Assembly: GCF_001632845.1 (NCBI RefSeq)
Contig: NZ_CP011994.1
Coordinates: 2,800,001-2,864,000, forward strand
DNA from: Ectothiorhodospira sp. BSL-9
Lineage (GTDB): Bacteria; Pseudomonadota; Gammaproteobacteria; Ectothiorhodospirales; Ectothiorhodospiraceae
Length of the DNA stretch: 64,000 nucleotides
Direction of reading: 5' to 3'
In this document: piece by piece, positions 1 to 64,000 of the stretch
Numbering within the stretch: position 1 is the first letter of the stretch
Layout: the number at the start of each line of letters is the position of its first letter
Notes under the pieces: generated by a model
What the model was told of the DNA's origin: nothing
Database searches by the model: none
The model's input: the letters and a program-made list of their open reading frames with translations, nothing else
Made by a program: the position numbers and the translations under genes

Positions 1-107
1 AGACGGCCCAGGAGAGGGATGCGGCCCTTGAAGACATGCAAAATCCCCCGCCTTACTATCGTCGCGGCGACATGATCACCCAGGTGCTGGAAAAAGTGGA
101 ACGCTGA
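1..107 (+). CDS. C-terminal end of an unidentified protein (partial)
   Basis: An open frame runs in from the left edge of the window and stops at a TGA at 105-107. Only about 34 residues are visible. They are charged and end with a Tyr-Tyr-Arg-Arg-Gly-Asp segment followed by a short helix-like tail ending in Lys-Val-Glu-Arg. I do not recognise the family. The stop codon directly abuts the tesA stop on the opposite strand, so the two genes converge without any spacer. The call rests only on the open frame and on its tidy fit against tesA. Confidence 0.5.
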   Translation, partial: TAQERDAALEDMQNPPPYYRRGDMITQVLEKVER

Positions 108-728
108 TCAGCCATCCAGTTCCGGCCCCAGCACCTTCCAGACCGTGTCCAGCATCACCGGTTGCGCCCGGGTGGTAGGGTGAATGCCGTCGGACTGCAT
201 CATGCCTTCCTCCAGTGCCACGCCTTCCAGCAGGAAGGGTACCAGGGGCAGATCATGCTCGGCGGCCAGATCGTGATAGATCTGGTGGAACCTCTCGGCG
301 AAATGTCTGCCCAAGTTGGGCGGTACCTGAATGCCCACCAGCAATACCTGGGCGCCGGCATCCTGGCTGAGGTCAATCATTTCACGCAGATTGCGGGACA
401 TCTCATCCAGCGGGATACGCCGCAGACCGTCGTTACCCCCCAGGCTCAGAATGACCCACTCGGGCTCATGTCGCTCCAGCAGCCGGGGCAGGCGGGTCAG
501 GCCACCGCGGGTGGTTTCGCCGCTGATGCTGGCGTTGAGTACACGAAAATCCCGGCCCTGTTCATCAAGGCGGGTTTCCAGCAGGGCCACCCAGCCCTGA
601 TCCGTGGGCATGCCATAGGCGGCACTCAGACTGTCGCCCATCACCAGCAGGGTGGGGCGCTCGTCCGCCACGCTGGCCGTGACCGGCGTGAGGAACAGCA
701 ACACAATCAGAAGGAGTCTTGATCTCAT
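108..728 (-). CDS. tesA: Acyl-CoA thioesterase I / lysophospholipase / arylesterase TesA
   Basis: Periplasmic SGNH-fold esterase of 206 residues that hydrolyses acyl-CoA thioesters, lysophospholipids and aryl esters. An N-terminal signal peptide (about residues 1-21, leucine-rich core) precedes the mature enzyme. All family blocks are visible: GDS with nucleophile Ser33, oxyanion Gly70, Gly-Gly-Asn-Asp with Asn99, and Asp180-Gly-Ile-His183 completing the triad. Length matches E. coli TesA. It is divergent from ybbA, and the two ATG codons overlap at the shared CATG (726-729), the same gene pairing as in E. coli. Each gene therefore carries its ribosome binding site inside the other's first codons. 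Confidence 0.95.
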   Translation of the reverse strand: MRSRLLLIVLLFLTPVTASVADERPTLLVMGDSLSAAYGMPTDQGWVALLETRLDEQGRDFRVLNASISGETTRGGLTRLPRLLERHEPEWVILSLGGNDGLRRIPLDEMSRNLREMIDLSQDAGAQVLLVGIQVPPNLGRHFAERFHQIYHDLAAEHDLPLVPFLLEGVALEEGMMQSDGIHPTTRAQPVMLDTVWKVLGPELDG

Positions 729-1416
729 GGTCTCTCACTCTCCCGCCCCGGTGGTTTCCGCGAGCGGTATCGTTAAATCCGTCATGGGCCCGGCCGGACG
801 ATTGTCCATTCTAAAGGGTGTGGACCTGCATGTGGCGCCTGCCGAGGCGGTGGCCATCCTGGGAGCCTCGGGTTCGGGCAAGTCCACATTGCTGGGCCTG
901 CTTGCGGGCTTGGATCTCCCCAGTGGGGGAGAAGTTCGCCTGCTGGACCAGGATCTTGGCAGGTTGAGTGAGGATGCACGGGCCGGACTGCGGGCTGGCC
1001 GGGTCGGGTTTGTCTTCCAGTCCTTCCAGCTGCTGCCGGCCCTGACGGCCCTGGAGAACGTGATGCTCACGCTGGAACTCTCCGGTCACGAGGGCGATGC
1101 CCGTGCCGGGGCCCGGGAAGCCCTGGAGCAGGTGGGTCTGGGTCCACGCCTGGACCATTATCCCAGTCAGCTCTCGGGAGGTGAACAGCAGCGGGTGGCC
1201 ATCGCCCGTGCCTTCGCCGCCCATCCCCAGGTGCTGTTTGCCGATGAACCCACGGGCAATCTGGATCAGCAGACGGGCGAGCAGATCATCCAGCTGCTGT
1301 TCAACCTGAAATCCGTTTATGGCACGGCCCTGGTGCTGGTCACCCATGACCCGGATCTGGCCAGTCGTTGTGAACGGCGCTACCGCATCACTGACGGCGT
1401 CCTGGGGGCCGCATGA
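727..1416 (+). CDS. ybbA: ABC transporter ATP-binding protein YbbA
   Basis: Cytoplasmic ATPase (229 residues) of the MacB/LolD-like class, partner of the large permease YbbP encoded just downstream. Walker A (GASGSGKST, about residues 46-54), Q-loop, signature LSGGEQQR and Walker B with DEPTGNLD are all present. The frame stays open upstream to 652 inside tesA, but the ATG at 727 is preferred: it has an AAGGAG-like site about 10 bases ahead and gives the normal family length. It shares the CATG with the tesA start and ends with an ATGA overlap with ybbP, so translation is probably coupled. The substrate is unproven; the family is often placed near esterases and may move lipids or lipoproteins. 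Confidence 0.92.
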
Positions 1417-3905
1417 ACCGCGCGCTGCGTTACTCCTGGATCTCCCTGGGCCGCGAATGGCGGGCCGGGGAGTTGCGTATCCTGGCGCTGGCCCTGGTGA
1501 TCGCGGTGGCGGCCGTCACCTCAGTGAGCTTTTTCACCGACCGGGTGCAGCGGGCCATGTCCCTGCAGGCCACGGAGCTGTTGGGGGCGGATCTGAGCAT
1601 CACCTCGCCCCAGCCCATACCCGGCGAATTTGCCCAGGAGGCCCGGGAGCGGGGCCTGGATACGGCCCGTTACGTGAGCTTCCCCAGCGTGGTGGTGTCC
1701 GGTGATGATTCGGAACTGGCCGAACTCAAGGCCGTGAGTGATGGCTGGCCCCTGCGGGGTACCGCCCGCGTGAGCGATGCGCTCTTCGGTGAGGAGCAGG
1801 AAACCCAGTCCGTGCCCGGCTCCGGCGAGGCCTGGGTGGAGGCACGCTTGCTGCAGCTGCTGGACCTGTCCGTGGGCGATAGCCTGGAGGTGGGCGAGAT
1901 CTCGCTCTCCATCAGCCGGGTCCTCACCTATGAGCCGGATCGGGGTGGGGACCTTTTCCAGTTGGCACCGCGATTGATGCTCAATGTGGAGGACCTGGAA
2001 GCCACTGGGCTGATCGTTCCCGGCAGCCGGGTGAATCATCGTTTCCTGGTGGCCGGGGATGAGACCGCCATCAACCGCTACCGGGATTGGGCCTCGGCGG
2101 AGCTGGCGGAAAATCAACGTCTTGAAACCGTGGCCGACGCTCAACCCGCCCTGCGCAATGCCATTGCCCGGGGCGAACAGTTCCTGAGCCTGGCCGCCCT
2201 GGTGGCTGTACTGCTGGCCGGAGGCGCGGTGGCGGTCGCGGCCCGTCATTACAGCGACCGGCAATCGGATACCAGCGCGATCATGCGTTGTCTGGGGGCG
2301 TCGCGGCGCTTCGTCCTGCAGGTGTTCACCCTGCGCCTGCTCTGGCTGGCCCTGCTGGCCAGCGCCGTGGGCCTGGTGCTGGGTTTCGTGGCACAGGGCG
2401 TGCTGGCCTGGCTGCTGTCGGGCTGGTTCGCCACCGAACTGCCGTTGCCCTCGCTATGGCCGGTATTCACCGGCATGGGGGTGGGGTTGATCACGGCCCT
2501 GGGCTTCGGCCTGCCCGCCTTGCTGCGTATCGGCCAGGTGCCGCCGCTGCGCGTGCTGCGTCGGGACCTGGGTGCCCCTCCGCCGGCCATGTGGCTGGTT
2601 CTGGGGCTGGCCATGCTCACGCTGGGTGTGCTGCTGCTGTGGCAGGCCGGGGACGTACGCCTGGCCGGTTTCGTGCTTGGCGGCGCGGCCATTACGGTGG
2701 CCGTGCTCTGGGCGGCGGCGCTGCTCCTGGTGAAGGCCCTCACGCCCCTGCGCAGCCGGGGCGGAGTGGCCCTGCGCTTCGGTCTGGCCAATCTCTCCCG
2801 GCGCGGCGCACTGAGCGCCGTGCAGCTCTCCGCCTTCGGTCTGGGCATCATGGCCCTGCTGCTGCTGGCCCTGGTGCGTGTGGACCTGCTCTCGGAATGG
2901 GAAGGCAGCCTGCCCGAGGGCGCACCCAATCACTTCATGATCAATGTCCAGCCGGATCAGGTGGAACCCCTGCAGGCCCTGTTCGAGCGCCATGGCATGG
3001 AGAGACCCGCGTATTACCCCATGATCCGGGGTCGGCTCTCGGCCATGAATGGCGAACCGGTTCGCCCGGAGGATTACACCAACCCCCGGGCCGAGCGCCT
3101 GGTGACACGGGAGTTCAATCTCTCCTTCGCCAGGGACCTGCAGCCGGGTAACCGGGTGGTGGCGGGGCAGTGGTGGGACCCGGCGGACCCGGAGCCGGGC
3201 TTCTCGGTGGAGGAAGGCCTGGCCGAGACCCTGGGGATCGAGCTGGGGGACACCCTGGAGTTCAGTATCGCGGGTGAGCGGGTGCAGGCACCGGTGACGA
3301 ACCTGCGCGGCGTGGAATGGGATTCTTTCAATGTGAATTTCTTTGTGCTCTCGTCGCCAGGGGTGCTGGAGGATTTTCCGGCCACCTACATCACCAGCTT
3401 CCACATGGATGAGGCAGGGCAGCGCATGCTCACCGAGGCTGTGCGCCAGTTCCCCAGTATCACCGTGCTGGATGTGAGGGCCCTCATGCAGCAGGTACGC
3501 AACATCATCGACCGGGCCAGCCTGGCGGTGGAATACGTCTTTCTGTTCACCCTGGCTGCCGGTGTGACGGTGCTGTTCGCCGCCATTCATGCCACCCGCG
3601 ACCTGCGCCGCCGGGAGAGCGCCATACTGCGCACCCTGGGAGCCAGCCGTAAACAAGTGCTGGCAGGCCTGTTGGCAGAGTTCATGGTGATGGGGGCACT
3701 GGCCGGACTGCTGGCCAGCGCAGGAGCCAGTGCCGTGGGTATCGTGCTGGCCCGTGAGATCTTCGATCTACCCTACACGGTGAACCCCGTGCTGTGGTTG
3801 GCGGGTGTGGGCGGCGGCGCCCTGGGCGTGGGGCTGGCCGGTTGGCTGGGTGCCCGTTCCGTTCTGCGCCAGCCGCCGTTGCTGACGTTGCGCCAGGTGG
3901 GGTGA
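1413..3905 (+). CDS. ybbP: FtsX-like ABC transporter permease YbbP
   Basis: Large inner-membrane permease (830 residues) with the layout of YbbP/LolE-type proteins. One transmembrane helix lies near residues 22-42, followed by a periplasmic domain, an FtsX core with three helices around 255-375, several further helices to about 500, a second periplasmic domain, and a second FtsX core at about 715-825. The cytosolic RRRESAILRTLGASR segment before the last helices is the typical coupling helix touching the ATPase. The ATG overlaps the ybbA stop by four bases, supporting a two-gene operon. It probably works with YbbA as a mechanotransmission-type exporter; the cargo cannot be read from the sequence. 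Confidence 0.92.
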   Translation: MNRALRYSWISLGREWRAGELRILALALVIAVAAVTSVSFFTDRVQRAMSLQATELLGADLSITSPQPIPGEFAQEARERGLDTARYVSFPSVVVSGDDSELAELKAVSDGWPLRGTARVSDALFGEEQETQSVPGSGEAWVEARLLQLLDLSVGDSLEVGEISLSISRVLTYEPDRGGDLFQLAPRLMLNVEDLEATGLIVPGSRVNHRFLVAGDETAINRYRDWASAELAENQRLETVADAQPALRNAIARGEQFLSLAALVAVLLAGGAVAVAARHYSDRQSDTSAIMRCLGASRRFVLQVFTLRLLWLALLASAVGLVLGFVAQGVLAWLLSGWFATELPLPSLWPVFTGMGVGLITALGFGLPALLRIGQVPPLRVLRRDLGAPPPAMWLVLGLAMLTLGVLLLWQAGDVRLAGFVLGGAAITVAVLWAAALLLVKALTPLRSRGGVALRFGLANLSRRGALSAVQLSAFGLGIMALLLLALVRVDLLSEWEGSLPEGAPNHFMINVQPDQVEPLQALFERHGMERPAYYPMIRGRLSAMNGEPVRPEDYTNPRAERLVTREFNLSFARDLQPGNRVVAGQWWDPADPEPGFSVEEGLAETLGIELGDTLEFSIAGERVQAPVTNLRGVEWDSFNVNFFVLSSPGVLEDFPATYITSFHMDEAGQRMLTEAVRQFPSITVLDVRALMQQVRNIIDRASLAVEYVFLFTLAAGVTVLFAAIHATRDLRRRESAILRTLGASRKQVLAGLLAEFMVMGALAGLLASAGASAVGIVLAREIFDLPYTVNPVLWLAGVGGGALGVGLAGWLGARSVLRQPPLLTLRQVG

Positions 3906-3953
3906 GCAGGCCCCATCGCCCGCCGCACCCAATGCCGGATATACTCTGCGCCC

Positions 3954-6128
3954 ATGCGTCACACCCAATACGACAAGACCCCTCTCGCCCGGCAACCCCA
4001 TGAGGCGTTGCTGGAGCGATTTGCGCCCACGGACGGCGCCAACCCCGAGCCTCGCCTGGGCAAGGCGATTGCGGATGCCCTGCGGGACCATAAGCGTATC
4101 GGCTCACAGCCCCACTGCCTGGATGTGGCCGAGAATCTGCGCGTCTTGGGCGTGGATAACGACACCCTGATCGCTGCCCTGCTGCTGGATGGACATCTGG
4201 ACGGCTCACTCGGCGACGAGCACATCCGCGATCAGTTTGGCGATACGGTGGCCTGCCTGGTGCGCAATGTGCATCTGCTCACCACCTTCAAACGCTCCGC
4301 CAGCCAGGTGGAAAGTACACCGGAACAGGCAGAACGACTCCGGCGCATGCTGCTGGCCATGGTGGACGATGTGCGCGCCGTGCTCATCAAGCTGGCCTAT
4401 CGCCTCCAGCATCTGCGCCTGTTGTCCGCCGAGCCGGACGATCTGGCCCGGGCCATTGCCCGCGAGACCCTGGAGATCTTTGCACCCCTGGCCAATCGCC
4501 TGGGCGTGGCCCAGCTCAAGTGGGAGATGGAGGATCTTTCCCTGCGGATTCTGGAGCCCAGGGAATACCGCCGCATCGCGAAGCTGCTTGAGGAAAGTCG
4601 CACGGAAAGAGAGCGTTACATCATGGACTTCACAGAGCACCTCAGGAAGGCGCTAAGGGAGGAGCAAGTCCAGGCCGAGGTGCAGGGGCGACCCAAGCAT
4701 ATCTACAGCATCTGGCGAAAGATGCAGCGCAAGAACCTGGAATTCGAGGATCTTTATGATCTCAGGGCCGTCCGGGTGATTGTGGACCGACTGTCGACCT
4801 GCTACGCCGTGCTGGGCGTGGTGCACAGCACCTGGCCCCACATTCCCAAGGAGTTCGACGACTATATTGCCAACCCCAAGGATAATGGCTATCAGTCCCT
4901 GCACACGGCGGTCATTGGCCCGGAAGGCAAGGTGGTGGAGGTGCAGATCCGCACCCGGGGTATGGATGAGTTTGCCGAACTGGGGGTGGCAGCCCACTGG
5001 CGCTACAAGGAGGGCGGTCGCGAGGATCAGGCCCTGTCCCGGGCCATCACATCCCTCAGACGACTTCTGGAAAATCAGGATAACGATCGGGAACTGCTGG
5101 ATAATTTCCATTACGAGCTGTTCCACGACCGGGTCTTTGTGCTCACGCCCCATGGCGATGTGATCGACCTGCCCAAGGGGGCCACCCCCCTGGATTTCGC
5201 CTACACCATCCACACCGAGGTGGGGCACCACTGTCGGGGCGCCAAGGTGAATGGGCGCATTGTGCCGCTCACCTACGAATTGCGCTCCGGGGAACGGGTG
5301 GAGGTGCTCACCAGCCAGTCCGGCGGGCCCAGCCGGGACTGGATGAACCCGAACATGGGTTTTCTGCGCACTGCCCGGGCCCGGGCCAAGGCGCGCAGTT
5401 GGTTCCGGCAGCAGGACCATGACAAGAACCTGTCCGAGGGGCGCGCCGTGCTGGAGCGGGAAGCCCAGCGCCTGGGGGTGAGCACGCCGGACATGGATGA
5501 ACTGATGCGCCGCTTCAAGCAACCAGGTCGGGATGAGTTGCTGGTGGCCATTGGTTCCGGAGAGATCACCCCCGCGCAATTGGCTGGCGCCATGCAGGTG
5601 CCCATCGAACTTACTCCGGAAGAGACCCTGATGGGTCGCCGTCACCGGCACCCGTCGCCAGCAGACAAGGCCACCGACAAGGGCATCCGTATTCGGGGGG
5701 TGGGCAACCTGCTGACGCAGATGGCCGGTTGCTGCCGGCCGGTGCCCGGGGACCGGGTGATTGGCTACATCACCCGAGGCAAGGGAGTCACCATCCACCG
5801 GCGCGACTGCGTGCACATCCTGCGCATGTCCGAGGAAGAACGTCCGCGCCTTGTGGAGGTCACCTGGGGCGAAGATACCCAGGCCTACCCGGTCAAGGTC
5901 ACCGTGGAGGCCTTTGACCGCCAGGGGTTGCTCCGGGATATCACTCAGGTACTGGCGAATGAGCGGGTCAATGTCCTCTCCGCCGCCACCCAGACCGATC
6001 CCGCCGAAAACACCGTCACCATGGATCTCACCCTGGAGATCACCGACACCACACAACTGAGCAAGGTGCTGGACAAGATCGGCGCGGTGGCCAATGTCTT
6101 CTCGGTGCGCCGGGTATCCGCCGGCTGA
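3954..6128 (+). CDS. relA: (p)ppGpp synthetase RelA (GTP pyrophosphokinase)
   Basis: Ribosome-associated enzyme of 724 residues that makes (p)ppGpp from ATP and GTP/GDP under amino-acid starvation. The order is pseudo-HD domain (about 30-170), synthetase domain (about 235-360), TGS (about 390-455), conserved-cysteine region (MAGCCRPVPGD) and C-terminal ACT. The HD motif needed for hydrolysis is lost: the expected site near residue 80 reads LLLDGHL. The synthetase has the acidic EFDDY motif (E300, D302, D303), typical of monofunctional RelA rather than bifunctional SpoT/Rel, which carry RxKD. A SpoT should therefore exist elsewhere in the genome. ATG 3954 lies 48 bases after ybbP. Confidence 0.95.
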   Translation: MRHTQYDKTPLARQPHEALLERFAPTDGANPEPRLGKAIADALRDHKRIGSQPHCLDVAENLRVLGVDNDTLIAALLLDGHLDGSLGDEHIRDQFGDTVACLVRNVHLLTTFKRSASQVESTPEQAERLRRMLLAMVDDVRAVLIKLAYRLQHLRLLSAEPDDLARAIARETLEIFAPLANRLGVAQLKWEMEDLSLRILEPREYRRIAKLLEESRTERERYIMDFTEHLRKALREEQVQAEVQGRPKHIYSIWRKMQRKNLEFEDLYDLRAVRVIVDRLSTCYAVLGVVHSTWPHIPKEFDDYIANPKDNGYQSLHTAVIGPEGKVVEVQIRTRGMDEFAELGVAAHWRYKEGGREDQALSRAITSLRRLLENQDNDRELLDNFHYELFHDRVFVLTPHGDVIDLPKGATPLDFAYTIHTEVGHHCRGAKVNGRIVPLTYELRSGERVEVLTSQSGGPSRDWMNPNMGFLRTARARAKARSWFRQQDHDKNLSEGRAVLEREAQRLGVSTPDMDELMRRFKQPGRDELLVAIGSGEITPAQLAGAMQVPIELTPEETLMGRRHRHPSPADKATDKGIRIRGVGNLLTQMAGCCRPVPGDRVIGYITRGKGVTIHRRDCVHILRMSEEERPRLVEVTWGEDTQAYPVKVTVEAFDRQGLLRDITQVLANERVNVLSAATQTDPAENTVTMDLTLEITDTTQLSKVLDKIGAVANVFSVRRVSAG

Positions 6129-6161
6129 TCGGCCGAATCGACCAACCATGAGGTGTTCCAC

Positions 6162-6761
6162 ATGACCACGCCCTTGAGCGCCCTGCGGGGAATCCTGCCG
6201 CTGTGGGTTCTGGTGATTCTGGCCACCGGCTGTGCCGGTATGCCCGACATGCGCCCGCCAGCGCCCACTCCCAGTGAACCCCCCACCCGCGCGCAGGTGC
6301 CCGCACCCGAGCCGGTCCCTGAGCCGGAACCCCGGGTCGAGCCCACACCGGAAACCAGTCGTGTGCCGGCGCCCTCCATTGCCCGACAGGAACCCGCACG
6401 AGAGGAACAGGCCCGGACACAACAACCGCCCGCCGTGCTGGCCCTGGCCAGGGATGCGGATGACCGGATGCAGCAGGGCGATGCCGATGGCGCCGCCGCC
6501 GCACTGGAGCGGGCCCTGCGCATCGCCCCCGATGACGCCCGCCTGTGGCAGCGTCTGGCGGCCGTGCGGCTGGAACAGGGGCAACCGGAGCAGGCCGTGA
6601 ATCTGGCGGGACGCTCCAATGCCCTGGCCCGCGGGGATCAGGCATTGCAGGCCCGCAACTGGCGCATCATTGCCGAGGCTCGACGGCGCATGGGAGATCA
6701 TGCCGGAGCCAATGAAGCCGAAGAACGGGCCCGCTCCCTGGCCCCGGGAGAACTGGGTTGA
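6162..6761 (+). CDS. TPR-containing outer-membrane lipoprotein, function unknown
   Basis: Small predicted lipoprotein (199 residues). The signal peptide ends in a lipobox LATG-Cys24. A long Pro/Glu-rich linker (about residues 30-95) follows, then two to three TPR-like helix pairs (DADGAAAALERALRIAPDD and following). The residues after Cys24 are Ala-Gly rather than Asp, so outer-membrane sorting is expected. ATG 6162 is chosen over GTG 6153 because GAGGT lies 7-12 bases ahead of it. The last codon overlaps the TTG start of yoaA, so it is probably in the relA-yoaA-tsaB-truD transcript. The function is unknown; TPR lipoproteins usually act as scaffolds for envelope enzymes. Confidence 0.85.
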   Translation: MTTPLSALRGILPLWVLVILATGCAGMPDMRPPAPTPSEPPTRAQVPAPEPVPEPEPRVEPTPETSRVPAPSIARQEPAREEQARTQQPPAVLALARDADDRMQQGDADGAAAALERALRIAPDDARLWQRLAAVRLEQGQPEQAVNLAGRSNALARGDQALQARNWRIIAEARRRMGDHAGANEAEERARSLAPGELG

Positions 6762-8704
6762 GTCAGGACTGCGAGCACGTATTGGGAGACGACGGCCCCC
6801 TGGCCCGGGAGCTTGAGGATTTTCGTCCGCGCCAGGCCCAGCAGGATATGGCCCAGGCCGTCGCCGAAGCCATGGAGGGGCAGGCCACCCTGGTGGTGGA
6901 GGCAGGAACCGGCGTGGGCAAGACCTTTGGCTATCTGGTGCCCGCACTGCTCGATGGCGGCAAGGTGATCATCTCCACCGGCACCCGCAACCTTCAGGAT
7001 CAGCTCTATCACAAGGACCTGCCCCTGGTGGCCGGCGCCCTGGGCGTCTCCCCCCGAACAGCCCTGCTCAAGGGCCGGAGCAACTACCTCTGCCCACATC
7101 GTCTCAACATGACCCTGGCGGAGGGTCGAATGCTGGAGCCCCGCCTGGTGGAGCCCCTGCGCAGGGTGCAGGCCTGGGCGGACAAGACCCGCCATGGTGA
7201 CATCGCCGAACTCACCGATCTGGGGGAGGATGCGGAGATCTGGCCCCGGGTGACCTCCACCGTGGACAACTGTCTGGGTCAGGACTGCCCTGAATACTCT
7301 GCCTGTCATGTGGTACAGGCGCGCCGCCGGGCTCAGGAGGCCGAGGTGGTGGTGGTCAATCACCACCTGTTGTTCGCCGATCTGGCCCTGCGTGGCGAGG
7401 GCTTTGGTGAGCTGTTGCCCTCGGCCAATGCCTTTGTCCTGGACGAGGCCCACCAGTTGCCGGATGTGGCTGGCAACTTCTTTGGGGTCACGGTGAGTGC
7501 GCGGGCGTTGACGGACCTGGCCCGGGACAGCATTGCCGAGTTGCTCAACAACGCCCCGGATATGGGTGAGCTGCGGGATCGGGCCGATGCCCTCACCCAG
7601 GCCGTCAAGGCATTTCGCCTTGCACTGGGAGAAGGTCCGGGCCGGGGGCCATGGGTGTCATTGGCCACGAAACCGGCCGTGGAGCAGGGACTGGATGACC
7701 TGGAAAATCGTCTCACGAGGCTGGCCGACGGACTGGAGGCGGTGGCCGAGCGGGCCAAGGGCCTGGAGTCCTGCGGGCGTCGCGCTCGGGAACAACTGGA
7801 GCGGCTGTCGCTGTTTCGTGGCCCCCAGGAGAATGCCGTGCAATGGTACGAGGCCTGGACCCGAAGCTTCAGCCTGCACGTCACGCCCCTGGACGTGGCC
7901 GCCCTGTTCAAGGAACACCGTGGTGCCTATCAAAGTGCCTGGATCTTTACCTCCGCCACCCTGTCGGTGGACGGTGGTTTCGATCATTTCAACCGCCGCA
8001 TGGGCCTGGAAGATCCGCGCTGCCTGCTTCTGGACAGCCCATTTGACTACCAGGCCCATGCCCGGTTGTTCCTGCCACCCCGCCTGCCCGAACCCAACGA
8101 TGGCCGATTCACCGGGGCCCTGGTGGACATGGCGGTACCGCTGATTCGCGACAATCCCGGCGGCACCTTCATGCTGTTCACCAGCCTGAAGGCACTACGG
8201 GAGGCAGCACAGCGTTTGCGCGACCAACTGGACAGGCCGCTGCTGGTTCAGGGTGAGGCCTCGCGTAATGTCCTGCTGGAGCGTTTCCGGGAGGCTGGCA
8301 ATGCCGTGTTGCTGGGCTCCCACAGCTTTTGGGAGGGGGTGGACGTGCGCGGCACCGCGCTCACTTGCGTGATCATCGATCGTCTGCCCTTTGCGGCGCC
8401 CGGGGATCCGGTCCTGGAGGCACGCATCGCCCGAATTCGCCAGGGCGGGGGCAATCCCTTCCGTGATCTGCAGCTGCCCCAGGCCGTCATCAGTCTGAAG
8501 CAGGGTGCCGGCCGACTGATCCGGGACATCAGCGACCGGGGCGTGCTTGTGCTGTGTGATCCACGCATCCGTTCAAAGAGTTATGGCAAGACCTTCATCA
8601 AGAGTCTGCCCCCCATGCAGCCGGCGACCGACGACCGGGAGGTGATCCAGTTCCTCCAGTCCGGCCCGTCCCTTCAGACCTCATCCGAACGAGCCCCCCA
8701 GTGA
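6758..8704 (+). CDS. yoaA: DinG-family Fe-S DNA helicase YoaA
   Basis: XPD/DinG-type superfamily 2 5'-3' helicase (648 residues) that in E. coli works with the polymerase III chi subunit in repair. Walker A EAGTGVGKT (about 48-56), four iron-sulfur cysteines (C112, C172, C177, C183), the DEAH box DEAHQLPD, and the C-terminal Q-x2-GR-like motif (QGAGRLIR) are visible. The start is a TTG overlapping the preceding TGA (TTGA); the usual N-terminal FRPRQAQQ segment begins some 22 residues later, so the start must lie here. Adjacency to tsaB is the same as in E. coli and favours YoaA over DinG. The 3' end overlaps tsaB as GTGA. Confidence 0.92.
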   Translation: MSQDCEHVLGDDGPLARELEDFRPRQAQQDMAQAVAEAMEGQATLVVEAGTGVGKTFGYLVPALLDGGKVIISTGTRNLQDQLYHKDLPLVAGALGVSPRTALLKGRSNYLCPHRLNMTLAEGRMLEPRLVEPLRRVQAWADKTRHGDIAELTDLGEDAEIWPRVTSTVDNCLGQDCPEYSACHVVQARRRAQEAEVVVVNHHLLFADLALRGEGFGELLPSANAFVLDEAHQLPDVAGNFFGVTVSARALTDLARDSIAELLNNAPDMGELRDRADALTQAVKAFRLALGEGPGRGPWVSLATKPAVEQGLDDLENRLTRLADGLEAVAERAKGLESCGRRAREQLERLSLFRGPQENAVQWYEAWTRSFSLHVTPLDVAALFKEHRGAYQSAWIFTSATLSVDGGFDHFNRRMGLEDPRCLLLDSPFDYQAHARLFLPPRLPEPNDGRFTGALVDMAVPLIRDNPGGTFMLFTSLKALREAAQRLRDQLDRPLLVQGEASRNVLLERFREAGNAVLLGSHSFWEGVDVRGTALTCVIIDRLPFAAPGDPVLEARIARIRQGGGNPFRDLQLPQAVISLKQGAGRLIRDISDRGVLVLCDPRIRSKSYGKTFIKSLPPMQPATDDREVIQFLQSGPSLQTSSERAPQ

Positions 8705-9444
8705 CCACCACCACTCCGCGCAACCTCCTTGCCATCGAGACGGCCACCGAGGCCTGTTCGGCCGCCCTGTGGATGGAGGGTCGGATCCATGTGCGCTTTC
8801 AGGAGGCACCTCGGGCCCATGCACGGCTGATCCTGCCCATGATGGAGGCGGTGCTGGCTGAGGGGGGGATCGCCCTGGGGCAACTGGATGCCCTGGCCTT
8901 TGGTCGGGGCCCGGGAGCCTTCACGGGTGTGCGGGTGGCCACGGGCGTGATCCAGGGGGTGGCCTTTGGTGCCGATCTGCCGGTGGTGCCCATCTCCACC
9001 CTGGCGGCACTGGCTCAGCAACGGCTCGATGCTGGAAGCAGACAGGTGCTGGCCGCCCTGGATGCCCGTATGGGTGAGGTGTACTGGGGTGCCTTCGAGG
9101 CCGACGCAGGCGGGCTGGCGGTGCCGGTGGGCCACGAATGCGTCTGCCCGCCCCTGGCTGTTCCTGAACCGCCCGACGGGGCTTGGGAACCCATCGGCCG
9201 CGGCTGGTCCGCCTGCCAGGAGGCATTGGCCCAACGGCTGGATATGCGGGCCGACTCCCCCTGGGATGATTGTCTGCCCAGCGCCGCAGACGTGGTACGC
9301 CTGGCGGCACGGGGCCTGGCCCTGGGCGAAGGCGTGCCGGCCGAGCAGGCGCTGCCGGTCTACCTGAGGGATCAGGTGGCCAATAAACCTCGACAAGTCA
9401 CGCGGCCCGGCAGCGCCGGCGCGGCCCAGGACACTCAGTCATGA
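8701..9444 (+). CDS. tsaB: tRNA threonylcarbamoyladenosine biosynthesis protein TsaB
   Basis: Cytoplasmic ASKHA-fold protein (247 residues) that partners TsaD, TsaE and TsaC in making t6A37 on ANN-decoding tRNAs. The N-terminal LLAIETATEACSAAL strand-turn, the HARLILPMM region and the RGPGAFTGVRVATGV motif are characteristic. The start is GTG 8701, overlapping the yoaA stop, and the gene ends in an ATGA overlap with truD. The family is essential in E. coli. The unbroken string of four-base overlaps from the lipoprotein through truD argues for one translationally coupled operon devoted to nucleic-acid maintenance and tRNA modification. Confidence 0.94.
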   Translation: MTTTTPRNLLAIETATEACSAALWMEGRIHVRFQEAPRAHARLILPMMEAVLAEGGIALGQLDALAFGRGPGAFTGVRVATGVIQGVAFGADLPVVPISTLAALAQQRLDAGSRQVLAALDARMGEVYWGAFEADAGGLAVPVGHECVCPPLAVPEPPDGAWEPIGRGWSACQEALAQRLDMRADSPWDDCLPSAADVVRLAARGLALGEGVPAEQALPVYLRDQVANKPRQVTRPGSAGAAQDTQS

Positions 9445-10463
9445 ATGCCTTCAGCACCGACCCCAATGCCCCGCTGATCAAGGCGCGCCTGCGTGCGACG
9501 CCAGCCGATTTTCAGGTGGATGAACTGCCCATTACCACGCCCGAGGGGGAGGGTGAGCATGTCTGGCTGCATCTGCGCAAGACCGGCCTCAACACGGATC
9601 AGCTGGCGGGCATGCTCGCTCGCGCGGCGGGGTTACCACGACGGGCCGTGAGTTATGCCGGGCTCAAGGATCGCCATGCGGTGACCACCCAGTGGTTCAG
9701 CGTCCATCTGCCCGGGTGTGACGCCCCCGACTGGTCTGATCACCTGCCGCCTGAAGTGGAGATCCTCACCGCCCAGCGGCACCGTCGCAAGCTGCAGACG
9801 GGGCATCTTCGCGGCAACCGCTTTCAGATCCGGCTACGGGACTGCGAGGGAGACCGAGAGGCAACGGAGGCACGGTTGCAGGCCATTGCCCATCGAGGTT
9901 TGCCGAATTTTTTCGGGGAACAGCGTTTTGGCCATGATCGTGGCAACCTGGACAAGGCTCGGGCACTGTTCTCTGGGGAGATTCGTGTACGCGACCGCAA
10001 GCTCAGGGGGCTATACCTCTCGGCGGCCCGCTCGGAGATCTTCAACCGGGTGCTGGCAAGGCGGGTGGAGGAGGATCACTGGGATCGGGCCATGCCCGGG
10101 GATGCGATGCAACTGGATGGTTCTCGCAGTTTCTTCATCCACCGGGAGGAGGATCCAACGGTGGCCGAGCGGGTGACCGCCTTCGAGATCCACCCCACCG
10201 GCCCACTATGGGGGCAGGGGGATGGCCTCACCGAGGGGATGGCAGCACGACTGGAAGCCGAGGTGCTGGAGGCCGCGGACCTGATCGACCTGGCCCGTGG
10301 CCTGGAAGGCGCTGGCCTGTCCCAGGAGCGGCGTGCCCTGCGCATCTGTGTGAAGGATCTGTGCTGGTGTTGGCTTGATGAGGCTGATCTGGAGCTGCGC
10401 TTCGAACTGCCCGCTGGTGCCTATGCCACCACGGTCATCCATGCCGTGGCGGACACGGCCTAA
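9441..10463 (+). CDS. truD: tRNA pseudouridine(13) synthase TruD
   Basis: Pseudouridine synthase (340 residues) that isomerises U13 of tRNA-Glu. The catalytic Asp is D77 in the YAGLKDRHA motif; NFFGEQRFG and the later RALRI segment mark the family, and length fits E. coli TruD (349). ATG 9441 overlaps the tsaB stop. In E. coli truD sits next to surE; here surE follows about 2 kb later, with three opposite-strand genes inserted between. The truD stop codon overlaps the stop codon of the convergent fnr-like gene (TAA 10461-10463 against the complement of 10460-10462), leaving no room for a separate terminator. Confidence 0.95.
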   Translation: MNAFSTDPNAPLIKARLRATPADFQVDELPITTPEGEGEHVWLHLRKTGLNTDQLAGMLARAAGLPRRAVSYAGLKDRHAVTTQWFSVHLPGCDAPDWSDHLPPEVEILTAQRHRRKLQTGHLRGNRFQIRLRDCEGDREATEARLQAIAHRGLPNFFGEQRFGHDRGNLDKARALFSGEIRVRDRKLRGLYLSAARSEIFNRVLARRVEEDHWDRAMPGDAMQLDGSRSFFIHREEDPTVAERVTAFEIHPTGPLWGQGDGLTEGMAARLEAEVLEAADLIDLARGLEGAGLSQERRALRICVKDLCWCWLDEADLELRFELPAGAYATTVIHAVADTA

Positions 10464-11233
10464 CCGATCCGGGGGGATCCAGTGACCGGGGCCAGCTTGC
10501 TCGAAGGATAGCCACCCCCCAGCTTGCTGAGCGCTTCGCGATCGTGAAGCGTCAGCACGCCTGCCTTTTCGGACACATAGCCACGACGCTTCCACTCCGC
10601 GAAGAAGCGGCTCACCGTCTCCACCGTCAGGCCCAGCAACTCGCCCGTCTCGGTGCGCGAGAGGGGCAGGGGTACCTGCTCATGGCCGCCGTTCTTGTCG
10701 GCCCAGTAGAGCAGGAAGGTGGCCAGGCGCTCGTTGGCCTTCTTGGTGCCCAGCTCCACGGCCAGGGTCTCCACCTGTTGCAGGGCAGCCGCCCAGCGGG
10801 CGAGCAGGGCATTGTTCAGGGTGGGATGGTCGGTCTGCAGGCGCTTGAGCACGTTCAGCGGCAACCGACAGACCTGCACCGGGGTGAGGGTCGTGGCGGT
10901 GTGATTGTAGGTCTGCCCCAGCAGGCTCTCCGCCCCCATGATATCCCCCTGGGTCAGCAGACGCAGGATCTGTTCACGGCCATTGACGGCGGTACGGGTG
11001 AGCTTGACCACGCCATCCTTGAGTGTGTAGGAGGCCACGGCCTCGGCATTTTCCTGATAGATCACCTCGCCCGCCGGAATCACCAGGTGTTCGGCGGGAT
11101 TATCGAGGCTTTCCACCACCGCATCCGGCAGGGCACCGAAAAGGCTCTCGGCACGCACGGGACAGCGCATGCAGTCGTTGTCCATGAGTGGGGCCGGTGG
11201 CCGGCCCCCGTTGGGTTTGTTTCGTATGCTCAT
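10460..11233 (-). CDS. Crp/Fnr-family transcriptional regulator, FNR-like with three of four cluster cysteines
   Basis: Cytoplasmic regulator (257 residues): N-terminal Cys motif, cyclic-nucleotide-binding-like beta-roll (about 35-145), dimerisation helix, and C-terminal winged helix-turn-helix. The recognition helix reads LTVETVSRFF, carrying the Glu/Ser/Arg triad that in FNR reads TTGAT-N4-ATCAA. FNR ligates its 4Fe-4S cluster with four Cys (20, 23, 29, 122 in E. coli). Here C21, C24 and C122 are present, but the third position is Ser30. It could bind a cluster with an alternative ligand or sense something else. It lies 27 bases downstream of the haem-c DUF3365 gene on the same strand. Its likely targets include the boxes near 52.3 and 53.2 kb (inference). 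Confidence 0.9.
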   Translation of the reverse strand: MSIRNKPNGGRPPAPLMDNDCMRCPVRAESLFGALPDAVVESLDNPAEHLVIPAGEVIYQENAEAVASYTLKDGVVKLTRTAVNGREQILRLLTQGDIMGAESLLGQTYNHTATTLTPVQVCRLPLNVLKRLQTDHPTLNNALLARWAAALQQVETLAVELGTKKANERLATFLLYWADKNGGHEQVPLPLSRTETGELLGLTVETVSRFFAEWKRRGYVSEKAGVLTLHDREALSKLGGGYPSSKLAPVTGSPRIG

Positions 11234-11260
11234 AGTACCGGGCCGGTGCCGATGATGTGG

Positions 11261-11836
11261 TTACATGGGTTGAACGAGGGTGAAGGCACCACGGATCTGT
11301 CCTTCTGAATAACCGGTGGCCTGGTCGTCGGGGTATTTGCGCAACAACGCCTGCTCCACGTCGTAGCGCACCTCGGCGCCATGGCAGGTCATGCACAATT
11401 CGCCAGCGGGAATGGCACGCATGTAGCGAATCTCCCGGACCCCGCCATCCTCCCGAACCTCGTGATGCTCCATGGTCTTGGGGTCCTCACCAGCCGCCAG
11501 GCGTTCCTCAAAGGCGTTGAGTACGCCACGCTCCCAATCGTCAGGAGCATTGTCGGGATTGCGCAGTTGCAGGCTGGTGCGGCCGGTCTGAATGCCGGTG
11601 CTTTCAGAGATCTCCTGGGCAATCTCGGGGGCTCGTTGGCTGCAAACGTCGATGGCATGCACCGGGCCCCCTTCCTCCACGGCAGTCTTGAGCTCGGTCT
11701 GCAGGGACTGGGCAAACTGCTGGACCGCCTCCCGGGCCTGCTCCAGATGGACTTCGGTATCATCCTGAGCCCACAGCGGAGTGTGGGCCAGCGCCATGGC
11801 CGCCAGGGCCAAACTGGGAAATATCGTTTGTCTCAT
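11261..11836 (-). CDS. Periplasmic DUF3365 (Tll0287-like) haem-c protein
   Basis: Exported protein of 191 residues: signal peptide (about 1-23, ending near LWAQ), a helical N-terminal half, then one c-type haem site Cys-Met-Thr-Cys-His (about residues 144-148). This is the DUF3365/Tll0287-like fold, which in related proteins is a haem-binding sensor module, often found fused to kinases or standing alone. RBS GGGAGG precedes the ATG. It is the first gene of a two-gene operon with the FNR-like regulator, suggesting a redox or gas-sensing role upstream of that regulator; this link is inference from order only. Haem attachment needs a Ccm system, not present in this window. Confidence 0.85.
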   Translation of the reverse strand: MRQTIFPSLALAAMALAHTPLWAQDDTEVHLEQAREAVQQFAQSLQTELKTAVEEGGPVHAIDVCSQRAPEIAQEISESTGIQTGRTSLQLRNPDNAPDDWERGVLNAFEERLAAGEDPKTMEHHEVREDGGVREIRYMRAIPAGELCMTCHGAEVRYDVEQALLRKYPDDQATGYSEGQIRGAFTLVQPM

Positions 11837-11884
11837 GTGAATCCCTCCCGCGATTTCACTGTTTTCCCGGCATGATCACTTGGC

Positions 11885-11893
11885 ATACTAGCA
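11885..11893 (-). promoter_or_regulatory. Possible extended -10 promoter for the DUF3365-fnr operon
   Basis: Read on the minus strand the segment is TGC-TAGTAT, an extended -10 pattern (TGN followed by a 4/6 match to TATAAT). It lies about 50 bases upstream of the DUF3365 ATG in an AT-rich patch. No convincing -35 lies 17 bases away. This is the best promoter-like segment in the gap, and weak. Confidence 0.25.
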
Positions 11894-11953
11894 TGAGATT
11901 ACTCAATAAAACCCACACTGGAATAATGAAATAGATGAAAGTTAGGATGAGCG

Positions 11954-12499
11954 TCAGTCCTTCAGCCGTAACAACACAAGAACGGCCCCGGTGCCACCCA
12001 TGGCTGGCGGGGCAGAGCAGTAGGCCAGCACCTCGGAACGCTGCCTGAGCCATTGGGCCACGCGACTCTTGAGCACCGGCCCTCTATTGCTGGAGCGCAG
12101 CCCCTTGCCGTGGATGATTCTCACGCAACGCAGGCGCCTTTCCCGGGCTTCAGCCAGGAACAGGACCAGGGCTTGATGGGCTTCGCGGGCGAAGAGACCA
12201 TGGAGGTCCAGTTCATCGGCAATGCGATACTGTCCCCGGCGCAGTTTCCGGAACACCTGCCGCTGCAGTCCCTCGGCCATATGGGTCAGTTCGTCGCCGG
12301 GTTGCACATCGATGCCATCAAAGGGATCCTCCTCCAGGGCCTCGATCACGCGACGGCGATCGGCCTCAGCCTGGCGAGGACGTGGCGGGGGAGGGCGGCG
12401 CTGCAAGGGCTGGCGGTCGCTGCGCACGGGCTGTACCTGCCCTACCGCGGCCCTGAACAGGGCCATGTCGTCGTCCTCCGGCAGTTCGTTGGGGGGCAT
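11954..12499 (-). CDS. Smr-domain DNA endonuclease-like protein (SmrA/YdaL type)
   Basis: Cytoplasmic protein of 181 residues with a charged, Arg/Pro-rich N-terminal half and a C-terminal Smr domain (about 95-175). The domain has the diagnostic DLHG motif followed by the HGKG loop (IIHGKGLRSSNRG) and a closing leucine-rich strand. Stand-alone Smr proteins nick DNA or act on RNA; the exact substrate here is unknown. The frame stays open to 12859, but ATG 12499 has GGAG seven bases ahead and gives the usual length; ATG 12520 is a weaker alternative. It is divergent from surE. Confidence 0.88.
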   Translation of the reverse strand: MPPNELPEDDDMALFRAAVGQVQPVRSDRQPLQRRPPPPRPRQAEADRRRVIEALEEDPFDGIDVQPGDELTHMAEGLQRQVFRKLRRGQYRIADELDLHGLFAREAHQALVLFLAEARERRLRCVRIIHGKGLRSSNRGPVLKSRVAQWLRQRSEVLAYCSAPPAMGGTGAVLVLLRLKD

Positions 12500-12542
12500 G
12501 ACAGATCTCCGTTGGGACATGCGTCTAACACGGGGTTTCCAG

Positions 12543-12548
12543 TATATT
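12543..12548 (+). promoter_or_regulatory. Possible -10 element for the surE operon
   Basis: TATATT (5/6 match to TATAAT) lies 27 bases before the surE ATG in the short surE/smr divergent gap. No good -35 is found at 16-18 bases upstream, so the call is weak. Confidence 0.25.
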
Positions 12549-12575
12549 AGCCACCTGACTTCACAGTGACCCACT

Positions 12576-13331
12576 ATGCGTATCCTGCTCAGTAATGACG
12601 ATGGTGTCCATGCACCAGGACTGCAACAGCTGGCCAAGACCCTGCGTGGCCGGGGCCAGGTGACCGTGGTGGCTCCGGATCGGGACCGCAGCGGTGCCAG
12701 CAATTCACTCACGCTTTCGCGACCGTTGCGGGCCACCACACTGGATAACGGTGACGTGCGTGTGGACGGTACGCCCACGGACTGCGTGCACCTGGCCTTG
12801 ACCGGTCTGCTGGCCGAGGAGCCGGACATGGTCATCTCCGGCATCAATGCCGGCGCCAACCTGGGTGACGATGTTCTTTATTCGGGTACGGTGGCTGCCG
12901 CCATGGAAGGGCGGTTTCTGGGGCTACCGGCGATTGCCGTCTCCCTGGCAGGCCAGCAGCAATGCAAGCATTATGATTCCGCCGCCCAGGTGGTCCTGGA
13001 ACTGCTGGATCGACTGCGCAGCATTCCACTTCCTTCCGACACCATCCTCAATGTCAACGTTCCCGACCTGCCCCGGGGCGAGATCCGGGGCTATCAGGCC
13101 ACCCGCCTTGGGCATCGTCACAAGGCGGAGCCGGTGACCCGCTCTACCGATCCCCGGGGTCGTCCCATCTACTGGGTGGGTCCTTCAGGCCCGGAACAGG
13201 ACGCCGGGCTGGGGACCGACTTCCATGCCGTGCGCTCCGGCTACGTTTCGGTCACGCCGATTCAGGTGGACCTGACCCGCTACGAGGCCATGGACATCGT
13301 CAGCCGCTGGCTCACGGAGGGCGAGGCTTGA
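12576..13331 (+). CDS. surE: 5'/3'-nucleotidase SurE
   Basis: Metal-dependent nucleoside monophosphate phosphatase and exopolyphosphatase (251 residues), acting in stationary-phase survival. The N-terminal ILLSNDDG motif supplies the paired metal-binding Asp residues (D8, D9), with Ser/Asn ligands later (SNSLTLSRP and GINAGANLG). It heads the classical surE-pcm-yqaA-nlpD-rpoS stationary-phase block. Length equals E. coli SurE (253). Confidence 0.95.
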
Positions 13332-13354
13332 ATCATGATCTGACCGGAATCGGC

Positions 13355-13993
13355 ATGACGTCCCAGCGTGCCCGGGATCGTCTGGCCGGGCGTCTTCGAG
13401 AACTGGGCATCCGTGATCCCCGGGTGCTGGAGGTGATTCGCGCCACGCCCCGCCATCTGTTCGTGGACGAGGCCCTGGCGCACCGCGCCTATGAAAACAC
13501 CGCCCTGCCCATCGGGTTTGGCCAGACCATCTCCCAACCCTACATCGTCGCCCGCATGACCGAGGCGCTGTTGGCCGAGGCCACGCCGCAGATGGTGCTG
13601 GAGGTGGGCACAGGCTCCGGGTATCAGGCAGCCGTACTGGCACAACTGGTGGAACGGGTGATCAGCCTGGAAAGGATTCGCCCGCTACAGCGCCAGGCCC
13701 GTGAAGTGCTCAGCCTCATGCGGTTGCAGAACATCAGCCTGCGTCATGTGGATGGCCATCATGGCTGGCCGGAAAACGCCCCCTACGATGCCATCCTGCT
13801 CACCGCAGCGCCCCGGGTGATCCCCGAGGCCCTGCTGCTGCAACTGGCTATGGGCGGGCAGTTACTGGCCCCGGTGGGTGAGGAGAGCGGGGCGCAGACC
13901 CTGGTACGCATCACACGCACCCCGGAGGCCTATGTGAGACAGGATCTGGGCCCGGTGAGTTTTGTGCCGCTGTTGCCGGGAGAGGTGCCATGA
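13355..13993 (+). CDS. pcm: Protein-L-isoaspartate O-methyltransferase Pcm
   Basis: SAM-dependent enzyme (212 residues from the chosen start) that methylates isoaspartyl residues in aged proteins. SAM motif I is [13 protein letters not shown]; the PCMT helices [21 protein letters not shown] and the post-I segment are intact. The frame opens at TTG 13328, overlapping the surE stop region, but ATG 13355 gives the family-typical N terminus [10 protein letters not shown], as in pseudomonads, so it is preferred. It ends in an ATGA overlap with the next gene. Confidence 0.93.
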
Positions 13994-14574
13994 GGCTCTT
14001 TGGTCCCTTGTATGACCGGGTGATGATGTGGTCGCGACATCGCCATGCCCCGCGCTATCTGGCGGGACTGTCGTTCGCCGAATCGTCTTTTTTTCCCGTA
14101 CCCCCCGACGTGATGCTGGCCCCCATGGCGGCAGCGCGCCCCGATCGAGCCATGCGCCTGGCCCTGATCACCACGGTATTCTCCGTACTGGGCGGCCTGC
14201 TCGGATACCTGCTGGGCTACCTGGCCTTTGAGCTGCTTCAGCCGGTGATTGTGGGGGCGGGCTATGGCGAGGAGCTTGTACGCGCCCAGGAGTGGTTCTC
14301 CGTGTGGGGCGTCTGGGTGGTCCTGGTGGCCGGCTTCTCGCCCATCCCCTACAAGCTCTTCACCGTCACCGCCGGGGCCCTGTCCATGGCGCTGCTGCCT
14401 TTCGTGGTGGCCTCGTTCCTGGGCCGGGGGGCACGCTTTTTCGCCGTGGCCCTGATCATCAGCTGGCTGGGCCCCCGGGTGGAACCGCGCCTGCGCCCGT
14501 ACATCGAATGGATAGGATGGGCGTCGGTCATCCTGCTGGTTCTGGCGGTGATCATTTATCAGTTACAGGGGTGA
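13990..14574 (+). CDS. YqaA-family inner-membrane protein (DedA/VTT superfamily)
   Basis: Inner-membrane protein of 194 residues with four to five hydrophobic helices and the SNARE-associated/VTT-like pattern: an ES.F.P.PPDV re-entrant segment (about 32-42), a G-rich helix around 65-80, and the [13 protein letters not shown] stretch (about 118-132) with Pro and Lys inside a membrane segment. DedA-superfamily members move or flip lipids such as undecaprenyl phosphate; the YqaA branch has no assigned substrate. It is placed between pcm and nlpD, a common gammaproteobacterial arrangement, and overlaps pcm by four bases. Confidence 0.9.
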
Positions 14575-14590
14575 GAAACAAACTGTGCGC

Positions 14591-15439
14591 ATGGCAGCGG
14601 TGGCAGCCTGGGTGCTTATCCTGCTGATGCTGGCCGCCTGCGGCACGCCTCAGAGGTCGGGTGAATTGGGATTCCGCTCTGGCGTGCACACGGTGCGGCA
14701 TCACGAAACCCTGTATGCCATCGCCTGGCGCTATGGTCTCGAATGGCAGGACCTGGCCCGCTGGAACGATATCGACGAACCCTACACGATCTATCCTGGG
14801 CAGCGTTTGCGCATGAACCCGCCGCCCGGCGACCGTCAACGCACCGTGGCTCAGGCGCCGCCAGCGCAGCGGGGCGGAACGCCCCGCGAGACCCGCAACG
14901 AACCGCCGCCAGTACAGCAACCCCGTCCAGTCGAGCCGCGAGCCGAGAGGCCGCCAGCACAGCAACCTCGTCCGGTCGAGTCGCGACCCGAGACGGCCCC
15001 TCAGGCCAGATCCACCCCCCCGGCCTCCAGCTCACCACCCACGCAACGCAGCACTGCCTCCAGCGGGGCCATCGACTGGCGCTGGCCTACCGACGGCGAG
15101 GTGATACGCTCGTTCCCGGCCTCCGGCACCGGCAAGCGGGGGATCGGCATCTCGGGGCAGCCGGGCCAGTCGGTGCGGGCCGCCGCCAGGGGGCGGGTCG
15201 TCTACAGCGGAAGTGGACTTGTCGGATATGGAAAGCTTATCATCGTCAAACACGATGACACCTATCTCAGCGCCTATGCGCACAACGAGAAAATCCTTGT
15301 AAATGAAGGAGCTGAGGTGTCTCAGGGGCAGGAGATCGCGCTCCTTGGCGACACTGGAACCGATCGCCCCATGCTGCATTTCGAGATCAGAAAAGACGGG
15401 AGGCCCGTGGATCCATCAAGCTATTTGCCGAGTCGATAA
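14591..15439 (+). CDS. nlpD: Lipoprotein NlpD, LysM and degenerate M23 domain, amidase activator
   Basis: Outer-membrane lipoprotein (282 residues). The signal peptide ends in the lipobox LMLAA-Cys. A LysM peptidoglycan-binding domain follows (about 35-78, HTVRHHETLYAIAWRYG), then a long Pro/Arg/Gln repeat-rich linker (about 85-160) with the repeated unit QQPRPVE, then a LytM/M23 domain. The zinc site is incomplete: the usual HxGxD is replaced by RGIGIS, while the SAYAH and LHFEIR elements remain, as in E. coli NlpD. It should therefore activate an amidase such as AmiC rather than cut peptidoglycan itself. ATG 14591 is chosen; GTG 14585 in frame is the alternative. In E. coli the main rpoS promoter lies inside nlpD. 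Confidence 0.93.
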   Translation: MAAVAAWVLILLMLAACGTPQRSGELGFRSGVHTVRHHETLYAIAWRYGLEWQDLARWNDIDEPYTIYPGQRLRMNPPPGDRQRTVAQAPPAQRGGTPRETRNEPPPVQQPRPVEPRAERPPAQQPRPVESRPETAPQARSTPPASSSPPTQRSTASSGAIDWRWPTDGEVIRSFPASGTGKRGIGISGQPGQSVRAAARGRVVYSGSGLVGYGKLIIVKHDDTYLSAYAHNEKILVNEGAEVSQGQEIALLGDTGTDRPMLHFEIRKDGRPVDPSSYLPSR

Positions 15440-15472
15440 AACAAGGGGCAACCGCCCCGCACAGGAGGTCAC

Positions 15473-16540
15473 ATGCCGAGAAGGCGAGATAAGAACCCCG
15501 TGTACGAGGATGGTGAGGAAAAGGTTGAGGAGGAAGTGCTGTCGGAACCTGAGGACCGGGTGACAGCGTCACTGAAGGACGCTGAAGAAAGTGACACCAC
15601 CCCGATGCTGTCGGATGAGGTGGTGGGATCGAGTACCCAGGACGACGCGGAGGATGAAGAAGATGAGGAGAAGGTCGTGTTCGCCGCGGGCGAACCTCCC
15701 AGGGCCGACCTGGACGCCACCCGGCTGTACCTCAGCGAGATCGAGTTCTCCCCTTTATTAACGCCGGAGGAGGAGGTGTATTACGCCCGCCTGGCCCAGA
15801 AGGGAGACGAAACCGGCCGACGCAAGATGATCGAGTGCAATCTGCGCCTTGTGGTCAAGATTGCCCGACGCTACATGAATCGGGGCCTGGCGCTTCTGGA
15901 TCTGATTGAAGAAGGCAACCTGGGCCTGATCCGCGCCGTGGAGAAGTTCGATCCGGAGCGTGGCTTCCGCTTTTCCACCTACGCCACCTGGTGGATCCGT
16001 CAGACCATCGAGCGGGCCATCATGAACCAGACCCGCACCATTCGCCTGCCCATCCACGTGATCAAGGAGCTCAACGTCTACCTGCGTGCCGCCCGCAAGC
16101 TGGCCCAGGAGCTGGACCACGAGCCCACCGCCGAGGAAGTGGCCCGCCACCTGGACAAGCCGGTACAGGACGTCAAGCGGATGCTGGCGCTTTCCGAGCG
16201 GGTGACCTCGGTGGATCTCCCCATCGGCAAGGATGGCGACCGCCCCCTGCTGGACGTGATTCCCGACGAGCATACTCCCGAGCCCTCCGACCTTATCCAG
16301 GATGAGGATGTGGTGCAGTACGTGGATGACTGGCTCATGGAACTGGACGAGAAACAACGGGAGGTGATCGTTCGCCGCTTCGGCCTGCACGGGTTTGAGC
16401 GTGCCACCCTGGAGCAGGTGGGCTTCGAGCTGGGCGTGACCCGGGAGCGGGTGCGCCAGATACAGATGGATGCCCTGAAAAGACTGCGCAAGATCCTGGA
16501 AAGTCGGGGATTCTCGGAGGATACCCTGCTGCAGAATTGA
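15473..16540 (+). CDS. rpoS: RNA polymerase sigma factor RpoS
   Basis: General stress/stationary-phase sigma factor (355 residues). Region 1.2 starts near residue 80 ([16 protein letters not shown]); region 2 ([39 protein letters not shown]), region 3 and region 4 ([19 protein letters not shown]) are complete. A very acidic, Glu/Asp-rich N-terminal extension of about 75 residues makes the protein some 25 residues longer than E. coli RpoS (330). A strong AGGAGG lies 7 bases before the ATG. Position right after nlpD is diagnostic. Translation control by an upstream leader and small RNAs is likely by analogy but not visible here. Confidence 0.95.
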
Positions 16541-16545
16541 GTCGC

Positions 16546-16920
16546 TTAGCCCGGGATCAACAGTACCGCCGCCACTCTGCGCCCTTCGCCCATGACGATG
16601 TTGTAGGTTCGGCATGCCGCCGACGTGTCCATCACCTCCAGGCCGATACCCTGGGCACGGATGGCATACAGCACCTCCCGGGGAGGCCAGCGCAGGGTGG
16701 GGCCGGTCCCCAGGAGCACAATCTCGGGAGACAGCGCCAGCACGGGCTCGAGAGCCTCGAGCTTGAGGTCATCCACACGGGAGACCGGCCACTGGGGTAT
16801 GAGTTGATCGGGCAGCACCACCACGCTCTCATGATGAGCCACCTGGTTCACCTGCACCCCACCACCCCCATAGGCGGTGATGATGTTCTGGCCCTCGCCA
16901 TACTCACGCGTCATCTTCAT
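16546..16920 (-). CDS. Mth938-like domain protein (DUF498/NDUFAF3-like)
   Basis: Small cytoplasmic protein (124 residues) of the Mth938/DUF498 family, the domain found in the human complex I assembly factor NDUFAF3. The signature strand EIVLLGTGPTLRWPP and the late MDTSAACRTYNIVMGEGRRVAA segment are clear. The bacterial function is unknown. It converges on rpoS with a gap of only 5 bases and is divergent from alaC, a frequent arrangement in gammaproteobacteria. The ATG at 16920 or the in-frame ATG at 16914 could both be used; neither has a strong ribosome site. Confidence 0.85.
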   Translation of the reverse strand: MKMTREYGEGQNIITAYGGGGVQVNQVAHHESVVVLPDQLIPQWPVSRVDDLKLEALEPVLALSPEIVLLGTGPTLRWPPREVLYAIRAQGIGLEVMDTSAACRTYNIVMGEGRRVAAVLLIPG

Positions 16921-16984
16921 GAGTTAAAAGTACAACCCAGCCAGGCCGCAGGCAAGCCGCAGCGGGCAGCCTCAGGCGCATTGA

Positions 16985-17013
16985 TTGACAGTCCCGGGGT
17001 GCCCCTTTATTGT
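16985..17013 (+). promoter_or_regulatory. Sigma-70 type promoter for alaC
   Basis: A perfect -35 TTGACA (16985-16990), 17-base spacer, and TATTGT -10 (17008-17013, 4/6). Predicted transcription start is near 17020, downstream of the in-frame TTG at 17010. This supports GTG 17058 as the real alaC start. Confidence 0.6.
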
Positions 17014-17057
17014 TTCTGGTTTCCCTTTTCCCGACTCTCCAGCCCTTGGAAACACCC

Positions 17058-18257
17058 GTGATCGACGACTTTCCCAGAATCAAGCGTCTTCCGCCGTATG
17101 TCTTCAGCATTGTCAACGACCTGAAGGCCAAGGCCCGCGCCCGGGGCGAGGATGTGATTGATTTCGGCATGGGGAACCCTGATCAGCCCACGCCGCCCCA
17201 TATCGTCGAGAAACTGGTGGAAGTCTCTCGCCGCGGCGACACCCATCGCTATTCCGTATCCAAGGGCATCCCGCGCCTGCGCCGCGCCATCTGCCGCTGG
17301 TACAAGGACAACTACGATGTGGATCTGGATCCGGAGACCGAATCCATTGTCACCATTGGCTCCAAGGAGGGCCTGGCGCATCTGGCCCTGGCCACCCTGG
17401 GGCCCGGCGACGCGGTTCTGGTGCCCAACCCGGCCTATCCCATCCACCCCTATGGGTGCGTGATCGCCGGCGCCGACATCCGTCATGTCCCCCTGACGCC
17501 GGATGTGGATTTCTTCGCGGAACTGGAGCGGGGCATCCAGGAATCCTGGCCGCGCCCGAAGATGCTGATCCTGAATTTCCCGGCCAACCCCACCACCCAG
17601 TGTGTGGACCTGGAATTCTTCGAGAAGGTGGTGGCCATTGCCCGGGAGCACAAGATCTGGGTCGTGCACGATCTGGCCTATGCCGAGATCGTCTTCGATG
17701 GCTACAAGGCCCCCTCCATCCTGCAGGTGCCCGGCGCGAAGGATCTGGCGGTGGAGTTCTACACCCTCTCCAAGAGCTACAACATGCCCGGATGGCGCGT
17801 GGGTTTCATGTGCGGCAATCCCACCCTGGTGGCGGCCCTGGGGCGCATCAAGTCCTACCTGGACTATGGCACCTTCACCCCCATCCAGGTGGCGGCCATT
17901 GCCGCGCTTGAAGGGCCGCAGGACTGCGTGGAAGAGATCCGCCAGCTCTATCTCAACCGCCGCGACGTGCTCTGCGACGGGCTCAATGCCCTGGGCTGGG
18001 AAGTGGAAAAGCCCAAGGCCACCATGTTCGTCTGGGCGCCGATCCCGGAGCCTTACCGGGAAATGGGTTCACTGGAGTTTTGCAAGAAGCTGTTGCGTGA
18101 TGCCAAGGTGGCGGTATCGCCGGGCATCGGTTTCGGCAATCACGGCGATACCCATGTGCGCTTCGGTCTGATCGAAAACGAGCATCGCACCCGCCAGGCC
18201 CTGCGCGGTATCAAGGCCATGTTCCGCGAGGATCAGCGCAAGGCTGAGACCGCTTGA
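17058..18257 (+). CDS. alaC: Alanine transaminase AlaC (class I/II aminotransferase)
   Basis: PLP-dependent aminotransferase (399 residues from GTG 17058) making alanine from pyruvate with glutamate. Family features are [15 protein letters not shown] at the N terminus, [12 protein letters not shown], the [11 protein letters not shown] loop, NFPANPTT, and the PLP lysine in the [14 protein letters not shown] motif. The frame is open back to TTG 17010, but the promoter at 16985 and comparison with family N termini favour 17058. A monocistronic unit: a strong hairpin follows the stop. Confidence 0.92.
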
Positions 18258-18266
18258 GTGCGGCGG

Positions 18267-18289
18267 GCCCGGCGGACGAGTCGCCGGGC
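18267..18289 (+). terminator. Hairpin after alaC
   Basis: Perfect 8-bp GC stem GCCCGGCG / CGCCGGGC with a 7-base loop, 10 bases after the alaC stop. There is no U-run behind it, so it may act in 3'-end stabilisation or with Rho rather than as a classical intrinsic terminator. Confidence 0.5.
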
Positions 18290-18310
18290 TGTCCCCCCAC
18301 CCCTGCAGCG

Positions 18311-18336
18311 CCTGTCGGTGCCATGGTGCCGACAGG
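18311..18336 (+). terminator. Second hairpin after alaC
   Basis: Stem CCTGTCGG / CCGACAGG (8 bp, perfect) with a 10-base loop containing the palindrome CCATGG. No U-run follows. Together with the preceding hairpin it forms a tandem structured 3' region. Confidence 0.4.
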
Positions 18337-18642
18337 CTGCCCGCCGTTTCCCCAATAGCCCGTTTACCCCCTTCATTTTTATCCCGCCCGGCCGCTAAGA
18401 AAGTGGAGGGCGGCAGGGGCGTGGCCGTACGGTCTCTTTTCGGTGATGGATGGCGCACCAAAACAGAGAATCCCGTCACAAAAACGGTTCCCGAGGTTCG
18501 ACGCCTGGGTTAGCATGGAAAGTTGGTAAACGGGACACCGTGAGCGAATGATTTTTCTCAATTTTTCCAGGGGTATGGGGCAAGCTGCGCCGTAACCCGC
18601 CCACTCAAGGTCAAGTCTTAAGGGAAGGGGAGTACGTACCAC

Positions 18643-19008
18643 ATGGCCAAATCAATTCTTACGGTGGACGATTCCGCATCGATTCGCCAGATGGTGTCTT
18701 TCACGCTCAAGGGGGCAGGCTATACCGTCACCGAGGCGGTGGATGGGCAGGACGGCCTGGACAAGGCCCGGTCCGGCAATTTCAACCTGATCTTCACCGA
18801 CCAGAACATGCCCCGTCTCGATGGCCTTGGCCTGATCAAGCAGTTGCGCGCCATGCCGCAGTACAAGAGTGTGCCGATCCTGATGCTCACCACAGAGTCC
18901 GGTGAAGCCATGAAGACACAGGGGCGCGCCGCCGGGGCCACGGGTTGGCTGGTGAAACCCTTCGACCCCCAGAAGCTTCTTGAAGTCGTGCGCAAGGTGA
19001 TCGGCTGA
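18643..19008 (+). CDS. cheY: Chemotaxis response regulator CheY
   Basis: Single-domain receiver of 121 residues. Acidic pocket D9/D10, phospho-acceptor D53 (FTDQNMP), Thr83 and Lys105 (LVKPF) are all in place. It heads the cluster cheY-cheA-cheW-mcp-cheR-cheD-mcp-cheB. The order matches the Che2 cluster of Pseudomonas aeruginosa, where this CheY2 does not simply control flagellar switching, so a non-flagellar output is possible. The preceding gap carries the operon promoter. Confidence 0.93.
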   Translation: MAKSILTVDDSASIRQMVSFTLKGAGYTVTEAVDGQDGLDKARSGNFNLIFTDQNMPRLDGLGLIKQLRAMPQYKSVPILMLTTESGEAMKTQGRAAGATGWLVKPFDPQKLLEVVRKVIG

Positions 19009-19045
19009 TCATCCCATACCTGACATTCCTTGAAGGAGGGCGGGA

Positions 19046-21436
19046 ATGACCATCGACATGACCCAGTTCTACCAGGTGTTCTTCGACGAAGCCGATGAAC
19101 ATCTGGCGGATATGGAGAGCCTGCTGCTGGAACTGGATGTCGATCAGCCGGATCTGGAGATGCTTAATGCCATCTTCCGGGCTGCCCATTCCATCAAGGG
19201 GGGCGCCGGCACCTTTGGCTTTACGGACATGGCCCGGGTCACCCATATACTGGAGACCCTGCTGGACCGCCTTCGCAAACAGGAGCTTCAGCCCGCCACC
19301 GAGATGGTGGATGCCTTTCTGGAGGCTGGCGATGTGCTCAAGGCACAGCTGCAGGCTCATCGGGAAGGTGAGGAATACCAGGATGAGCGCATCGACCGGG
19401 TCTGTACCTGGCTGGAGCGACTCACCCACGGCGAGCAACCTGCCGGCGCACCCCCACCTGTGGCCCCAACCGCCCCCCCGGCGCAACCCACCCCGGCGCG
19501 GGCGGCTGAGCCCACCTGGAAAATCAGCTTTGACCCCCATGCGTCTGAATTCAAGGCGGATGTCCACCTGGATGCCCTGGCCGAAAGCCTGGGGGAACTG
19601 GGTACCCTGAAGCGGTATTCCGAGGCCACCGGGCGCCCGGTCGTCTGGCACCTTTCGGGCCCCGGGATCAGCCTGGCCAGTATTCAGGAGATCTTTGATT
19701 TCATCTGCGATCTGGATGGCGTGCAGATCGCACCCATGGACGACGCGGAAAAGAGCGCCGCGCCTGCCGCTGACAATGGGGATGAGGCCTTTGGCTTTTT
19801 CGATGAGGCCCCCGGCACACCCCAGGAAGCGGAAGATCCGGGATACGGTTTCTTCACGGACTCCCCTGCCGCGCCCGTTGCGACCCCAACGGAACAAACT
19901 GGCCAGGCCTCGGACAGCGGCTATGGGTTCTTCGAGAACGCCCCGGGTGCGGAGGCCTGCCAGGACACCGACTCAGACGGCTTTGGCCTCTTCGGCAATA
20001 GCCCGGGCATGGAACAGGTGGCCTCTCAGGCCGCCCACGACCGGGAGGAGAACGCCCAGGGCTACGGCCTGTTCGATCCCTCGCCCGGCTATCCCTCATC
20101 GACCCAATCCGGCGATGACAACCCCCGAGGTCAGCCGGAGACGCCAGCAAAAGGCGGTGACTCCGGTGGCGCACCACCGAACAAGGAAAACACGGCCAAA
20201 TCCCAGCCTCCCAAGCGGGGTCCCAGCGGGGATTCCTCCATCCGTGTCAGTGTCGAGAAGGTGGATCAGCTCATCAATCTGGTGGGCGAACTGGTGATCA
20301 CCCACGCCATGCTCGCGGAATCTGCCACCCATCTGGACCCGGTCACTCACGAGAAGATCTTCAGCGGCCTGTCCAACCTGGAACGCAACTCCCGGGACCT
20401 GCAGCAATCCGTCATGTCCATCCGCATGATGCCCATCAGCTTCGTGTTCAATCGCTTCCCCCGGGTGGTGCGCGATACCGCCGCAAGCCTGCAGAAGAAA
20501 GTCACCCTGCGCCTGGTGGGTGAGGACACGGAACTGGACAAGGGGCTCATCGAGCGACTGGCGGACCCACTGAACCATCTGGTGCGCAACAGCATCGACC
20601 ATGGTATTGAATCCCCCGAAAAACGTCGGGCGGCGGGCAAGTCCGAGACGGGTGAGATCGTCCTGCGTGCCAGTCATCAGGGAGGCAATATCGTCATCGA
20701 GGTGAATGATGATGGCGCCGGACTGAATCGGGAAAAACTCCTGGCCAAGGCCACCGAGCGGGGCGTCCCCATGTCGGACAACCCATCCGACAAGGAGGTG
20801 TTCCAGTTGATCTTCGCGGCTGGCTTCTCCACCGCCGACAAGGTGACCGACATCTCCGGTCGTGGCGTGGGCATGGATGTGGTTCGCCGCAACATCGAAC
20901 AGATGAATGGCCGTATCGAGATCGACTCCGCGCCCGGGCAGGGCACACGCATCACCATCCGGCTACCCCTGACCCTGGCCATCCTGGACGGGATGGCCGT
21001 GCGCCTGGGGGACGAGACCTTCATCCTGCCCCTGACCGCCATTCGCGAGTCCATCCAGCCCAAACGGGAACAGTTCAAGACGGTGTCCGGCAAGGGGCGG
21101 GTGCTCAACACCAGCGGGGAGTACCTGCCTCTGGTGGTGTTGCAGGACATCTTCGAGTTAGGGCAGGTCGGCCAGAGCCTCGAGGACAGTATCGTGGTGA
21201 TCGTCGATACCAACGAGGGCCGCATGGCCCTGGTGGTGGATGAACTGATGGCTCAGCAGCAGGTGGTGATCAAGAGTCTGGAAACCAATTATCGCAAGGT
21301 GCGTGGCGTTTCCGGGGCCACCATCCTGGGCGACGGGCGCGTGGCCCTGATCCTGGATGTGGATGAATTGGTGCAACTGAACCAGGAAATGCAGCCCAGA
21401 CGCACAGGCACTTCGGAACAGGGGAATCTGGCATGA
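19046..21436 (+). CDS. cheA: Chemotaxis histidine kinase CheA
   Basis: Cytoplasmic kinase of 796 residues: P1 Hpt domain with phospho-His48 ([12 protein letters not shown]), a second small domain (about 150-240) related to the STAS/P2-like CheA module, a 100-residue linker (about 247-351), P3 dimer helices (about 395-455), P4 ATPase with N-box [12 protein letters not shown]1 DDGAGL and G2 GRGVGMD, and P5 CheW-like domain. The linker carries five copies of a short aromatic motif (GYGFF/GFGLF followed by xxxPG), annotated separately. GAAGGAGGG precedes the ATG. It ends in an ATGA overlap with cheW. Confidence 0.95.
19780..20097 (+). repeat. Five-copy aromatic peptide repeat in the CheA linker
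   Basis: The DNA encodes five spaced units of the pattern Gly-Tyr/Phe-Gly-Phe/Leu-Phe-x-x-x-Pro, mostly followed by Gly, at roughly 20-30 residue intervals ([45 protein letters not shown]). The spacers are acidic, low-complexity and vary in length, so the core motif rather than the whole segment is conserved. This looks like an array of short linear docking motifs between the phosphotransfer and dimerisation domains. Confidence 0.8.
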
Positions 21437-21936
21437 GTGAAGATCTGAAGGATCGGGCCGTCATCACCAGCGATGACAGCCGGGAATACCTTACATTCAC
21501 CCTGGGAGATGAGGAATATGGCATCGATATCCTCAATGTCCAGGAGATCCGTGGCTACGATGCGGTGACCAAGATCGCCAACTCGCCGGATTACATCAAG
21601 GGCGTGATCAATATGCGCGGGGTCATCGTGCCCATCATCGACATGCGCCTGAAGTTTCATCTGGGACAGGTGGAATACAACCAGTTCACGGTGGTGATCA
21701 TCCTCAACATCTCCGGGCGGGTGATCGGCATGGTGGTGGATGGTGTTTCGGATGTGGTCGCTCTCAAGGGAGAGCAGATCCGGCCGGCACCGGAATTTGG
21801 CGCGGTGCTGGACACCGCCTACATCGACGGACTGGCCACGCTGGATGAACGCATGGTGATCGTCGTCGATATCGAAAAACTCATGACCAGCGGCGATATG
21901 GGGCTGGTTGACCGGATTCAGAACGAATCCACCTGA
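21433..21936 (+). CDS. cheW: Chemotaxis coupling protein CheW
   Basis: Cytoplasmic adaptor (167 residues) linking receptors to CheA; a single CheW domain with [24 protein letters not shown] at the N terminus, then [25 protein letters not shown] and the VVDGVSDVV strand. ATG 21433 overlaps the cheA stop by four bases, so it is translationally coupled. A 39-base gap with an AAGGAG site separates it from the downstream receptor. Confidence 0.95.
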
Positions 21937-21975
21937 GTCTCGGGCTAATTTAATAAGCTTCAAGGAGTCAAGGCC

Positions 21976-24462
21976 ATGCGTTGGTTCAATAATCTATCGG
22001 CAGGCATCAAGATTGCGCTGCTTGGCGGCGTGTTACTGCTCTCCCTGGCGTATGCGGCCTTCGAGGCCTATCAGGGGTTTACTGGCTGGTCCAATTATTC
22101 CCAGCAGGTCCGCGACAACCGCCTGCCTTCCATGGAGGCCCTCGGTCAGATGAACACCGAGCGCATGGCCATCCGTGCTCAGACGGTGGAAGTCATGCTG
22201 CAGGATGAGGCCTATACGGACAAATCCGCGCTTCGGGACATCGCCCAGCAACGGGCCCGTTCCTGGGAAACCGTTGATCGCTATTGGGAGCAGTTTGCCG
22301 AAATTCCTCGCCTCACCGACGCAGGTCAGCAGCTGTATAACCGTTTGCGCGGTGAATACCAGGCCTGGAGGACCATCTATGTGGACCTGGATGCCCTGAT
22401 CGATAACATGATCCGCACCCAGGATCCCGCTCAGTTCGACGCCTACATGCAGGAGTACCAGGCAACGGTTGAACGCATGATCCCCATCTCCAACACCATG
22501 GGCGCCACCTTCGTGGAACTGGTGGACGGCAACGTGGCCCGGGCCTCTGCCGATGCGGATATGAATGTGGAGACCGCTGCCTCCGAGATCCGTGAGCTGT
22601 TCTGGATTGCTTCCATCGCCATACTCATCTCTGTTGCCCTGGCGGTGCTGACCTTCATCAGCATGGTGCCGCCGCTGCGGTCTCTGGTGGCCAAGTTCGA
22701 TGCCATCGGGGCCGGTGACTACGATCAGGAAATCGAGCAGACCCGCAAGGACGAGGTGGGTAAGGCCCTGAAGGGCCTGGCGGACATGCAGGCCAAACTC
22801 AAGGCGGACATCACTGAGACCAAGCGTGTGGCGGCTGAAAACCTGCGCATCCGATATGCCCTGGATACCGTTTCCTCCAATGTCATGGTCTCTGACACGG
22901 ATGCCCAGATCGTTTACGCCAATGATGCGGTGATCGGCATGTTCCGCAAGGGCGCCAACGACATCCGCAAGGATCTGCCCAACTTCGATCCTGACCGGGT
23001 GCGCGGCTCCAGCATGGATATGTTCCATAAGCGTGCAGCCCATCAGCGTCAGATGACGGAATCCATGCAGTCCACCCACGAAACAGAGATCGTCATCGGC
23101 GGGCGTACCTTCAAGCTCATTGCCAGTCCTATCTTCGATGAGGAAGGCCAGCGTCTGGGGGCGGTTATTGAATGGGCCGACCGCACCGAAGAATTGAAGG
23201 TGGAACGGGAAGTGACGCACCTGGTGGAAGGCGCCGTGAAGGGCGATTTCAACCAGCGTATCGCCACCGAGGAGCTGAGTGGCTTCTTCAAGCGTCTGGG
23301 TGATGCTATGAACCAGCTTGTGGAGCGCACCTCCACGGGTCTGGGTGAGGTGGCCCGAGTGCTCAACGCCGTCGCCGACGGGGATCTGACTCAACGCGTG
23401 ACCGGTGACTACGAAGGCACCTTCGGGCAATTGAAGGAAGACACCAACGCCACCGCCATTCGCCTTCAGGAGCTGATCGGCCAGATCAAGGAGTCCGTGG
23501 ATGCCATCAACACGGCGGCCCGAGAGATTGCAGTAGGCAATACCGATCTGTCCCAACGCACCGAGGAACAGGCTTCCAGCCTGGAGGAAACCGCTTCCAG
23601 CATGGAAGAGTTGACCTCAACGGTGAAGCAGACGGCCGACAATGCCCGCCAGGCCAACCAGCTCTCGATCAACGCCCGCGATGTGGCCAGCCGGGGTGGT
23701 GATAAGGCCAGGGAGGCCATGGATTCCATGAAGGCCATCACGGAAAGCGCCGACAAGATCGGCGAGATCATCACCGTGATCGACGGCATTGCCTTCCAGA
23801 CCAACATCCTGGCCCTGAACGCAGCGGTGGAGGCAGCCCGGGCCGGGGAACAGGGTCGGGGCTTTGCCGTGGTGGCTGGCGAGGTGCGCAACCTGGCACA
23901 GCGCTCGGCCGCCGCCGCCAAGGAGATCAAGGCCTTGATCGCCGAGGATACGGCGACCATCGAGACCGGCAGCAAGCAGGTACTTGCCGCCGGACAGACC
24001 ATGGGAGAGATCGTCAACGAAGTGAAGCGGGTCTCGGATCTCATTGCCGAAATCACCGCCGCGGCCGATGAGCAAAGCACGGGTATCGAGCAGGTCAACA
24101 GCGCCGTCACCCAGATGGACGAGGTCACGCAGCAGAATGCCTCGCTGGTGGAGGAGGCCGCTGCGGCTGCCGAGTCCCTGGAGGAGCAGGCCCAGGGTCT
24201 GGCGCGTGCGGTCAGCGTGTTCCGGGTGGATGAGGGTGCCATGGGTTCTGGCGGCCATCAGTTACCGGCGGCTTCCAAGGCCCCCAGCCGGGCTCTGCCA
24301 GCCGCGAACAAGGCTCAATCCGGGCGCCCGGCGACCGCTGGCAAAGCGGCCACCGGTAGCAGCAGCAAGCCCCCGCAGGGCAAGGCAGTGGGTGGTGGCG
24401 CGAAGCCGGGCAACCGGCCCGCCTCGCGTGCCAACCCGGACGATGAGTGGGAAGAGTTCTGA
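21976..24462 (+). CDS. PAS-containing methyl-accepting chemotaxis protein with C-terminal EWEEF pentapeptide
   Basis: Receptor of 828 residues: TM1 (about 11-33), a periplasmic four-helix-type sensor (about 35-205), TM2 (about 210-235), a HAMP, a cytoplasmic PAS domain (about 295-415, [21 protein letters not shown]), a second HAMP-like region (about 430-500), and the signalling hairpin with [30 protein letters not shown] at its tip. A Pro/Ala/Lys-rich tether leads to the very C-terminal Glu-Trp-Glu-Glu-Phe. This fits the x-W-x-x-F CheR/CheD docking peptide and closely resembles GWEEF of P. aeruginosa McpB/Aer-2, which recruits its own CheR2. Ligands are unknown; PAS-HAMP arrays often sense redox or oxygen. 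Confidence 0.92.
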
Positions 24463-24501
24463 GCGCCATCGGAGCCAGCCATCCATGACAAGGCCCTTCA
24501 G

Positions 24502-24522
24502 GCCCGGTGCCTTGCACCGGGC
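24502..24522 (+). repeat. Perfect hairpin between the receptor gene and cheR
   Basis: GCCCGGTGC-CTT-GCACCGGGC: 9-bp perfect stem with a 3-base loop, 40 bases after the receptor stop and 24 bases before the cheR ATG. No U-run follows. It could lower expression of the downstream cheRD-mcp-cheB genes, stabilise the upstream message, or occlude the poor cheR ribosome site. Confidence 0.6.
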
Positions 24523-24545
24523 TCACATCGCCAGCGGTCACGCCC

Positions 24546-25379
24546 ATGCGTGACCGGGAATTCGATTTCAGGGACGCCGACTTCGAGCGAATCCGGCGAA
24601 TGATTTATGAATATGCCGGCATCTCGCTCAATCCGGGCAAACGGGACATGGTCTACAGCCGTGTGGCCCGGCGCCTGCGTCAGGCGGGCCTGAATTCCTT
24701 TGAGGCCTATCTGGATCGCCTGGAGGTGGATGCCGAGGAATGGCAGCACTTTGTTAATTCGCTGACCACCAACCTCACTTCCTTTTTCCGGGAGGCCCAT
24801 CATTTTCCGGTGCTCTCTGAGCATGCCACCCGGATGCACGGCAGCCATCGACGCACGCTGAGGATCTGGTCGGCCGGATGCTCCACTGGGGAGGAGCCGT
24901 TTTCCATCGCCATGACCCTGATCGACACGTTCGGCAGCTGGACGCCGCCCGTGAAGATCCTGGCCACGGACCTGGATACGCAAGTGGTGCGCCATGCGGC
25001 CGAAGGCATCTATCCCATGGAGCGCATCGAAAAGATGCCGCAGAATGATGTGAAACGCTTTTTTCTGCGGGGCAAGGGCAGTCGTGAGGGCATGGTGCGG
25101 GTCAGGCCTCAGGTGCGGGAACTCGTCACCTTCGAGTCGCTCAATCTGCTGGGGCCGAGCTGGCCACTCAAGGAACCCTTTGATGCCATCTTTTGCCGCA
25201 ATGTGTTGATCTATTTCGACAAGCCCACCCAGTACCGGCTGCTGTCCAGGTTTCATCCCTTGCTGCATCCGGAGGGCCTGTTGTTCGTGGGGCATTCGGA
25301 GAGCCTGGCCCATGCCTCCGATCTGTTCCGCTTGCAGGGCAAGACGGTCTGTGTGCCGGTGGCGAGGGGGCGCCCATGA
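24546..25379 (+). CDS. cheR: Chemotaxis protein methyltransferase CheR
   Basis: SAM-dependent glutamate methyltransferase (277 residues). The N-terminal helical domain (FERIRRMIYEYAGISLNPGKRDMVYSRVARRLR) precedes the SAM pocket IWSAGCSTGEEPFSIAM (about residues 108-124) and the DAIFCRNVLIYFD motif. The frame extends to GTG 24507, but that start would lie inside the hairpin at 24502-24522; ATG 24546 gives the family-typical N terminus. The stop overlaps the cheD ATG (ATGA), so CheR and CheD are coupled. It likely docks on the EWEEF tail of the upstream receptor (inference from the P. aeruginosa McpB/CheR2 pair). Confidence 0.93.
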   Translation: MRDREFDFRDADFERIRRMIYEYAGISLNPGKRDMVYSRVARRLRQAGLNSFEAYLDRLEVDAEEWQHFVNSLTTNLTSFFREAHHFPVLSEHATRMHGSHRRTLRIWSAGCSTGEEPFSIAMTLIDTFGSWTPPVKILATDLDTQVVRHAAEGIYPMERIEKMPQNDVKRFFLRGKGSREGMVRVRPQVRELVTFESLNLLGPSWPLKEPFDAIFCRNVLIYFDKPTQYRLLSRFHPLLHPEGLLFVGHSESLAHASDLFRLQGKTVCVPVARGRP

Positions 25380-25987
25380 GCGAAGGTTTCGAGGAGGTCC
25401 TGGCACCCAACCTGTACTATGACCGGCACTTCGACATGGATGCCGTCAAGATACTGCCGGGAGAGTACTACGTCTCCAATCGGGAGCTGCTGATGGTGAC
25501 TGTACTGGGCTCCTGTGTGGGGGCCTGCGTCAGGGATCGTCTGCGGGGCATTGGGGGCATCAATCACTTCATGCTGCCCGACGACAAGCGCAACGAGGAC
25601 AGTCGCGTGGGCAGTTCCATGCGCTATGGGGATTACGCCATGGAGATCCTGATCAACCAGCTGATCAAGCTGGGGGCGCGTCGGGAAAACCTGGAGGCCA
25701 AGGTATTCGGTGCCGGCAATGTGCTGCCCGGGTTCAAAAGCAATATCGTCGGAGAGCGCAACGCCCAGTTTGTCACCGATTACCTGGCGACGGAGGGCAT
25801 TCCCATCGCGGCAAAGGACTTGCTCGGTAATCACCCGCGCAAGGTTTACTTCTTCCCCACCACCGGGCGGGTACTCGTGAAGAAACTGCGCAGTCTGCAC
25901 AACGAGACCATCATCGAGCGGGAACTGAGCTACAGCCAGAAACTGCGCCAGGCCAAGGTGTCCGGCGAAGTGGAACTGTTCGACTGA
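25376..25987 (+). CDS. cheD: Chemoreceptor glutamine deamidase CheD
   Basis: Deamidase of 203 residues converting receptor Gln to methylatable Glu. The catalytic Cys sits in LGSCVGACV, the His in GGINHFMLP, with the expected RYGDYAMEILINQLIKLGA and KVFGAGNVL strands. The open frame extends to 25193 inside cheR, but ATG 25376 overlaps the cheR TGA and yields the normal length. The last residues are Val-Glu-Leu-Phe-Asp, strikingly like the Ile-Glu-Leu-Phe end of the next gene product. Confidence 0.93.
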   Translation: MSEGFEEVLAPNLYYDRHFDMDAVKILPGEYYVSNRELLMVTVLGSCVGACVRDRLRGIGGINHFMLPDDKRNEDSRVGSSMRYGDYAMEILINQLIKLGARRENLEAKVFGAGNVLPGFKSNIVGERNAQFVTDYLATEGIPIAAKDLLGNHPRKVYFFPTTGRVLVKKLRSLHNETIIERELSYSQKLRQAKVSGEVELFD

Positions 25988-26008
25988 CGTATGCGAGGAG
26001 ACCGATTC

Positions 26009-27238
26009 ATGCAGGGCTTAGGAATGGAGGCAATCACACGGGCGCTCACACCCCACTGGCCAGCGGTGATGACCAGTGTGGCCGCCATCGTCGTCTGGGT
26101 GCTGCTGTCGCTGCCTGCCTGGCCCGGCATGCTGTTGATCGCCCTGGCCTGGGTCGGCTCCCTGCTCTGGCAGGCCCGTGATGGCGTCCATGCCGGACAG
26201 GCAGCCCAGGCCCTGGCCGATGAACAGCAGGGCACACTGGACAGTGACCGGGAGTTATGGAACCTGGTTGTTGAGATTGATGCCCTCATGGCGCCGGAGA
26301 CAAGCGAGTTACGCACACTGGTGGGGCAGGCCCGGGAATTGATCCGGGATGCCGTGCGTGATCTGCAGGACAGTTTCCACAACCTGAACCAGACGTCCCG
26401 GGAACAGCAGGAACTGGCGCTGAGACTCATCAAGGGCATGTCCAGCGATGCTCAGGGGACCTCCAGTGTTGAGGCCATCGACATGGACCACTTCATGGAG
26501 GAGAACGGCAAGGTGCTGGCCCAGAACGTGCAAATGCTCATCGACATGGGCAAGCACAGCGTGGAGGTGGCTCATCATGTGGACGATCTCTCCAGCCTGA
26601 TGAATGAGATCTTCGGGCTGCTCGACAGTGCCAAGCACATCGCCGGACAAACCAACCTGCTGGCTCTGAACGCTGCCATTGAGGCGGCCCGTGCCGGGGA
26701 GGCGGGCCGGGGATTTGCCGTGGTGGCCCAGGAGGTGCGCAAGCTCTCCCGGGATTCGGATAAGTTCAATGAGCAGATCCGCGCCCAGGTGGAACAGGCC
26801 AACCGACTCTTTGGTGATGCCCGCGAGGTGGTTGGCCGCATGGCCTCACAGGATCTGAACACATCCATCACGGCCAAAGGCAGCATGGATGAGATGATGG
26901 AGCAGCTGCAGAAGCTCAATCAGAGCCTGTCCGAGGGGCTGGATCATATGTCCGGCGTGGCCGAGCGCGTGCAGCAGAATGTGGATGCGGCGGTCAGGCT
27001 GTTGCAGTTCGAGGACATTGCGGGTCAGGTGCTTGACCGGGCCCATACACGCATCGACTTCATGGAACGCTTTGTCTCCGAGCTGCGCCAACTTCCCATG
27101 GTGGAGCCGCAAAGATCGCAGCAACAGCTGGAACAGGCCCGCGGTCGGCTCAAGGCGCTGCGTGAGGAGTTACGGGATGCTGCCCACCGTCCCGTGCATC
27201 AAAAATCCATGGACGAAGGTGATATTGAACTCTTCTGA
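26009..27238 (+). CDS. Short membrane-anchored methyl-accepting-type signalling protein lacking a ligand domain
   Basis: Protein of 409 residues with two closely spaced N-terminal hydrophobic helices (about 15-60) joined by almost no periplasmic segment, a helical stalk, and an MCP signalling tip ([35 protein letters not shown], about 220-260). After the hairpin comes a conserved [19 protein letters not shown] helix rather than typical methylation helices. ATG 26009 is preferred over 25991 because GAGGAG lies 8 bases ahead. It ends in Asp-Ile-Glu-Leu-Phe. Lying between cheD and cheB, it is probably an accessory scaffold or CheA-array partner; possible CheZ-like helix content near the C terminus is speculation. 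Confidence 0.85.
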
Positions 27239-27287
27239 TGCGATGCCCGTGGCCAATACAAGAAGTTCAAAGCTGAGGAAGGGCACC

Positions 27288-28346
27288 GTGGGGAAGCCGA
27301 TACGGGTACTGGTGGTCGACGATTCAGCGTTGGTGCGCAAGCTTCTGACGGAGGTTCTGAACTCAGTCGAGGGCATTGAGGTGGTGGGCACGGCCCAGGA
27401 CCCGTATGTGGCGCGAGAGCGCATCAAGAGCCTTGATCCAGACGTGCTGACCCTGGATGTGGAAATGCCGCGCATGGATGGCCTGACCTTCCTGCGCAAC
27501 CTGATGCGTCTGCGCCCCATGCCCGTGGTAATGGTGTCCTCGCTCACCGAGCGGGGGGCCGAGGTTACCATGCAGGCCCTGGAGCTGGGCGCTGTGGATT
27601 TTGTCACCAAGCCCGCCCTGGATCTGGCCAATACCCTCAACGCCTACCGCGATGAGTTGGCTGCCAAGGTCAAGGTTGCGGCCGGGGCCAGGGTACGCAC
27701 CCTGGCAGCAGTGAAACCCAAGCATTCCGTCGACGAGATCCTGCCTGCCAAGGCCGTGGGGCACTGGCGTACCACGGACCGCCTGCTGGCCATCGGCGCC
27801 TCCACCGGGGGAACCGAAGCGGTGAAGGATGTTCTCATTGACCTGCCACCGGACAGCCCTGCCGTGGTCATTGCCCAGCACATCCCCGCAGGTTTCAGTG
27901 GCGCGTGGGCGCAGCGCATGAATCGGCAGAGCCGACTGGTGGTCAAGGAGGCCGAGGAGGGCGAGCGCCTGATGGCTGGCCATGCCTACGTGGCACCCGG
28001 AGATCAGCATCTGATGGTGGCCCGGGATGGGGCCCGCTACGTCTGCCGCCTGAATATGGCCGAACCGGTCAATCGCCATCGGCCCAGCGTGGATGTGCTG
28101 TTTCGTTCCGTGGCCCAGGCCGCGGGCAAGAATTCCTGCGCCGCTCTGCTCACCGGCATGGGGGCCGACGGTGTGCAGGGCCTCAAGGAGCTGCATGACA
28201 TGGGCGTGGAGACCATTGCCCAGGACGAAGCCACCAGCGTGGTCTGGGGGATGCCTGGAGAGGCCGTGAAGCGGGGTGCGGCCTCCCAGGTGCTGCCTCT
28301 GGACCGGATTGCCGAGGCCATGCTGAAGGCCTCCCGCGTGCGCTGA
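27288..28346 (+). CDS. cheB: Chemotaxis protein-glutamate methylesterase/response regulator CheB
   Basis: Two-domain protein (352 residues from GTG 27288): receiver (VVDDSA, phospho-Asp in TLDVEMPRMDG, Lys in FVTKPA) and CheB methylesterase with the Ser of IGASTGGTEAV, His of IAQHIPAGFS and Asp of LTGMGADGVQG. The frame extends back to ATG 27243, but GAGGAAGGG (27275-27283) sits just ahead of GTG 27288, and the protein then begins immediately before the first receiver strand, as in E. coli CheB. A hairpin follows the stop, closing the chemotaxis part of the region. Confidence 0.93.
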   Translation: MGKPIRVLVVDDSALVRKLLTEVLNSVEGIEVVGTAQDPYVARERIKSLDPDVLTLDVEMPRMDGLTFLRNLMRLRPMPVVMVSSLTERGAEVTMQALELGAVDFVTKPALDLANTLNAYRDELAAKVKVAAGARVRTLAAVKPKHSVDEILPAKAVGHWRTTDRLLAIGASTGGTEAVKDVLIDLPPDSPAVVIAQHIPAGFSGAWAQRMNRQSRLVVKEAEEGERLMAGHAYVAPGDQHLMVARDGARYVCRLNMAEPVNRHRPSVDVLFRSVAQAAGKNSCAALLTGMGADGVQGLKELHDMGVETIAQDEATSVVWGMPGEAVKRGAASQVLPLDRIAEAMLKASRVR

Positions 28347-28358
28347 CGCCCTTAAATA

Positions 28359-28376
28359 TTTGGGCATGCGCCCAAA
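28359..28376 (+). terminator. Hairpin after cheB
   Basis: Stem TTTGGGC / GCCCAAA (7 bp) with an ATGC loop, 12 bases after the cheB stop. On the plus strand it is followed by AAATC rather than U-rich sequence, so termination would be weak; it separates the che genes from the STAS module. Confidence 0.5.
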
Positions 28377-28440
28377 AATCTGAGATCATCCTCACAATTC
28401 TTGCCGCTATTTCCTATTTTCGCCCTCGCTGGAGTCTGGT

Positions 28441-28746
28441 ATGAGCATCAAACGTCACGTCGATGAAAAGACCAACCTGGTGACGATATCCGTGGGTGGT
28501 CGGTTTGATTTCGCCCAACACAAGGCCTTCCGTGACGCCTATCGGGATCTGCCCGCCCAGGGCACCCGCTATCGGGTGGACCTGAGCGAAGCCACGTACC
28601 TGGATAGTTCGGCCCTGGGCATGTTGCTGCTGCTCCGGGAGCACGCCGGTGGCGATACGGCCCGGGTGAGCCTGCGGGGCTGTAGCGACGATGTACGCCG
28701 CGTCCTCAAGATTGCCAATTTCGATCGCCTTTTCACCCTGGAGTAA
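28441..28746 (+). CDS. STAS-domain anti-sigma factor antagonist, HsbA-like
   Basis: Small cytoplasmic protein (101 residues) made of one STAS domain. The phosphorylation loop reads YLDSSALGMLLLL, with Ser56/Ser57 at the position used by SpoIIAA-type antagonists and by HsbA of P. aeruginosa. RBS GGAG is 7 bases ahead of the ATG. It is followed 11 bases later by the REC-PP2C-ATPase gene, the same pairing as hsbA/hsbR, where the phosphatase/kinase toggles the STAS protein and thereby frees either FlgM or a diguanylate cyclase. Neither of those partners is in this window. The HsbA identity is inference from domain and order. Confidence 0.88.
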   Translation: MSIKRHVDEKTNLVTISVGGRFDFAQHKAFRDAYRDLPAQGTRYRVDLSEATYLDSSALGMLLLLREHAGGDTARVSLRGCSDDVRRVLKIANFDRLFTLE

Positions 28747-28757
28747 CCCCCCACCCC

Positions 28758-30497
28758 ATGTCACGCGACGCCCATCCAAGCCCCATTCGGGAATCCGGGA
28801 TCACGCACGCCGTTGCTCCGGTCGATTCCCGCGGGCTGGCGCTGGTGGTGGACGATGAACCCACCAATCGCCGGCTGCTGGCGCGCATGCTCAAGAAGGA
28901 GGGTTTCGACACTCTGGAGGCGGAGAGCGGCGCCCGGGCCATCGAGCTGTTCGAGCAGTCGCCGCCGGATATCGTCTTCATGGATGTGATGATGCCGGTG
29001 ATGGATGGGTTCGAAGCGACCCGGCGGATCAAGGCCATGGCCGGCTTTGATTTCGTGCCGGTGATCTTTCTCACCGCGCTGCACGATGAAAAGTCCCTGG
29101 TGCAATGCACGGAGTCGGGGGGAGACGATTTTCTTACCAAGCCCTTCAACTTCAGCATCCTCAAGGCACGCATCACGGCCATGGAACGGGTGCGCGATCT
29201 GCAGCGCATCATCGCCGGCAAAAACCGGGAACTGGAGCAACTCCTGGAGCAGGACCGCCAGGAGCAGAAGCTGGCCGAACGGGTATTCAGTCGGGCCGTG
29301 AACGACCGTAATGTGCATACGGAACAGTTCGGGCTGGTGCAGCGGCCCGCCACCACGTTCAACGGCGATCTGGTGCTCACCCAGGACCTTCCCGATGGGG
29401 GCGTGCGTATCCTCCTGGGGGATTTCACCGGCCATGGCCTCGCGGCCGCCATTGGCGCGCTGCCCGTGGCCGAGACCTTTCGCACCATGACCCGCAAGGG
29501 GGTGGATGACGAGCAGGTGCTGGACGAGATCAATCGCAAGCTGTATCGCGTGCTGCCGCCGGAACGCTTCATGGCCGCCTGCCTGGTGTCCATCCCCGGC
29601 TCCGGTCGTGAGATCCGCTGGTGGAACGGGGGCATGCCCAGTGCCTGGTTACGCACCCAGGAGGGCCTGCAGGAACTGGCTTCCCATGCCTTGCCGCTGG
29701 GTATCCTGCCGGAGCTGTCGGACCGGGAAACGCCCCGGCGCGTGGCGGTGCGTCGTGATGATCGACTGCTGATGATGAGTGATGGTCTGCTGGAGGCCCG
29801 TGATCCGGGTGGGCGCATGTTCATGGATCACGGTTTTGCCGGGGTGCTGGAGGCATGGACCCACGGCGGGGCGGTACTCCCCGACCTGTTGCAGGCCCTC
29901 GAGGAGCACTGCGCCGACCAGCGGCCGGAGGATGATGTTGCCATTCTGGAAACCCCCCTGGACCCGGAGCTTTTCAGCCGTCCGCCCGTGAGTCGTGAAA
30001 GACACCCGGAAGGGGGATGGACCTGGTCGCTGACGCTGGAGGACGAGCGTCTTGGGGACTTGCCCTCGCTGGAGTCCGCCCTGCGTCCACTGGGATTGCT
30101 GGATGGCCTGGAGGAGGATGCCGGCCCTCTGGAAACCATTGTCAACGAGCTCTACAGCAACGCCCTGGAGCACGGGGTGCTGCGACTGGACTCTCCCATG
30201 AAGGCCGACCCGGACGGATTTTGCAACTATTATCAGGAACGGGGTCGCCGCCTGGCCGAGGGTTGTCGGGGACGTGTGGATGTGAGCGTGGCCTATGAGC
30301 CCGGTGAGACGCACGGCATGTTACGGGTAAAAATCAGTGATTCCGGCCCGGGGTTTGACACCCAACAGTGGGACGATGTGTCGCTGGACACCACCCGCCC
30401 CTGGGGCCGTGGCATCGCCCTGGTGCGGGATCTGTGCGATGCGGTGGTTTTTGACGATTCTGGCTCCCGGGTGGAGGCCGTTTATCGGTGTCGCTAA
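28758..30497 (+). CDS. Response regulator with SpoIIE-type PP2C phosphatase and C-terminal HATPase domain, HsbR-like
   Basis: Cytoplasmic protein of 579 residues with three parts: receiver (about 27-145, phospho-Asp in VFMDVMMPVMDG, Lys in LTKPF), coiled coil (about 150-180), PP2C/SpoIIE phosphatase (about 190-400, metal Asp residues in LLGDFTGHG, MMSDGLLEA and PEDDVAI), and anti-sigma-like ATPase (about 430-579, N-box ETIVNELYSNALEHG, G1 DSGPGFD, G2 WGRGIAL). This is the HsbR architecture: phosphorylation of the receiver selects between phosphatase and kinase action on the STAS partner. The C terminus overlaps the kinase gene start by 10 bases, so its phosphodonor is probably the neighbouring hybrid kinase. 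Confidence 0.9.
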   Translation: MSRDAHPSPIRESGITHAVAPVDSRGLALVVDDEPTNRRLLARMLKKEGFDTLEAESGARAIELFEQSPPDIVFMDVMMPVMDGFEATRRIKAMAGFDFVPVIFLTALHDEKSLVQCTESGGDDFLTKPFNFSILKARITAMERVRDLQRIIAGKNRELEQLLEQDRQEQKLAERVFSRAVNDRNVHTEQFGLVQRPATTFNGDLVLTQDLPDGGVRILLGDFTGHGLAAAIGALPVAETFRTMTRKGVDDEQVLDEINRKLYRVLPPERFMAACLVSIPGSGREIRWWNGGMPSAWLRTQEGLQELASHALPLGILPELSDRETPRRVAVRRDDRLLMMSDGLLEARDPGGRMFMDHGFAGVLEAWTHGGAVLPDLLQALEEHCADQRPEDDVAILETPLDPELFSRPPVSRERHPEGGWTWSLTLEDERLGDLPSLESALRPLGLLDGLEEDAGPLETIVNELYSNALEHGVLRLDSPMKADPDGFCNYYQERGRRLAEGCRGRVDVSVAYEPGETHGMLRVKISDSGPGFDTQQWDDVSLDTTRPWGRGIALVRDLCDAVVFDDSGSRVEAVYRCR

Positions 30498-32109
30498 ACG
30501 ACGGGAACAGTGCGTTTTATCAGTCCCTGGAGGAACGCCTCCGGTGGCAGACCCGTGCCATGGAGGCCATGGTGAACGGGATTGCCATCGCCGATGCGAC
30601 TCAGCCGGATAGCCCGTTGGTGTACGTGAACCCGGCCTTCGAGCACATGACCGGTTACCGGGCAGACGAGGTGCTGGGTACCAACTGCCGTTTCCTGCAA
30701 GGGGATGATCGGGATCAACCCGGCGTTCGGGAATTGCGTGATGCCGTGGTTGAAGGGCGGGCCACGAAGGTGTTGATACGCAATTACCGCAAGAATGGGG
30801 AATTGTTCTGGAACGAGTTCAGCATCTCACCAGTGCGCAACGACGCGGGTGTAGTGACCCATTACGTGGGGATTCAGCAGGACGTTACCGAACTCATGCA
30901 GGCCATGGAGGCTCTGCGCCAGGCCAAGGCGGAGGCCGACCGGGCCAATCAGGCCAAGTCCGACTTTCTCTCCCGCATGAGCCACGAACTGCGCACTCCC
31001 ATGAATGCGGTCCTGGGGTTTGCCCAGTTGCTGGAACTGGACCCGGAACTGAACAACGAACAGCAGGAAAACGTCGAGGAGATCATCCGCGGCGGCAGGC
31101 ACCTTCTGGACCTGATCAACGAGGTGCTGGATCTGGCCCGGGTGGAATCGGGCCGGGTGGAGCTGACTCCCGAGCCCCTGGAACTCCAGGGCTTGATGGA
31201 CGAATGCCTGGCCCTGGTTGAGCCACTGGCCAGGGAGAATGACCTGGAGATTTGCAGCGGCCAGGATCTGTCGGGGCATTACGTGCGGGCCGACCGGGTC
31301 AGGCTGAAACAGGTTCTCATCAACCTGCTCTCCAACGCCATCAAGTACAACCGGCCCCAGGGTCAGGTGACTGTTGACCTGGAGCCAGCTCGTGAGGTCC
31401 CCCAGGGAGTGCGCATTCGGGTGTCCGATACCGGGGGGGTATCCCGAACGAACGCATCACCGAGCTGTTTCAACCCTTCACAAGACTGGTGGAGGACCAG
31501 CACACGGTGGAGGGCAGTGGCATCGGCCTGGCCATCACCCAGCGCCTGGTGCACCTCATGGAGGGGCGCATTGGTGTCTACAGTCAGGTAGGGGAGGGCA
31601 GCACCTTCTGGGTGGAACTGCCCAAGGACATCCCAACGGTGGAGGCGCCGGATCGGCAGCCCTCGACCTCCTCGCCCAGGACCACGACAGAACAACCGGA
31701 ATCAGGGTGCAAGATCCTTCAGATCGAGGACAATACTGCCAACCTGCGCCTGCTTGAGCGGCTGCTCAAGCGCCATGACGCCTTCAGTGTGCTCAGTACG
31801 GAAGACCCCTACATCGGCCTGGAACTGGCGCAGGAGCACTGTCCGGATGTGATCATTCTGGACATCCAGATTGCCCGTCTGGATGGCTTCCAAGTGCTGG
31901 AACAATTGCGGAGTCATGCGGCCACACGTGACATTCCCGTGCTGGCCCTCACGGCCAATGCCACGGAATCGAACCGTCAGCGCGGCCTGGAGGCTGGCTT
32001 CGACGCTTACCTGACCAAACCCCTGAATCTGGAGGAGTTGCTTGATACACTTCGCACACTCCTCTCTCAGGATAGAGCCAACCGCCCCGGTAACAAGGTG
32101 CGCCAGTGA
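30488..32109 (+). pseudogene. PAS hybrid histidine kinase, frameshifted in the ATPase domain
   Basis: Two overlapping frames encode one protein. Frame 1 from GTG 30488 gives PAS (about 20-140, LOV-like NCRFLQG motif), coiled coil and HisKA (SHELRTPMN) and the start of the ATPase (N-box NLLSNAIKYN, then VSDTG). It then loses phase at a run of seven G (31433-31439). The other frame continues IPNERITELFQPF, G2 (GSGIGLAIT), and a C-terminal receiver (about 415-530) to 32109. One extra G restores DTGGGIPNE and a 540-residue protein. As written, the kinase lacks its G2 box and receiver. It could be a sequencing error, a true mutation, or poly-G phase variation. Confidence 0.88.
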
Positions 32110-33209
32110 ACAGCCATGACCTTTCCCGCAACTCCCATCAAGAGCCCGAGCGCAAGGCAGCCCGGATCATGGTGGTGGACGATGAACGGGCCAACCTGAT
32201 CCTGATGGACCGCCTGCTGCGTACCGAGGGCTATTCCAACCTGGCCCTGGTACAGGACCCCCGGGAGGTGATCGCCACTTATCGCCAGGCACCCACCGAC
32301 CTGATCCTGCTGGACATCAAGATGCCGCACATGAACGGCTTTGAGGTGATGGAGCAGTTCGCCGCGCTGAATGACCCCCTGGTCCCGCCTATTCTCGTGC
32401 TCACGGCTCAGCACAGCCGCGACTACATGCTTCGGGCCCTGAGTAACGGTGCCCGGGATTTCATCGGCAAACCGTTTGATCGGGCTGAAGTGCTGGCACG
32501 GGTACGCAACATGCTGGATGTGCAGCTGGCGCACCGCATGACCCACGACCAGAAAGACATGCTGGCGCAACTGGTGCATGAACGCACCGAGGAGATCCGG
32601 CGTACCCGCCTGCAGGTGGTGCAGCGTCTGGGGCGCGCCTCGGAATACCGGGATAACGAGACCGGGTGCCACATCCTGCGCATGAGTCACATCTCGGCCC
32701 TGCTGGCCCAGCATGTGGGCTGGGATCGTGATCAATGCGAGCGCATGCTCCATGCCAGCCCCATGCACGACGTGGGCAAGATTGGCATTCCCGACCAGAT
32801 CCTGCTCAAACCAGGCAAGCTCACGCCCGATGAGTGGGAGATCATGAAGACCCATGCCACCATCGGCGCCGACATCCTCAGTGGCGATGATTCCGATCTG
32901 CTGCTCATGGCCCGGGAGATCGCCCTCACGCACCACGAAAAATGGGACGGCAGTGGCTACCCCAACGGCCTGGCCGGTCATGATATTCCCATGACCGGTC
33001 GCATCTGCGCCCTGGCGGATGTCTTTGACGCCCTGACCTCCTGGCGGCCCTACAAGAAGGCCTGGACCGTGGACGATGCTCTGGATTTCATCCGCAACGG
33101 GGCAGGGCATCATTTCGACCCGGATCTTACCGAACTCTTCTTCAGCCTGGTGCCCGACATCCTGGCCATCCGCGAGCGTTTTCCAGAACCCATTCCCGAG
33201 GCCGACTGA
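32106..33209 (+). CDS. Response regulator with HD-GYP c-di-GMP phosphodiesterase domain
   Basis: Cytoplasmic protein of 367 residues: receiver (about 20-140; phospho-Asp in LLDIKMPHMNG, Lys in IGKPF), linker helix, then HD-GYP (about 170-350) with the HD pair in MHDVGKIGIPD and the full HHEKWDGSGYP motif, so hydrolysis of c-di-GMP is expected. The start is GTG 32106, overlapping the kinase stop (GTGA). It closes the coupled module STAS / REC-PP2C-ATPase / hybrid kinase / REC-HD-GYP. The adjacent kinase is the likely phosphodonor, tying the partner switch to c-di-GMP removal (inference). Confidence 0.93.
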   Translation: MNSHDLSRNSHQEPERKAARIMVVDDERANLILMDRLLRTEGYSNLALVQDPREVIATYRQAPTDLILLDIKMPHMNGFEVMEQFAALNDPLVPPILVLTAQHSRDYMLRALSNGARDFIGKPFDRAEVLARVRNMLDVQLAHRMTHDQKDMLAQLVHERTEEIRRTRLQVVQRLGRASEYRDNETGCHILRMSHISALLAQHVGWDRDQCERMLHASPMHDVGKIGIPDQILLKPGKLTPDEWEIMKTHATIGADILSGDDSDLLLMAREIALTHHEKWDGSGYPNGLAGHDIPMTGRICALADVFDALTSWRPYKKAWTVDDALDFIRNGAGHHFDPDLTELFFSLVPDILAIRERFPEPIPEAD

Positions 33210-33247
33210 TCCCCCAGGGCCCCTCCCCGGGTCGGCCCGATCTCCGC

Positions 33248-33253
33248 TATAAT
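33248..33253 (+). promoter_or_regulatory. -10 element for the hom-thrC operon
   Basis: Perfect TATAAT lying 32 bases before the hom TTG start, giving a predicted transcription start near 33260 and a leader of about 26 bases. No recognisable -35 is present 16-18 bases upstream (GC-rich), so an activator may be needed. The leader is too short for a threonine attenuator. Confidence 0.5.
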
Positions 33254-33285
33254 GCTGGGCTTTCCCCGCCATAGGAGCCAGATCA

Positions 33286-34596
33286 TTGGAACCCGTCAAA
33301 GTCGGCCTGTTGGGCCTTGGGACCGTGGGCAGCGGCACGGTCAGAGTGCTCAAGCGCAATAGCGACGAGATCACCCGCCGGGCTGGTCGTGGTATCGAAC
33401 TCGTGGCGGCTGCGGCCCGCAATCTGGACTCCCTGGGCGATCTGGACGTGAGTGGCATGCGCCTCACCGAAGAAGCCCTGGAGGTGGTGGACGACCCTCA
33501 GGTTCAGGTGATCGTCGAACTGATCGGGGGCACGACACTGGCCCGGGAACTGGTGCTGCGGGCCATTGACCAGGGCAAGCATGTGGTGACGGCCAACAAG
33601 GCCCTGATCGCCCTGCACGGCAACGAGATCTTCAGTCGCGCTCAGGAGCGTGGCGTGATGGTGGCCTTTGAGGCCGCCGTGGCGGGTGGTATCCCCATCA
33701 TCAAGGCCATCCGCGAGGGCCTGACCGGCAACCGCATTGAATGGCTGGCCGGCATCATCAACGGCACCGGCAACTTCATCCTCACCGAGATGCGCGACAA
33801 GGGGCGGGAGTTCGCCGATGTGCTGGCGGAGGCCCAGCGCCTGGGTTACGCGGAGGCCGATCCCACCTTTGATGTGGAAGGGGTGGACGCGGCCCACAAG
33901 CTGACCATCCTGGCCTCCATTGCCTTTGGCATCCCACTGCAGTTCGACCGGGTGTATACCGAGGGCATCTCCGGCATCTCCCGGGATGATGTGGTCTACG
34001 CCAACGAACTGGGCTACCGCATCAAGCATCTGGGCATTGCCCGCCGGGCCAATGGCGGCATCGAACTGCGGGTGCATCCCACCCTGATTCCCGAGCGGCG
34101 CCTGATCGCCAACGTGGACGGCGTACTCAATGCCGTGCTGGTCTGGGGCGATGCCGTGGGCCCGACCCTTTACTACGGCCCCGGGGCCGGTTCCGAGCCC
34201 ACCGCCTCAGCAGTGGTGGCAGACCTGGTGGACGTGGTGCGTGCCCTGACCACTGACCCGGAAAACCGGGTGCCGCATCTGGCCTTCCAGGCCGATGCCC
34301 TGTCGGATGTTTCCATCCTCTCCATGGACGACGTGCAAACCGCCTTCTACCTGCGCCTGCGGGTGCTGGACCGTCCGGGCGTGATGGCTGATATCACCCG
34401 GATCCTGGCGGACCTGGACATCAGCATCGAGGCCATCATGCAGAAGGAGCCGGATGAAGACACCCAGGAGGCCGATGTGATCATGCTGACCCACCAGGTG
34501 CGCGAGGGTAATCTCAACCAGGCCATCGGCCGTATCGAGGCCCTGGACAGCGTGATCACCCCGGTGACCCGTATCCGCCTGGAAAACCTCAAGTAA
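33286..34596 (+). CDS. hom: Homoserine dehydrogenase
   Basis: NAD(P)-dependent oxidoreductase (436 residues) reducing aspartate semialdehyde to homoserine. It has the Rossmann motif GLLGLGTVGSGTV (about 5-17), the substrate site ANKALIA and GGIPIIKAIREGL, and a C-terminal ACT domain (about 350-430) for threonine feedback. It is a stand-alone enzyme, not fused to aspartate kinase. It starts at TTG 33286 with TAGGAG 7 bases ahead; no ATG or GTG nearby fits. It forms an operon with thrC, 36 bases downstream; thrB is absent from the window. Confidence 0.94.
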   Translation: MEPVKVGLLGLGTVGSGTVRVLKRNSDEITRRAGRGIELVAAAARNLDSLGDLDVSGMRLTEEALEVVDDPQVQVIVELIGGTTLARELVLRAIDQGKHVVTANKALIALHGNEIFSRAQERGVMVAFEAAVAGGIPIIKAIREGLTGNRIEWLAGIINGTGNFILTEMRDKGREFADVLAEAQRLGYAEADPTFDVEGVDAAHKLTILASIAFGIPLQFDRVYTEGISGISRDDVVYANELGYRIKHLGIARRANGGIELRVHPTLIPERRLIANVDGVLNAVLVWGDAVGPTLYYGPGAGSEPTASAVVADLVDVVRALTTDPENRVPHLAFQADALSDVSILSMDDVQTAFYLRLRVLDRPGVMADITRILADLDISIEAIMQKEPDEDTQEADVIMLTHQVREGNLNQAIGRIEALDSVITPVTRIRLENLK

Positions 34597-34632
34597 CATC
34601 GCGTCAAGACGCCCCGACCCCGAGATCCGACC

Positions 34633-35775
34633 ATGCCTTTCCGACCCCGTTACACCGGCATCATTGAACGCTATCGTGACCGCCTGCCGGTGCACGACGA
34701 CGCCCGCATCATCTCCCTGGGCGAGGGCAACACGCCCCTTATCCGGCTGAACAACGTCCCCCGGGTGCTGGGCAAGGAAGTGGACATCTATGTGAAGTTC
34801 GAGGGGCTCAACCCCACAGGCTCCTTCAAGGACCGGGGCATGACCATGGCCGTCACCCGTGCCGTGGAGGAGGGCTCCCGGGCCATTATCTGCGCCTCCA
34901 CCGGCAACACCTCCGCCTCGGCAGCCGCTTACGCGGCCCGGGCCGGGATCACCGCCTTCGTGCTCATTCCCGATGGCAAGATTGCCCAGGGCAAACTGGC
35001 CCAGGCCATGATGCATGGCTCCACGGTCATCCAGATCAAGGGGAATTTTGATGCCGGCATGCGCCTGGTGAAGCAGGTGGCCGAAACCTCACCGGTGACG
35101 GTGGTGAACTCGGTCAACCCCTACCGTCTCCAGGGCCAGAAGACGGCGGCCTTCGAGATCGTCGAGGAACTGGGGCGTGCCCCGGATTACCACTGCCTGC
35201 CGGTGGGGAACGCCGGCAACATCACCGCCCACTGGATCGGCTACTGCGAGTATTCCTCTGCCTCTGGCGATCACGTGACCGAGTCCTGCGGTTTCTGCAA
35301 GGGCCGCTGCATGTACGCCGGTGGCGCCATCGTGGGTAATCGCCCGCGCATGGTGGGCTACCAGGCCAGCGGCAGCGCCCCCTTCATGCGCGGCGCCATG
35401 GTGGACGATCCGGATACGGTGGCCACGGCCATCCGCATTGGACACCCCCAGTCCTGGGACTACGCCTGGAAGGTGAAGGAGGAGTCCGGCGGCTGGTTCG
35501 ATGAGTGCTCTGACGAGGAGATCCTGGCCGCGCAGAAGCTGCTGGCCGAACGGGAGGGCGTGTTCTGTGAACCCGCCTCTGCCACCTCGCTGGCCGGCGC
35601 CCTGCGCGACGTGAAGGCGGGCAAGATTCCCGAAGGCTCCAGCATCGTGTGCACCCTGACGGGGCATGGCCTGAAGGATCCGGACATCGCCATCCAGCAG
35701 AGCCTGCGGGCGCCGCTGACGGTGGAGGCAGATCTGGATTCGGTGAAGCGGGCCATTCTGGAGAACATGGCCTGA
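34633..35775 (+). CDS. thrC: Threonine synthase ThrC with a cysteine-rich insertion
   Basis: PLP enzyme (380 residues) converting phosphohomoserine to threonine. The PLP lysine is K66 in GSFKDRGM; the ASTGNTSASAAAYAARAG loop and the LPVGNAGNITAHW motif are intact. The segment after GYCEY (about residues 204-240) contains C205, C219, C222 and C226 (CGFCKGRC). Family members that I can recall have a short turn here without cysteines, so this insertion may bind a metal or form a redox switch. The gene ends 9 bases before a perfect palindrome that also serves the opposite gene. Confidence 0.93.
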   Translation: MPFRPRYTGIIERYRDRLPVHDDARIISLGEGNTPLIRLNNVPRVLGKEVDIYVKFEGLNPTGSFKDRGMTMAVTRAVEEGSRAIICASTGNTSASAAAYAARAGITAFVLIPDGKIAQGKLAQAMMHGSTVIQIKGNFDAGMRLVKQVAETSPVTVVNSVNPYRLQGQKTAAFEIVEELGRAPDYHCLPVGNAGNITAHWIGYCEYSSASGDHVTESCGFCKGRCMYAGGAIVGNRPRMVGYQASGSAPFMRGAMVDDPDTVATAIRIGHPQSWDYAWKVKEESGGWFDECSDEEILAAQKLLAEREGVFCEPASATSLAGALRDVKAGKIPEGSSIVCTLTGHGLKDPDIAIQQSLRAPLTVEADLDSVKRAILENMA

Positions 35776-35784
35776 GTACCCCAA

Positions 35785-35810
35785 CCCCTCTCCCGCCGGC
35801 GGGAGAGGGG
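35785..35810. terminator. Bidirectional terminator palindrome between thrC and the DUF815 gene
   Basis: Perfect 26-base palindrome with arms CCCCTCTCCCGCC / GGCGGGAGAGGGG, placed between two convergent stop codons. It is one of three related CCCCTCTCCC-type palindromes in the window (others at 37753 and 63442), all between convergent gene ends. Confidence 0.7.
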
Positions 35811-35811
35811 C

Positions 35812-36669
35812 TCAAGCGCCTTGGCGCCCCGTCCAGTCCCGCGCAAACTGCCAGGCCACCCGGCCGCTGCGCGACCCGCGCAGCAGGGCATACTGCAGGG
35901 CCTCGCGCCGCGCGGCCTCGGTCAACGCGCCCCCGTCCAGATGTGCCAGCCAGTGGGTGACCACCTCCAGGTACTGAGCCTGGGAAAAGGGATGAAAGGC
36001 TACCCAGAGGCCGAATCGCTCCGATAGTGACACCTTTTCCTCCACCGCCTCGCCAGGATGGATTTCGTCATCCACCCGCTTCGCTTCCAGGTTGTCCACA
36101 CTGCGCTCGGGCATCAGATGACGACGATTGGAGGTGGCATAGATGATCACATTCTCCGGCGTGGCTTCCAGGTCACCGTCCAGAACGGCCTTCAGTGCCT
36201 TGTAGGCTGGTTCGTTGGCCTCGAAAGACAGGTCATCGGCGAACAGCACGAACCGCTCCGAACGATCACGCAGCGGCGCCACGATGCGGGGCAGATCCAC
36301 CAGTTCGTGGGCATCCACCTGCACCAGGCGCAGCCCCTCACTGGCATAGCGGGTCAGGAGGGCACGCATCAACGAGGACTTGCCCGTACCCCGGGCACCC
36401 CAGAGCAGGGCATTGTTGGCCGGTCGCCCGGCGATAAACTGCCGGGTATTGCGCTCCAGCAACTCTCGCGGTCGCCCGATATGCAATAGATCGTCGAGCG
36501 ATAGCGGATTCACCTCGGGGATGGACTGCAAACGCCCCTGACGCCAGCGAAATGCCGGCGCATCCCACTGGATCGGCGGGGCAGGGGAGGGCAGCATCTC
36601 CTCCAGCCGCTCCATCAGGGAGTGGGCACGCTGGAGCACGCCCTCCAGTTCGACGACACGATCAGACAT
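35812..36669 (-). CDS. DUF815 AAA-type ATPase
   Basis: Cytoplasmic P-loop ATPase of 285 residues from the DUF815 family, distant from DnaC/IstB-type AAA proteins. Walker A is LWGARGTGKSSL (about 90-101); Walker B FVLFADDLSF (about 140-149); sensor-1 Asn in IIYATSNRRHL. No partner or process is established for the family. It lies 10 bases downstream of the DUF2721 gene on the same strand, forming a two-gene unit, and converges with thrC. Confidence 0.9.
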   Translation of the reverse strand: MSDRVVELEGVLQRAHSLMERLEEMLPSPAPPIQWDAPAFRWRQGRLQSIPEVNPLSLDDLLHIGRPRELLERNTRQFIAGRPANNALLWGARGTGKSSLMRALLTRYASEGLRLVQVDAHELVDLPRIVAPLRDRSERFVLFADDLSFEANEPAYKALKAVLDGDLEATPENVIIYATSNRRHLMPERSVDNLEAKRVDDEIHPGEAVEEKVSLSERFGLWVAFHPFSQAQYLEVVTHWLAHLDGGALTEAARREALQYALLRGSRSGRVAWQFARDWTGRQGA

Positions 36670-36679
36670 TCAGGCGCTC

Positions 36680-37126
36680 CTAGTCTTCCCGATTGCTCAG
36701 GGTGAGGCTTTCCACCGCCATGAATACCTCTCGCAGGAACAGCCCCAGGGCCGCAATCAAGCTGGTCATGGCCAGCACGAACATGGCTCCCACCGTCCGG
36801 GGATGCTGCATATCGAAGAGGAAATCCAGGAATACAGCCACGATGGTCAGAGATACCAGCATGGCCGTAGTGATGCACAGGGTCATACCCCAATGGACCA
36901 GGCGGGCACGTTCATCGAGGATCTTCAGTTCCCGGGTGCTCAGTTCACGGCGTTTGGCATCGGGGGCGTGCATCATCTGGGCCAGATGCCGGCGGCGGTC
37001 CACCACGCGGCCGAGGCGGGTAACAAAGGCATTCAGAAAACCCGCGATTGCCACCAGCAGGAAGGCAGGCGCCACAGAAAACTGGATGACTTGCGAGATT
37101 TCTATGGGTGAGGTGGAGTCGATCAT
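36680..37126 (-). CDS. DUF2721 membrane protein
   Basis: Inner-membrane protein of 148 residues with one N-terminal hydrophobic helix (about 13-35), a charged cytosolic helix rich in Arg (LGRVVDRRRHL, about 38-75), and two more hydrophobic helices (about 78-103 and 112-135). The DUF2721 family is widespread and uncharacterised. The frame opens at 37165, but ATG 37126 (MIDSTSPIEISQVIQ) is the usual family start. Divergent from the hemerythrin gene with 118 bases between them. Confidence 0.83.
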   Translation of the reverse strand: MIDSTSPIEISQVIQFSVAPAFLLVAIAGFLNAFVTRLGRVVDRRRHLAQMMHAPDAKRRELSTRELKILDERARLVHWGMTLCITTAMLVSLTIVAVFLDFLFDMQHPRTVGAMFVLAMTSLIAALGLFLREVFMAVESLTLSNRED

Positions 37127-37244
37127 GCGATCACCGCTGCGGAATGTTGTGATAGGCGATTTCAACTATATCCATAAATCATCCGGTCATGCATCCTGTG
37201 CTATGTTAAGAAGGATAAATGCCCCTTCGCGAGGTAATTGCATC

Positions 37245-37691
37245 ATGAGCGAACATGCCAGAATCGAGGAACTGCCTCAGGTGGGCATGGCATTCATGGA
37301 CGATGATCATGAGGAGGCCATGGGCCTGCTCGCCCGCGTGGTCGAAACCCTGGAAGCATCCCGTGATGGCCATGCGGAGCCGGAAGGGCTGCGCCGCGAC
37401 CTGCGCAACTTCATCGAGCACAGCCGGGCCCATTTTCGGCGCGAGGAAGTGATCATGAAGGCTGTTCATTTCCCGCCCTTTCACATTCACAAGAATGAAC
37501 ACGACCAGCGGCTGGAAGAACTGGTCACCTACGTGGACGATCTGGATGCCGGTGTGATCGGGCTGGAAGACCTGAAGGACCAGTTCCTTAATGAGTTCCT
37601 GCCCTGGTACCAAAGCCACTGCGAGACCATGGACCAGGCCACCGCTCGTTACGTGGAGAAGCAGGCGGCTGCGGGACCGACCAAGGCCTGA
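37245..37691 (+). CDS. Bacteriohemerythrin-like oxygen-binding protein
   Basis: Single hemerythrin domain (148 residues), a di-iron four-helix bundle that binds oxygen reversibly. Ligand motifs are His in DDDHEEAM (about 22), HSRAHFRREE (about 60-69), the HIHKNEHD segment (about 78-87) and HCE near the end of the last helix. Such proteins store or deliver oxygen or sense it. The frame extends upstream to 36693 antisense to DUF2721, but ATG 37245 with GAGG ahead fits the domain. The C-terminal 15 residues are a loose Ala/Thr tail. Confidence 0.9.
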   Translation: MSEHARIEELPQVGMAFMDDDHEEAMGLLARVVETLEASRDGHAEPEGLRRDLRNFIEHSRAHFRREEVIMKAVHFPPFHIHKNEHDQRLEELVTYVDDLDAGVIGLEDLKDQFLNEFLPWYQSHCETMDQATARYVEKQAAAGPTKA

Positions 37692-37752
37692 ATCCTCCCC
37701 ACCCGACCCTCACGCATCACGGTGGGGAGCCCCCCGAATAATGAAAGTCACA

Positions 37753-37779
37753 AGCCCCTCTCCCTGTGGGGGAGGGGCT
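37753..37779. terminator. Palindromic repeat between hemerythrin and ettA genes
   Basis: Arms AGCCCCTCTCCC / GGGGGAGGGGCT (one mismatch) around TGT, followed by CTGGGGTGAGGG. It lies between convergent stops and resembles the palindromes at 35785 and 63442. It probably terminates transcription in both directions; the trailing GGGGTGAGGG extension suggests a dispersed repeat family rather than an isolated terminator. Confidence 0.65.
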
Positions 37780-37802
37780 GGGGTGAGGGAAAACGGAGTG
37801 AC

Positions 37803-39470
37803 TCAGGCCTCCAGGCGACGGTATTTCACCCGGTGAGGCTGATCTGCGTCGCTGCCCAGACGCTTGCGGCGATCCTCCTCGTAGTCCTGGTAATTCCCCT
37901 CGAAGAAGACCACATTGCCGTCCTCCTCGAAGGCCAGGATATGGGTCGCGATACGGTCCAGGAACCAGCGATCGTGAGAGATCACCACGGCGCTGCCGGG
38001 GAAGTCCAGGATCGCCTCTTCCAGGGCTCTCAGGGTTTCCACGTCCAGATCGTTGGTAGGTTCATCCAGCAGTAACAGGTTACCACCGCTGCGCAGCAAC
38101 TTGGCCAGGTGAGCGCGATTACGCTCACCGCCGGAAAGCTCCTTCATGAGCTTCTGCTGATCACTGCCCTTGAAGTTGAAGCGGCCCACATAGGCGCGGG
38201 AGGGCATCTGGAAGTTGCCCACATGGATGATGTCCTGACCATCCGAGACTTCTTCCCAGACCGTGCGCTGATCCTGCAGGGCATCACGGGTCTGATCCAC
38301 ATAGGCCACCTGCACGGTCTCACCGACGCGGATCTCGCCTGAATCCGGCTTCTCCTGGCCAACGATCATGCGGAAGAGGGTGGACTTGCCCACCCCGTTG
38401 GGGCCGATCACACCGACAATGCCACCGCGGGGCAGCGAGAAGGAAAGGTTTTCATACAGCACCCGATCCCCGTAGGACTTGCTCACACCCTCCAGATCCA
38501 CCACCACGTCGCCCAGGCGTGGGCCGGGCGGGATGTAGATCTCCTTGGTCTCGCTGCGTTTCTGGTAGTCCTGTGAGGAGAGTTCCTCAAAGCGCTTGAG
38601 GCGGGCCTTGCTCTTGGCGGAACGGCCCTTGGGGTTGCTGCGCACCCATTCCAGTTCCGATTCCATGTTCTTGCGGCGGGCGCTTTCCTGCTTCTCCTCG
38701 ATCTCCAGGCGTTTCTCCTTCTGTTCCAGCCAGGAGGAGTAGTTACCCTGCCAGGGAATGCCTTGACCCCGGTCCAGTTCGAGGATCCAGCCCGCCACGT
38801 TATCCAGGAAGTAGCGATCGTGGGTCACTGCCACCACGGTACCGGTGAATTCCGACAGGAAGCGCTCCAGCCAGGCCACCGATTCGGCGTCCAGGTGGTT
38901 GGTGGGTTCGTCCAGGATCAGCATGTCCGGGGCCGAGAGCAGCAAGCGGCACAGGGCCACCCGGCGGCGCTCACCACCGGAGAGCTTGGTCACGTCGGCA
39001 TCCCAGGGGGGCAGACGCAGGGCATCGGCGGCCACTTCCAGCTTGCGCTCCAGATCCCAGGCGCCGGCAGAGTCGATGCGATCCTGAAGCTCCGCCTGTT
39101 CGGCCAGCAGGGTATCGAAATCCGCATCGGGGTTGGCGAATTCCTCGGCGATGGCATTGAAGCGATCCACCAGGGCCTTCACCTCGCCGACACCGTCCTC
39201 CACATTGCCGCGCACGTCCTTGTCCGGGTCAAGATGAGGTTCCTGGGAAAGAAAGCCGATCTTGATGCCCGGTTGCGGGCGCGCCTCGCCGATATATTCC
39301 TTGTCCAGGCCCGCCATGATGCGCAGCAGGGTGGATTTACCCGCACCGTTATAACCCAGCACGCCGATCTTGGCGCCCGGGAAGAAGTTCAGCGAGATGT
39401 CCTTGAGGATTTCCTTTTTTGGCGGGACGACCTTGCCCACACCATTCATGGTGTAGATATATTGGGCCAT
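37803..39470 (-). CDS. ettA: Energy-dependent translational throttle protein EttA (ABC-F)
   Basis: Ribosome-binding ABC-F ATPase (555 residues) that gates the first peptide bond according to ADP/ATP ratio. It has two nucleotide-binding domains: Walker [10 protein letters not shown] (about 39-47) and GPNGVGKST (about 355-363), signatures LSGGERRR and LSGGERNR, and Walker [10 protein letters not shown] and LDEPTNDLD. The arm insertion in domain 1 and the charged linker [17 protein letters not shown]-type are typical of EttA. Length equals E. coli EttA. It is monocistronic, divergent from the CHASE-PAS-GGDEF gene. Confidence 0.95.
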
Positions 39471-39662
39471 ATGGAACCTGTATGGGGAATGAGTTGTGCG
39501 ATGAAAACGGGCGACTGGCCCGGTGCGTTGTCCGCATTATCCTGAAGTTGATCGGCAGTTTCCACCGGCCACTTCGGCAAGTGCCCAGATATGCGGGTTT
39601 TTTTGCCTTGAAAGGGTCACAGTCTTTTGGCAAGCTGGACCCATTCCAATTGCGACGCCCGG

Positions 39663-41536
39663 ATGCCCACTCCTCCCTCCCTATCCTTCGCGCAGCGCAA
39701 AGCCACAACGCATGGTCGGCCGGGTTATCGGCCCATGGCAGCGGGGGCACTGGCCATCCTCCTGGCCGTGGTGGGCTTCACCGGTGTGGACATGCTGCTG
39801 GAGCAACGCCTGCAGGACCGCGCCCGGACCCAGGTCCTTGGTGAACTCTCCACCGTCCGGGCCCGCATGGAAGGTGAACTCAACGCCACCATCCATTTCA
39901 CCCTGGTGCTGGCCACCTACGCAGGGATCCACCCCAACATCAGCGAGAGCGAATTCCGCCGGGTGGCGGCAGAGCTGTTTCGTCAACGCAGCGACATCAT
40001 ACGCAACATCACCCTGGCCCCGGACAATGTCATCCGGTTCGTGTACCCGCAGGCGGGCAATGAGGCCGCCCTGGGGCTGGATCTGGAGAACCACCCGGAG
40101 CAGGGCGAGTCGGTTTATCGCATGATGCAGACCGCCGATACGGTGCTTGCCGGGCCCTGGGAGCTGGTTCAGGGCGGCACGGGGCTGATCATTCGCACCC
40201 CCGTATACCTGAACTCTGATCGCGGCCGGCATGATCCCCAGGCCTACTGGGGGCTGACCAGCATCCCCATCGACATGGAGGTCATCTATGAGATCACGGG
40301 CCTCATCGACCTGCAGGATCGGCTGGATATTGCCATTCGGGGGCGCGATGGCCTTGGCCCTGCCGGTGCCGTGTTCTTCGGCGACCCGGAACTCTTCAAC
40401 CGGGACAGCCTGCGCCAGGAGGTGATCATCAAGGGGGGCGCTGGGAACTGGCTGCACGGCCCAAGGGTGGGTGGTCTGCCGCCACGGCGCGTCCCATGGC
40501 CTGGCACCTTACGGGTCTCACCCTGGTGCTGGTGGCCGGCGCCCTGGCATGGCGCATGACAAAGCAGTCCGAGCGCGTTCGGATCTCCCAGGCGCTTTAT
40601 CAGGGGCTGAGCGAGCGCCTCAGGGCCACGATTGCGGCCATGCCCGACATTTGCTTCATCCTGGACTCCGAGGGTCGTTACCTGGAGGTGTTCGGCGGCC
40701 ATGACCCCCAGAGTTATCACACCAGTCATCAGGCCCTGCTGGGTCGGACCCTGCATGAGGTCATGCCCCGGGACAAGGCGGATCTCTTCCTGGCGCGGAT
40801 TCATGAGACCCTGCGCACCGGGCAGCTGCAATCCATCGAATATGCCCTGTCGGTGGAGGATGTGGAAGGCGTTGAACCGGAAAGTGGACCTGCGGGATCC
40901 CAGTGGTTCGAGGGCCGTGTCACGCCCCTGGGAAAGGATGTCATGGGGCGTCCGGCGGTGATCTGGCTGTCGGTGAACATCACCCAGCGCAAGAAGGCCC
41001 AGGACAGCATGCGCTTCATGGCCCTCCATGATGCATTGACCGGCCTGGCCAACCGTACCCTGCTCAGGGATCGCATCATCCATGCCATTCCACAGGCGCG
41101 GCGGGAGCAGAGCCGTATCGCCGTCATGTACATCGACCTGGACGACTTCAAGCCCATCAATGACAGCCTGGGGCACGACGCCGGCGATACGGTGCTGTGC
41201 GAAGTGGCGCAACGACTCAACGAATCCGTAAGGGATTCGGACACCGTGGCCCGGGTGGGCGGGGACGAATTCGTGATCCTGCTGGAAAGACTACCGGATC
41301 CGGAAATGGCGGCGCGCATCGCCGAAAAGATCCTGGAGGTGCTTGGCAAGCCGATCCACGCCAAGGGCCGCCCCTGCCAGGTGACCACCAGCATCGGTAT
41401 CAGCCTGTATCCGGATCACGGCGAGACCTACGAATCCCTGTTGGGAGCGGCGGACCGGGCCCTTTACAAGGCCAAGTCCCAGGGCAAGGGCCGCTACTGG
41501 CAGGCCGATTCCCGTCCCACAAACATCAGTTCCTGA
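39663..41536 (+). pseudogene. CHASE-PAS-GGDEF diguanylate cyclase, frameshifted before TM2
   Basis: Frame 1 gives TM1 (about 26-46), then a periplasmic CHASE domain (LATYAGIHPNISESEFRRVA; about 50-255). Phase is lost at a run of six G (40433-40438). The other frame then gives ELAARPKGGWSAATARP, TM2, PAS and GGDEF. Adding one G yields KGGRWELAARP and a 624-residue protein. The GGDEF site is intact (RVGGDEF), with an inhibitory I-site RDSD five residues ahead, so the repaired protein should make c-di-GMP under product inhibition. The start is uncertain (ATG 39663 or TTG 39627). The end overlaps the convergent yadH stop by 11 bases. Confidence 0.87.
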
Positions 41537-42299
41537 TGCCCACACCCTTGTTCAGCAGGAACAGGGCCACGCCATACAGGACCAGCACAAAGCCGATGAT
41601 GATGGCGTAGGAGGTCGCCAGGCCGATATCGGCCACCCCCAGGAAGCCATAACGGAAGGCATTCACCATGTACAGGATCGGATTGAGCATGGAGGCCCCC
41701 TGCCAGAACTCCGGCAGCAGGGTGATGGAGTAGAACACCCCCCCCAGATAGGTCAACGGCGTGAGGATGAAGGTGGGGACGATGGAGATATCATCGAAGC
41801 TGCGGGCAAACACCCCGTTAATCAGCCCGGCCAGGGCAAAAAGGGTGGCCGTGAGCACCACCACCGAGAGGGTGACCGCCAGATTGTGGATGGCCAGCGG
41901 GCTGAAGATCATGGAGATCAGGGTCACTGCCACCCCCACCGCCAGGCCGCGGCAGACACCACCCGCCACGAACCCCAGGATGATCAGGTAATTGGGCACG
42001 GGCGAAACCAGCATCTCTTCCAGGTGGCGCTGAAACTTGGCGCTGTAGAAGGAGGACACCACGTTCGAGTAGGCATTGGTGATCACCGCCATCATGATCA
42101 GCCCTGGGACAATGAAGTCCATATAACGGATGCCTTCCATCTCCCCGATGCGCGAACCGATCAAGCCCCCGAAGATGATGAAGTACAGCCCCATGGTGAT
42201 CACCGGGGGCAGGATGGTCTGAATCCAGATGCGGGAAAAACGCAGGACTTCCTTGGTCACGATGGTGCGCAGGGCCACCCAATTGGCATAGCCTGACAT
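41526..42299 (-). CDS. yadH: ABC-2 type permease YadH
   Basis: Inner-membrane exporter subunit of 257 residues with six hydrophobic helices of the ABC-2 family; the conserved NPILYMVNAFRYG motif lies in the last third. It pairs with the ATPase encoded immediately upstream, the two being joined by a one-base TAATG stop/start overlap. The E. coli homologues YadG/YadH are an uncharacterised exporter. The stop overlaps the tail of the convergent GGDEF gene. Confidence 0.92.
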   Translation of the reverse strand: MSGYANWVALRTIVTKEVLRFSRIWIQTILPPVITMGLYFIIFGGLIGSRIGEMEGIRYMDFIVPGLIMMAVITNAYSNVVSSFYSAKFQRHLEEMLVSPVPNYLIILGFVAGGVCRGLAVGVAVTLISMIFSPLAIHNLAVTLSVVVLTATLFALAGLINGVFARSFDDISIVPTFILTPLTYLGGVFYSITLLPEFWQGASMLNPILYMVNAFRYGFLGVADIGLATSYAIIIGFVLVLYGVALFLLNKGVGIRN

Positions 42300-43234
42300 T
42301 ATGCGGTCACCCCCGTATTGCGGCTCTCGTCCACCATATTCATGAAGAGTTGCTCCAGGCGATTGGTCTTGTTGCGCATGCTGCGCACCTGAATGCCTTC
42401 CCGGTTCAGATCCAGGAAGAGTTGATTCAGGCTGACATCCCGATCCACATCCGCCTCCAGGGTGAGTTCATCCACCCAGCGCAGTCGATGCTGGGGCAGG
42501 GTGGGCAACTGCATCAGTGGCTGGCTCAGATCCAGGATGAAGGTTTCCGTGTTGAGCTGGTTGAGCAGACCCTTCATGGTGGTGTTCTCGATGATGCGCC
42601 CGTGATCGATGATGCCGATGTTCCGGCACAGGCTCTCGGCCTCCTCCAGGTAGTGGGTGGTGAGGATGATGGTGCAGCCCTCCCGGTTGATCTCGCGCAG
42701 AAACCTCCACATGGAGCGGCGGATCTCGATATCCACCCCGGCGGTGGGCTCGTCCAGGATCAGCAACCTGGGTTCGTGCACCAGGGCCCGGGCGATCATC
42801 AGGCGGCGTTTCATGCCCCCCGATAGCAGCCGCGCCATGCCCTTGCGTTTATCCCACAGGCCCAACTCCACCAGATATTTCTCGGCACGCTTCCAGGCCT
42901 CCTTGCGGGGGATGCCGTAATACCCGGCCTGGTTGACAACGATCTCCTCCACCGGCTCGAACATGTTGAAATTGAATTCCTGGGGGACCAGCCCCAGGCA
43001 ACGCTTGGCGGCGTAGAGGTCCTTGTCCAGGTCGTGACCGAAGATGGACACACTGCCCCCGGACTTGTTCACCAGGGAGGCCACGATACTGATGGTGGTG
43101 GATTTCCCGGCCCCGTTGGGGCCAAGCAGGGCGTAGAAATCGCCGGGCTCCACCTGCAGATCAATGCCCTTGAGGGCCTCGAATCCGTTCTTGTAGGTCT
43201 TGGTCAGGTTCTGGATGGACAGGGCGTGGGGCAT
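42299..43234 (-). CDS. yadG: ABC transporter ATP-binding protein YadG
   Basis: Cytoplasmic ATPase of 311 residues: Walker A GPNGAGKSTT (about 37-46), Q-loop VPQEFNFNMFE, signature LLSGGMKRRL, Walker B LLILDEPTAGVD, H-loop LTTHYLEEAE, and a C-terminal domain of about 80 residues. The frame continues upstream to 43570 over the pepA gene on the other strand, but ATG 43234 with MPHALSIQNLTKTY is the normal start. The substrate is unknown. Divergent from the M17 peptidase with 115 bases between. Confidence 0.92.
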   Translation of the reverse strand: MPHALSIQNLTKTYKNGFEALKGIDLQVEPGDFYALLGPNGAGKSTTISIVASLVNKSGGSVSIFGHDLDKDLYAAKRCLGLVPQEFNFNMFEPVEEIVVNQAGYYGIPRKEAWKRAEKYLVELGLWDKRKGMARLLSGGMKRRLMIARALVHEPRLLILDEPTAGVDIEIRRSMWRFLREINREGCTIILTTHYLEEAESLCRNIGIIDHGRIIENTTMKGLLNQLNTETFILDLSQPLMQLPTLPQHRLRWVDELTLEADVDRDVSLNQLFLDLNREGIQVRSMRNKTNRLEQLFMNMVDESRNTGVTA

Positions 43235-43349
43235 GGGCAATCCGTGATCCGCTCCGGGAGATGGGCAGGCCGGGGATTTTAACAGATCCGTTTTTTCCCC
43301 GGGTCGGGATGATAGATTACGGGGATACACCCATCGAACCCGGATACCC

Positions 43350-44758
43350 ATGACCGACTGTTTCGAACGCGACCATGCCGCACAGGCAATCACCCTGATC
43401 CCCCTGGAAGCCGCCCTTTTTGATCCCTGGCTGGAACGACAGCCGGAGCGGATCCGCAACTGGGTGAAGGCCTCCCGTTTCCAGCCCAAGGCCGGCCACC
43501 ACCTGCCGCTGCCGGAAACCGATGGCCGCGTTCGGCGGATGCTGGTGGGCATCGACCCGGACGCCGCCACCTGGGCCGTGGCGGATCTGCCGGGCCGGCT
43601 GGGGGAGGGGGTCTACACCCTGGAGTGTGACTGGTCGCCGGAGCGCCTCACCCAGGCGGCGGTGGGTTGGGGGCTGGGTAGCTACCGGTTCGAGCGCTAC
43701 CGCGCTTCCGACAAGCCCCATCCGCGACTGAGCCTTGCCCGACTCACCGATGATCAGGCGCAGCGAGTCGAGCAGACCGTGACCGCCATTGGCCTGGTGC
43801 GGGATCTCATCAACACCCCGGCCGAGGACATGATGCCCGAGCACCTGGCCGAATCCGCCGAGCAACTGGGCGAGACCTTCGGTGCCACGGTGCGGCAGGT
43901 GGTGGGGAATGCCCTGCTGACAGAGAACTACCCCAGCATTCACCGGGTGGGGCGGGCCAGTCACCACGCCCCCGTGTGATCGATTTACAGTGGGGGAACG
44001 ATGCCCATCCTCAGATCACCCTGGTGGGCAAGGGAGTGTGTTTCGATACCGGTGGGCTTGATATCAAACCGAGCAACGGCATGCGCCTCATGAAAAAGGA
44101 CATGGGCGGTGCCGCCCACGTGCTGGGCCTGGCGCATTTGATCATGGCGGCGGGCCTGCGGGTGCGCCTGCGGGTGCTGATTGGCGCCGTGGATAACGCC
44201 ATCGATGGCAACGCCTTCCGACCGGGGGACGTGATCACCACCCGCAAGGGCCTGACCGTGGAAGTGGACAATACCGATGCCGAGGGTCGTCTGGTGTTGT
44301 GTGATCTGCTCACCCAGGCCTGCGAGGAGAGCCCCTCACTGATCATCGACTTTGCCACCCTCACGGGGGCGGCGAGGGTGGCGGTAGGTACGGAGATCGC
44401 AGCTTTCTTCACGGATGCCCGTGAACTGGTCCATGGCCTGCATCGTCACGCAGAGACCCAGGAGGACCCTTGCTGGCGACTGCCGCTGCATGAACCCTAC
44501 CGGGAGTTGCTGGAGAGCTCCGTGGCGGATCTGGCCAACAGCGGCAGTACCCCGTATGCGGGAGCCATCACCGCCGGACTGTTCCTCAAGGCCTTCGTGC
44601 CCCAGACTCAGCCCTGGATCCATTTTGATGTGATGGCCTGGAACACCCGGGCCCGCCCGGGGCGTCCCAAGGGCGGCGAGGCCCTGGGCGTGCGTGCGGT
44701 ATTCGCCTGGCTGGAGGAGCGTTTCAGTACGCCCCAAGGTCCAGACTGCCAAGATTGA
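43350..44758 (+). pseudogene. Leucyl aminopeptidase family protein (M17), frameshifted
   Basis: Frame 1 from ATG 43350 gives the N-terminal domain and the start of the catalytic domain (LVRDLINTPAEDMMP) and stops at 43977-43979. The other frame continues from IDLQWGN with the two-metal site: VGKGVCFDTGG, the Lys of MRLMKKDMGGAA, and NTDAEGRLVL. A run of five C (43969-43973) marks the junction; one more C restores HAPRVIDLQW and a 469-residue protein of normal M17 length. All metal ligands are intact in the second part. Its 3' end overlaps the glutamate dehydrogenase gene on the other strand by 35 bases. Confidence 0.9.
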
Positions 44759-46154
44759 TCCGGGTCACCGCCAGGGCGTAGGCGGCGGTGCGGTAGTCCA
44801 GGTGCCGCCCGCCCTCGCGCCGGAACCGGGCGATCTCCTGGAACGCCACGCGCATGGCATCGTCCAGGCCGGAGCGCACCAGGTCCACTTCTTCGGCGCC
44901 ACGGATGAGGTTCTCGCGCATCCAGGCGGGGGTCTTTTCACCACTCATCATTTCCAGAGCAGAAACGATATGCTCGCCCCGGGTTTCATCCAGGCGACGC
45001 TGCAGGCGCCCGAAGCGGATATGGGAGAGGTTACGGATCCACTCGAAGTACGAGACCACCACACCGCCGGCGTTGGCATAGATGTCCGGCAGGATCACCG
45101 TGCCCTTGCCACGCAGGATCTCGTCCGCCTCGTAGGTGATGGGTCCGTTGGCGGCTTCGATGATCAAGGGGGCGCGGATGGCCTCGGCATTGTCCTTGTG
45201 GATCACGCCCTCCAGGGCCGCCGGGATGAGCACGTCACAGTCTTCCGCCAGCACGCTTGCCCCTTTGTCCACGAACCGGGCATCGGGATAGCCCAGCACC
45301 GTGCCGTGCTCATTCATGTAGCAACGTACCGACTCCACCGACAGACCCCGCTCGTCCATCAGGGCGCCCTCGCGCTCGATGATCCCGATGATGCGGGCGC
45401 CATCCTCCTCCTGCAGGAACCTGGCCGCGTGATAGCCCACATTGCCCAGACCCTGCACGATGATGCGCTTGCCCTCCAGGGACCCCTGCAGGCCCACCGC
45501 CTCCACCTCGGAGGGGTGGCGGAAGAACTCCCTGAGGGCATACTGGATGCCGCGCCCCGTGGCCTCCAGCCTTCCCGGCATTCCGCCCAGATCCACTGGT
45601 TTGCCGGTCACACAGCCCACGTAGTTGATATCTTCCGGGTAGAGGTTCTTGTAAGTATCCAGAATCCAGGCCATTTCCCGCTGACCTGTACCCACGTCGG
45701 GAGCGGGCACGTTGGTGGCCGGGCTGAGGAATCCGCGACGGGCCAGCTCCCGGGCAAAACGCCGGGTGATGAGTTCCATCTCGTCCCGGTCGTACTGGGT
45801 GGGGTCAATGCACAGACCGCCCTTGGAGCCGCCAAAGGGCACATCCACGATGGCGCATTTATAGGTCATCAGCGCAGCCAGGGCCTCGGTATCGTCCTGA
45901 TCCACGGTGGGGGAGAAGCGCAGCCCCCCCTTGGCGGGAAGACGATGGGTGCTGTGTACGGCCCGCCAGCCGGTGAAGGTACGCACCTCCCCGCGCAGCT
46001 TGATGGGAAACGAGACCTGCAGGGTGGCGTTACAGGCTTTGAGGGCACGATCAGCCCCGGGCTCCAGCTTTACCTCCTTGAGGGCTCGATCCAGCATCAG
46101 GGCCACGTTCTGCTGAAAACTCCCGGAGCGGGCGGCGGTAGGTTGATCGGTCAT
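44724..46154 (-). CDS. Glutamate dehydrogenase (Glu/Leu/Phe/Val family)
   Basis: Cytoplasmic oxidoreductase of 476 residues interconverting glutamate and 2-oxoglutarate plus ammonia. The catalytic segment VPFGGSKGGLCIDP, the PAPDVGTGQREMAW motif and the NAD(P) Rossmann segment IVQGLGNVGYHAA are intact; a fungal/bacterial GdhB-like longer N terminus (about 60 residues) is present. A strong AGGAGGT lies 5 bases ahead of the ATG. The coenzyme cannot be assigned with certainty. The stop lies inside the convergent peptidase gene. Confidence 0.92.
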   Translation of the reverse strand: MTDQPTAARSGSFQQNVALMLDRALKEVKLEPGADRALKACNATLQVSFPIKLRGEVRTFTGWRAVHSTHRLPAKGGLRFSPTVDQDDTEALAALMTYKCAIVDVPFGGSKGGLCIDPTQYDRDEMELITRRFARELARRGFLSPATNVPAPDVGTGQREMAWILDTYKNLYPEDINYVGCVTGKPVDLGGMPGRLEATGRGIQYALREFFRHPSEVEAVGLQGSLEGKRIIVQGLGNVGYHAARFLQEEDGARIIGIIEREGALMDERGLSVESVRCYMNEHGTVLGYPDARFVDKGASVLAEDCDVLIPAALEGVIHKDNAEAIRAPLIIEAANGPITYEADEILRGKGTVILPDIYANAGGVVVSYFEWIRNLSHIRFGRLQRRLDETRGEHIVSALEMMSGEKTPAWMRENLIRGAEEVDLVRSGLDDAMRVAFQEIARFRREGGRHLDYRTAAYALAVTRINLGSLDLGAY

Positions 46155-46216
46155 GAAACCTCCTGTTTGACGATTGTGGCGCCTTGGCCCGATGGTATCT
46201 CCACAGGCACGCCAAG

Positions 46217-46240
46217 CGTCGTGAAAGGACGTTCACGACG
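46217..46240 (-). repeat. Perfect inverted repeat upstream of the glutamate dehydrogenase gene
   Basis: CGTCGTGAA / TTCACGACG, 9-bp arms around a 6-base centre. It lies between the small Cys/His-rich gene and the dehydrogenase gene, both on the minus strand. It could end the cyd transcript or act as an operator for the dehydrogenase promoter. Confidence 0.5.
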
Positions 46241-46249
46241 GCAGAGTAT

Positions 46250-46441
46250 TCAGGAGCGTGAAAGCTTCCGGCGCCGATCCTCGTCCGCCTTCTCCCGCAG
46301 GGCGCGGGCCGTGTTCTTTTCCGGATTGCTGAACACGAAGCGTCCGGCCAGCACGCAGCCCTTCATGCCCGGCTCACAGGGGCGATCATCCAGATGGCCG
46401 CACAGGCCCTTGCTTTCATGTGGGCAACCCCATCCACCCAT
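46250..46441 (-). CDS. Small Cys/His-rich protein downstream of cydC, unknown
   Basis: 63 residues with regularly spaced C6, H8, C14, H16, C22 and C29 in the N-terminal half, then a hydrophobic AGRFVF segment and a strongly basic, Arg/Lys-rich tail. GAGGAG lies 5 bases ahead of the ATG, and the gene starts 3 bases after the cydC stop, so it is very likely translated as the last gene of the cyd operon. The spacing suggests a zinc or iron-sulfur site. I do not recognise the family; it is not CydX, which is a single hydrophobic helix. Confidence 0.75.
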   Translation of the reverse strand: MGGWGCPHESKGLCGHLDDRPCEPGMKGCVLAGRFVFSNPEKNTARALREKADEDRRRKLSRS

Positions 46442-46443
46442 GA

Positions 46444-48123
46444 TTAACTCCTCAAGTCTTGCGCCTGAAGCTGTCCCCGTTCCAGCCGGTAATGCCGATC
46501 CGCCATCGGGGCGGTGGCCTCCTCGTGGGCGATCACCAGGGTCGCGCGCTGAGCCAGCCAGGGGGCCATGCGTTCGCGCAGGCGGGTAATGGTGGCCGGG
46601 TCCAGACCCCGGAAAGGCTCATCCAGGACCACCAGCGGCGAATCCCTCAGGATCAGCCGGGCCAGCGCCAGACGGCGGGCCTGACCGCCGGACAGCAGTG
46701 CCCCACCTTCGCCTACCTGAGTGTCCAGACCCTGCCCCAGGGTCTGGACAAAGTCGTCCAGGCCGGCCATGAACAGGGCTTGATGCAATTGCTCTTCAGT
46801 GGCCTCGGGGCGGGCCAGGCGCAGATTATTGGCCATGGTGTCGGCAAACAGCACGGTCTCCTGGGTGAGGGCTCCCAGTTGGCTGTAGAGGTCCTGATAG
46901 CTCATGTCCTGCACCGGCACGCCAGCCACGCGGGCCTCACCCTCCTGAGGCGCCACCAGGCGCAGGGCCACACTGAGGATGCTGGTCTTGCCGGCGCCGG
47001 AGGCCCCGGTGATCAGGACCGTTTCACCCGTGTTCACCTCCAGATCAATCCCCTGCAGCACCGGTGGCGCCTGTTCGCCGTAGCGCAGCACCACCTGACG
47101 AAGTTGCAACCCTTCGGAAGAAGTTGGGGGGACCGGCGTTTTCGGTTCCTCCAGGGCAGGGCGGGTATTGGCCACATCCAGCAGACGGCGGGCCGCGCTG
47201 CGGATCTGCCCCACCCGTTGATAGGCCCCGGGAAGCATGCCCAGGGCTTCGGAAAGCCCCAGTGTGGCGAGGATGACCAGGACCGCGATGGGCGCACTGG
47301 CCTGTCCTGCGGCCAACCAGCCAATACCCAGCCAGAGGGCCAGCCATACGGCCGCCAGGCCCGCCAGCATGGCCAGGGCATCCCCCAGGGCACCCCAGCG
47401 CGCCAGCCCACCCTCGGCATGGGCACGGTCCGACTCGGCAGATTCCAGCGCGCGTCGATGACGCCCCAGGGCCCCGAAAACCCGCAGTTCCGCCAGGCCC
47501 TGAACCCCCTCCACGGCCAGTTCACGCACGCGGGCAGCGGCCCGGGTGCGGCGCTCACCAGCGGCCCGCCCCAGGGCCAGGGCCAGGGCCGGCAACACCA
47601 GGCCGGCAAAGGCCAGCAGGGCAATCACCCAAAGGGCACTGATCGGGGCCAGCAGGCCGAATAATACCGCGCCCCCCACCAGGGCCAGCACAGCCGTCAG
47701 GGTAGGCGTGATCACCCGCAGGAAGAGGCCGTCCAGGGTGTCGATGTCGCCCACCAGTCGCTGCAGCAGGTCAGCCGAGCGAAAACGGGCCAGGGTGCCC
47801 GGATCCAGAGGCGCCAGGCGACGGAAGATCCAGCTGCGCAGGTCTGCCAGATGGCGCAGCACCGCCTCGTGATTCACCAGACGCTCGGCATAGCGCCCCA
47901 GGGTGCGGGTAATGGCCAGGGCACGGATGCCGCCCGCGGGCCTGTACACATCCAGCCCCAGAATGAGCCCTGCGCCGGCCAGGGCCGACGCGGTGATGAA
48001 CCAGCCCGACAGGGCCAGCAGGCCCGTGGAGGCTGCCACCGTCAGCACGGCCAGCAGGCCGCCAGCGGCAAACCAGGGCAGACGGGGCAGGGAGAGCTTG
48101 AGGAATGGCCAGAGGTCCTTCAT
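46444..48123 (-). CDS. cydC: Thiol/haem ABC exporter subunit CydC
   Basis: Half-transporter of 559 residues: six transmembrane helices (about 15-300) and a C-terminal ATPase with Walker A ITGASGAGKTS, signature LLSGGQARRLAL, Walker B LVVLDEPFRGLD. With CydD it exports cysteine/glutathione and handles haem for cytochrome bd assembly. ATG 48123 overlaps the cydD stop by four bases; the longer frame to 48315 is inside cydD. The N-terminal LKLSLPRLPWFAAGGLLAVLTV is typical of CydC. Confidence 0.93.
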   Translation of the reverse strand: MKDLWPFLKLSLPRLPWFAAGGLLAVLTVAASTGLLALSGWFITASALAGAGLILGLDVYRPAGGIRALAITRTLGRYAERLVNHEAVLRHLADLRSWIFRRLAPLDPGTLARFRSADLLQRLVGDIDTLDGLFLRVITPTLTAVLALVGGAVLFGLLAPISALWVIALLAFAGLVLPALALALGRAAGERRTRAAARVRELAVEGVQGLAELRVFGALGRHRRALESAESDRAHAEGGLARWGALGDALAMLAGLAAVWLALWLGIGWLAAGQASAPIAVLVILATLGLSEALGMLPGAYQRVGQIRSAARRLLDVANTRPALEEPKTPVPPTSSEGLQLRQVVLRYGEQAPPVLQGIDLEVNTGETVLITGASGAGKTSILSVALRLVAPQEGEARVAGVPVQDMSYQDLYSQLGALTQETVLFADTMANNLRLARPEATEEQLHQALFMAGLDDFVQTLGQGLDTQVGEGGALLSGGQARRLALARLILRDSPLVVLDEPFRGLDPATITRLRERMAPWLAQRATLVIAHEEATAPMADRHYRLERGQLQAQDLRS

Positions 48124-49847
48124 GCGTGATGCCCCCTGTCCTGAACCACCTGACCATCCTGAACGGTGATGACCCGGTTGGCCCACTCCAGTACCCGGGG
48201 GTGATGACTGGCAATGAGCAGGGTGGCACCGGTGGTGGCCGAGCGTTCCAGGGCCTTGAGGACCTGCTCCTCGGTGTCGGGATCCAGGCCCGCCGTGGGT
48301 TCGTCCAGCAGCCACAACGGGGCCTGTTTGAGGGCTGCGCGGGCCAGTGCCACCCGCTGGGCCTGGCCGCCGGACAGACCATACCCCCGTTCCCCCAGCG
48401 GGGTATCCAGCCCCTGAGGGAGCTGGCTGGCAAACGACAGTACACCGGCATCCCGGGCGGCCGACCTCACTGCCTCGTCCGAGGCCTGGGGTTCACCCAT
48501 GCGGATATTATCCGCCAGGCTCCCTGCGAAAACGTGGGGGCGCTGTCCCATCCAGGCCGCCTGGCGCACCGGATCCGGCTCCGCCCCGTCCACTGCCACC
48601 TCCCCCTGATCGGCGCGGATGAATCCCGCCAGCAGGTGCAGCACCGTGGATTTCCCGGCACCGCTGGGGCCGCACAGGGCCACCCGCTCGCCGGGCTCAA
48701 TGGTCAGACTCACACCGCGCAGGGCCTGGCGTTGCCCGTCCTCGAAACTCACATGCACGTTATCAAGGCGAACACGCACGCCGGTACCGCTGGAGGGATG
48801 GGGCAGGGGAGGTGGGGAGGGCAGTTGCGGCGCCTCGCGGCGCAGCAGCGGCATCAGCACCTGGGCGGCTCCCAGTGCCGCAGCGCGATCATGATAGTGC
48901 TGGGCCAGTTGCCGCAGGGGCTGGAAGAAGTCCGGGGCCATGAGCAGGATGAACAGGCCGGAGAACAGGGTAAGTTCCGGGGCCGGCCCCCAGGTGAGAT
49001 AGCCAATCAGGCCGAAACCCACGTACATGGCCACCAGGGCAATGGCCACGGCGCTGAAGAATTCCAGCACCGCAGAGGACAGAAAGGCCACGCGCAACAC
49101 CTTCATGGTGCTGGCCCGATAGCCTTCGGCGGCCTCGGCCACATCCGCGGCGGCGCGCTCCTGGGCATTGAGCAGTCGCAGGGTGGTCAGACCCTGGAGG
49201 CGATCCAGGAAATGCCCACCCAGGCGGGCCACGGTCTCCTGCTGGCTGCGGCTTACCTCGGCCGCCCCCATGCCCAGCAGCGCCATGAAGAAAGGAATCA
49301 GTGGGGCTGCGAACAGGAGGATCAGGGCGGCCAGCCAGTCCTGGGTGAGGGCGGCAATGAAGATGCCGACGGGTACCAGGGCTGCCACCATCATCTGCGG
49401 CAGATAGCGCCCGTAATAGCCGGATAATCCCTCCACTTGTTCCACAATGGCCGAGGAGAGGGTGCCGCTGTGGCGATCGGCAAGCCGCACCGGCCCCAGG
49501 GTGGCCAGGTGCTGGAATATCCGATCCCGGAGACGCCCCTGGATGCGCAGCGCCGCCTCCTGCCCCGTGGCCTCGCGCACCCATCCCAGCACCACGCGCA
49601 GCAACATCACGCCAGCCAGCCAGGCGAACGGCACGGCCAGTTCCGACGGGCCCTGTCCATGGCTGATGGCACGATCCAGCAGCCAGGCAATCAGTCCTGC
49701 CTGTGGAATGATGAGCAGGCCGGAGAGCACGCCGGCCCCGGTGGCCAGCCCCAACAGGGACCGGACCGGAGCGACGTGCTCATTGAGCCACTGGCGTGCT
49801 TCCCGGTTGGGGATTTCCGGGGGCGTATTGTCGGCCGGAGAAGTCAG
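48120..49847 (-). CDS. cydD: Thiol/haem ABC exporter subunit CydD, probable CTG start
   Basis: Half-transporter of 575 residues: transmembrane region (about 28-320) and ATPase with CGPSGAGKST, LSGGQAQRVALARA and WLLDEPTAGLD. The first usual start in frame is TTG 49754, which would remove most of the first family helix region REARQWLNEHVAPVRSLL that is plainly encoded upstream. Going up to the in-frame stop at 49857, no ATG, GTG or TTG exists. The only start-like codon with a ribosome site is CTG 49847: GAGGGT lies 6 bases ahead and it overlaps the cydB TGA as CTGA, mirroring the ATGA/GTGA overlaps seen elsewhere here. Confidence 0.88.
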   Translation of the reverse strand: MTSPADNTPPEIPNREARQWLNEHVAPVRSLLGLATGAGVLSGLLIIPQAGLIAWLLDRAISHGQGPSELAVPFAWLAGVMLLRVVLGWVREATGQEAALRIQGRLRDRIFQHLATLGPVRLADRHSGTLSSAIVEQVEGLSGYYGRYLPQMMVAALVPVGIFIAALTQDWLAALILLFAAPLIPFFMALLGMGAAEVSRSQQETVARLGGHFLDRLQGLTTLRLLNAQERAAADVAEAAEGYRASTMKVLRVAFLSSAVLEFFSAVAIALVAMYVGFGLIGYLTWGPAPELTLFSGLFILLMAPDFFQPLRQLAQHYHDRAAALGAAQVLMPLLRREAPQLPSPPPLPHPSSGTGVRVRLDNVHVSFEDGQRQALRGVSLTIEPGERVALCGPSGAGKSTVLHLLAGFIRADQGEVAVDGAEPDPVRQAAWMGQRPHVFAGSLADNIRMGEPQASDEAVRSAARDAGVLSFASQLPQGLDTPLGERGYGLSGGQAQRVALARAALKQAPLWLLDEPTAGLDPDTEEQVLKALERSATTGATLLIASHHPRVLEWANRVITVQDGQVVQDRGHHA

Positions 49848-50848
49848 TGGTAACCCTCACCGACACGCACCTTGCCCCTGAACACCCAGTAGGTCCAGGC
49901 GGTGTAGGCGAGGATGATGGGGACCACGAACAGGATGCCGATCAGGGTGAACAACTGGGCATCCGGCGAAGAAGAGGCATCCCAGAAGGTGTGCTCCGGC
50001 GGCACCGCGTAGGGCCACATGCTGATCAGCAGACCCGCATAGGCCAGCACGAACAGCACCAGGGTGGCCACGAACGGGGTCCCCTCGTTACGCTGGCTCA
50101 GGCCGCGCCACAACCACAGGCCCGCCAGTACGGAGAGGGTGGGGAAGACCCACAGCACCGTGGCATTTTCCAGCCAGCGCTCCAGGATGTGAGGATGAGC
50201 CACCGCCGTCCACAGACTCACGATGACATAGACCGTCAGCACCGCTCCCAGCATCCAGCGGGCCATCTTGTAAGCCCAGTCCTGCAGATCCCCTTCGGTC
50301 TTCATGATCAACCAGGTGGCGCCCAGCAGGGTGTAACCCGCCACCAGACCCAGACCGGTCATCACGGTGAAGGGAGTCAACCAGTCCAGGGGGCCGCCCA
50401 CGTAGGAGAAGCCTTCCACCTCGAAGCCCTGGATATACGCGCCCACCACGGCCCCCTGAGCGAAGGAGGCCACCAGGGAGCCCAGGAAGAATGACCAGTT
50501 CCAGGGCCCCCGCTTGCCGGGAGCCGACTTGAAGCGGAACTCAAAGGCGACACCGCGGAAGATCAACCCTGCCAGGAGCAGGAACACGCCGATGTAGAGT
50601 GCTGGCAGGAACACTGCATAAATCAGGGGGAAGGCGGCCAGCAGGCCGGCGCCCCCCAGGATCAGCCAGGTTTCATTGCCATCCCAGACCGGCGCGACGG
50701 AATTCATCATCACATCGCGATGATCCTCGTTGCGGGCGAAGGGGTAGAGGATGCCCACCCCCAGGTCGAATCCGTCCATGAGCACATACATGAACACCCC
50801 GAAGCCGATGATGGCCACCCAGATCAGTGTGAGATCGATCAGTTCCAT
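49844..50848 (-). CDS. cydB: Cytochrome bd-type quinol oxidase subunit II (CydB/CioB)
   Basis: Inner-membrane subunit of 334 residues with eight hydrophobic helices, conserved IGFGVFMYVLMDGFDLGVGIL at the N terminus and the WDGNETWLIL motif (about 55-65). It is shorter than E. coli CydB (379) and matches the CioB subclass of cyanide-insensitive oxidases. It lies 6 bases downstream of cydA and overlaps cydD. It binds no haem itself but stabilises the haem-bearing subunit. Confidence 0.94.
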   Translation of the reverse strand: MELIDLTLIWVAIIGFGVFMYVLMDGFDLGVGILYPFARNEDHRDVMMNSVAPVWDGNETWLILGGAGLLAAFPLIYAVFLPALYIGVFLLLAGLIFRGVAFEFRFKSAPGKRGPWNWSFFLGSLVASFAQGAVVGAYIQGFEVEGFSYVGGPLDWLTPFTVMTGLGLVAGYTLLGATWLIMKTEGDLQDWAYKMARWMLGAVLTVYVIVSLWTAVAHPHILERWLENATVLWVFPTLSVLAGLWLWRGLSQRNEGTPFVATLVLFVLAYAGLLISMWPYAVPPEHTFWDASSSPDAQLFTLIGILFVVPIILAYTAWTYWVFRGKVRVGEGYH

Positions 50849-50854
50849 GACGGC

Positions 50855-52252
50855 TTACCTCGCGGGCTGGGTAATGGATTCATCGGCCGCGGATAAAGGC
50901 CGTTTGGGATGGGCGCCGGGCACGGGATGATCACCCTGGGCCTCATCGGGACCCTTGCGGATGATACGCACCAGGAAGGTGACGCCGGCGATGAACACCA
51001 CTGCATAGACGGCGATGAAGCCGATCAGGCTGAACAGGGCCATACCTCCGGTCAAGGAGGGGGTGAGACCCTCCTCGACCCGCATCAGGCCATAGGACAA
51101 CCAGGGCTGACGGCCCACCTCGGTGACGAACCAGCCCGCCAGCACCGCCACGAACGGCAATGGGATCATGAAGCTGAGCAGGCGCAGGAAGCGAGGCGAA
51201 TGCTCCAGGCGGCCCCGCCAGGTCAGCCAGGCGCCCCATAGGGCCATCACGATCATGAGCAGACCGATACCCACCATGACCCGGAAGCTCCAGAACACGA
51301 TGGGCACATTGGGACGATCCTCCGGCGCCCACTCCTTGAGCCCCTGGACGCGGCCATCCATTTCATGCGTGAGGATCAGGCTCGCCAGCTTGGGAATGCC
51401 CACTTCCATGAAGTTGCGTTCCTGAGACTGGCTGGGGATCGCGAAAAGCAGTAGCGGTGCCCCATCGGTGGTTTCCCACACCCCTTCCATGGCAGCCACC
51501 TTGGCCGGTTGATGTTCAAAGGTATTCAGGCCATGCACGTCCCCCACGATCAACTGCGCGGGTGCTGCCAGGGCCAGCATGATCAGGCACATCTGCAGGG
51601 CCTTTTTGGAGGCCAGCGGCGTCTTGCCCTTCAGCAGATACCAGGCCGAGACGGCCGCCACCACAAAGCCGCCGGTGAGGAACGAGGCCAGTGCCACATG
51701 GAAGAAGCGGGGCCAGAAGGAGGGGTTGAAGATCGCCTCGCTCCAGGAGGTGAGATGGAAAATGCCATCCCGCAGCTCCACGCCCGCCGGGGTTTGCATC
51801 CAGCTGTTGGCAGAGAGGATCCAGAACGAGGAGATGAAGGTGCCCAGGGCCACCATGCAGGCGGCGAACAGGTGGGTGCCACGGGGCACCTTGTCGCGGC
51901 CAAAGAGCAGTACGCCCAGGAACACTGCCTCCAGGAAGAAGGCCGTCACCACCTCATAGGCCAGCACGGGCCCGAGGAAGTTGGCGCTGGCGTAGGAGAA
52001 GACGCTCCAGTTGGTGCCGAACTGGAACGACATGACGATGCCCGAGACAACCCCCATGCCAAAGACCACGGCAAAGACCTTGGTCCAGAAACGGGAGAGC
52101 TGTTCGTAGGCCGGGTTGCCGGTCTTGTAGAGCAACCCCTCGAGCAGGGCGATATAGGAGGCCAGCCCAATGGTGAACACCGGGAAGATGGCGTGAAATG
52201 AGACGACGAACGCAAACTGAATTCGCGATAAGAGAAGCGGATCAAGTTCCAT
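50855..52252 (-). CDS. cydA: Cytochrome bd-type quinol oxidase subunit I (CydA/CioA)
   Basis: Haem-bearing subunit of 465 residues that oxidises quinol and reduces oxygen to water in the inner membrane. Visible are the N-terminal His20 (SFHAIFPVF), the mid-protein His in RFFHVALAS, and the quinol-loop motif EHQPAKVAAMEG. The Q-loop is short and the GRQPW motif (about residue 391) follows, which places it in the CioA subclass rather than the long-loop E. coli type. An FNR-type site sits exactly at -41.5 of a predicted start, annotated separately. First gene of cydABDC plus the small Cys/His-rich gene. Confidence 0.94.
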   Translation of the reverse strand: MELDPLLLSRIQFAFVVSFHAIFPVFTIGLASYIALLEGLLYKTGNPAYEQLSRFWTKVFAVVFGMGVVSGIVMSFQFGTNWSVFSYASANFLGPVLAYEVVTAFFLEAVFLGVLLFGRDKVPRGTHLFAACMVALGTFISSFWILSANSWMQTPAGVELRDGIFHLTSWSEAIFNPSFWPRFFHVALASFLTGGFVVAAVSAWYLLKGKTPLASKKALQMCLIMLALAAPAQLIVGDVHGLNTFEHQPAKVAAMEGVWETTDGAPLLLFAIPSQSQERNFMEVGIPKLASLILTHEMDGRVQGLKEWAPEDRPNVPIVFWSFRVMVGIGLLMIVMALWGAWLTWRGRLEHSPRFLRLLSFMIPLPFVAVLAGWFVTEVGRQPWLSYGLMRVEEGLTPSLTGGMALFSLIGFIAVYAVVFIAGVTFLVRIIRKGPDEAQGDHPVPGAHPKRPLSAADESITQPAR

Positions 52253-52283
52253 GGAGGCAGGACTCCCGTGTCGTGGTGGACTT

Positions 52284-52332
52284 TAGACTCATTCTGCGCC
52301 TTCCTCCTGGAATACCCTATGATTTTAGTCAA
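52284..52332 (-). promoter_or_regulatory. Predicted class II FNR-type promoter of cydA
   Basis: On the minus strand TTGAC-TAAA-ATCAT (52319-52332) matches the FNR consensus TTGAT-N4-ATCAA at 8 of 10 positions. CAGAAT (52291-52296) is a 4/6 match to TATAAT; the implied transcription start at 52284 puts the box centre exactly at -41.5, the class II activator position, with the -35 replaced by the box. The start is 32 bases before the cydA ATG. Confidence 0.6.
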
Positions 52333-52453
52333 TCACCAACCCGCGAATTTCAGTCCACCTGATCCAGGACCCGCAGCCGGTGCCCCGGAATTGTACCCCC
52401 CCGCGTCGTTCACTCAACCCCTTTTGCCAACCGTTTGCCCTGAAGAGGGATGT

Positions 52454-53173
52454 TCAATCCCCGCCAGGCGGCCCCATCACCCCCGAGGATCGCAGGCAGC
52501 CATGGAAGGCCACTGCCGAGGTGCCACTGGACTGGCGGTCCCAGCAGTTGACGATCTCATCGAAACAGGCCTCCACCTCATCGGTGTAACCGCAACGAAA
52601 GGCGGCGGCCTCGGAGAGTGAATCCACCGTGTCGTGGGTGACCGTCATGGGGCCCTCGGTCATCATCCAGTGCAGGGCCTGCCGGGCGCCCTCCAGGGAA
52701 AAGGTCATGCTCTGGATGTCACCAAAGGCGTCTTCCACCTTCAGGTGTACCTCACGCCCCTCCATCAGGGCCTGCATCAGCGGGGGAATCTCATTCCCCT
52801 GGCGCGGCTCCCAGAGTGCCCACTCCACCGACTCGCCCTGTCGCCCCTCATCGCCCGCAGGTTGCTGATCCTCGTCGATGTGAGTCGAGACCACGCGGGA
52901 ATGCCCTTCGGAGGCCACGCGAGCCTCCACGCAACAGGTCTTCTCCGCAGAGGGATTGCCTGAGCGGATCAGGATGGCGGCCTTGAGCGGACCATTGCGG
53001 GCTTGACCGATGGCGAACGCGTGCCCGTCTTCACTGCGGGTGTAAGCCAGCAGGGTCAGTTCACCCCCATCGGGCTCACTGTAGCTGATCCACCAGTCCT
53101 GAAAACGCTCGGCAGCGTTCAGGGGCAGTGCCATTCCCAACAGGATACCGGCAACCCATAAGCGGTGACGCAT
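52454..53173 (-). CDS. Periplasmic protein of unknown function
   Basis: 239 residues with an N-terminal signal peptide (about 1-21, cleavage near PLNAA), then a beta-rich domain starting RFQDWWISYSEPDG with Cys-Cys near residue 79-80 and further Cys pairs toward the C terminus that could form disulfides. It is somewhat reminiscent of small invasion-associated-locus-B-like domains at the N terminus, but I do not assign a family. It is divergent from fabI, 201 bases upstream of cydA on the same strand, and its start lies 56 bases from a strong FNR-type box. Confidence 0.75.
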   Translation of the reverse strand: MRHRLWVAGILLGMALPLNAAERFQDWWISYSEPDGGELTLLAYTRSEDGHAFAIGQARNGPLKAAILIRSGNPSAEKTCCVEARVASEGHSRVVSTHIDEDQQPAGDEGRQGESVEWALWEPRQGNEIPPLMQALMEGREVHLKVEDAFGDIQSMTFSLEGARQALHWMMTEGPMTVTHDTVDSLSEAAAFRCGYTDEVEACFDEIVNCWDRQSSGTSAVAFHGCLRSSGVMGPPGGD

Positions 53174-53228
53174 GATTCCAAACCCCCGGTGCGTGGCGGA
53201 AAAGTCAAGTTCATGGGATCAGCAATGA

Positions 53229-53242
53229 TTGATCTTTGTCAA
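53229..53242. promoter_or_regulatory. FNR-type box between the periplasmic protein gene and fabI
   Basis: TTGAT-CTTT-GTCAA matches TTGAT-N4-ATCAA at 9 of 10 positions. Read on the minus strand it is TTGAC-N4-ATCAA, sharing the TTGAC half with the cydA box. The centre is 103.5 bases upstream of the predicted fabI start and about 62 bases before the divergent ATG at 53173; which promoter it serves is open. Confidence 0.6.
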
Positions 53243-53312
53243 GCTCACGCCCTGGGCGGAGCCGCGAACAAGGTCCATTTCATATATCCGTCATGTTCAC
53301 CTGTTAATTTTC

Positions 53313-53332
53313 GCTGCAATGCAGCATATACT
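53313..53332 (+). promoter_or_regulatory. Predicted fabI -10 element with adjoining palindrome
   Basis: TATACT (53327-53332, 5/6 to TATAAT) is preceded by the perfect palindrome GCTGCA-A-TGCAGC (53313-53325) within the spacer. The -35 position (TTAATT) is poor, which fits activator dependence. The palindrome could be an operator. Confidence 0.45.
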
Positions 53333-53439
53333 AGGGGGTAATGAGTTGGCGGGTACTCGTGGTCACAGCCCTCGAGGCCCAGCCGCCCGACCCGCCTCGC
53401 TCGTCACCTACATTCGCCCAACCCAATCGGAGGTGGCAT

Positions 53440-54216
53440 ATGGCTGCCCATCCTTTTTCCCTTGAAGGAAAAACCGGCATCGTCACCGGGCTCGCTAACG
53501 CTGACAGCATCGCCTATGGCTGCGCCAAGGCCATGCACGAAGCCGGCGCGGAGATGATCGTTACATACGGTTCTCCCAAAGCCGAGAAACACATCACCCC
53601 CCTGGCCCCTGACATGGGCAACCCCCAGCTCATGCTCTGTGACGTGCAGGATGAATCCCAGGTGGAAGCCCTGTTCGCCCAGGCCCGTGAGCGCTGGGGC
53701 AAGCTGGATTTCCTGATCCACTCCATGGCCTTCGCCACCCGGGACGACCTGCATGGTCGCGTGGTGGACTGCTCCCGCGAGGGTTTTGGCATGGCCATGG
53801 ATGTGTCCTGCCATTCCTTCATGCGTCTTGCCAAACAGGCCGAACCCTTGATGAAGAACGGCGGCACGCTGATCACCATGTCCTACTACGGGGCTGAAAA
53901 GGTGGTGGAAAACTACAACCTGATGGGGCCCGTGAAGGCCGCCCTGGAGGCCTCGGTGCGCTACATGGCCGATGAGCTGGGCCCGGCGGGCATTCGCGTG
54001 CATGCCATCTCACCCGGTCCGATCCGCACCCGCGCGGCATCGGGGATCAAGGATTTCGAAAATCTGGCACAAACGGCCGAGCAGCGTTCCCCCCTGCGCC
54101 GCCTGGTGTCCATTGAAGATGTGGGTCGTACGGCCGTCTTCCTGACCTCGGAAGCGGGACATTCACTCACCGGCGGCACCACCTATGTGGATGCCGGTGA
54201 CCACGTGAAGGCCTGA
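53440..54216 (+). CDS. fabI: Enoyl-[acyl-carrier-protein] reductase FabI
   Basis: NADH-dependent enoyl reductase (258 residues, SDR fold). The N-terminal GIVTGLANADSIAYG binds cofactor; the FabI-type Tyr-x6-Lys pair sits in ENYNLMGPVK, with the upstream SYYGAEKV Tyr. The frame opens at 53341, but ATG 53440 has GGAGGT 5 bases ahead. Unusually for fabI, it heads an operon with a MaoC-phosphotransacetylase fusion and acetate kinase, suggesting that this copy serves acyl-CoA or storage-lipid chemistry rather than, or as well as, housekeeping fatty-acid synthesis. The housekeeping copy may lie elsewhere. Confidence 0.92.
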   Translation: MAAHPFSLEGKTGIVTGLANADSIAYGCAKAMHEAGAEMIVTYGSPKAEKHITPLAPDMGNPQLMLCDVQDESQVEALFAQARERWGKLDFLIHSMAFATRDDLHGRVVDCSREGFGMAMDVSCHSFMRLAKQAEPLMKNGGTLITMSYYGAEKVVENYNLMGPVKAALEASVRYMADELGPAGIRVHAISPGPIRTRAASGIKDFENLAQTAEQRSPLRRLVSIEDVGRTAVFLTSEAGHSLTGGTTYVDAGDHVKA

Positions 54217-54221
54217 AGATC

Positions 54222-55631
54222 ATGGACAAGAGAGTGGAACAAGACTTTATCGAAAACCGAACCTTTGATGAGATCCAGGTGGGAGACTCGGCGACCATCG
54301 AACGCCGTCTCACCATGGATGACATCAAGCTGTTCGCCATCATGTCCGGCGACGTCAACCCGGCCCACGTGGACGAGGACTTCGCCAAGAGCACCCGATT
54401 CCAGGAAATCATTGCCCACGGCATGTGGGGCGGAGCCCTGATCTCCACGGTACTGGGCACGGAGCTGCCAGGACCCGGCACCATCTACCTGGGGCAGACC
54501 CTGCGCTTCAAGGCCCCGGTGGGCCTGGGCGACGTGCTGCGCGTGCACGTGAAGGTTCTGGAAAAGGATCCCAGCAAGAACGGCATCAAGTTCGATTGCC
54601 GCTGCACCAACCAGGACGACCGGGACGTCATCGTCGGCGTGGCCGACGTGCTGGCCCCGACGGAGAAGATCCGTCGCCCACGCACGATCATGCCCCGGGT
54701 TCGCATGGCCGAACGGGCTCGACTGCATGAACTGCTTCACGCCGCTACCCATCCGGAACCGGTGAGCATGGCGGTGGTGCATCCCGTGGATACCCAGTCC
54801 ATCCTGGGTGCCTATGAGTCGGCCCGGGCAGGATTGATCCATCCGGTGCTCATCGGCCCGGAAGACCGGATTCGTGCGGCCGCTGACGAAGCCGAGGTGG
54901 ACATCTCCGATTTCGAGCTGGTCTCCGTGCGACACAGCCACGCCGCAGCGGAGGAAGCCGTCAGCCTCACCCGCAGTGGCCGGATCGAGTCCATCATGAA
55001 AGGCTCGTTGCATACCGATGAATTGTTGCGGGCCGTGCTCGCCCGCGACTCGGGGCTGCGCACGGAGCGGCGGATCAGCCATATCATGGCCTTTGATGTG
55101 CCCACCTACCCGCGGCCACTGTTCATCACTGATGCCGCCATCAATATCTACCCCACGCTGGCCGACAAGATGGACATCGTCCAGAACGCCATCGATCTGG
55201 CCCATGCGGTGGGCAACGACAACCCGAAGGTGGCCATCCTCTCCGCATTGGAAACGGTCAATCCCAAGATCCAGTCCACCCTGGAGGCGGCCGCCCTGTG
55301 CAAGATGGCAGAACGTGGGCAGATCACCGGGGGCACCCTGGACGGCCCGCTGGCGTTCGACAATGCCGTCTCGGAGGCTGCGGCGAAGACCAAGAATATC
55401 GTCTCGCCGGTAGCCGGCAAGGCCGATATCCTGGTCGCCCCGGATCTGGAAGCCGCCAACATGCTTATGAAGCAGCTCACCTATCTGGCGGACGCCACCG
55501 GTGCGGGCATTGTGCTGGGTGCACGCGTACCCATCGTGCTCACCAGCCGGGCAGATGATGCCATCACCCGTATGGCCTCCTGTGCACTGGCCCTGCTGGC
55601 GGCGGACTATCAGAAGAAGAAGGGGAGATAA
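54222..55631 (+). CDS. Bifunctional enoyl-CoA hydratase (MaoC) / phosphate acetyltransferase
   Basis: Fusion of 469 residues. The N-terminal MaoC hot-dog domain (about 10-145) has the hydratase pair Asp and His in SGDVNPAHVDED; the C-terminal phosphate acetyl/butyryl transferase domain (about 165-465) has the ADILVAPDLEAANMLMKQLTYL motif and the later ARVPIVLTSRADD segment. Product: hydration of crotonyl-type CoA and acyl-CoA plus phosphate to acyl phosphate. It starts 5 bases after fabI and ends in a TAATG overlap with ackA. Acetyl phosphate made here would go directly to AckA. Confidence 0.93.
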   Translation: MDKRVEQDFIENRTFDEIQVGDSATIERRLTMDDIKLFAIMSGDVNPAHVDEDFAKSTRFQEIIAHGMWGGALISTVLGTELPGPGTIYLGQTLRFKAPVGLGDVLRVHVKVLEKDPSKNGIKFDCRCTNQDDRDVIVGVADVLAPTEKIRRPRTIMPRVRMAERARLHELLHAATHPEPVSMAVVHPVDTQSILGAYESARAGLIHPVLIGPEDRIRAAADEAEVDISDFELVSVRHSHAAAEEAVSLTRSGRIESIMKGSLHTDELLRAVLARDSGLRTERRISHIMAFDVPTYPRPLFITDAAINIYPTLADKMDIVQNAIDLAHAVGNDNPKVAILSALETVNPKIQSTLEAAALCKMAERGQITGGTLDGPLAFDNAVSEAAAKTKNIVSPVAGKADILVAPDLEAANMLMKQLTYLADATGAGIVLGARVPIVLTSRADDAITRMASCALALLAADYQKKKGR

Positions 55632-56827
55632 TGGCGGACATCCTGGTCATCAACAGCGGTTCCTCGAGCATCAAGTTTGCCCTGTTCGCCCGGCAGGAGG
55701 GCGGGCAGGGGCTCGAGGGCTTTGCCGCCCGCTTCCGGGGGCAGTTTTCCGGCCTGGGTGACCAGCCGCACTTTGTCGCCAGGGATGCGCAGGGACAAAC
55801 GTTGCTGGATGAGCACCCGCAGGGGCAGGATGGGGACCGCTTCGATCATGCAGCGGCCCTGGAATGCCTCCTGGACTGGGTGGATGATCACTCCGACGCG
55901 GATGACATCGCTGCCATCGGCCATCGGGTGGTTCACGGGGGGCGCACCTATCGCCAGCCGGCTCGCCTGGATGCCGAAACGGTCCGGGATCTGGAAACCC
56001 TGATCCCGCTGGCGCCATTGCATCAGCCCCACTGCCTGGCACCGGTAAGCCTCTTGTCGGAACTGCGGCCGGATGTGCCGCAGGTGGCCTGTTTCGACAC
56101 CAGCTTTCACACCACCCAGCCCCGGGTGGCTCAGGCCTTCGCCCTGCCGCGGGATCTCACCGAGGCGGGCCTGGTCCGTTATGGATTCCATGGCCTTTCC
56201 TATGATTACATCAGCCGTGCCCTGGCCCAGCACGTACCCACCCCGGAAACCGGGCGGGTGGTCGTGGCCCACCTGGGTAACGGCGCCAGCCTGTGCGCCA
56301 TGCACAATGGCGTGAGCGTGGCATCCACCATGGGGTTTACCGCCCTGGACGGGCTGCCCATGGGTACTCGCTGCGGCAATATCGACCCCGGTCTGGTCCT
56401 GCATCTGCTCAGCCACGAGAACATGACCCCGGATGAGGTAAGCCGGGTCCTGTACAAGGAATCTGGTCTGCTGGGCGTCTCGGGCATCAGCAGCGACATG
56501 CGCGTACTACTGGATAGTGGAGAGCCTTCGGCACGCGAGGCGGTGGATCTGTTCGTCTACCGGATCGTGCGCGAGATCGGCAGCCTGGCCTCCGCCCTGG
56601 GCGGTCTGGATCACCTGGTGTTCACCGCAGGCATCGGCGAGCGCGCCTCCCCGGTGCGTTCGGAAGTGATTCGTGGCTGCCAGTGGCTTGGGCTGGAGGT
56701 GGACGAGGCCAGTAATCTGGAGCACGGGCCCTGCATCAGCACCGCCTCAAGCCGAGCCGCTGCCTGGGTGATCCCCACTGATGAGGAGCGCATGATCGCC
56801 TGGCACACGGCACAGTGCTGTGACTGA
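55631..56827 (+). CDS. ackA: Acetate kinase AckA
   Basis: Cytoplasmic kinase (398 residues) converting acetyl phosphate plus ADP to acetate plus ATP. The N-terminal NSGSSSIKFAL phosphate loop, CFDTSFHTT, GFHGLSYDYISR, the HLGNGASLCAM motif and the FTAGIGERA loop are complete. The ATG overlaps the previous stop by one base. Together with the fusion enzyme it gives substrate-level ATP from acyl-CoA, useful under low oxygen; the upstream FNR-type box would fit. Confidence 0.95.
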   Translation: MADILVINSGSSSIKFALFARQEGGQGLEGFAARFRGQFSGLGDQPHFVARDAQGQTLLDEHPQGQDGDRFDHAAALECLLDWVDDHSDADDIAAIGHRVVHGGRTYRQPARLDAETVRDLETLIPLAPLHQPHCLAPVSLLSELRPDVPQVACFDTSFHTTQPRVAQAFALPRDLTEAGLVRYGFHGLSYDYISRALAQHVPTPETGRVVVAHLGNGASLCAMHNGVSVASTMGFTALDGLPMGTRCGNIDPGLVLHLLSHENMTPDEVSRVLYKESGLLGVSGISSDMRVLLDSGEPSAREAVDLFVYRIVREIGSLASALGGLDHLVFTAGIGERASPVRSEVIRGCQWLGLEVDEASNLEHGPCISTASSRAAAWVIPTDEERMIAWHTAQCCD

Positions 56828-56946
56828 GTGAGTCTTGAGGGAGGGGCCGGGCTTGAAAAGGCCATCGCCTGCTCCCAACCCCCCTTGTGTTGGCGCCATG
56901 CCCCGGGGGCTGGGCGCGGAGGTGCCCCCCCACGCCACGAAAAATC

Positions 56947-57153
56947 CTAGTTGTCGTACTTGAAGGATACGTTCAGCCTGGCCCGGTAGGCAGCTATATT
57001 CCCCTGGTCATCCAGCTTGATGTCCAGTTTGTTCACCTCCACGATTCGGAGTTCCCGCAGGCTTGAGCGCGCCTTGGCCACCGCCTGCTGAGCTGCATCC
57101 TCCCAGGACTTTTCACTGGTTCCAATCAACTCTATTACCTTGTAAACACTCAT
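56947..57153 (-). CDS. Dodecin flavin-binding protein
   Basis: 68-residue beta-alpha-beta-beta dodecin, which assembles as a dodecamer storing flavin dimers. The characteristic GTSEKSWEDAAQQAVAKA segment contains the flavin-stacking Trp, and Gln follows in the typical place (DDQGNIAAYRARLNVSF). GAGGAG lies 7 bases ahead of the ATG. It converges with ackA. No operon partner. Confidence 0.92.
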   Translation of the reverse strand: MSVYKVIELIGTSEKSWEDAAQQAVAKARSSLRELRIVEVNKLDIKLDDQGNIAAYRARLNVSFKYDN

Positions 57154-57270
57154 ATTATTATCTCCTCATCTCCTGAATAAATCCGTTGTGACGGCAATCA
57201 TTTTCTTCCTTGAAGGCAGGCAGCCACGCAAAAGCCGCTTCCCCCGTCTTTTATAGACGACTGATGGGAA

Positions 57271-57297
57271 GTTGTCAGTCGGCCTCCGGTCGACAAC
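57271..57297 (-). repeat. Imperfect hairpin downstream of the transposase gene
   Basis: GTTGTC-AGT-CGG-CCT-CCG-GTC-GACAAC: outer 6-bp and inner 3-bp stems separated by a symmetric 3/3 internal loop, 28 bases past the transposase stop. It looks like a REP-type element, or it may simply be a terminator. Confidence 0.45.
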
Positions 57298-57324
57298 AAA
57301 GACATCACCTCGACATTAAGACCC

Positions 57325-58470
57325 CTAACCGGCCGCCTGCTGCCCGAATATGTCCCGAGCAGTCCGGATACCCCGCAGATACCGACACTGTCTTCGCGCC
57401 GCCAGATCCACCAGGCTCGCCGGTGCCCCGATGGCCGATCCAAAGGAATGGAACAGATCGAAAGCGTGGGCGATAAAGGCCTCAGTTCCCATTCCCAGGC
57501 GCTGCAGCAGCTTTGGCGTGCCTTCCGGTATGCGTCCCCGTTTGGTGGGGTGAACGCAGCGGCCCAGGGTTTGCGTCAGTTCCACATAATCCGGCCATGA
57601 GAAGGGGATACCCGCCTCGAATCGCCCCGTGCCGTCAAAAGGCATCAGCGGAGCCGGCTGCAGCGAACGCAGCACACTCTCCTCACGCAGGACCTCGCTA
57701 TTGAAGATGCCACTGATGATGGCCGGGTTCATGGGGGCGTTCGTATTGGCTTTGTGAAGGAGGGGAGGGGGGGCATCCTCGCGCTCGGGCGGCGCATCAC
57801 CCACCCGGGTGGCCATGCTCTCTTCCTGAGGTTGACTCAACCTGCGGCAGATGGCGGTGTACGTGCTGTCCTCCAGGCCTTCACACACCCCTGCCCGAAT
57901 CGGATTCAGATCCACATAGCTCATGGCGGCCAGCAACGCCTGCTCGTCCAGCAGTGCCTGACTCTTGAAACGCCCCTCCCAGAACCGCCCCCGCACCTTG
58001 TCCTCCGCGTTGGCACGGCGAGCAATGGACTCGTTCAAGACCCGCATGAACCAGGAAAGATCATGCAACCGGCCGCGGTACTCGTCGGCATATTCTTCGG
58101 CACGAGCCACCTCCGCCGCCGAAAGCGTCTCCCGGGCATCCGAAAGATAGCGCTGCACCACCTCCGGGCCGCTGAACAGGCGCGTCCAGCGGGACAGTAC
58201 CTCCCGGTCATTCCAGCGCCTCGACCGCTGGGCATCCACCCGCAATACCAGGTGGTAGTGGTTGCTCATGACCGCGTAGGCGGCCACATCGATGGCAAAC
58301 ACGGAAGCCAGCCCCAGGGCGCGGTCCTCTATCCACCCGCGTCGGTGCTCATAGTCGTTGCCGGTGACCGAATCCTGCCCACAGAGAAACGCCCGCCGCA
58401 CGCAGCGGGACACCACGTGATACCAGGGCGTGTCATCAAGGCAGATTTGCGAGGCGCGGGGTTGGGTCAT
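57325..58470 (-). mobile_element. HUH-type (Y1, REP-associated-like) transposase gene
   Basis: 381-residue protein with a Y1/HUH transposase domain: HUH motif His71-Tyr-His73 (AVMSNHYHLVLRV) and the likely nucleophile Tyr185 in MSYVDLNPIRAG. A C-terminal region of about 150 residues follows, unrelated to the compact REP-associated transposases of about 150-200 residues. No obvious IS200 ends or target duplications were found around it; a 5'-side sequence ACAAAGTGGGTGTCCTA (58508-58524) and the hairpin at 57271 are candidate elements. Whether it moves itself or processes dispersed palindromes cannot be told from the window. Confidence 0.85.
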
Positions 58471-58677
58471 GGGGTGAGCTTAGTGGGATGGTGGGTGGGA
58501 GTCAATAACAAAGTGGGTGTCCTATGGTAAGTTATGAAAAGACATGAGGACGTAAGCTAAGGTCACTGGTATTACAGATAACATCTATACTGTCCGCATT
58601 AGCAGGGTCAGCGGCCGGAGTATCCGTCACGGTTTGGAATCCATTCCTGAGCCAGAACATTATCGAGGAGCACCGCA

Positions 58678-59484
58678 TTGGATCGATTTGGCAACGCACG
58701 GGTACTGGTTGTAGCCGGCTCTGACTCTGGGGGCGGGGCAGGTATTCAGGCAGACCTCAAGACCATCATGGCGTTGGGCGGCCATGCCTGTACCGCCATC
58801 ACCGCCCTGACGGCCCAGAACACCCTGGGGGTGCAAGGCGTGCATGCCGTCCCCGTGGACTTCGTCCGCGAGCAGATACGGGTGGTGCTTGAGGACATCG
58901 GCGCCGACTGCATCAAGACCGGAATGCTCCAGGACCGGGCGGTCATCGATGCTGTGGTGGCCGAACTGGAGGCCCGGGCTGCTCACGTGCATGTGGTGGT
59001 GGACCCGGTGATGGTGGCCAAGAGCGGGGATCAGTTGATCAGTGATGACGCCGTCGGCCATTTGCGGTCGGTGCTGCTGCCCCGTGCAAAGGTGCTCACC
59101 CCCAATCTGCCCGAGGCAGAGGTGTTGCTGGGCCGGTCGATCAGCGGGGTAGAGGCCATGCGGGAAGCGGCCATGGCATTACGGGCCCTGGGCCCAGAGT
59201 ATGTGCTGCTCAAGGGTGGCCACCAGCAGGGGGAGATGATCAGCGATTGCCTGGCCTCGGCTGAAGGGGTGGAAGTGTTCACCAGCACCCGTCTGGATAC
59301 CCGATGCAACAACGGTACGGGCTGCACCCTGGCCAGCGCCGTGGCCGCCGGTCTGGCCCACGGGCTTACCGTCCGCGAGGCCGTGTTGCAGGCGCAAAAA
59401 TACCTGTTCGAAGCCCTGCGCTCGGCCCGCCGCCTGGGGGAGGGCGCCGGACCGGTGAATCATGGTTTCAATGTTGGATATTAG
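58678..59484 (+). CDS. thiD: Hydroxymethylpyrimidine/phosphomethylpyrimidine kinase ThiD
   Basis: Ribokinase-fold kinase (268 residues) of thiamin synthesis. The N-terminal AGSDSGGGAGIQADLKT, CIKTGML, the VVDPVMVAKSGDQL motif and the GTGCTLASAVAA anion hole with catalytic Asp/Cys segment are intact. It starts at TTG 58678; the AGGAG 7 bases ahead and the family N terminus leave no better start. Monocistronic here. Confidence 0.92.
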   Translation: MDRFGNARVLVVAGSDSGGGAGIQADLKTIMALGGHACTAITALTAQNTLGVQGVHAVPVDFVREQIRVVLEDIGADCIKTGMLQDRAVIDAVVAELEARAAHVHVVVDPVMVAKSGDQLISDDAVGHLRSVLLPRAKVLTPNLPEAEVLLGRSISGVEAMREAAMALRALGPEYVLLKGGHQQGEMISDCLASAEGVEVFTSTRLDTRCNNGTGCTLASAVAAGLAHGLTVREAVLQAQKYLFEALRSARRLGEGAGPVNHGFNVGY

Positions 59485-59503
59485 TCAGTTATGGCGTAAA
59501 CCT

Positions 59504-59516
59504 TGAAGTGACTTCA
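59504..59516. repeat. Palindrome TGAAGT-G-ACTTCA downstream of thiD
   Basis: Perfect 6-bp arms around one base, 20 bases after the thiD stop and about 250 bases ahead of the helicase start. It may be an operator of the helicase operon or part of the thiD 3' end. Confidence 0.4.
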
Positions 59517-59538
59517 TGCGTTAACTGCGATGAATCAA

Positions 59539-59552
59539 GGGCTTGCAAGCCC
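59539..59552 (+). terminator. Short palindrome after thiD
   Basis: GGGCTTGCAAGCCC, a perfect 14-base palindrome. It can form a 5-bp stem with a TGCA loop; no U-run follows. Probably part of thiD 3' structure. Confidence 0.35.
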
Positions 59553-59762
59553 CACTTCAACCATGACCTGAGCTGGCGCCCCCGGGTGTGACTTTTCATC
59601 AGCTTAGCGCCGTCATTGCCGGCCAACCGCAGGAGTGCCACGTGGAACAGCACCCGGGCGCTTCTGGAAACGCCCGGTCAAGAAACCATGCGGGCCGCCC
59701 GAGCCTGGCAGAGGGTTCATGCTTATATGGCATTATATACAGCCTCTGATTACACTCAGGCC

Positions 59763-62189
59763 ATGGCCCACCCCCGCTCCCAGCACCCGCCGGCATCCTC
59801 CGCCCCAGGCTCCCCGACGACGGATACCGTCGATCCGGTATTGCGTCTGGCCGGGCAACTGCGCAGGCGTTACAAAGGGTGCATCACCGGTGAACTGATC
59901 CTGCCGGCCCAGCCCGGGCAATACGCCCCCATCCCCGACGAGCTGGACCCTCGCCTGAAAAAGGCCCTGGAGGCCCGGGGCATCACCCGCCTCTACACCC
60001 ACCAGGCCGAGGCCTGGCAACGTGTCCGGGCCGGTGAGCACCTGGTGCTGGTCACCCCCACCGCCTCAGGCAAGAGCCTGTGCTTCCACCTGCCGGTGAT
60101 GCAGGCGGTGCTGGAGCGGGGCGTCAAGGCCCTGTACCTGTTTCCCACCAAGGCCCTGTCCCAGGACCAGGTGGCCGAGGTACAGGCCCTGAACGAGGGA
60201 GGCGACCTGGGCATTCGCGCCTTCACCTTCGATGGTGACACCCCCGGAGATGCACGCAAGGCGGTGCGCACCCGGGGGGATATCGTCGTCTCCAACCCGG
60301 ACATGCTGCATCAGGGCATCCTGCCCCATCACACCAAGTGGGCGCAGTTCTTCGAGAACCTGGAATATGTGGTCATCGACGAGACCCATACCTATCGTGG
60401 CGTCTTCGGGGCCCACGTGGCCAACCTGATGCGGCGCCTGCAGCGGATCTGTCGCTTTTATGGGGTCCGTCCCCGTTTCATCATGGCCTCGGCCACCATC
60501 GCCAACCCGGGGGAGCTGGCCACCCGCCTGATCGGCGAGGCGGTGAGCACCGTGGATCAAAGCGGGGCGCCGCGAGGCGAACGCCATCTGCTGCTATGGA
60601 ACCCGCCGGTGATCAATCCGGATCTGGGCATCCGCGCCTCGAGCCGCTCCCAGAGCACCCGCATTGCACGACTGGCGACGCGCATGGGGCTGAAGAACAT
60701 CGTCTTTGCCCGCTCCCGGCTAATGGTGGAAGTGCTCACCAAGTACCTCAAGGATGTCTTCGACAAGGACCCGCGACGTCCGCCCCGTGTGACCGCCTAC
60801 CGGGGTGGCTACCTGCCCACCCAGCGCCGCGCCACGGAGAAGGATCTACGGGCGGGCAAGGTGGACTGCGTGATCAGCACCTCGGCCCTGGAGCTGGGTG
60901 TGGACATCGGCAGCCTGGATGTATGCGTGCTCAATGGCTACCCGGGCACCATTGCCGGTTCCTGGCAGCGGCTGGGGCGGGCCGGGCGCCGCCAGCGCCC
61001 AGCCCTGGGCGTGCTGGTGGCCGGCAGCGATCCCCTGGATCAGTTCATCGTGCGTAATCCGGAGTTCTTCCTGGGCTCCGGGCCGGAACACGCGCGCATC
61101 GACCCGGATCAGTTGCTGATTCTGCTGGACCATGTGCGCTGCGCCGCCTTCGAACTGCCGTTTCGCCAGGGTGAGCGCTTCGGGGAGGAATCGCTGGAAG
61201 AGCTGCTGGGTTACCTGGAGGAGGAGGGCGTGCTGCACCGGGAAGGGGATCAGTGGTACTGGAGCGCCGACAGCTATCCGGCCAACAGTGTCAGCCTGCG
61301 CTCCGTGGCCGAAGACAACTTCGTGGTGGTGGATGCCACCGGCGGCGGCAGGCAGATCATCGCCGAGGTGGACTTTTCTGCGGCCCCCATGACCCTGTAC
61401 GAGGGCGCCATCTACATGGTCCAGGCCAGCCCCTACCAGGTGGAGCGACTGGACTGGGTGGGTCGCAAGGCCTATGTGCAGGAGACCCGGGTGGATTATT
61501 ACACCGACGCCATCGACTACACCCGGCTCAAGATCCTGGATGATTTTGATCGCGCCCGTCACCAGGAATCCACCTGCACCCATGGCGAGGTGCATGTGGT
61601 GCGGCGGATTCCTGGTTACAAGAAAATTCGCTACTACACCCATGAAAACATTGGCTTTGGTGAAATCAATCTCCCGGATCAGGAGATGCACACCACGGCG
61701 GTCTGGTGGGAGCTGGCGCCCCAGACCCTGGAGGCCCGCTTCGACTCCCGCCAGGAGGCCCTGGATGGGTTCCTGGGGGCCGCCTATGCCATGCACCATG
61801 TAGCTGCCCTGCGCATGATGTCGGAGACCGGGGATCTGGGACGCGCCGTGGGCGATGGTGATGCCCGGTGGTTTGCCACCGTGGGCAGCCATGGTCGCGG
61901 CCAGATCCGCGACGAGCAGGGCGAGGAGAAGTCCCCGGATGCCCAGGGGCGCTTCCGTCCCGCCGTGTTCCTCTACGACAACTTCCCCGGTGGGGTCGGC
62001 CTGTCGGCGCCGCTGTTTGATCAGCGCATGGCGGTGGTCCACGATGCCCTCGGTCTGGTGGGCCAGTGCGAGTGCACCCATGGCTGTCCGGCCTGTATCG
62101 GCCCCATCCTGGCCTCGGATGAGATCCGGGGCTATTCCCCCAAGGCCGCGGCCCTCAGGGTGCTCGGCCTGTTTGGCGACGCCCCGTGA
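59763..62189 (+). CDS. mrfA: MrfA-like DEAD/DEAH helicase (YprA family, C-terminal zinc cysteines)
   Basis: Superfamily 2 helicase of 808 residues from ATG 59763: Walker A VTPTASGKSLC (about 100-110), DETHTYRG as the DExH box, helicase C domain (LELGVDIGSLD, GRAGRRQR), and a C-terminal DUF1998-type domain ending in Cys-x-Cys-x3-Cys-x2-Cys (CECTHGCPAC). This is the YprA/MrfA family, which with MrfB removes mitomycin-type adducts in Bacillus subtilis. The frame stays open to 59616 and ATG 59727 is a second option; no clear ribosome site decides. It is followed by the mrfB-like gene with a GTGA overlap, so the pair is coupled. Confidence 0.9.
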   Translation: MAHPRSQHPPASSAPGSPTTDTVDPVLRLAGQLRRRYKGCITGELILPAQPGQYAPIPDELDPRLKKALEARGITRLYTHQAEAWQRVRAGEHLVLVTPTASGKSLCFHLPVMQAVLERGVKALYLFPTKALSQDQVAEVQALNEGGDLGIRAFTFDGDTPGDARKAVRTRGDIVVSNPDMLHQGILPHHTKWAQFFENLEYVVIDETHTYRGVFGAHVANLMRRLQRICRFYGVRPRFIMASATIANPGELATRLIGEAVSTVDQSGAPRGERHLLLWNPPVINPDLGIRASSRSQSTRIARLATRMGLKNIVFARSRLMVEVLTKYLKDVFDKDPRRPPRVTAYRGGYLPTQRRATEKDLRAGKVDCVISTSALELGVDIGSLDVCVLNGYPGTIAGSWQRLGRAGRRQRPALGVLVAGSDPLDQFIVRNPEFFLGSGPEHARIDPDQLLILLDHVRCAAFELPFRQGERFGEESLEELLGYLEEEGVLHREGDQWYWSADSYPANSVSLRSVAEDNFVVVDATGGGRQIIAEVDFSAAPMTLYEGAIYMVQASPYQVERLDWVGRKAYVQETRVDYYTDAIDYTRLKILDDFDRARHQESTCTHGEVHVVRRIPGYKKIRYYTHENIGFGEINLPDQEMHTTAVWWELAPQTLEARFDSRQEALDGFLGAAYAMHHVAALRMMSETGDLGRAVGDGDARWFATVGSHGRGQIRDEQGEEKSPDAQGRFRPAVFLYDNFPGGVGLSAPLFDQRMAVVHDALGLVGQCECTHGCPACIGPILASDEIRGYSPKAAALRVLGLFGDAP

Positions 62190-63409
62190 ACCTGCGCCAG
62201 CGCCTGGATCGACTCAGGGGGCGCAGCGCTGAGGCGCCCGCCCAGGAAGGGGTGCCCCATGGCAAACCCTCGGTCGCCGAGCGCGTACAACGCCTGCGGC
62301 CCCGCCGGGAGGCCCATCCCCCTTCTCATGCAGACGCGGATCAGGCCCTCGCCGACCGACTGGGCGCCCAGTTCGTGGCGCCGGGCGTGCTCGGCTGTTC
62401 GCAATACTGGCCGCTGGACACGTCCCACGGCCGGTTTCCACTGTCGGCCCTGCTGGGAGAGCAGATGCACCTACCCGAGGCCCGGGGGGCAGATCCGCAT
62501 GGACTGATCTTTCTGGATACGGAGACCACGGGCCTGGCCGGGGGCACCGGCACCGCCGTGTTCATGCTGGGCCTGGCCCGGGTGGAAGGGGATCACCTGC
62601 ATGTACGCCAGTTCATGCTGACCCGGTTTGCCGGGGAGGCGGGCATGCTGCATCAGGCCACCGACTTCCTGACCGGTGCCCATACCCTGGTCACTTACAA
62701 CGGCAAGTGTTTCGACCTGCCCCTGCTGCTCACCCGTGCCCGCCTGGCCGGCGTGGATGATCCGTTTTCCCGGCTTGGACACCTGGACCTGCTGTACCCG
62801 GTACGACGGCTGTTCCGCCGGCGCTGGCCCGACTGCCGTCTGATCACGGTGGAGCAGAAGTTATTGGGATTCGGGCGTCTCCATGACCTGCCCGGGGCAG
62901 AGGCGCCCCTGGCCTGGATGGATTATCTGCGTGGCGGGGATGCCCACCGTCTGCCGGGCGTGCTCACCCATAACTGCTGGGACCTGGTCTCTCTGGCCGC
63001 CCTGTGTCCGGCCCTGGATCAGGCTCATGGTGCGCCGGAGGCCTTTGGCGCTGACCCTGTGGCGGTGGCGAAGGGGCATTTGAAGGCCGGGCAGCAAGAA
63101 CGGGCCCTGGCGGTGCTGCATCAGGGTCGCGAGGACCTGGATGAAAGGGGCCTGCTGTTCATGGCGGACCTGCTGCGCCGTGAGGGACGCGACCCGGAGG
63201 CCCTGAAGCTCTGGGATGCACTGTCCGCGCGGGGCTGCGTGGCTGCCCTGGAAGCCCTGGCCAAGTACCATGAGCACGTACGTCGCGACCTGCGGGCCGC
63301 CCTGGAGTGTGCCCGTGGTCTCCCTGCGGGCGAGGCACACCAGCGCCGCCGGGAGCGTCTGATGAACAAACTGGCCCTGCGCGCCGACCCACCCAGGGAA
63401 GACCCTTAA
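62186..63409 (+). CDS. mrfB: MrfB-like DEDD exonuclease (YprB family)
   Basis: Ribonuclease-H-like exonuclease of 407 residues: first acidic pair in FLDTETTGLAGGTGTA (about 107-122), second Asp in NGKCFDLPLL, and HNCWDLVSL as the last motif, together the DEDD set. A C-terminal helical repeat region (about 285-390) follows. GTG 62186 overlaps the helicase stop. Together with the helicase it forms the two-gene mitomycin-repair unit described in Bacillus; the exonuclease is expected to act after the helicase opens the damaged duplex. Confidence 0.88.
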   Translation: MNLRQRLDRLRGRSAEAPAQEGVPHGKPSVAERVQRLRPRREAHPPSHADADQALADRLGAQFVAPGVLGCSQYWPLDTSHGRFPLSALLGEQMHLPEARGADPHGLIFLDTETTGLAGGTGTAVFMLGLARVEGDHLHVRQFMLTRFAGEAGMLHQATDFLTGAHTLVTYNGKCFDLPLLLTRARLAGVDDPFSRLGHLDLLYPVRRLFRRRWPDCRLITVEQKLLGFGRLHDLPGAEAPLAWMDYLRGGDAHRLPGVLTHNCWDLVSLAALCPALDQAHGAPEAFGADPVAVAKGHLKAGQQERALAVLHQGREDLDERGLLFMADLLRREGRDPEALKLWDALSARGCVAALEALAKYHEHVRRDLRAALECARGLPAGEAHQRRRERLMNKLALRADPPREDP

Positions 63410-63441
63410 CGTGAAAGAACCAAGGTTCAGCTACAAACACT

Positions 63442-63467
63442 CCCTTCTCCCCCTCGGGGGAGAAGGG
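63442..63467. terminator. Bidirectional terminator palindrome between the MrfB-like gene and dnaE2
   Basis: Perfect 12-bp arms CCCTTCTCCCCC / GGGGGAGAAGGG around TC, between convergent stops. Third member of the CCCCTCTCCC-type palindromes in this window, with diverged sequence. Confidence 0.65.
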
Positions 63468-63502
63468 CTGCCGTGAGGCATGAGAGTCAAGGGCTTATCC
63501 CC

Positions 63503-64000
63503 TCAGCAGAAGTCCCGGGAGTCCGTGGGCAATTCACCGAGCCAGGCACTGCGATCCGTCAGATGCCGGGCCACCAGATGACAGACCCCATCCTCCTGCT
63601 GCCACTCCCCCCGCACCTCCAGCAGGCGTCCTTGCAGCACCTCTGCCCGGAAACGGGTGACCAGGGCCGGCCAGACGATGATGTTCACCGTGCCTGTCTC
63701 GTCCTCCAGGGTGAGAAAGACGGTGCCACTGGCGGATGAGGGGTGCTGGCGGGTGATGACCAGCCCCACATAGCGAACCTGACGCCGTTGGGGGAGGGCC
63801 CGCAGGGACTGGGCCGTGGCCGGACCCAGCGCCGCCAGCCGCTCGCGAAGCAGCGCCAGGGGATGACGCCCCAGGGACAGGCCCTGACTGGCATGGTCCG
63901 CCACCAGGTCCTCGCCTTCGCTGGGCATCCGCAACAGGGGTTCTGCCTCCCGCACGCAGGCATCCGCCAGCAGTGGCAGGGGCGTTTCCGTGGCCAGGGC
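63503..64000 (-). CDS. dnaE2: Error-prone DNA polymerase III alpha subunit DnaE2/ImuC, C-terminal part
   Basis: The frame enters from the right edge and ends at 63503, showing about 165 C-terminal residues. The GLSLGRHPLALLRERLA helix and the OB-fold TVFLTLEDETGTVNIIVWP followed by RGRLLEVRGEWQQ-like strands are typical of DnaE2 rather than DnaE. DnaE2 is the SOS translesion polymerase; the rest of the imuA-imuB-dnaE2 cassette should lie beyond 64000. The conserved dnaE2 core cannot be checked here. Confidence 0.85.
   Translation of the reverse strand, partial: ALATETPLPLLADACVREAEPLLRMPSEGEDLVADHASQGLSLGRHPLALLRERLAALGPATAQSLRALPQRRQVRYVGLVITRQHPSSASGTVFLTLEDETGTVNIIVWPALVTRFRAEVLQGRLLEVRGEWQQEDGVCHLVARHLTDRSAWLGELPTDSRDFC

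Follow-up and report, generated by a model that had tools for sequence, protein, structure and literature searches.

The stretch of DNA analysed here (the window, 64,000 nucleotides), from the purple sulfur bacterium Ectothiorhodospira sp. BSL-9, contains a 15-kb unit between alaC and hom that we read, with moderate confidence, as a CrsR–CrsA-type partner switch of RpoS, coupled to a chemosensory array of its own and provided with a second output, a c-di-GMP phosphodiesterase. The array, the switch, the sigma factor gene and the phosphodiesterase candidate are neighbours in one natural unit, and related strains with or without the kinase or the whole unit form a compact test system, in which array control of RpoS and a link between the general stress response and c-di-GMP could be tested. 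For the Shewanella Che1 system, control of RpoS by the array has been put forward as a possibility (PMC9855816).

Table 1. Features of the unit and its neighbourhood (positions counted from the first letter of the window)
Feature	Position	Strand	Basis
nlpD-like, LysM and peptidase M23	14585..15439	+	Pfam
rpoS, sigma-S, proposed switch target	15473..16540	+	NCBIfam RpoS equivalog, 491 bits vs cut-off 394
alaC-like alanine transaminase, left border of unit	17010..18257	+	NCBIfam equivalog 'alanine transaminase'
CheY-like receiver	18643..19008	+	Pfam
CheA: Hpt, dimer domain, HATPase, CheW; proposed phosphodonor	19046..21436	+	Pfam
CheW	21433..21936	+	Pfam
MCP: four-helix bundle, HAMP, PAS, HAMP; Aer2-like from PAS on	21976..24462	+	Pfam
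CheR	24507..25379	+	Pfam
CheD, approximate start	25373..25987	+	Pfam on longer ORF 25193-25987
Second MCP	25991..27238	+	Pfam
CheB, approximate start	27273..28346	+	Pfam on longer ORF 26979-28346
STAS protein, CrsA/HsbA-like	28441..28746	+	Pfam STAS_2 1.4e-18; motif DSSALG, residues 55-60
REC-SpoIIE(PP2C)-HATPase_c_2, anti-sigma-fold kinase, CrsR/HsbR-like	28758..30497	+	Pfam; motifs; structure model
PAS-HisKA-HATPase-REC hybrid kinase, frame broken	30488..32109	+	two ORFs, Pfam
REC-HD-GYP, candidate c-di-GMP phosphodiesterase	32106..33209	+	Pfam HD_5 6.5e-36; motifs
hom, homoserine dehydrogenase, right border of unit	33286..34596	+	Pfam

Gene content and chromosomal position

The four genes for the STAS protein, the REC–PP2C protein with its anti-sigma-like domain, the hybrid kinase and the HD-GYP protein are separated by 11, −10 and −4 bases on one strand, and the che genes lie directly 5´ of the STAS gene. 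Both points of the preliminary description are borne out by the open reading frames and Pfam matches. Its single gene for the PAS hybrid kinase is not: the kinase occupies two open reading frames. No GGDEF domain was detected by Pfam in those module proteins that were scanned. According to the neighbour analysis, the position directly 5´ of the STAS gene is elsewhere often taken by MCP-like genes. The first MCP matches the NCBIfam Aer2 model over residues 278–772 with 492 bits, under the cut-off of 1200, and this Aer2-like receptor, combined with the gene content, suggests that the chemosensory cluster may belong to the F7 class. Promoter and terminator scans gave no excess over shuffled sequences (2 vs 3.8 and 8 vs 9.3). 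An inverted repeat in the cheB–STAS intergenic region (about 28357–28380) is partly kept in loci L113 and L114 but not in L116, and was dropped.

Upstream of the unit stands rpoS, which the preliminary description did not mention. The gene before it is one that we take to be nlpD, and nlpD habitually precedes rpoS; the transaminase gene at the left border is presumably alaC. The gene rpoS lies 13.3 kb upstream of the REC–PP2C gene, and in every one of the nine switch-bearing genomes of the genus, BSL-9 included, it starts 12.8–13.4 kb upstream in the same orientation. FlgM, for which a genome search had been suggested, is also encoded, about 0.7 Mb from the module.

The preliminary description would have lost ground had the four-gene order been peculiar to BSL-9. 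The neighbourhood search found it again in G007 and G009, with a longer kinase in G001 and G008, and without the kinase in G002–G005. Order within the genus is by itself weak evidence, since the flanking genes are syntenic too and the arrangement is thus partly inherited; in G003 this background synteny reaches past the unit. Three relatives that lack the switch (G006, G015 and G019) display an 'empty site', in which the unit is missing as a block and alaC and hom are 41–61 bp apart. As rpoS, alaC, hom and thrC are neighbours in them even without the unit, its distance from rpoS follows from the insertion site.

Within the order, linkage to rpoS is confined to this genus: among 12 genomes outside it with both switch and rpoS, the two are on different contigs in 11 and 2.4 Mb apart in the remaining one (G013). 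A switch-type match was found in 71 of 369 genomes of the class, and RpoS was matched in 51 of the 68 of these that were searched (all except G000, G001 and G011). Switch and rpoS share a contig at 11 and 6 kb in two genomes of family f67 (G112 and G243) and at about 28 kb in three of f111 (G156, G272 and G370), and the distance is 66 kb or more in others. The order in G243 is hom, MCP, STAS, REC–PP2C, receiver, kinase, rpoS. By chance, rpoS within 13 kb would be expected in about 0.3 families (some 35 families at about 1% each), and it was seen in two, that of this genus and f67, although the estimate was made post hoc and many assemblies are fragmented. The closeness in two families is suggestive, not strong.

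The switch and the genes that accompany it

The REC–PP2C protein is alone in the genome in matching SpoIIE/PP2C above the family cut-off. Catalytic motifs are present in the STAS and REC–PP2C–anti-sigma pair, those of the PP2C domain being of the GDFTGHG type, and the HATPase_c_2 domain scores over its own cut-off. Residues 415–579 were modelled by AlphaFold with a mean pLDDT of 87.3, and a Foldseek search of the PDB with this part returned 15 matches at E ≤ 0.001, with TM-scores by query length of 0.42–0.63. Thirteen are chains of anti-sigma entries (SpoIIAB, RsbW, UsfX and a sigF complex) and two are Leptospira LvrC; the C-terminal domain is accordingly modelled as having an anti-sigma kinase fold. 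When the whole protein was searched against PDB sequences, nearly all of the 60 best of 178 matches covered REC alone; the solved Pseudomonas-type regulator 3eq2, also among these 60, spans REC plus PP2C. In the tree the protein falls within an 18-row clade in which che genes are nearby in every row. Of the P. schmalbachii and two Vibrionaceae rows also in this tree, none is the clade's sister; a PLSDB match in Vibrio sp. THAF191d, a stretch with no annotated feature, was used as sequence only. Control of the general stress sigma factor is the probable role of the partner switch.

The cluster's CheA follows the switch closely. Its type (409 bits or more) occurs in 21 of 47 genomes of the order, all 21 of them switch-positive, and is missing from only one of the 22 switch-positive genomes, G054, which is 66% complete. 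In the 25 switch-negative genomes, no CheA score exceeds 342.5 bits. In G013, CheA is 944 kb from the switch. No stand-alone Hpt was found in the BSL-9 genome, where each of the nine Hpt matches belongs to a frame at least 717 aa long.

The HD-GYP protein retains intact metal-binding motifs (HDVGK and HHEKWDGSGYP) and probably destroys c-di-GMP. Its orthologue (62% identity or more) is found in 12 of the 47 genomes of the order, every one of them switch-positive and carrying it at most 17 kb from the switch gene, and in none of the 25 switch-negative genomes, in agreement with the earlier claim that links a phosphodiesterase candidate to the switch. In genera g1, g4 and g5, switch and HD-GYP are both present in 12 of 16 genomes and both absent in 4. 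The gene stays with the switch even where the unit sits elsewhere (G012, G013 and G017). In G012 it lies 16 kb upstream on the opposite strand, so co-transcription is not universal, and ten switch-positive genomes of the order have no orthologue, so the switch can do without the enzyme. Because the sampled genomes are relatives of one another, these co-occurrence counts do not represent independent events. The best reading of the sequences is that of an added phosphodiesterase candidate co-inherited with the switch. Chance neighbourhood of che, STAS, REC–PP2C and HD-GYP genes was rejected by the co-occurrence and neighbour analyses.

The hybrid kinase is a different case. Its two open reading frames (30488–31591 and 31489–32109) are in different frames, the break falling within the HATPase region near a run of seven G at 31433; the span contains no other run of six or more G. 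The kinase span is 1622 bp here vs 1623 bp in G007 and G009, where the gene forms one open frame of 540 aa and has no G-run of six or more; a longer single frame is seen in G001 and G008. Lengths elsewhere range from 823 to 1368 aa (mechanical ORFs). Where the contig ends overlap (19.9 kb seen), there are 15 gap positions and zero mismatches. Of the gaps, 14 fall within the contig's first 2.4 kb, and the remaining one, in a run of about six G, is at position 4231, so that indel errors do occur in the assembly, mostly at its very end. As the gene is intact in relatives and missing from four of the nine switch-bearing genomes of the genus (G002–G005), the kinase is a variable accessory and its frame break may be an assembly artefact. 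Programmed frameshifting or phase variation at the G-run is possible but not favoured, given the single frame without such a run in G007 and G009. A core role was rejected, because G002–G005 keep the STAS, REC–PP2C and HD-GYP genes. The kinase thus loses the place of dedicated input to a self-contained circuit that it was first given: it is patchy, variable in length and frameshifted here, and the cluster CheA is the likelier phosphodonor to the switch.

Proposed circuit and competing readings

The switch model draws on gene content, intact motifs, the anti-sigma-like model fold, the neighbourhood and co-occurrence; every phosphotransfer and binding step, RpoS as the target and the polarity are inferred. 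The receptors would set CheA activity, and CheA, and where present also the accessory hybrid kinase, would pass phosphate to the receiver of the REC–PP2C protein. Phosphorylation of the receiver would tip the balance between the two domains, PP2C and serine kinase, that act on the STAS protein, and depending on the phosphorylation state of the latter the anti-sigma-fold domain would keep RpoS bound or release it. The polarity differs between Shewanella and Pseudomonas, and sequence does not reveal it. Phosphate from the common source would probably also switch the REC–HD-GYP protein, and c-di-GMP breakdown might then change in step with the availability of sigma-S. An unlikely extension pairs the STAS protein with the HD-GYP protein as well as with the anti-sigma domain: under the command of the near-rpoS array, it would free RpoS and directly change c-di-GMP hydrolysis. 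If true, the STAS–HD-GYP pairing would mirror, with the sign reversed, the action of HsbA on the cyclase HsbD.

Three other readings compete with the main model. The HD-GYP protein could be a passenger, borne by the cluster but serving another kinase and another pathway. The separate position in G012, the ten switch-positive genomes without an orthologue and the one other HD-GYP match in the genome are compatible with this idea, which we find doubtful in view of the joint presence or absence in g1, g4 and g5 and the retention of the gene with relocated units and in strains without the kinase.

It is still harder to see the PAS hybrid kinase as the main input, with the switch acting in HsbA style on FlgM/FliA and the HD-GYP protein lowering c-di-GMP in favour of motility. 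P. aeruginosa HsbA does bind FlgM (PMC6482189), FlgM is encoded in the genome, which also counts against the RpoS reading, and in G000, G007 and G009 the kinase gene shares 10 bases with one neighbour and 4 with the other. Against it stand the patchy, frameshifted kinase, the failure to find a stand-alone Hpt in the genome to link its REC domain, and the distance of FlgM compared with that of rpoS. The least probable reading, and a very unlikely one, is that the layout reflects slow rearrangement only, the cluster being an ordinary alternative chemosensory system without a role in sigma-S control. The synteny beyond the unit in G003 and the empty sites fit it; the STAS and REC–PP2C–anti-sigma pair with its catalytic motifs in a che-linked clade argues otherwise, as does the reported control of RpoS by homologous pairs in Shewanella and Pseudomonas (PMC6482189).

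Comparison with known systems

The RsbU–RsbV–RsbW and SpoIIAB switches of Bacillus share the biochemical logic, and the C-terminal model matches SpoIIAB and RsbW structures. In the protein described here, phosphatase, kinase and receiver are fused, and the input presumably comes from a two-component source. Pseudomonas RssB (NF045505; REC plus PP2C-like), which we take to be a sigma-S adaptor, resembles the REC–PP2C part weakly over residues 28–397 (69.5 bits vs a cut-off of 700), the stretch over which 3eq2 aligns as well; the protein differs from RssB in its PP2C motifs of the GDFTGHG type and in carrying an additional anti-sigma-fold domain. Coupling of c-di-GMP breakdown to sigma factor release is known from the Streptomyces phosphodiesterase RmdB, which frees sigma-WhiG from its anti-sigma factor. 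RmdB, however, is a GGDEF–EAL protein that itself binds the sigma factor, and the abstract names neither a STAS partner switch nor a chemosensory array (PMC13232838).

The Pseudomonas HptB–HsbR–HsbA–HsbD pathway contains a homologous STAS and REC–PP2C–ATPase pair and a link to c-di-GMP, through the diguanylate cyclase HsbD in P. aeruginosa instead of a phosphodiesterase candidate (PMC5085249; PMC6482189). Beside hsbR, Pseudomonas has the stand-alone Hpt gene (P. schmalbachii, L065) that was not found in BSL-9. The HsbA/HsbR frame of the preliminary description holds for the pair but not for the layout, whose closest described counterpart, likened by gene content, is Shewanella Che1 with CrsR–CrsA.

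The published gene content of the S. oneidensis che1 (F7) locus, with CheA, Y, W, R, D, B, two MCPs, CrsR and CrsA, comprises the same ten gene kinds (PMC9855816). CrsR has the same three-domain REC–PP2C–anti-sigma layout (PMC9855816; PMC6482189), and two-hybrid assays showed that the anti-sigma domains of CrsR and HsbR interact with RpoS (PMC6482189). Here, by contrast, 13 kb separate rpoS from the regulator, the second MCP gene stands between cheD and cheB, and the regulator is followed by REC–HD-GYP and sometimes a hybrid kinase. The literature search showed no report of HD-GYP combined with the switch among the matches listed, although a 2018 comparative paper on partner switches may, by its title, already list such layouts. 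The combination, which the preliminary description held to be perhaps little described, is already on record without its HD-GYP gene: the sensing set and the switch are known from Shewanella, and the added HD-GYP gene and the position near rpoS look like new variations on them.

Gene content and relatives of the module

ORF and domain scanning confirmed the reading frames, domains and gaps of the four-gene module given in the preliminary description, with the kinase as the exception. The module comprises a CrsA/HsbA-like STAS partner, a CrsR/HsbR-like REC-PP2C-ATPase protein (the switch), a kinase and a REC-HD-GYP protein. From cheY to the HD-GYP gene, every gene lies on one strand with gaps of at most 94 bp (two of the starts are placed approximately). 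HsbA is phosphorylated at a serine within a DSSALG-type motif.

Features of the module and its surroundings (window positions)
Feature	Position	Strand	Remarks
nlpD-like gene	upstream of module	same as module	
rpoS	upstream of module	same as module	RpoS equivalog, 491 bits against a cut-off of 394
alaC (alanine transaminase gene)	3' of rpoS, before che genes	same as module	
cheY-cheA-cheW-mcp-cheR-cheD-mcp-cheB	after alaC, before STAS	same as module	
MCP	21976-24462		N-terminal four-helix bundle and HAMP, then Aer2-like from PAS onward; may be an Aer2 relative bound to the membrane
Second MCP	25991-27238		
STAS gene	28441-28746	+	DSSALG
REC-PP2C-ATPase gene	28758-30497	+	receiver FMDVMMP; PP2C LGDFTGHG, SDGLLEA, EDD; ATPase ELYSNALEHG, DSGPGF, GRGIAL
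Kinase, first ORF	30488-31591	+	PAS, HisKA, first half of HATPase
Kinase, second ORF	31489-32109	+	remaining HATPase, REC
REC-HD-GYP gene	32106-33209	+	HDVGK, HHEKWDGSGYP
hom, thrC-like gene	downstream of HD-GYP		

The AlphaFold2 model of residues 415-579 of the REC-PP2C protein (mean pLDDT 87.3) gave 15 PDB matches at E ≤ 0.001 with moderate TM-scores. The best two were Leptospira LvrC; the remaining 13 were chains from entries for anti-sigma factors (SpoIIAB, RsbW and SigF-partner type).

Related loci numbered at least 563, and the best 80 were listed, the nearest named relative found being Ectothiorhodospira haloalkaliphila ATCC 51935 (96% identity in the REC-PP2C protein); sampling for the quick tree is thus capped. 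Altogether, 99 loci were examined; 29 with less than 85% coverage and one with an internal stop were left out, giving 69 rows. The window protein falls in an 18-row clade (SH-aLRT 100), every member of which has che genes no more than about 10 kb away. Outside this clade lie two Vibrionaceae proteins and that of Pseudomonas schmalbachii, whose gene adjoins a stand-alone Hpt and FliK. Nearby che genes occur in 35 of the 69 rows, and to account for this label 10 or more changes are required on a tree built without Shewanella or P. aeruginosa sequences.

In 34 of the 69 loci, an MCP-like sequence matching the window's second MCP is found no more than 3.2 kb from the REC-PP2C gene; L003, a short locus from the window's genome (G000), was scored as a miss. 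Eleven of these 34 (L045, L051-L053, L055, L056, L058, L061, L071, L075 and L080) showed no che gene in the stretch examined; a receptor–STAS–PP2C trio may occur independently of nearby che genes.

Joint presence and absence of the unit

Among the 47 genomes of the order searched, the switch (match at E ≤ 1e-50) was found in 22 and the HD-GYP orthologue (at least 62% identity) in 12, every one switch-positive: nine of the window's genus (g1), together with genomes G012, G013 and G017. Each of the 12 orthologues sits no more than 17 kb from the switch (in G012 upstream, on the opposite strand), bearing out the proposal that switch and phosphodiesterase belong together. At this identity, no orthologue was found in ten switch genomes of another genus of the family, g3 (G011, G014, G018, G020, G022, G043, G044, G045, G048 and G054). 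Weaker matches comprise a second copy in G013 (50%), one in G054 (55%, residues 9-168 only) and others at 47% or less, including in 8 of the 25 switch-negative genomes.

CheA of the cluster type (at least 409 bits) was detected in 21 genomes, each switch-positive; in the one remaining switch genome, G054 (66% complete), the best match reached only 330 bits, and matches in switch-negative genomes were no higher than 342.5 bits. CheA and switch are about 10 kb or less apart in 18 of the 21; in G020 and G044 they fall on separate contigs, and in G013 the distance is 944 kb.

Of the 16 genomes in g1 and two further genera of the family, g4 and g5, 12 carry both switch and HD-GYP and four carry neither (G006, G015, G019 and the 82% complete G021). 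The occurrence of both states within g1 and again within g4 suggests two or more joint changes. In the window, 15.0 kb separates alaC from hom; in the switch-less G006 (g1), G015 and G019 (both g4), this spacing is 41-61 bp, measured from the last aligned alaC codon to the first codon of hom, and rpoS again lies upstream. In G012, G013 and G017, the switch occupies another site. The empty alaC–hom site and these other locations therefore indicate that the block behaves as one unit, either wholly there or wholly missing, and housed at different places.

In all nine switch-positive g1 genomes, G000 included, rpoS starts 12.8-13.4 kb upstream of the switch on the same strand. Among the 13 remaining switch-positive members of the order, 11 have rpoS on a different contig (G012 and G017 among them; in G020, where the switch sits 4 kb short of a contig end, the two may still be linked), G013 has it 2.4 Mb off, and no RpoS match was found in the incomplete G054. 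A further 68 switch-positive genomes from the class were searched and 51 gave an RpoS match, linkage being close in family f67 (G112, G243) and looser in family f111, a pattern that is suggestive only. Locus L151 of G243, from a distant family, has the order hom, MCP, STAS, REC-PP2C, receiver, kinase, rpoS (4519-18244), the switch again lying between hom and rpoS in an arrangement unlike the window's.

The kinase slot and the contig ends

The PAS hybrid kinase, previously described as one gene, is split into two ORFs in this assembly, a break that may be either real or an artefact. Their span is 1622 bp, against 1623 bp in G007 and G009, where the kinase is a single 540-aa frame; a 7-G run at 31433 is the sole G-run of six or more within it. 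The two ends (L146, L147) of the 3.55-Mb contig G000:C1, on which the window occupies 2800001-2864000, share an overlap of 19.9 kb or more that contains 15 gap positions but no mismatches. The assembly thus carries single-base indel errors, although 14 of the 15 gaps sit within 2.4 kb of the contig end. The contig looks uncircularised. The suggested genome-wide search for FlgM located flgM copies at 4923 and 3532625 of this contig, both in contig-end regions, and because the ends overlap, the gene is probably single-copy. Near flgM, within the overlap, two adjoining 2.1-kb stretches (G000:C1:9280-13546, L146) form a tandem duplication, 99.25% alike with 16 mismatches.

A kinase lies between switch and HD-GYP in five of the nine switch-positive g1 genomes: G007 and G009, the broken G000, and G001 and G008, where it measures 823 and 824 aa; in the other four (G002-G005) the slot is empty, and the central role assigned to the kinase was thus overrated. 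Downstream of the switch, G013, G017 and G012 carry kinases of 1042, 1166 and 1368 aa (mechanical ORFs). The slot is variable in its input part and sometimes empty.

Comparison with known systems

The four-gene circuit of the preliminary description, with the kinase as dedicated input, retains its switch–phosphodiesterase tie; its emphasis on the kinase does not stand, and it overlooked rpoS and the part of the chemosensory array as likely input to the switch.

In Shewanella, the che1 locus contains CheA1, Y1, W1, R1, D1, B1, two MCPs, CrsR and CrsA, and the authors put forward a part for Che1 in controlling RpoS as a possibility (PMC9855816). Both CrsR and HsbR interact with RpoS, the polarity of binding not being alike in the two organisms, and HsbA also binds FlgM (PMC6482189). 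In Pseudomonas, hsbA-hsbR-hptB form one operon (PMC5085249). In Streptomyces, a c-di-GMP phosphodiesterase is reported to antagonise an anti-sigma factor, by a different mechanism (PMC13232838). From the che1 gene content and the CrsR/HsbR literature, the unit is read as a putative Che1–CrsRA-type system altered twice, differing from that of Shewanella in its position near rpoS and in a co-inherited REC-HD-GYP protein, a candidate phosphodiesterase.
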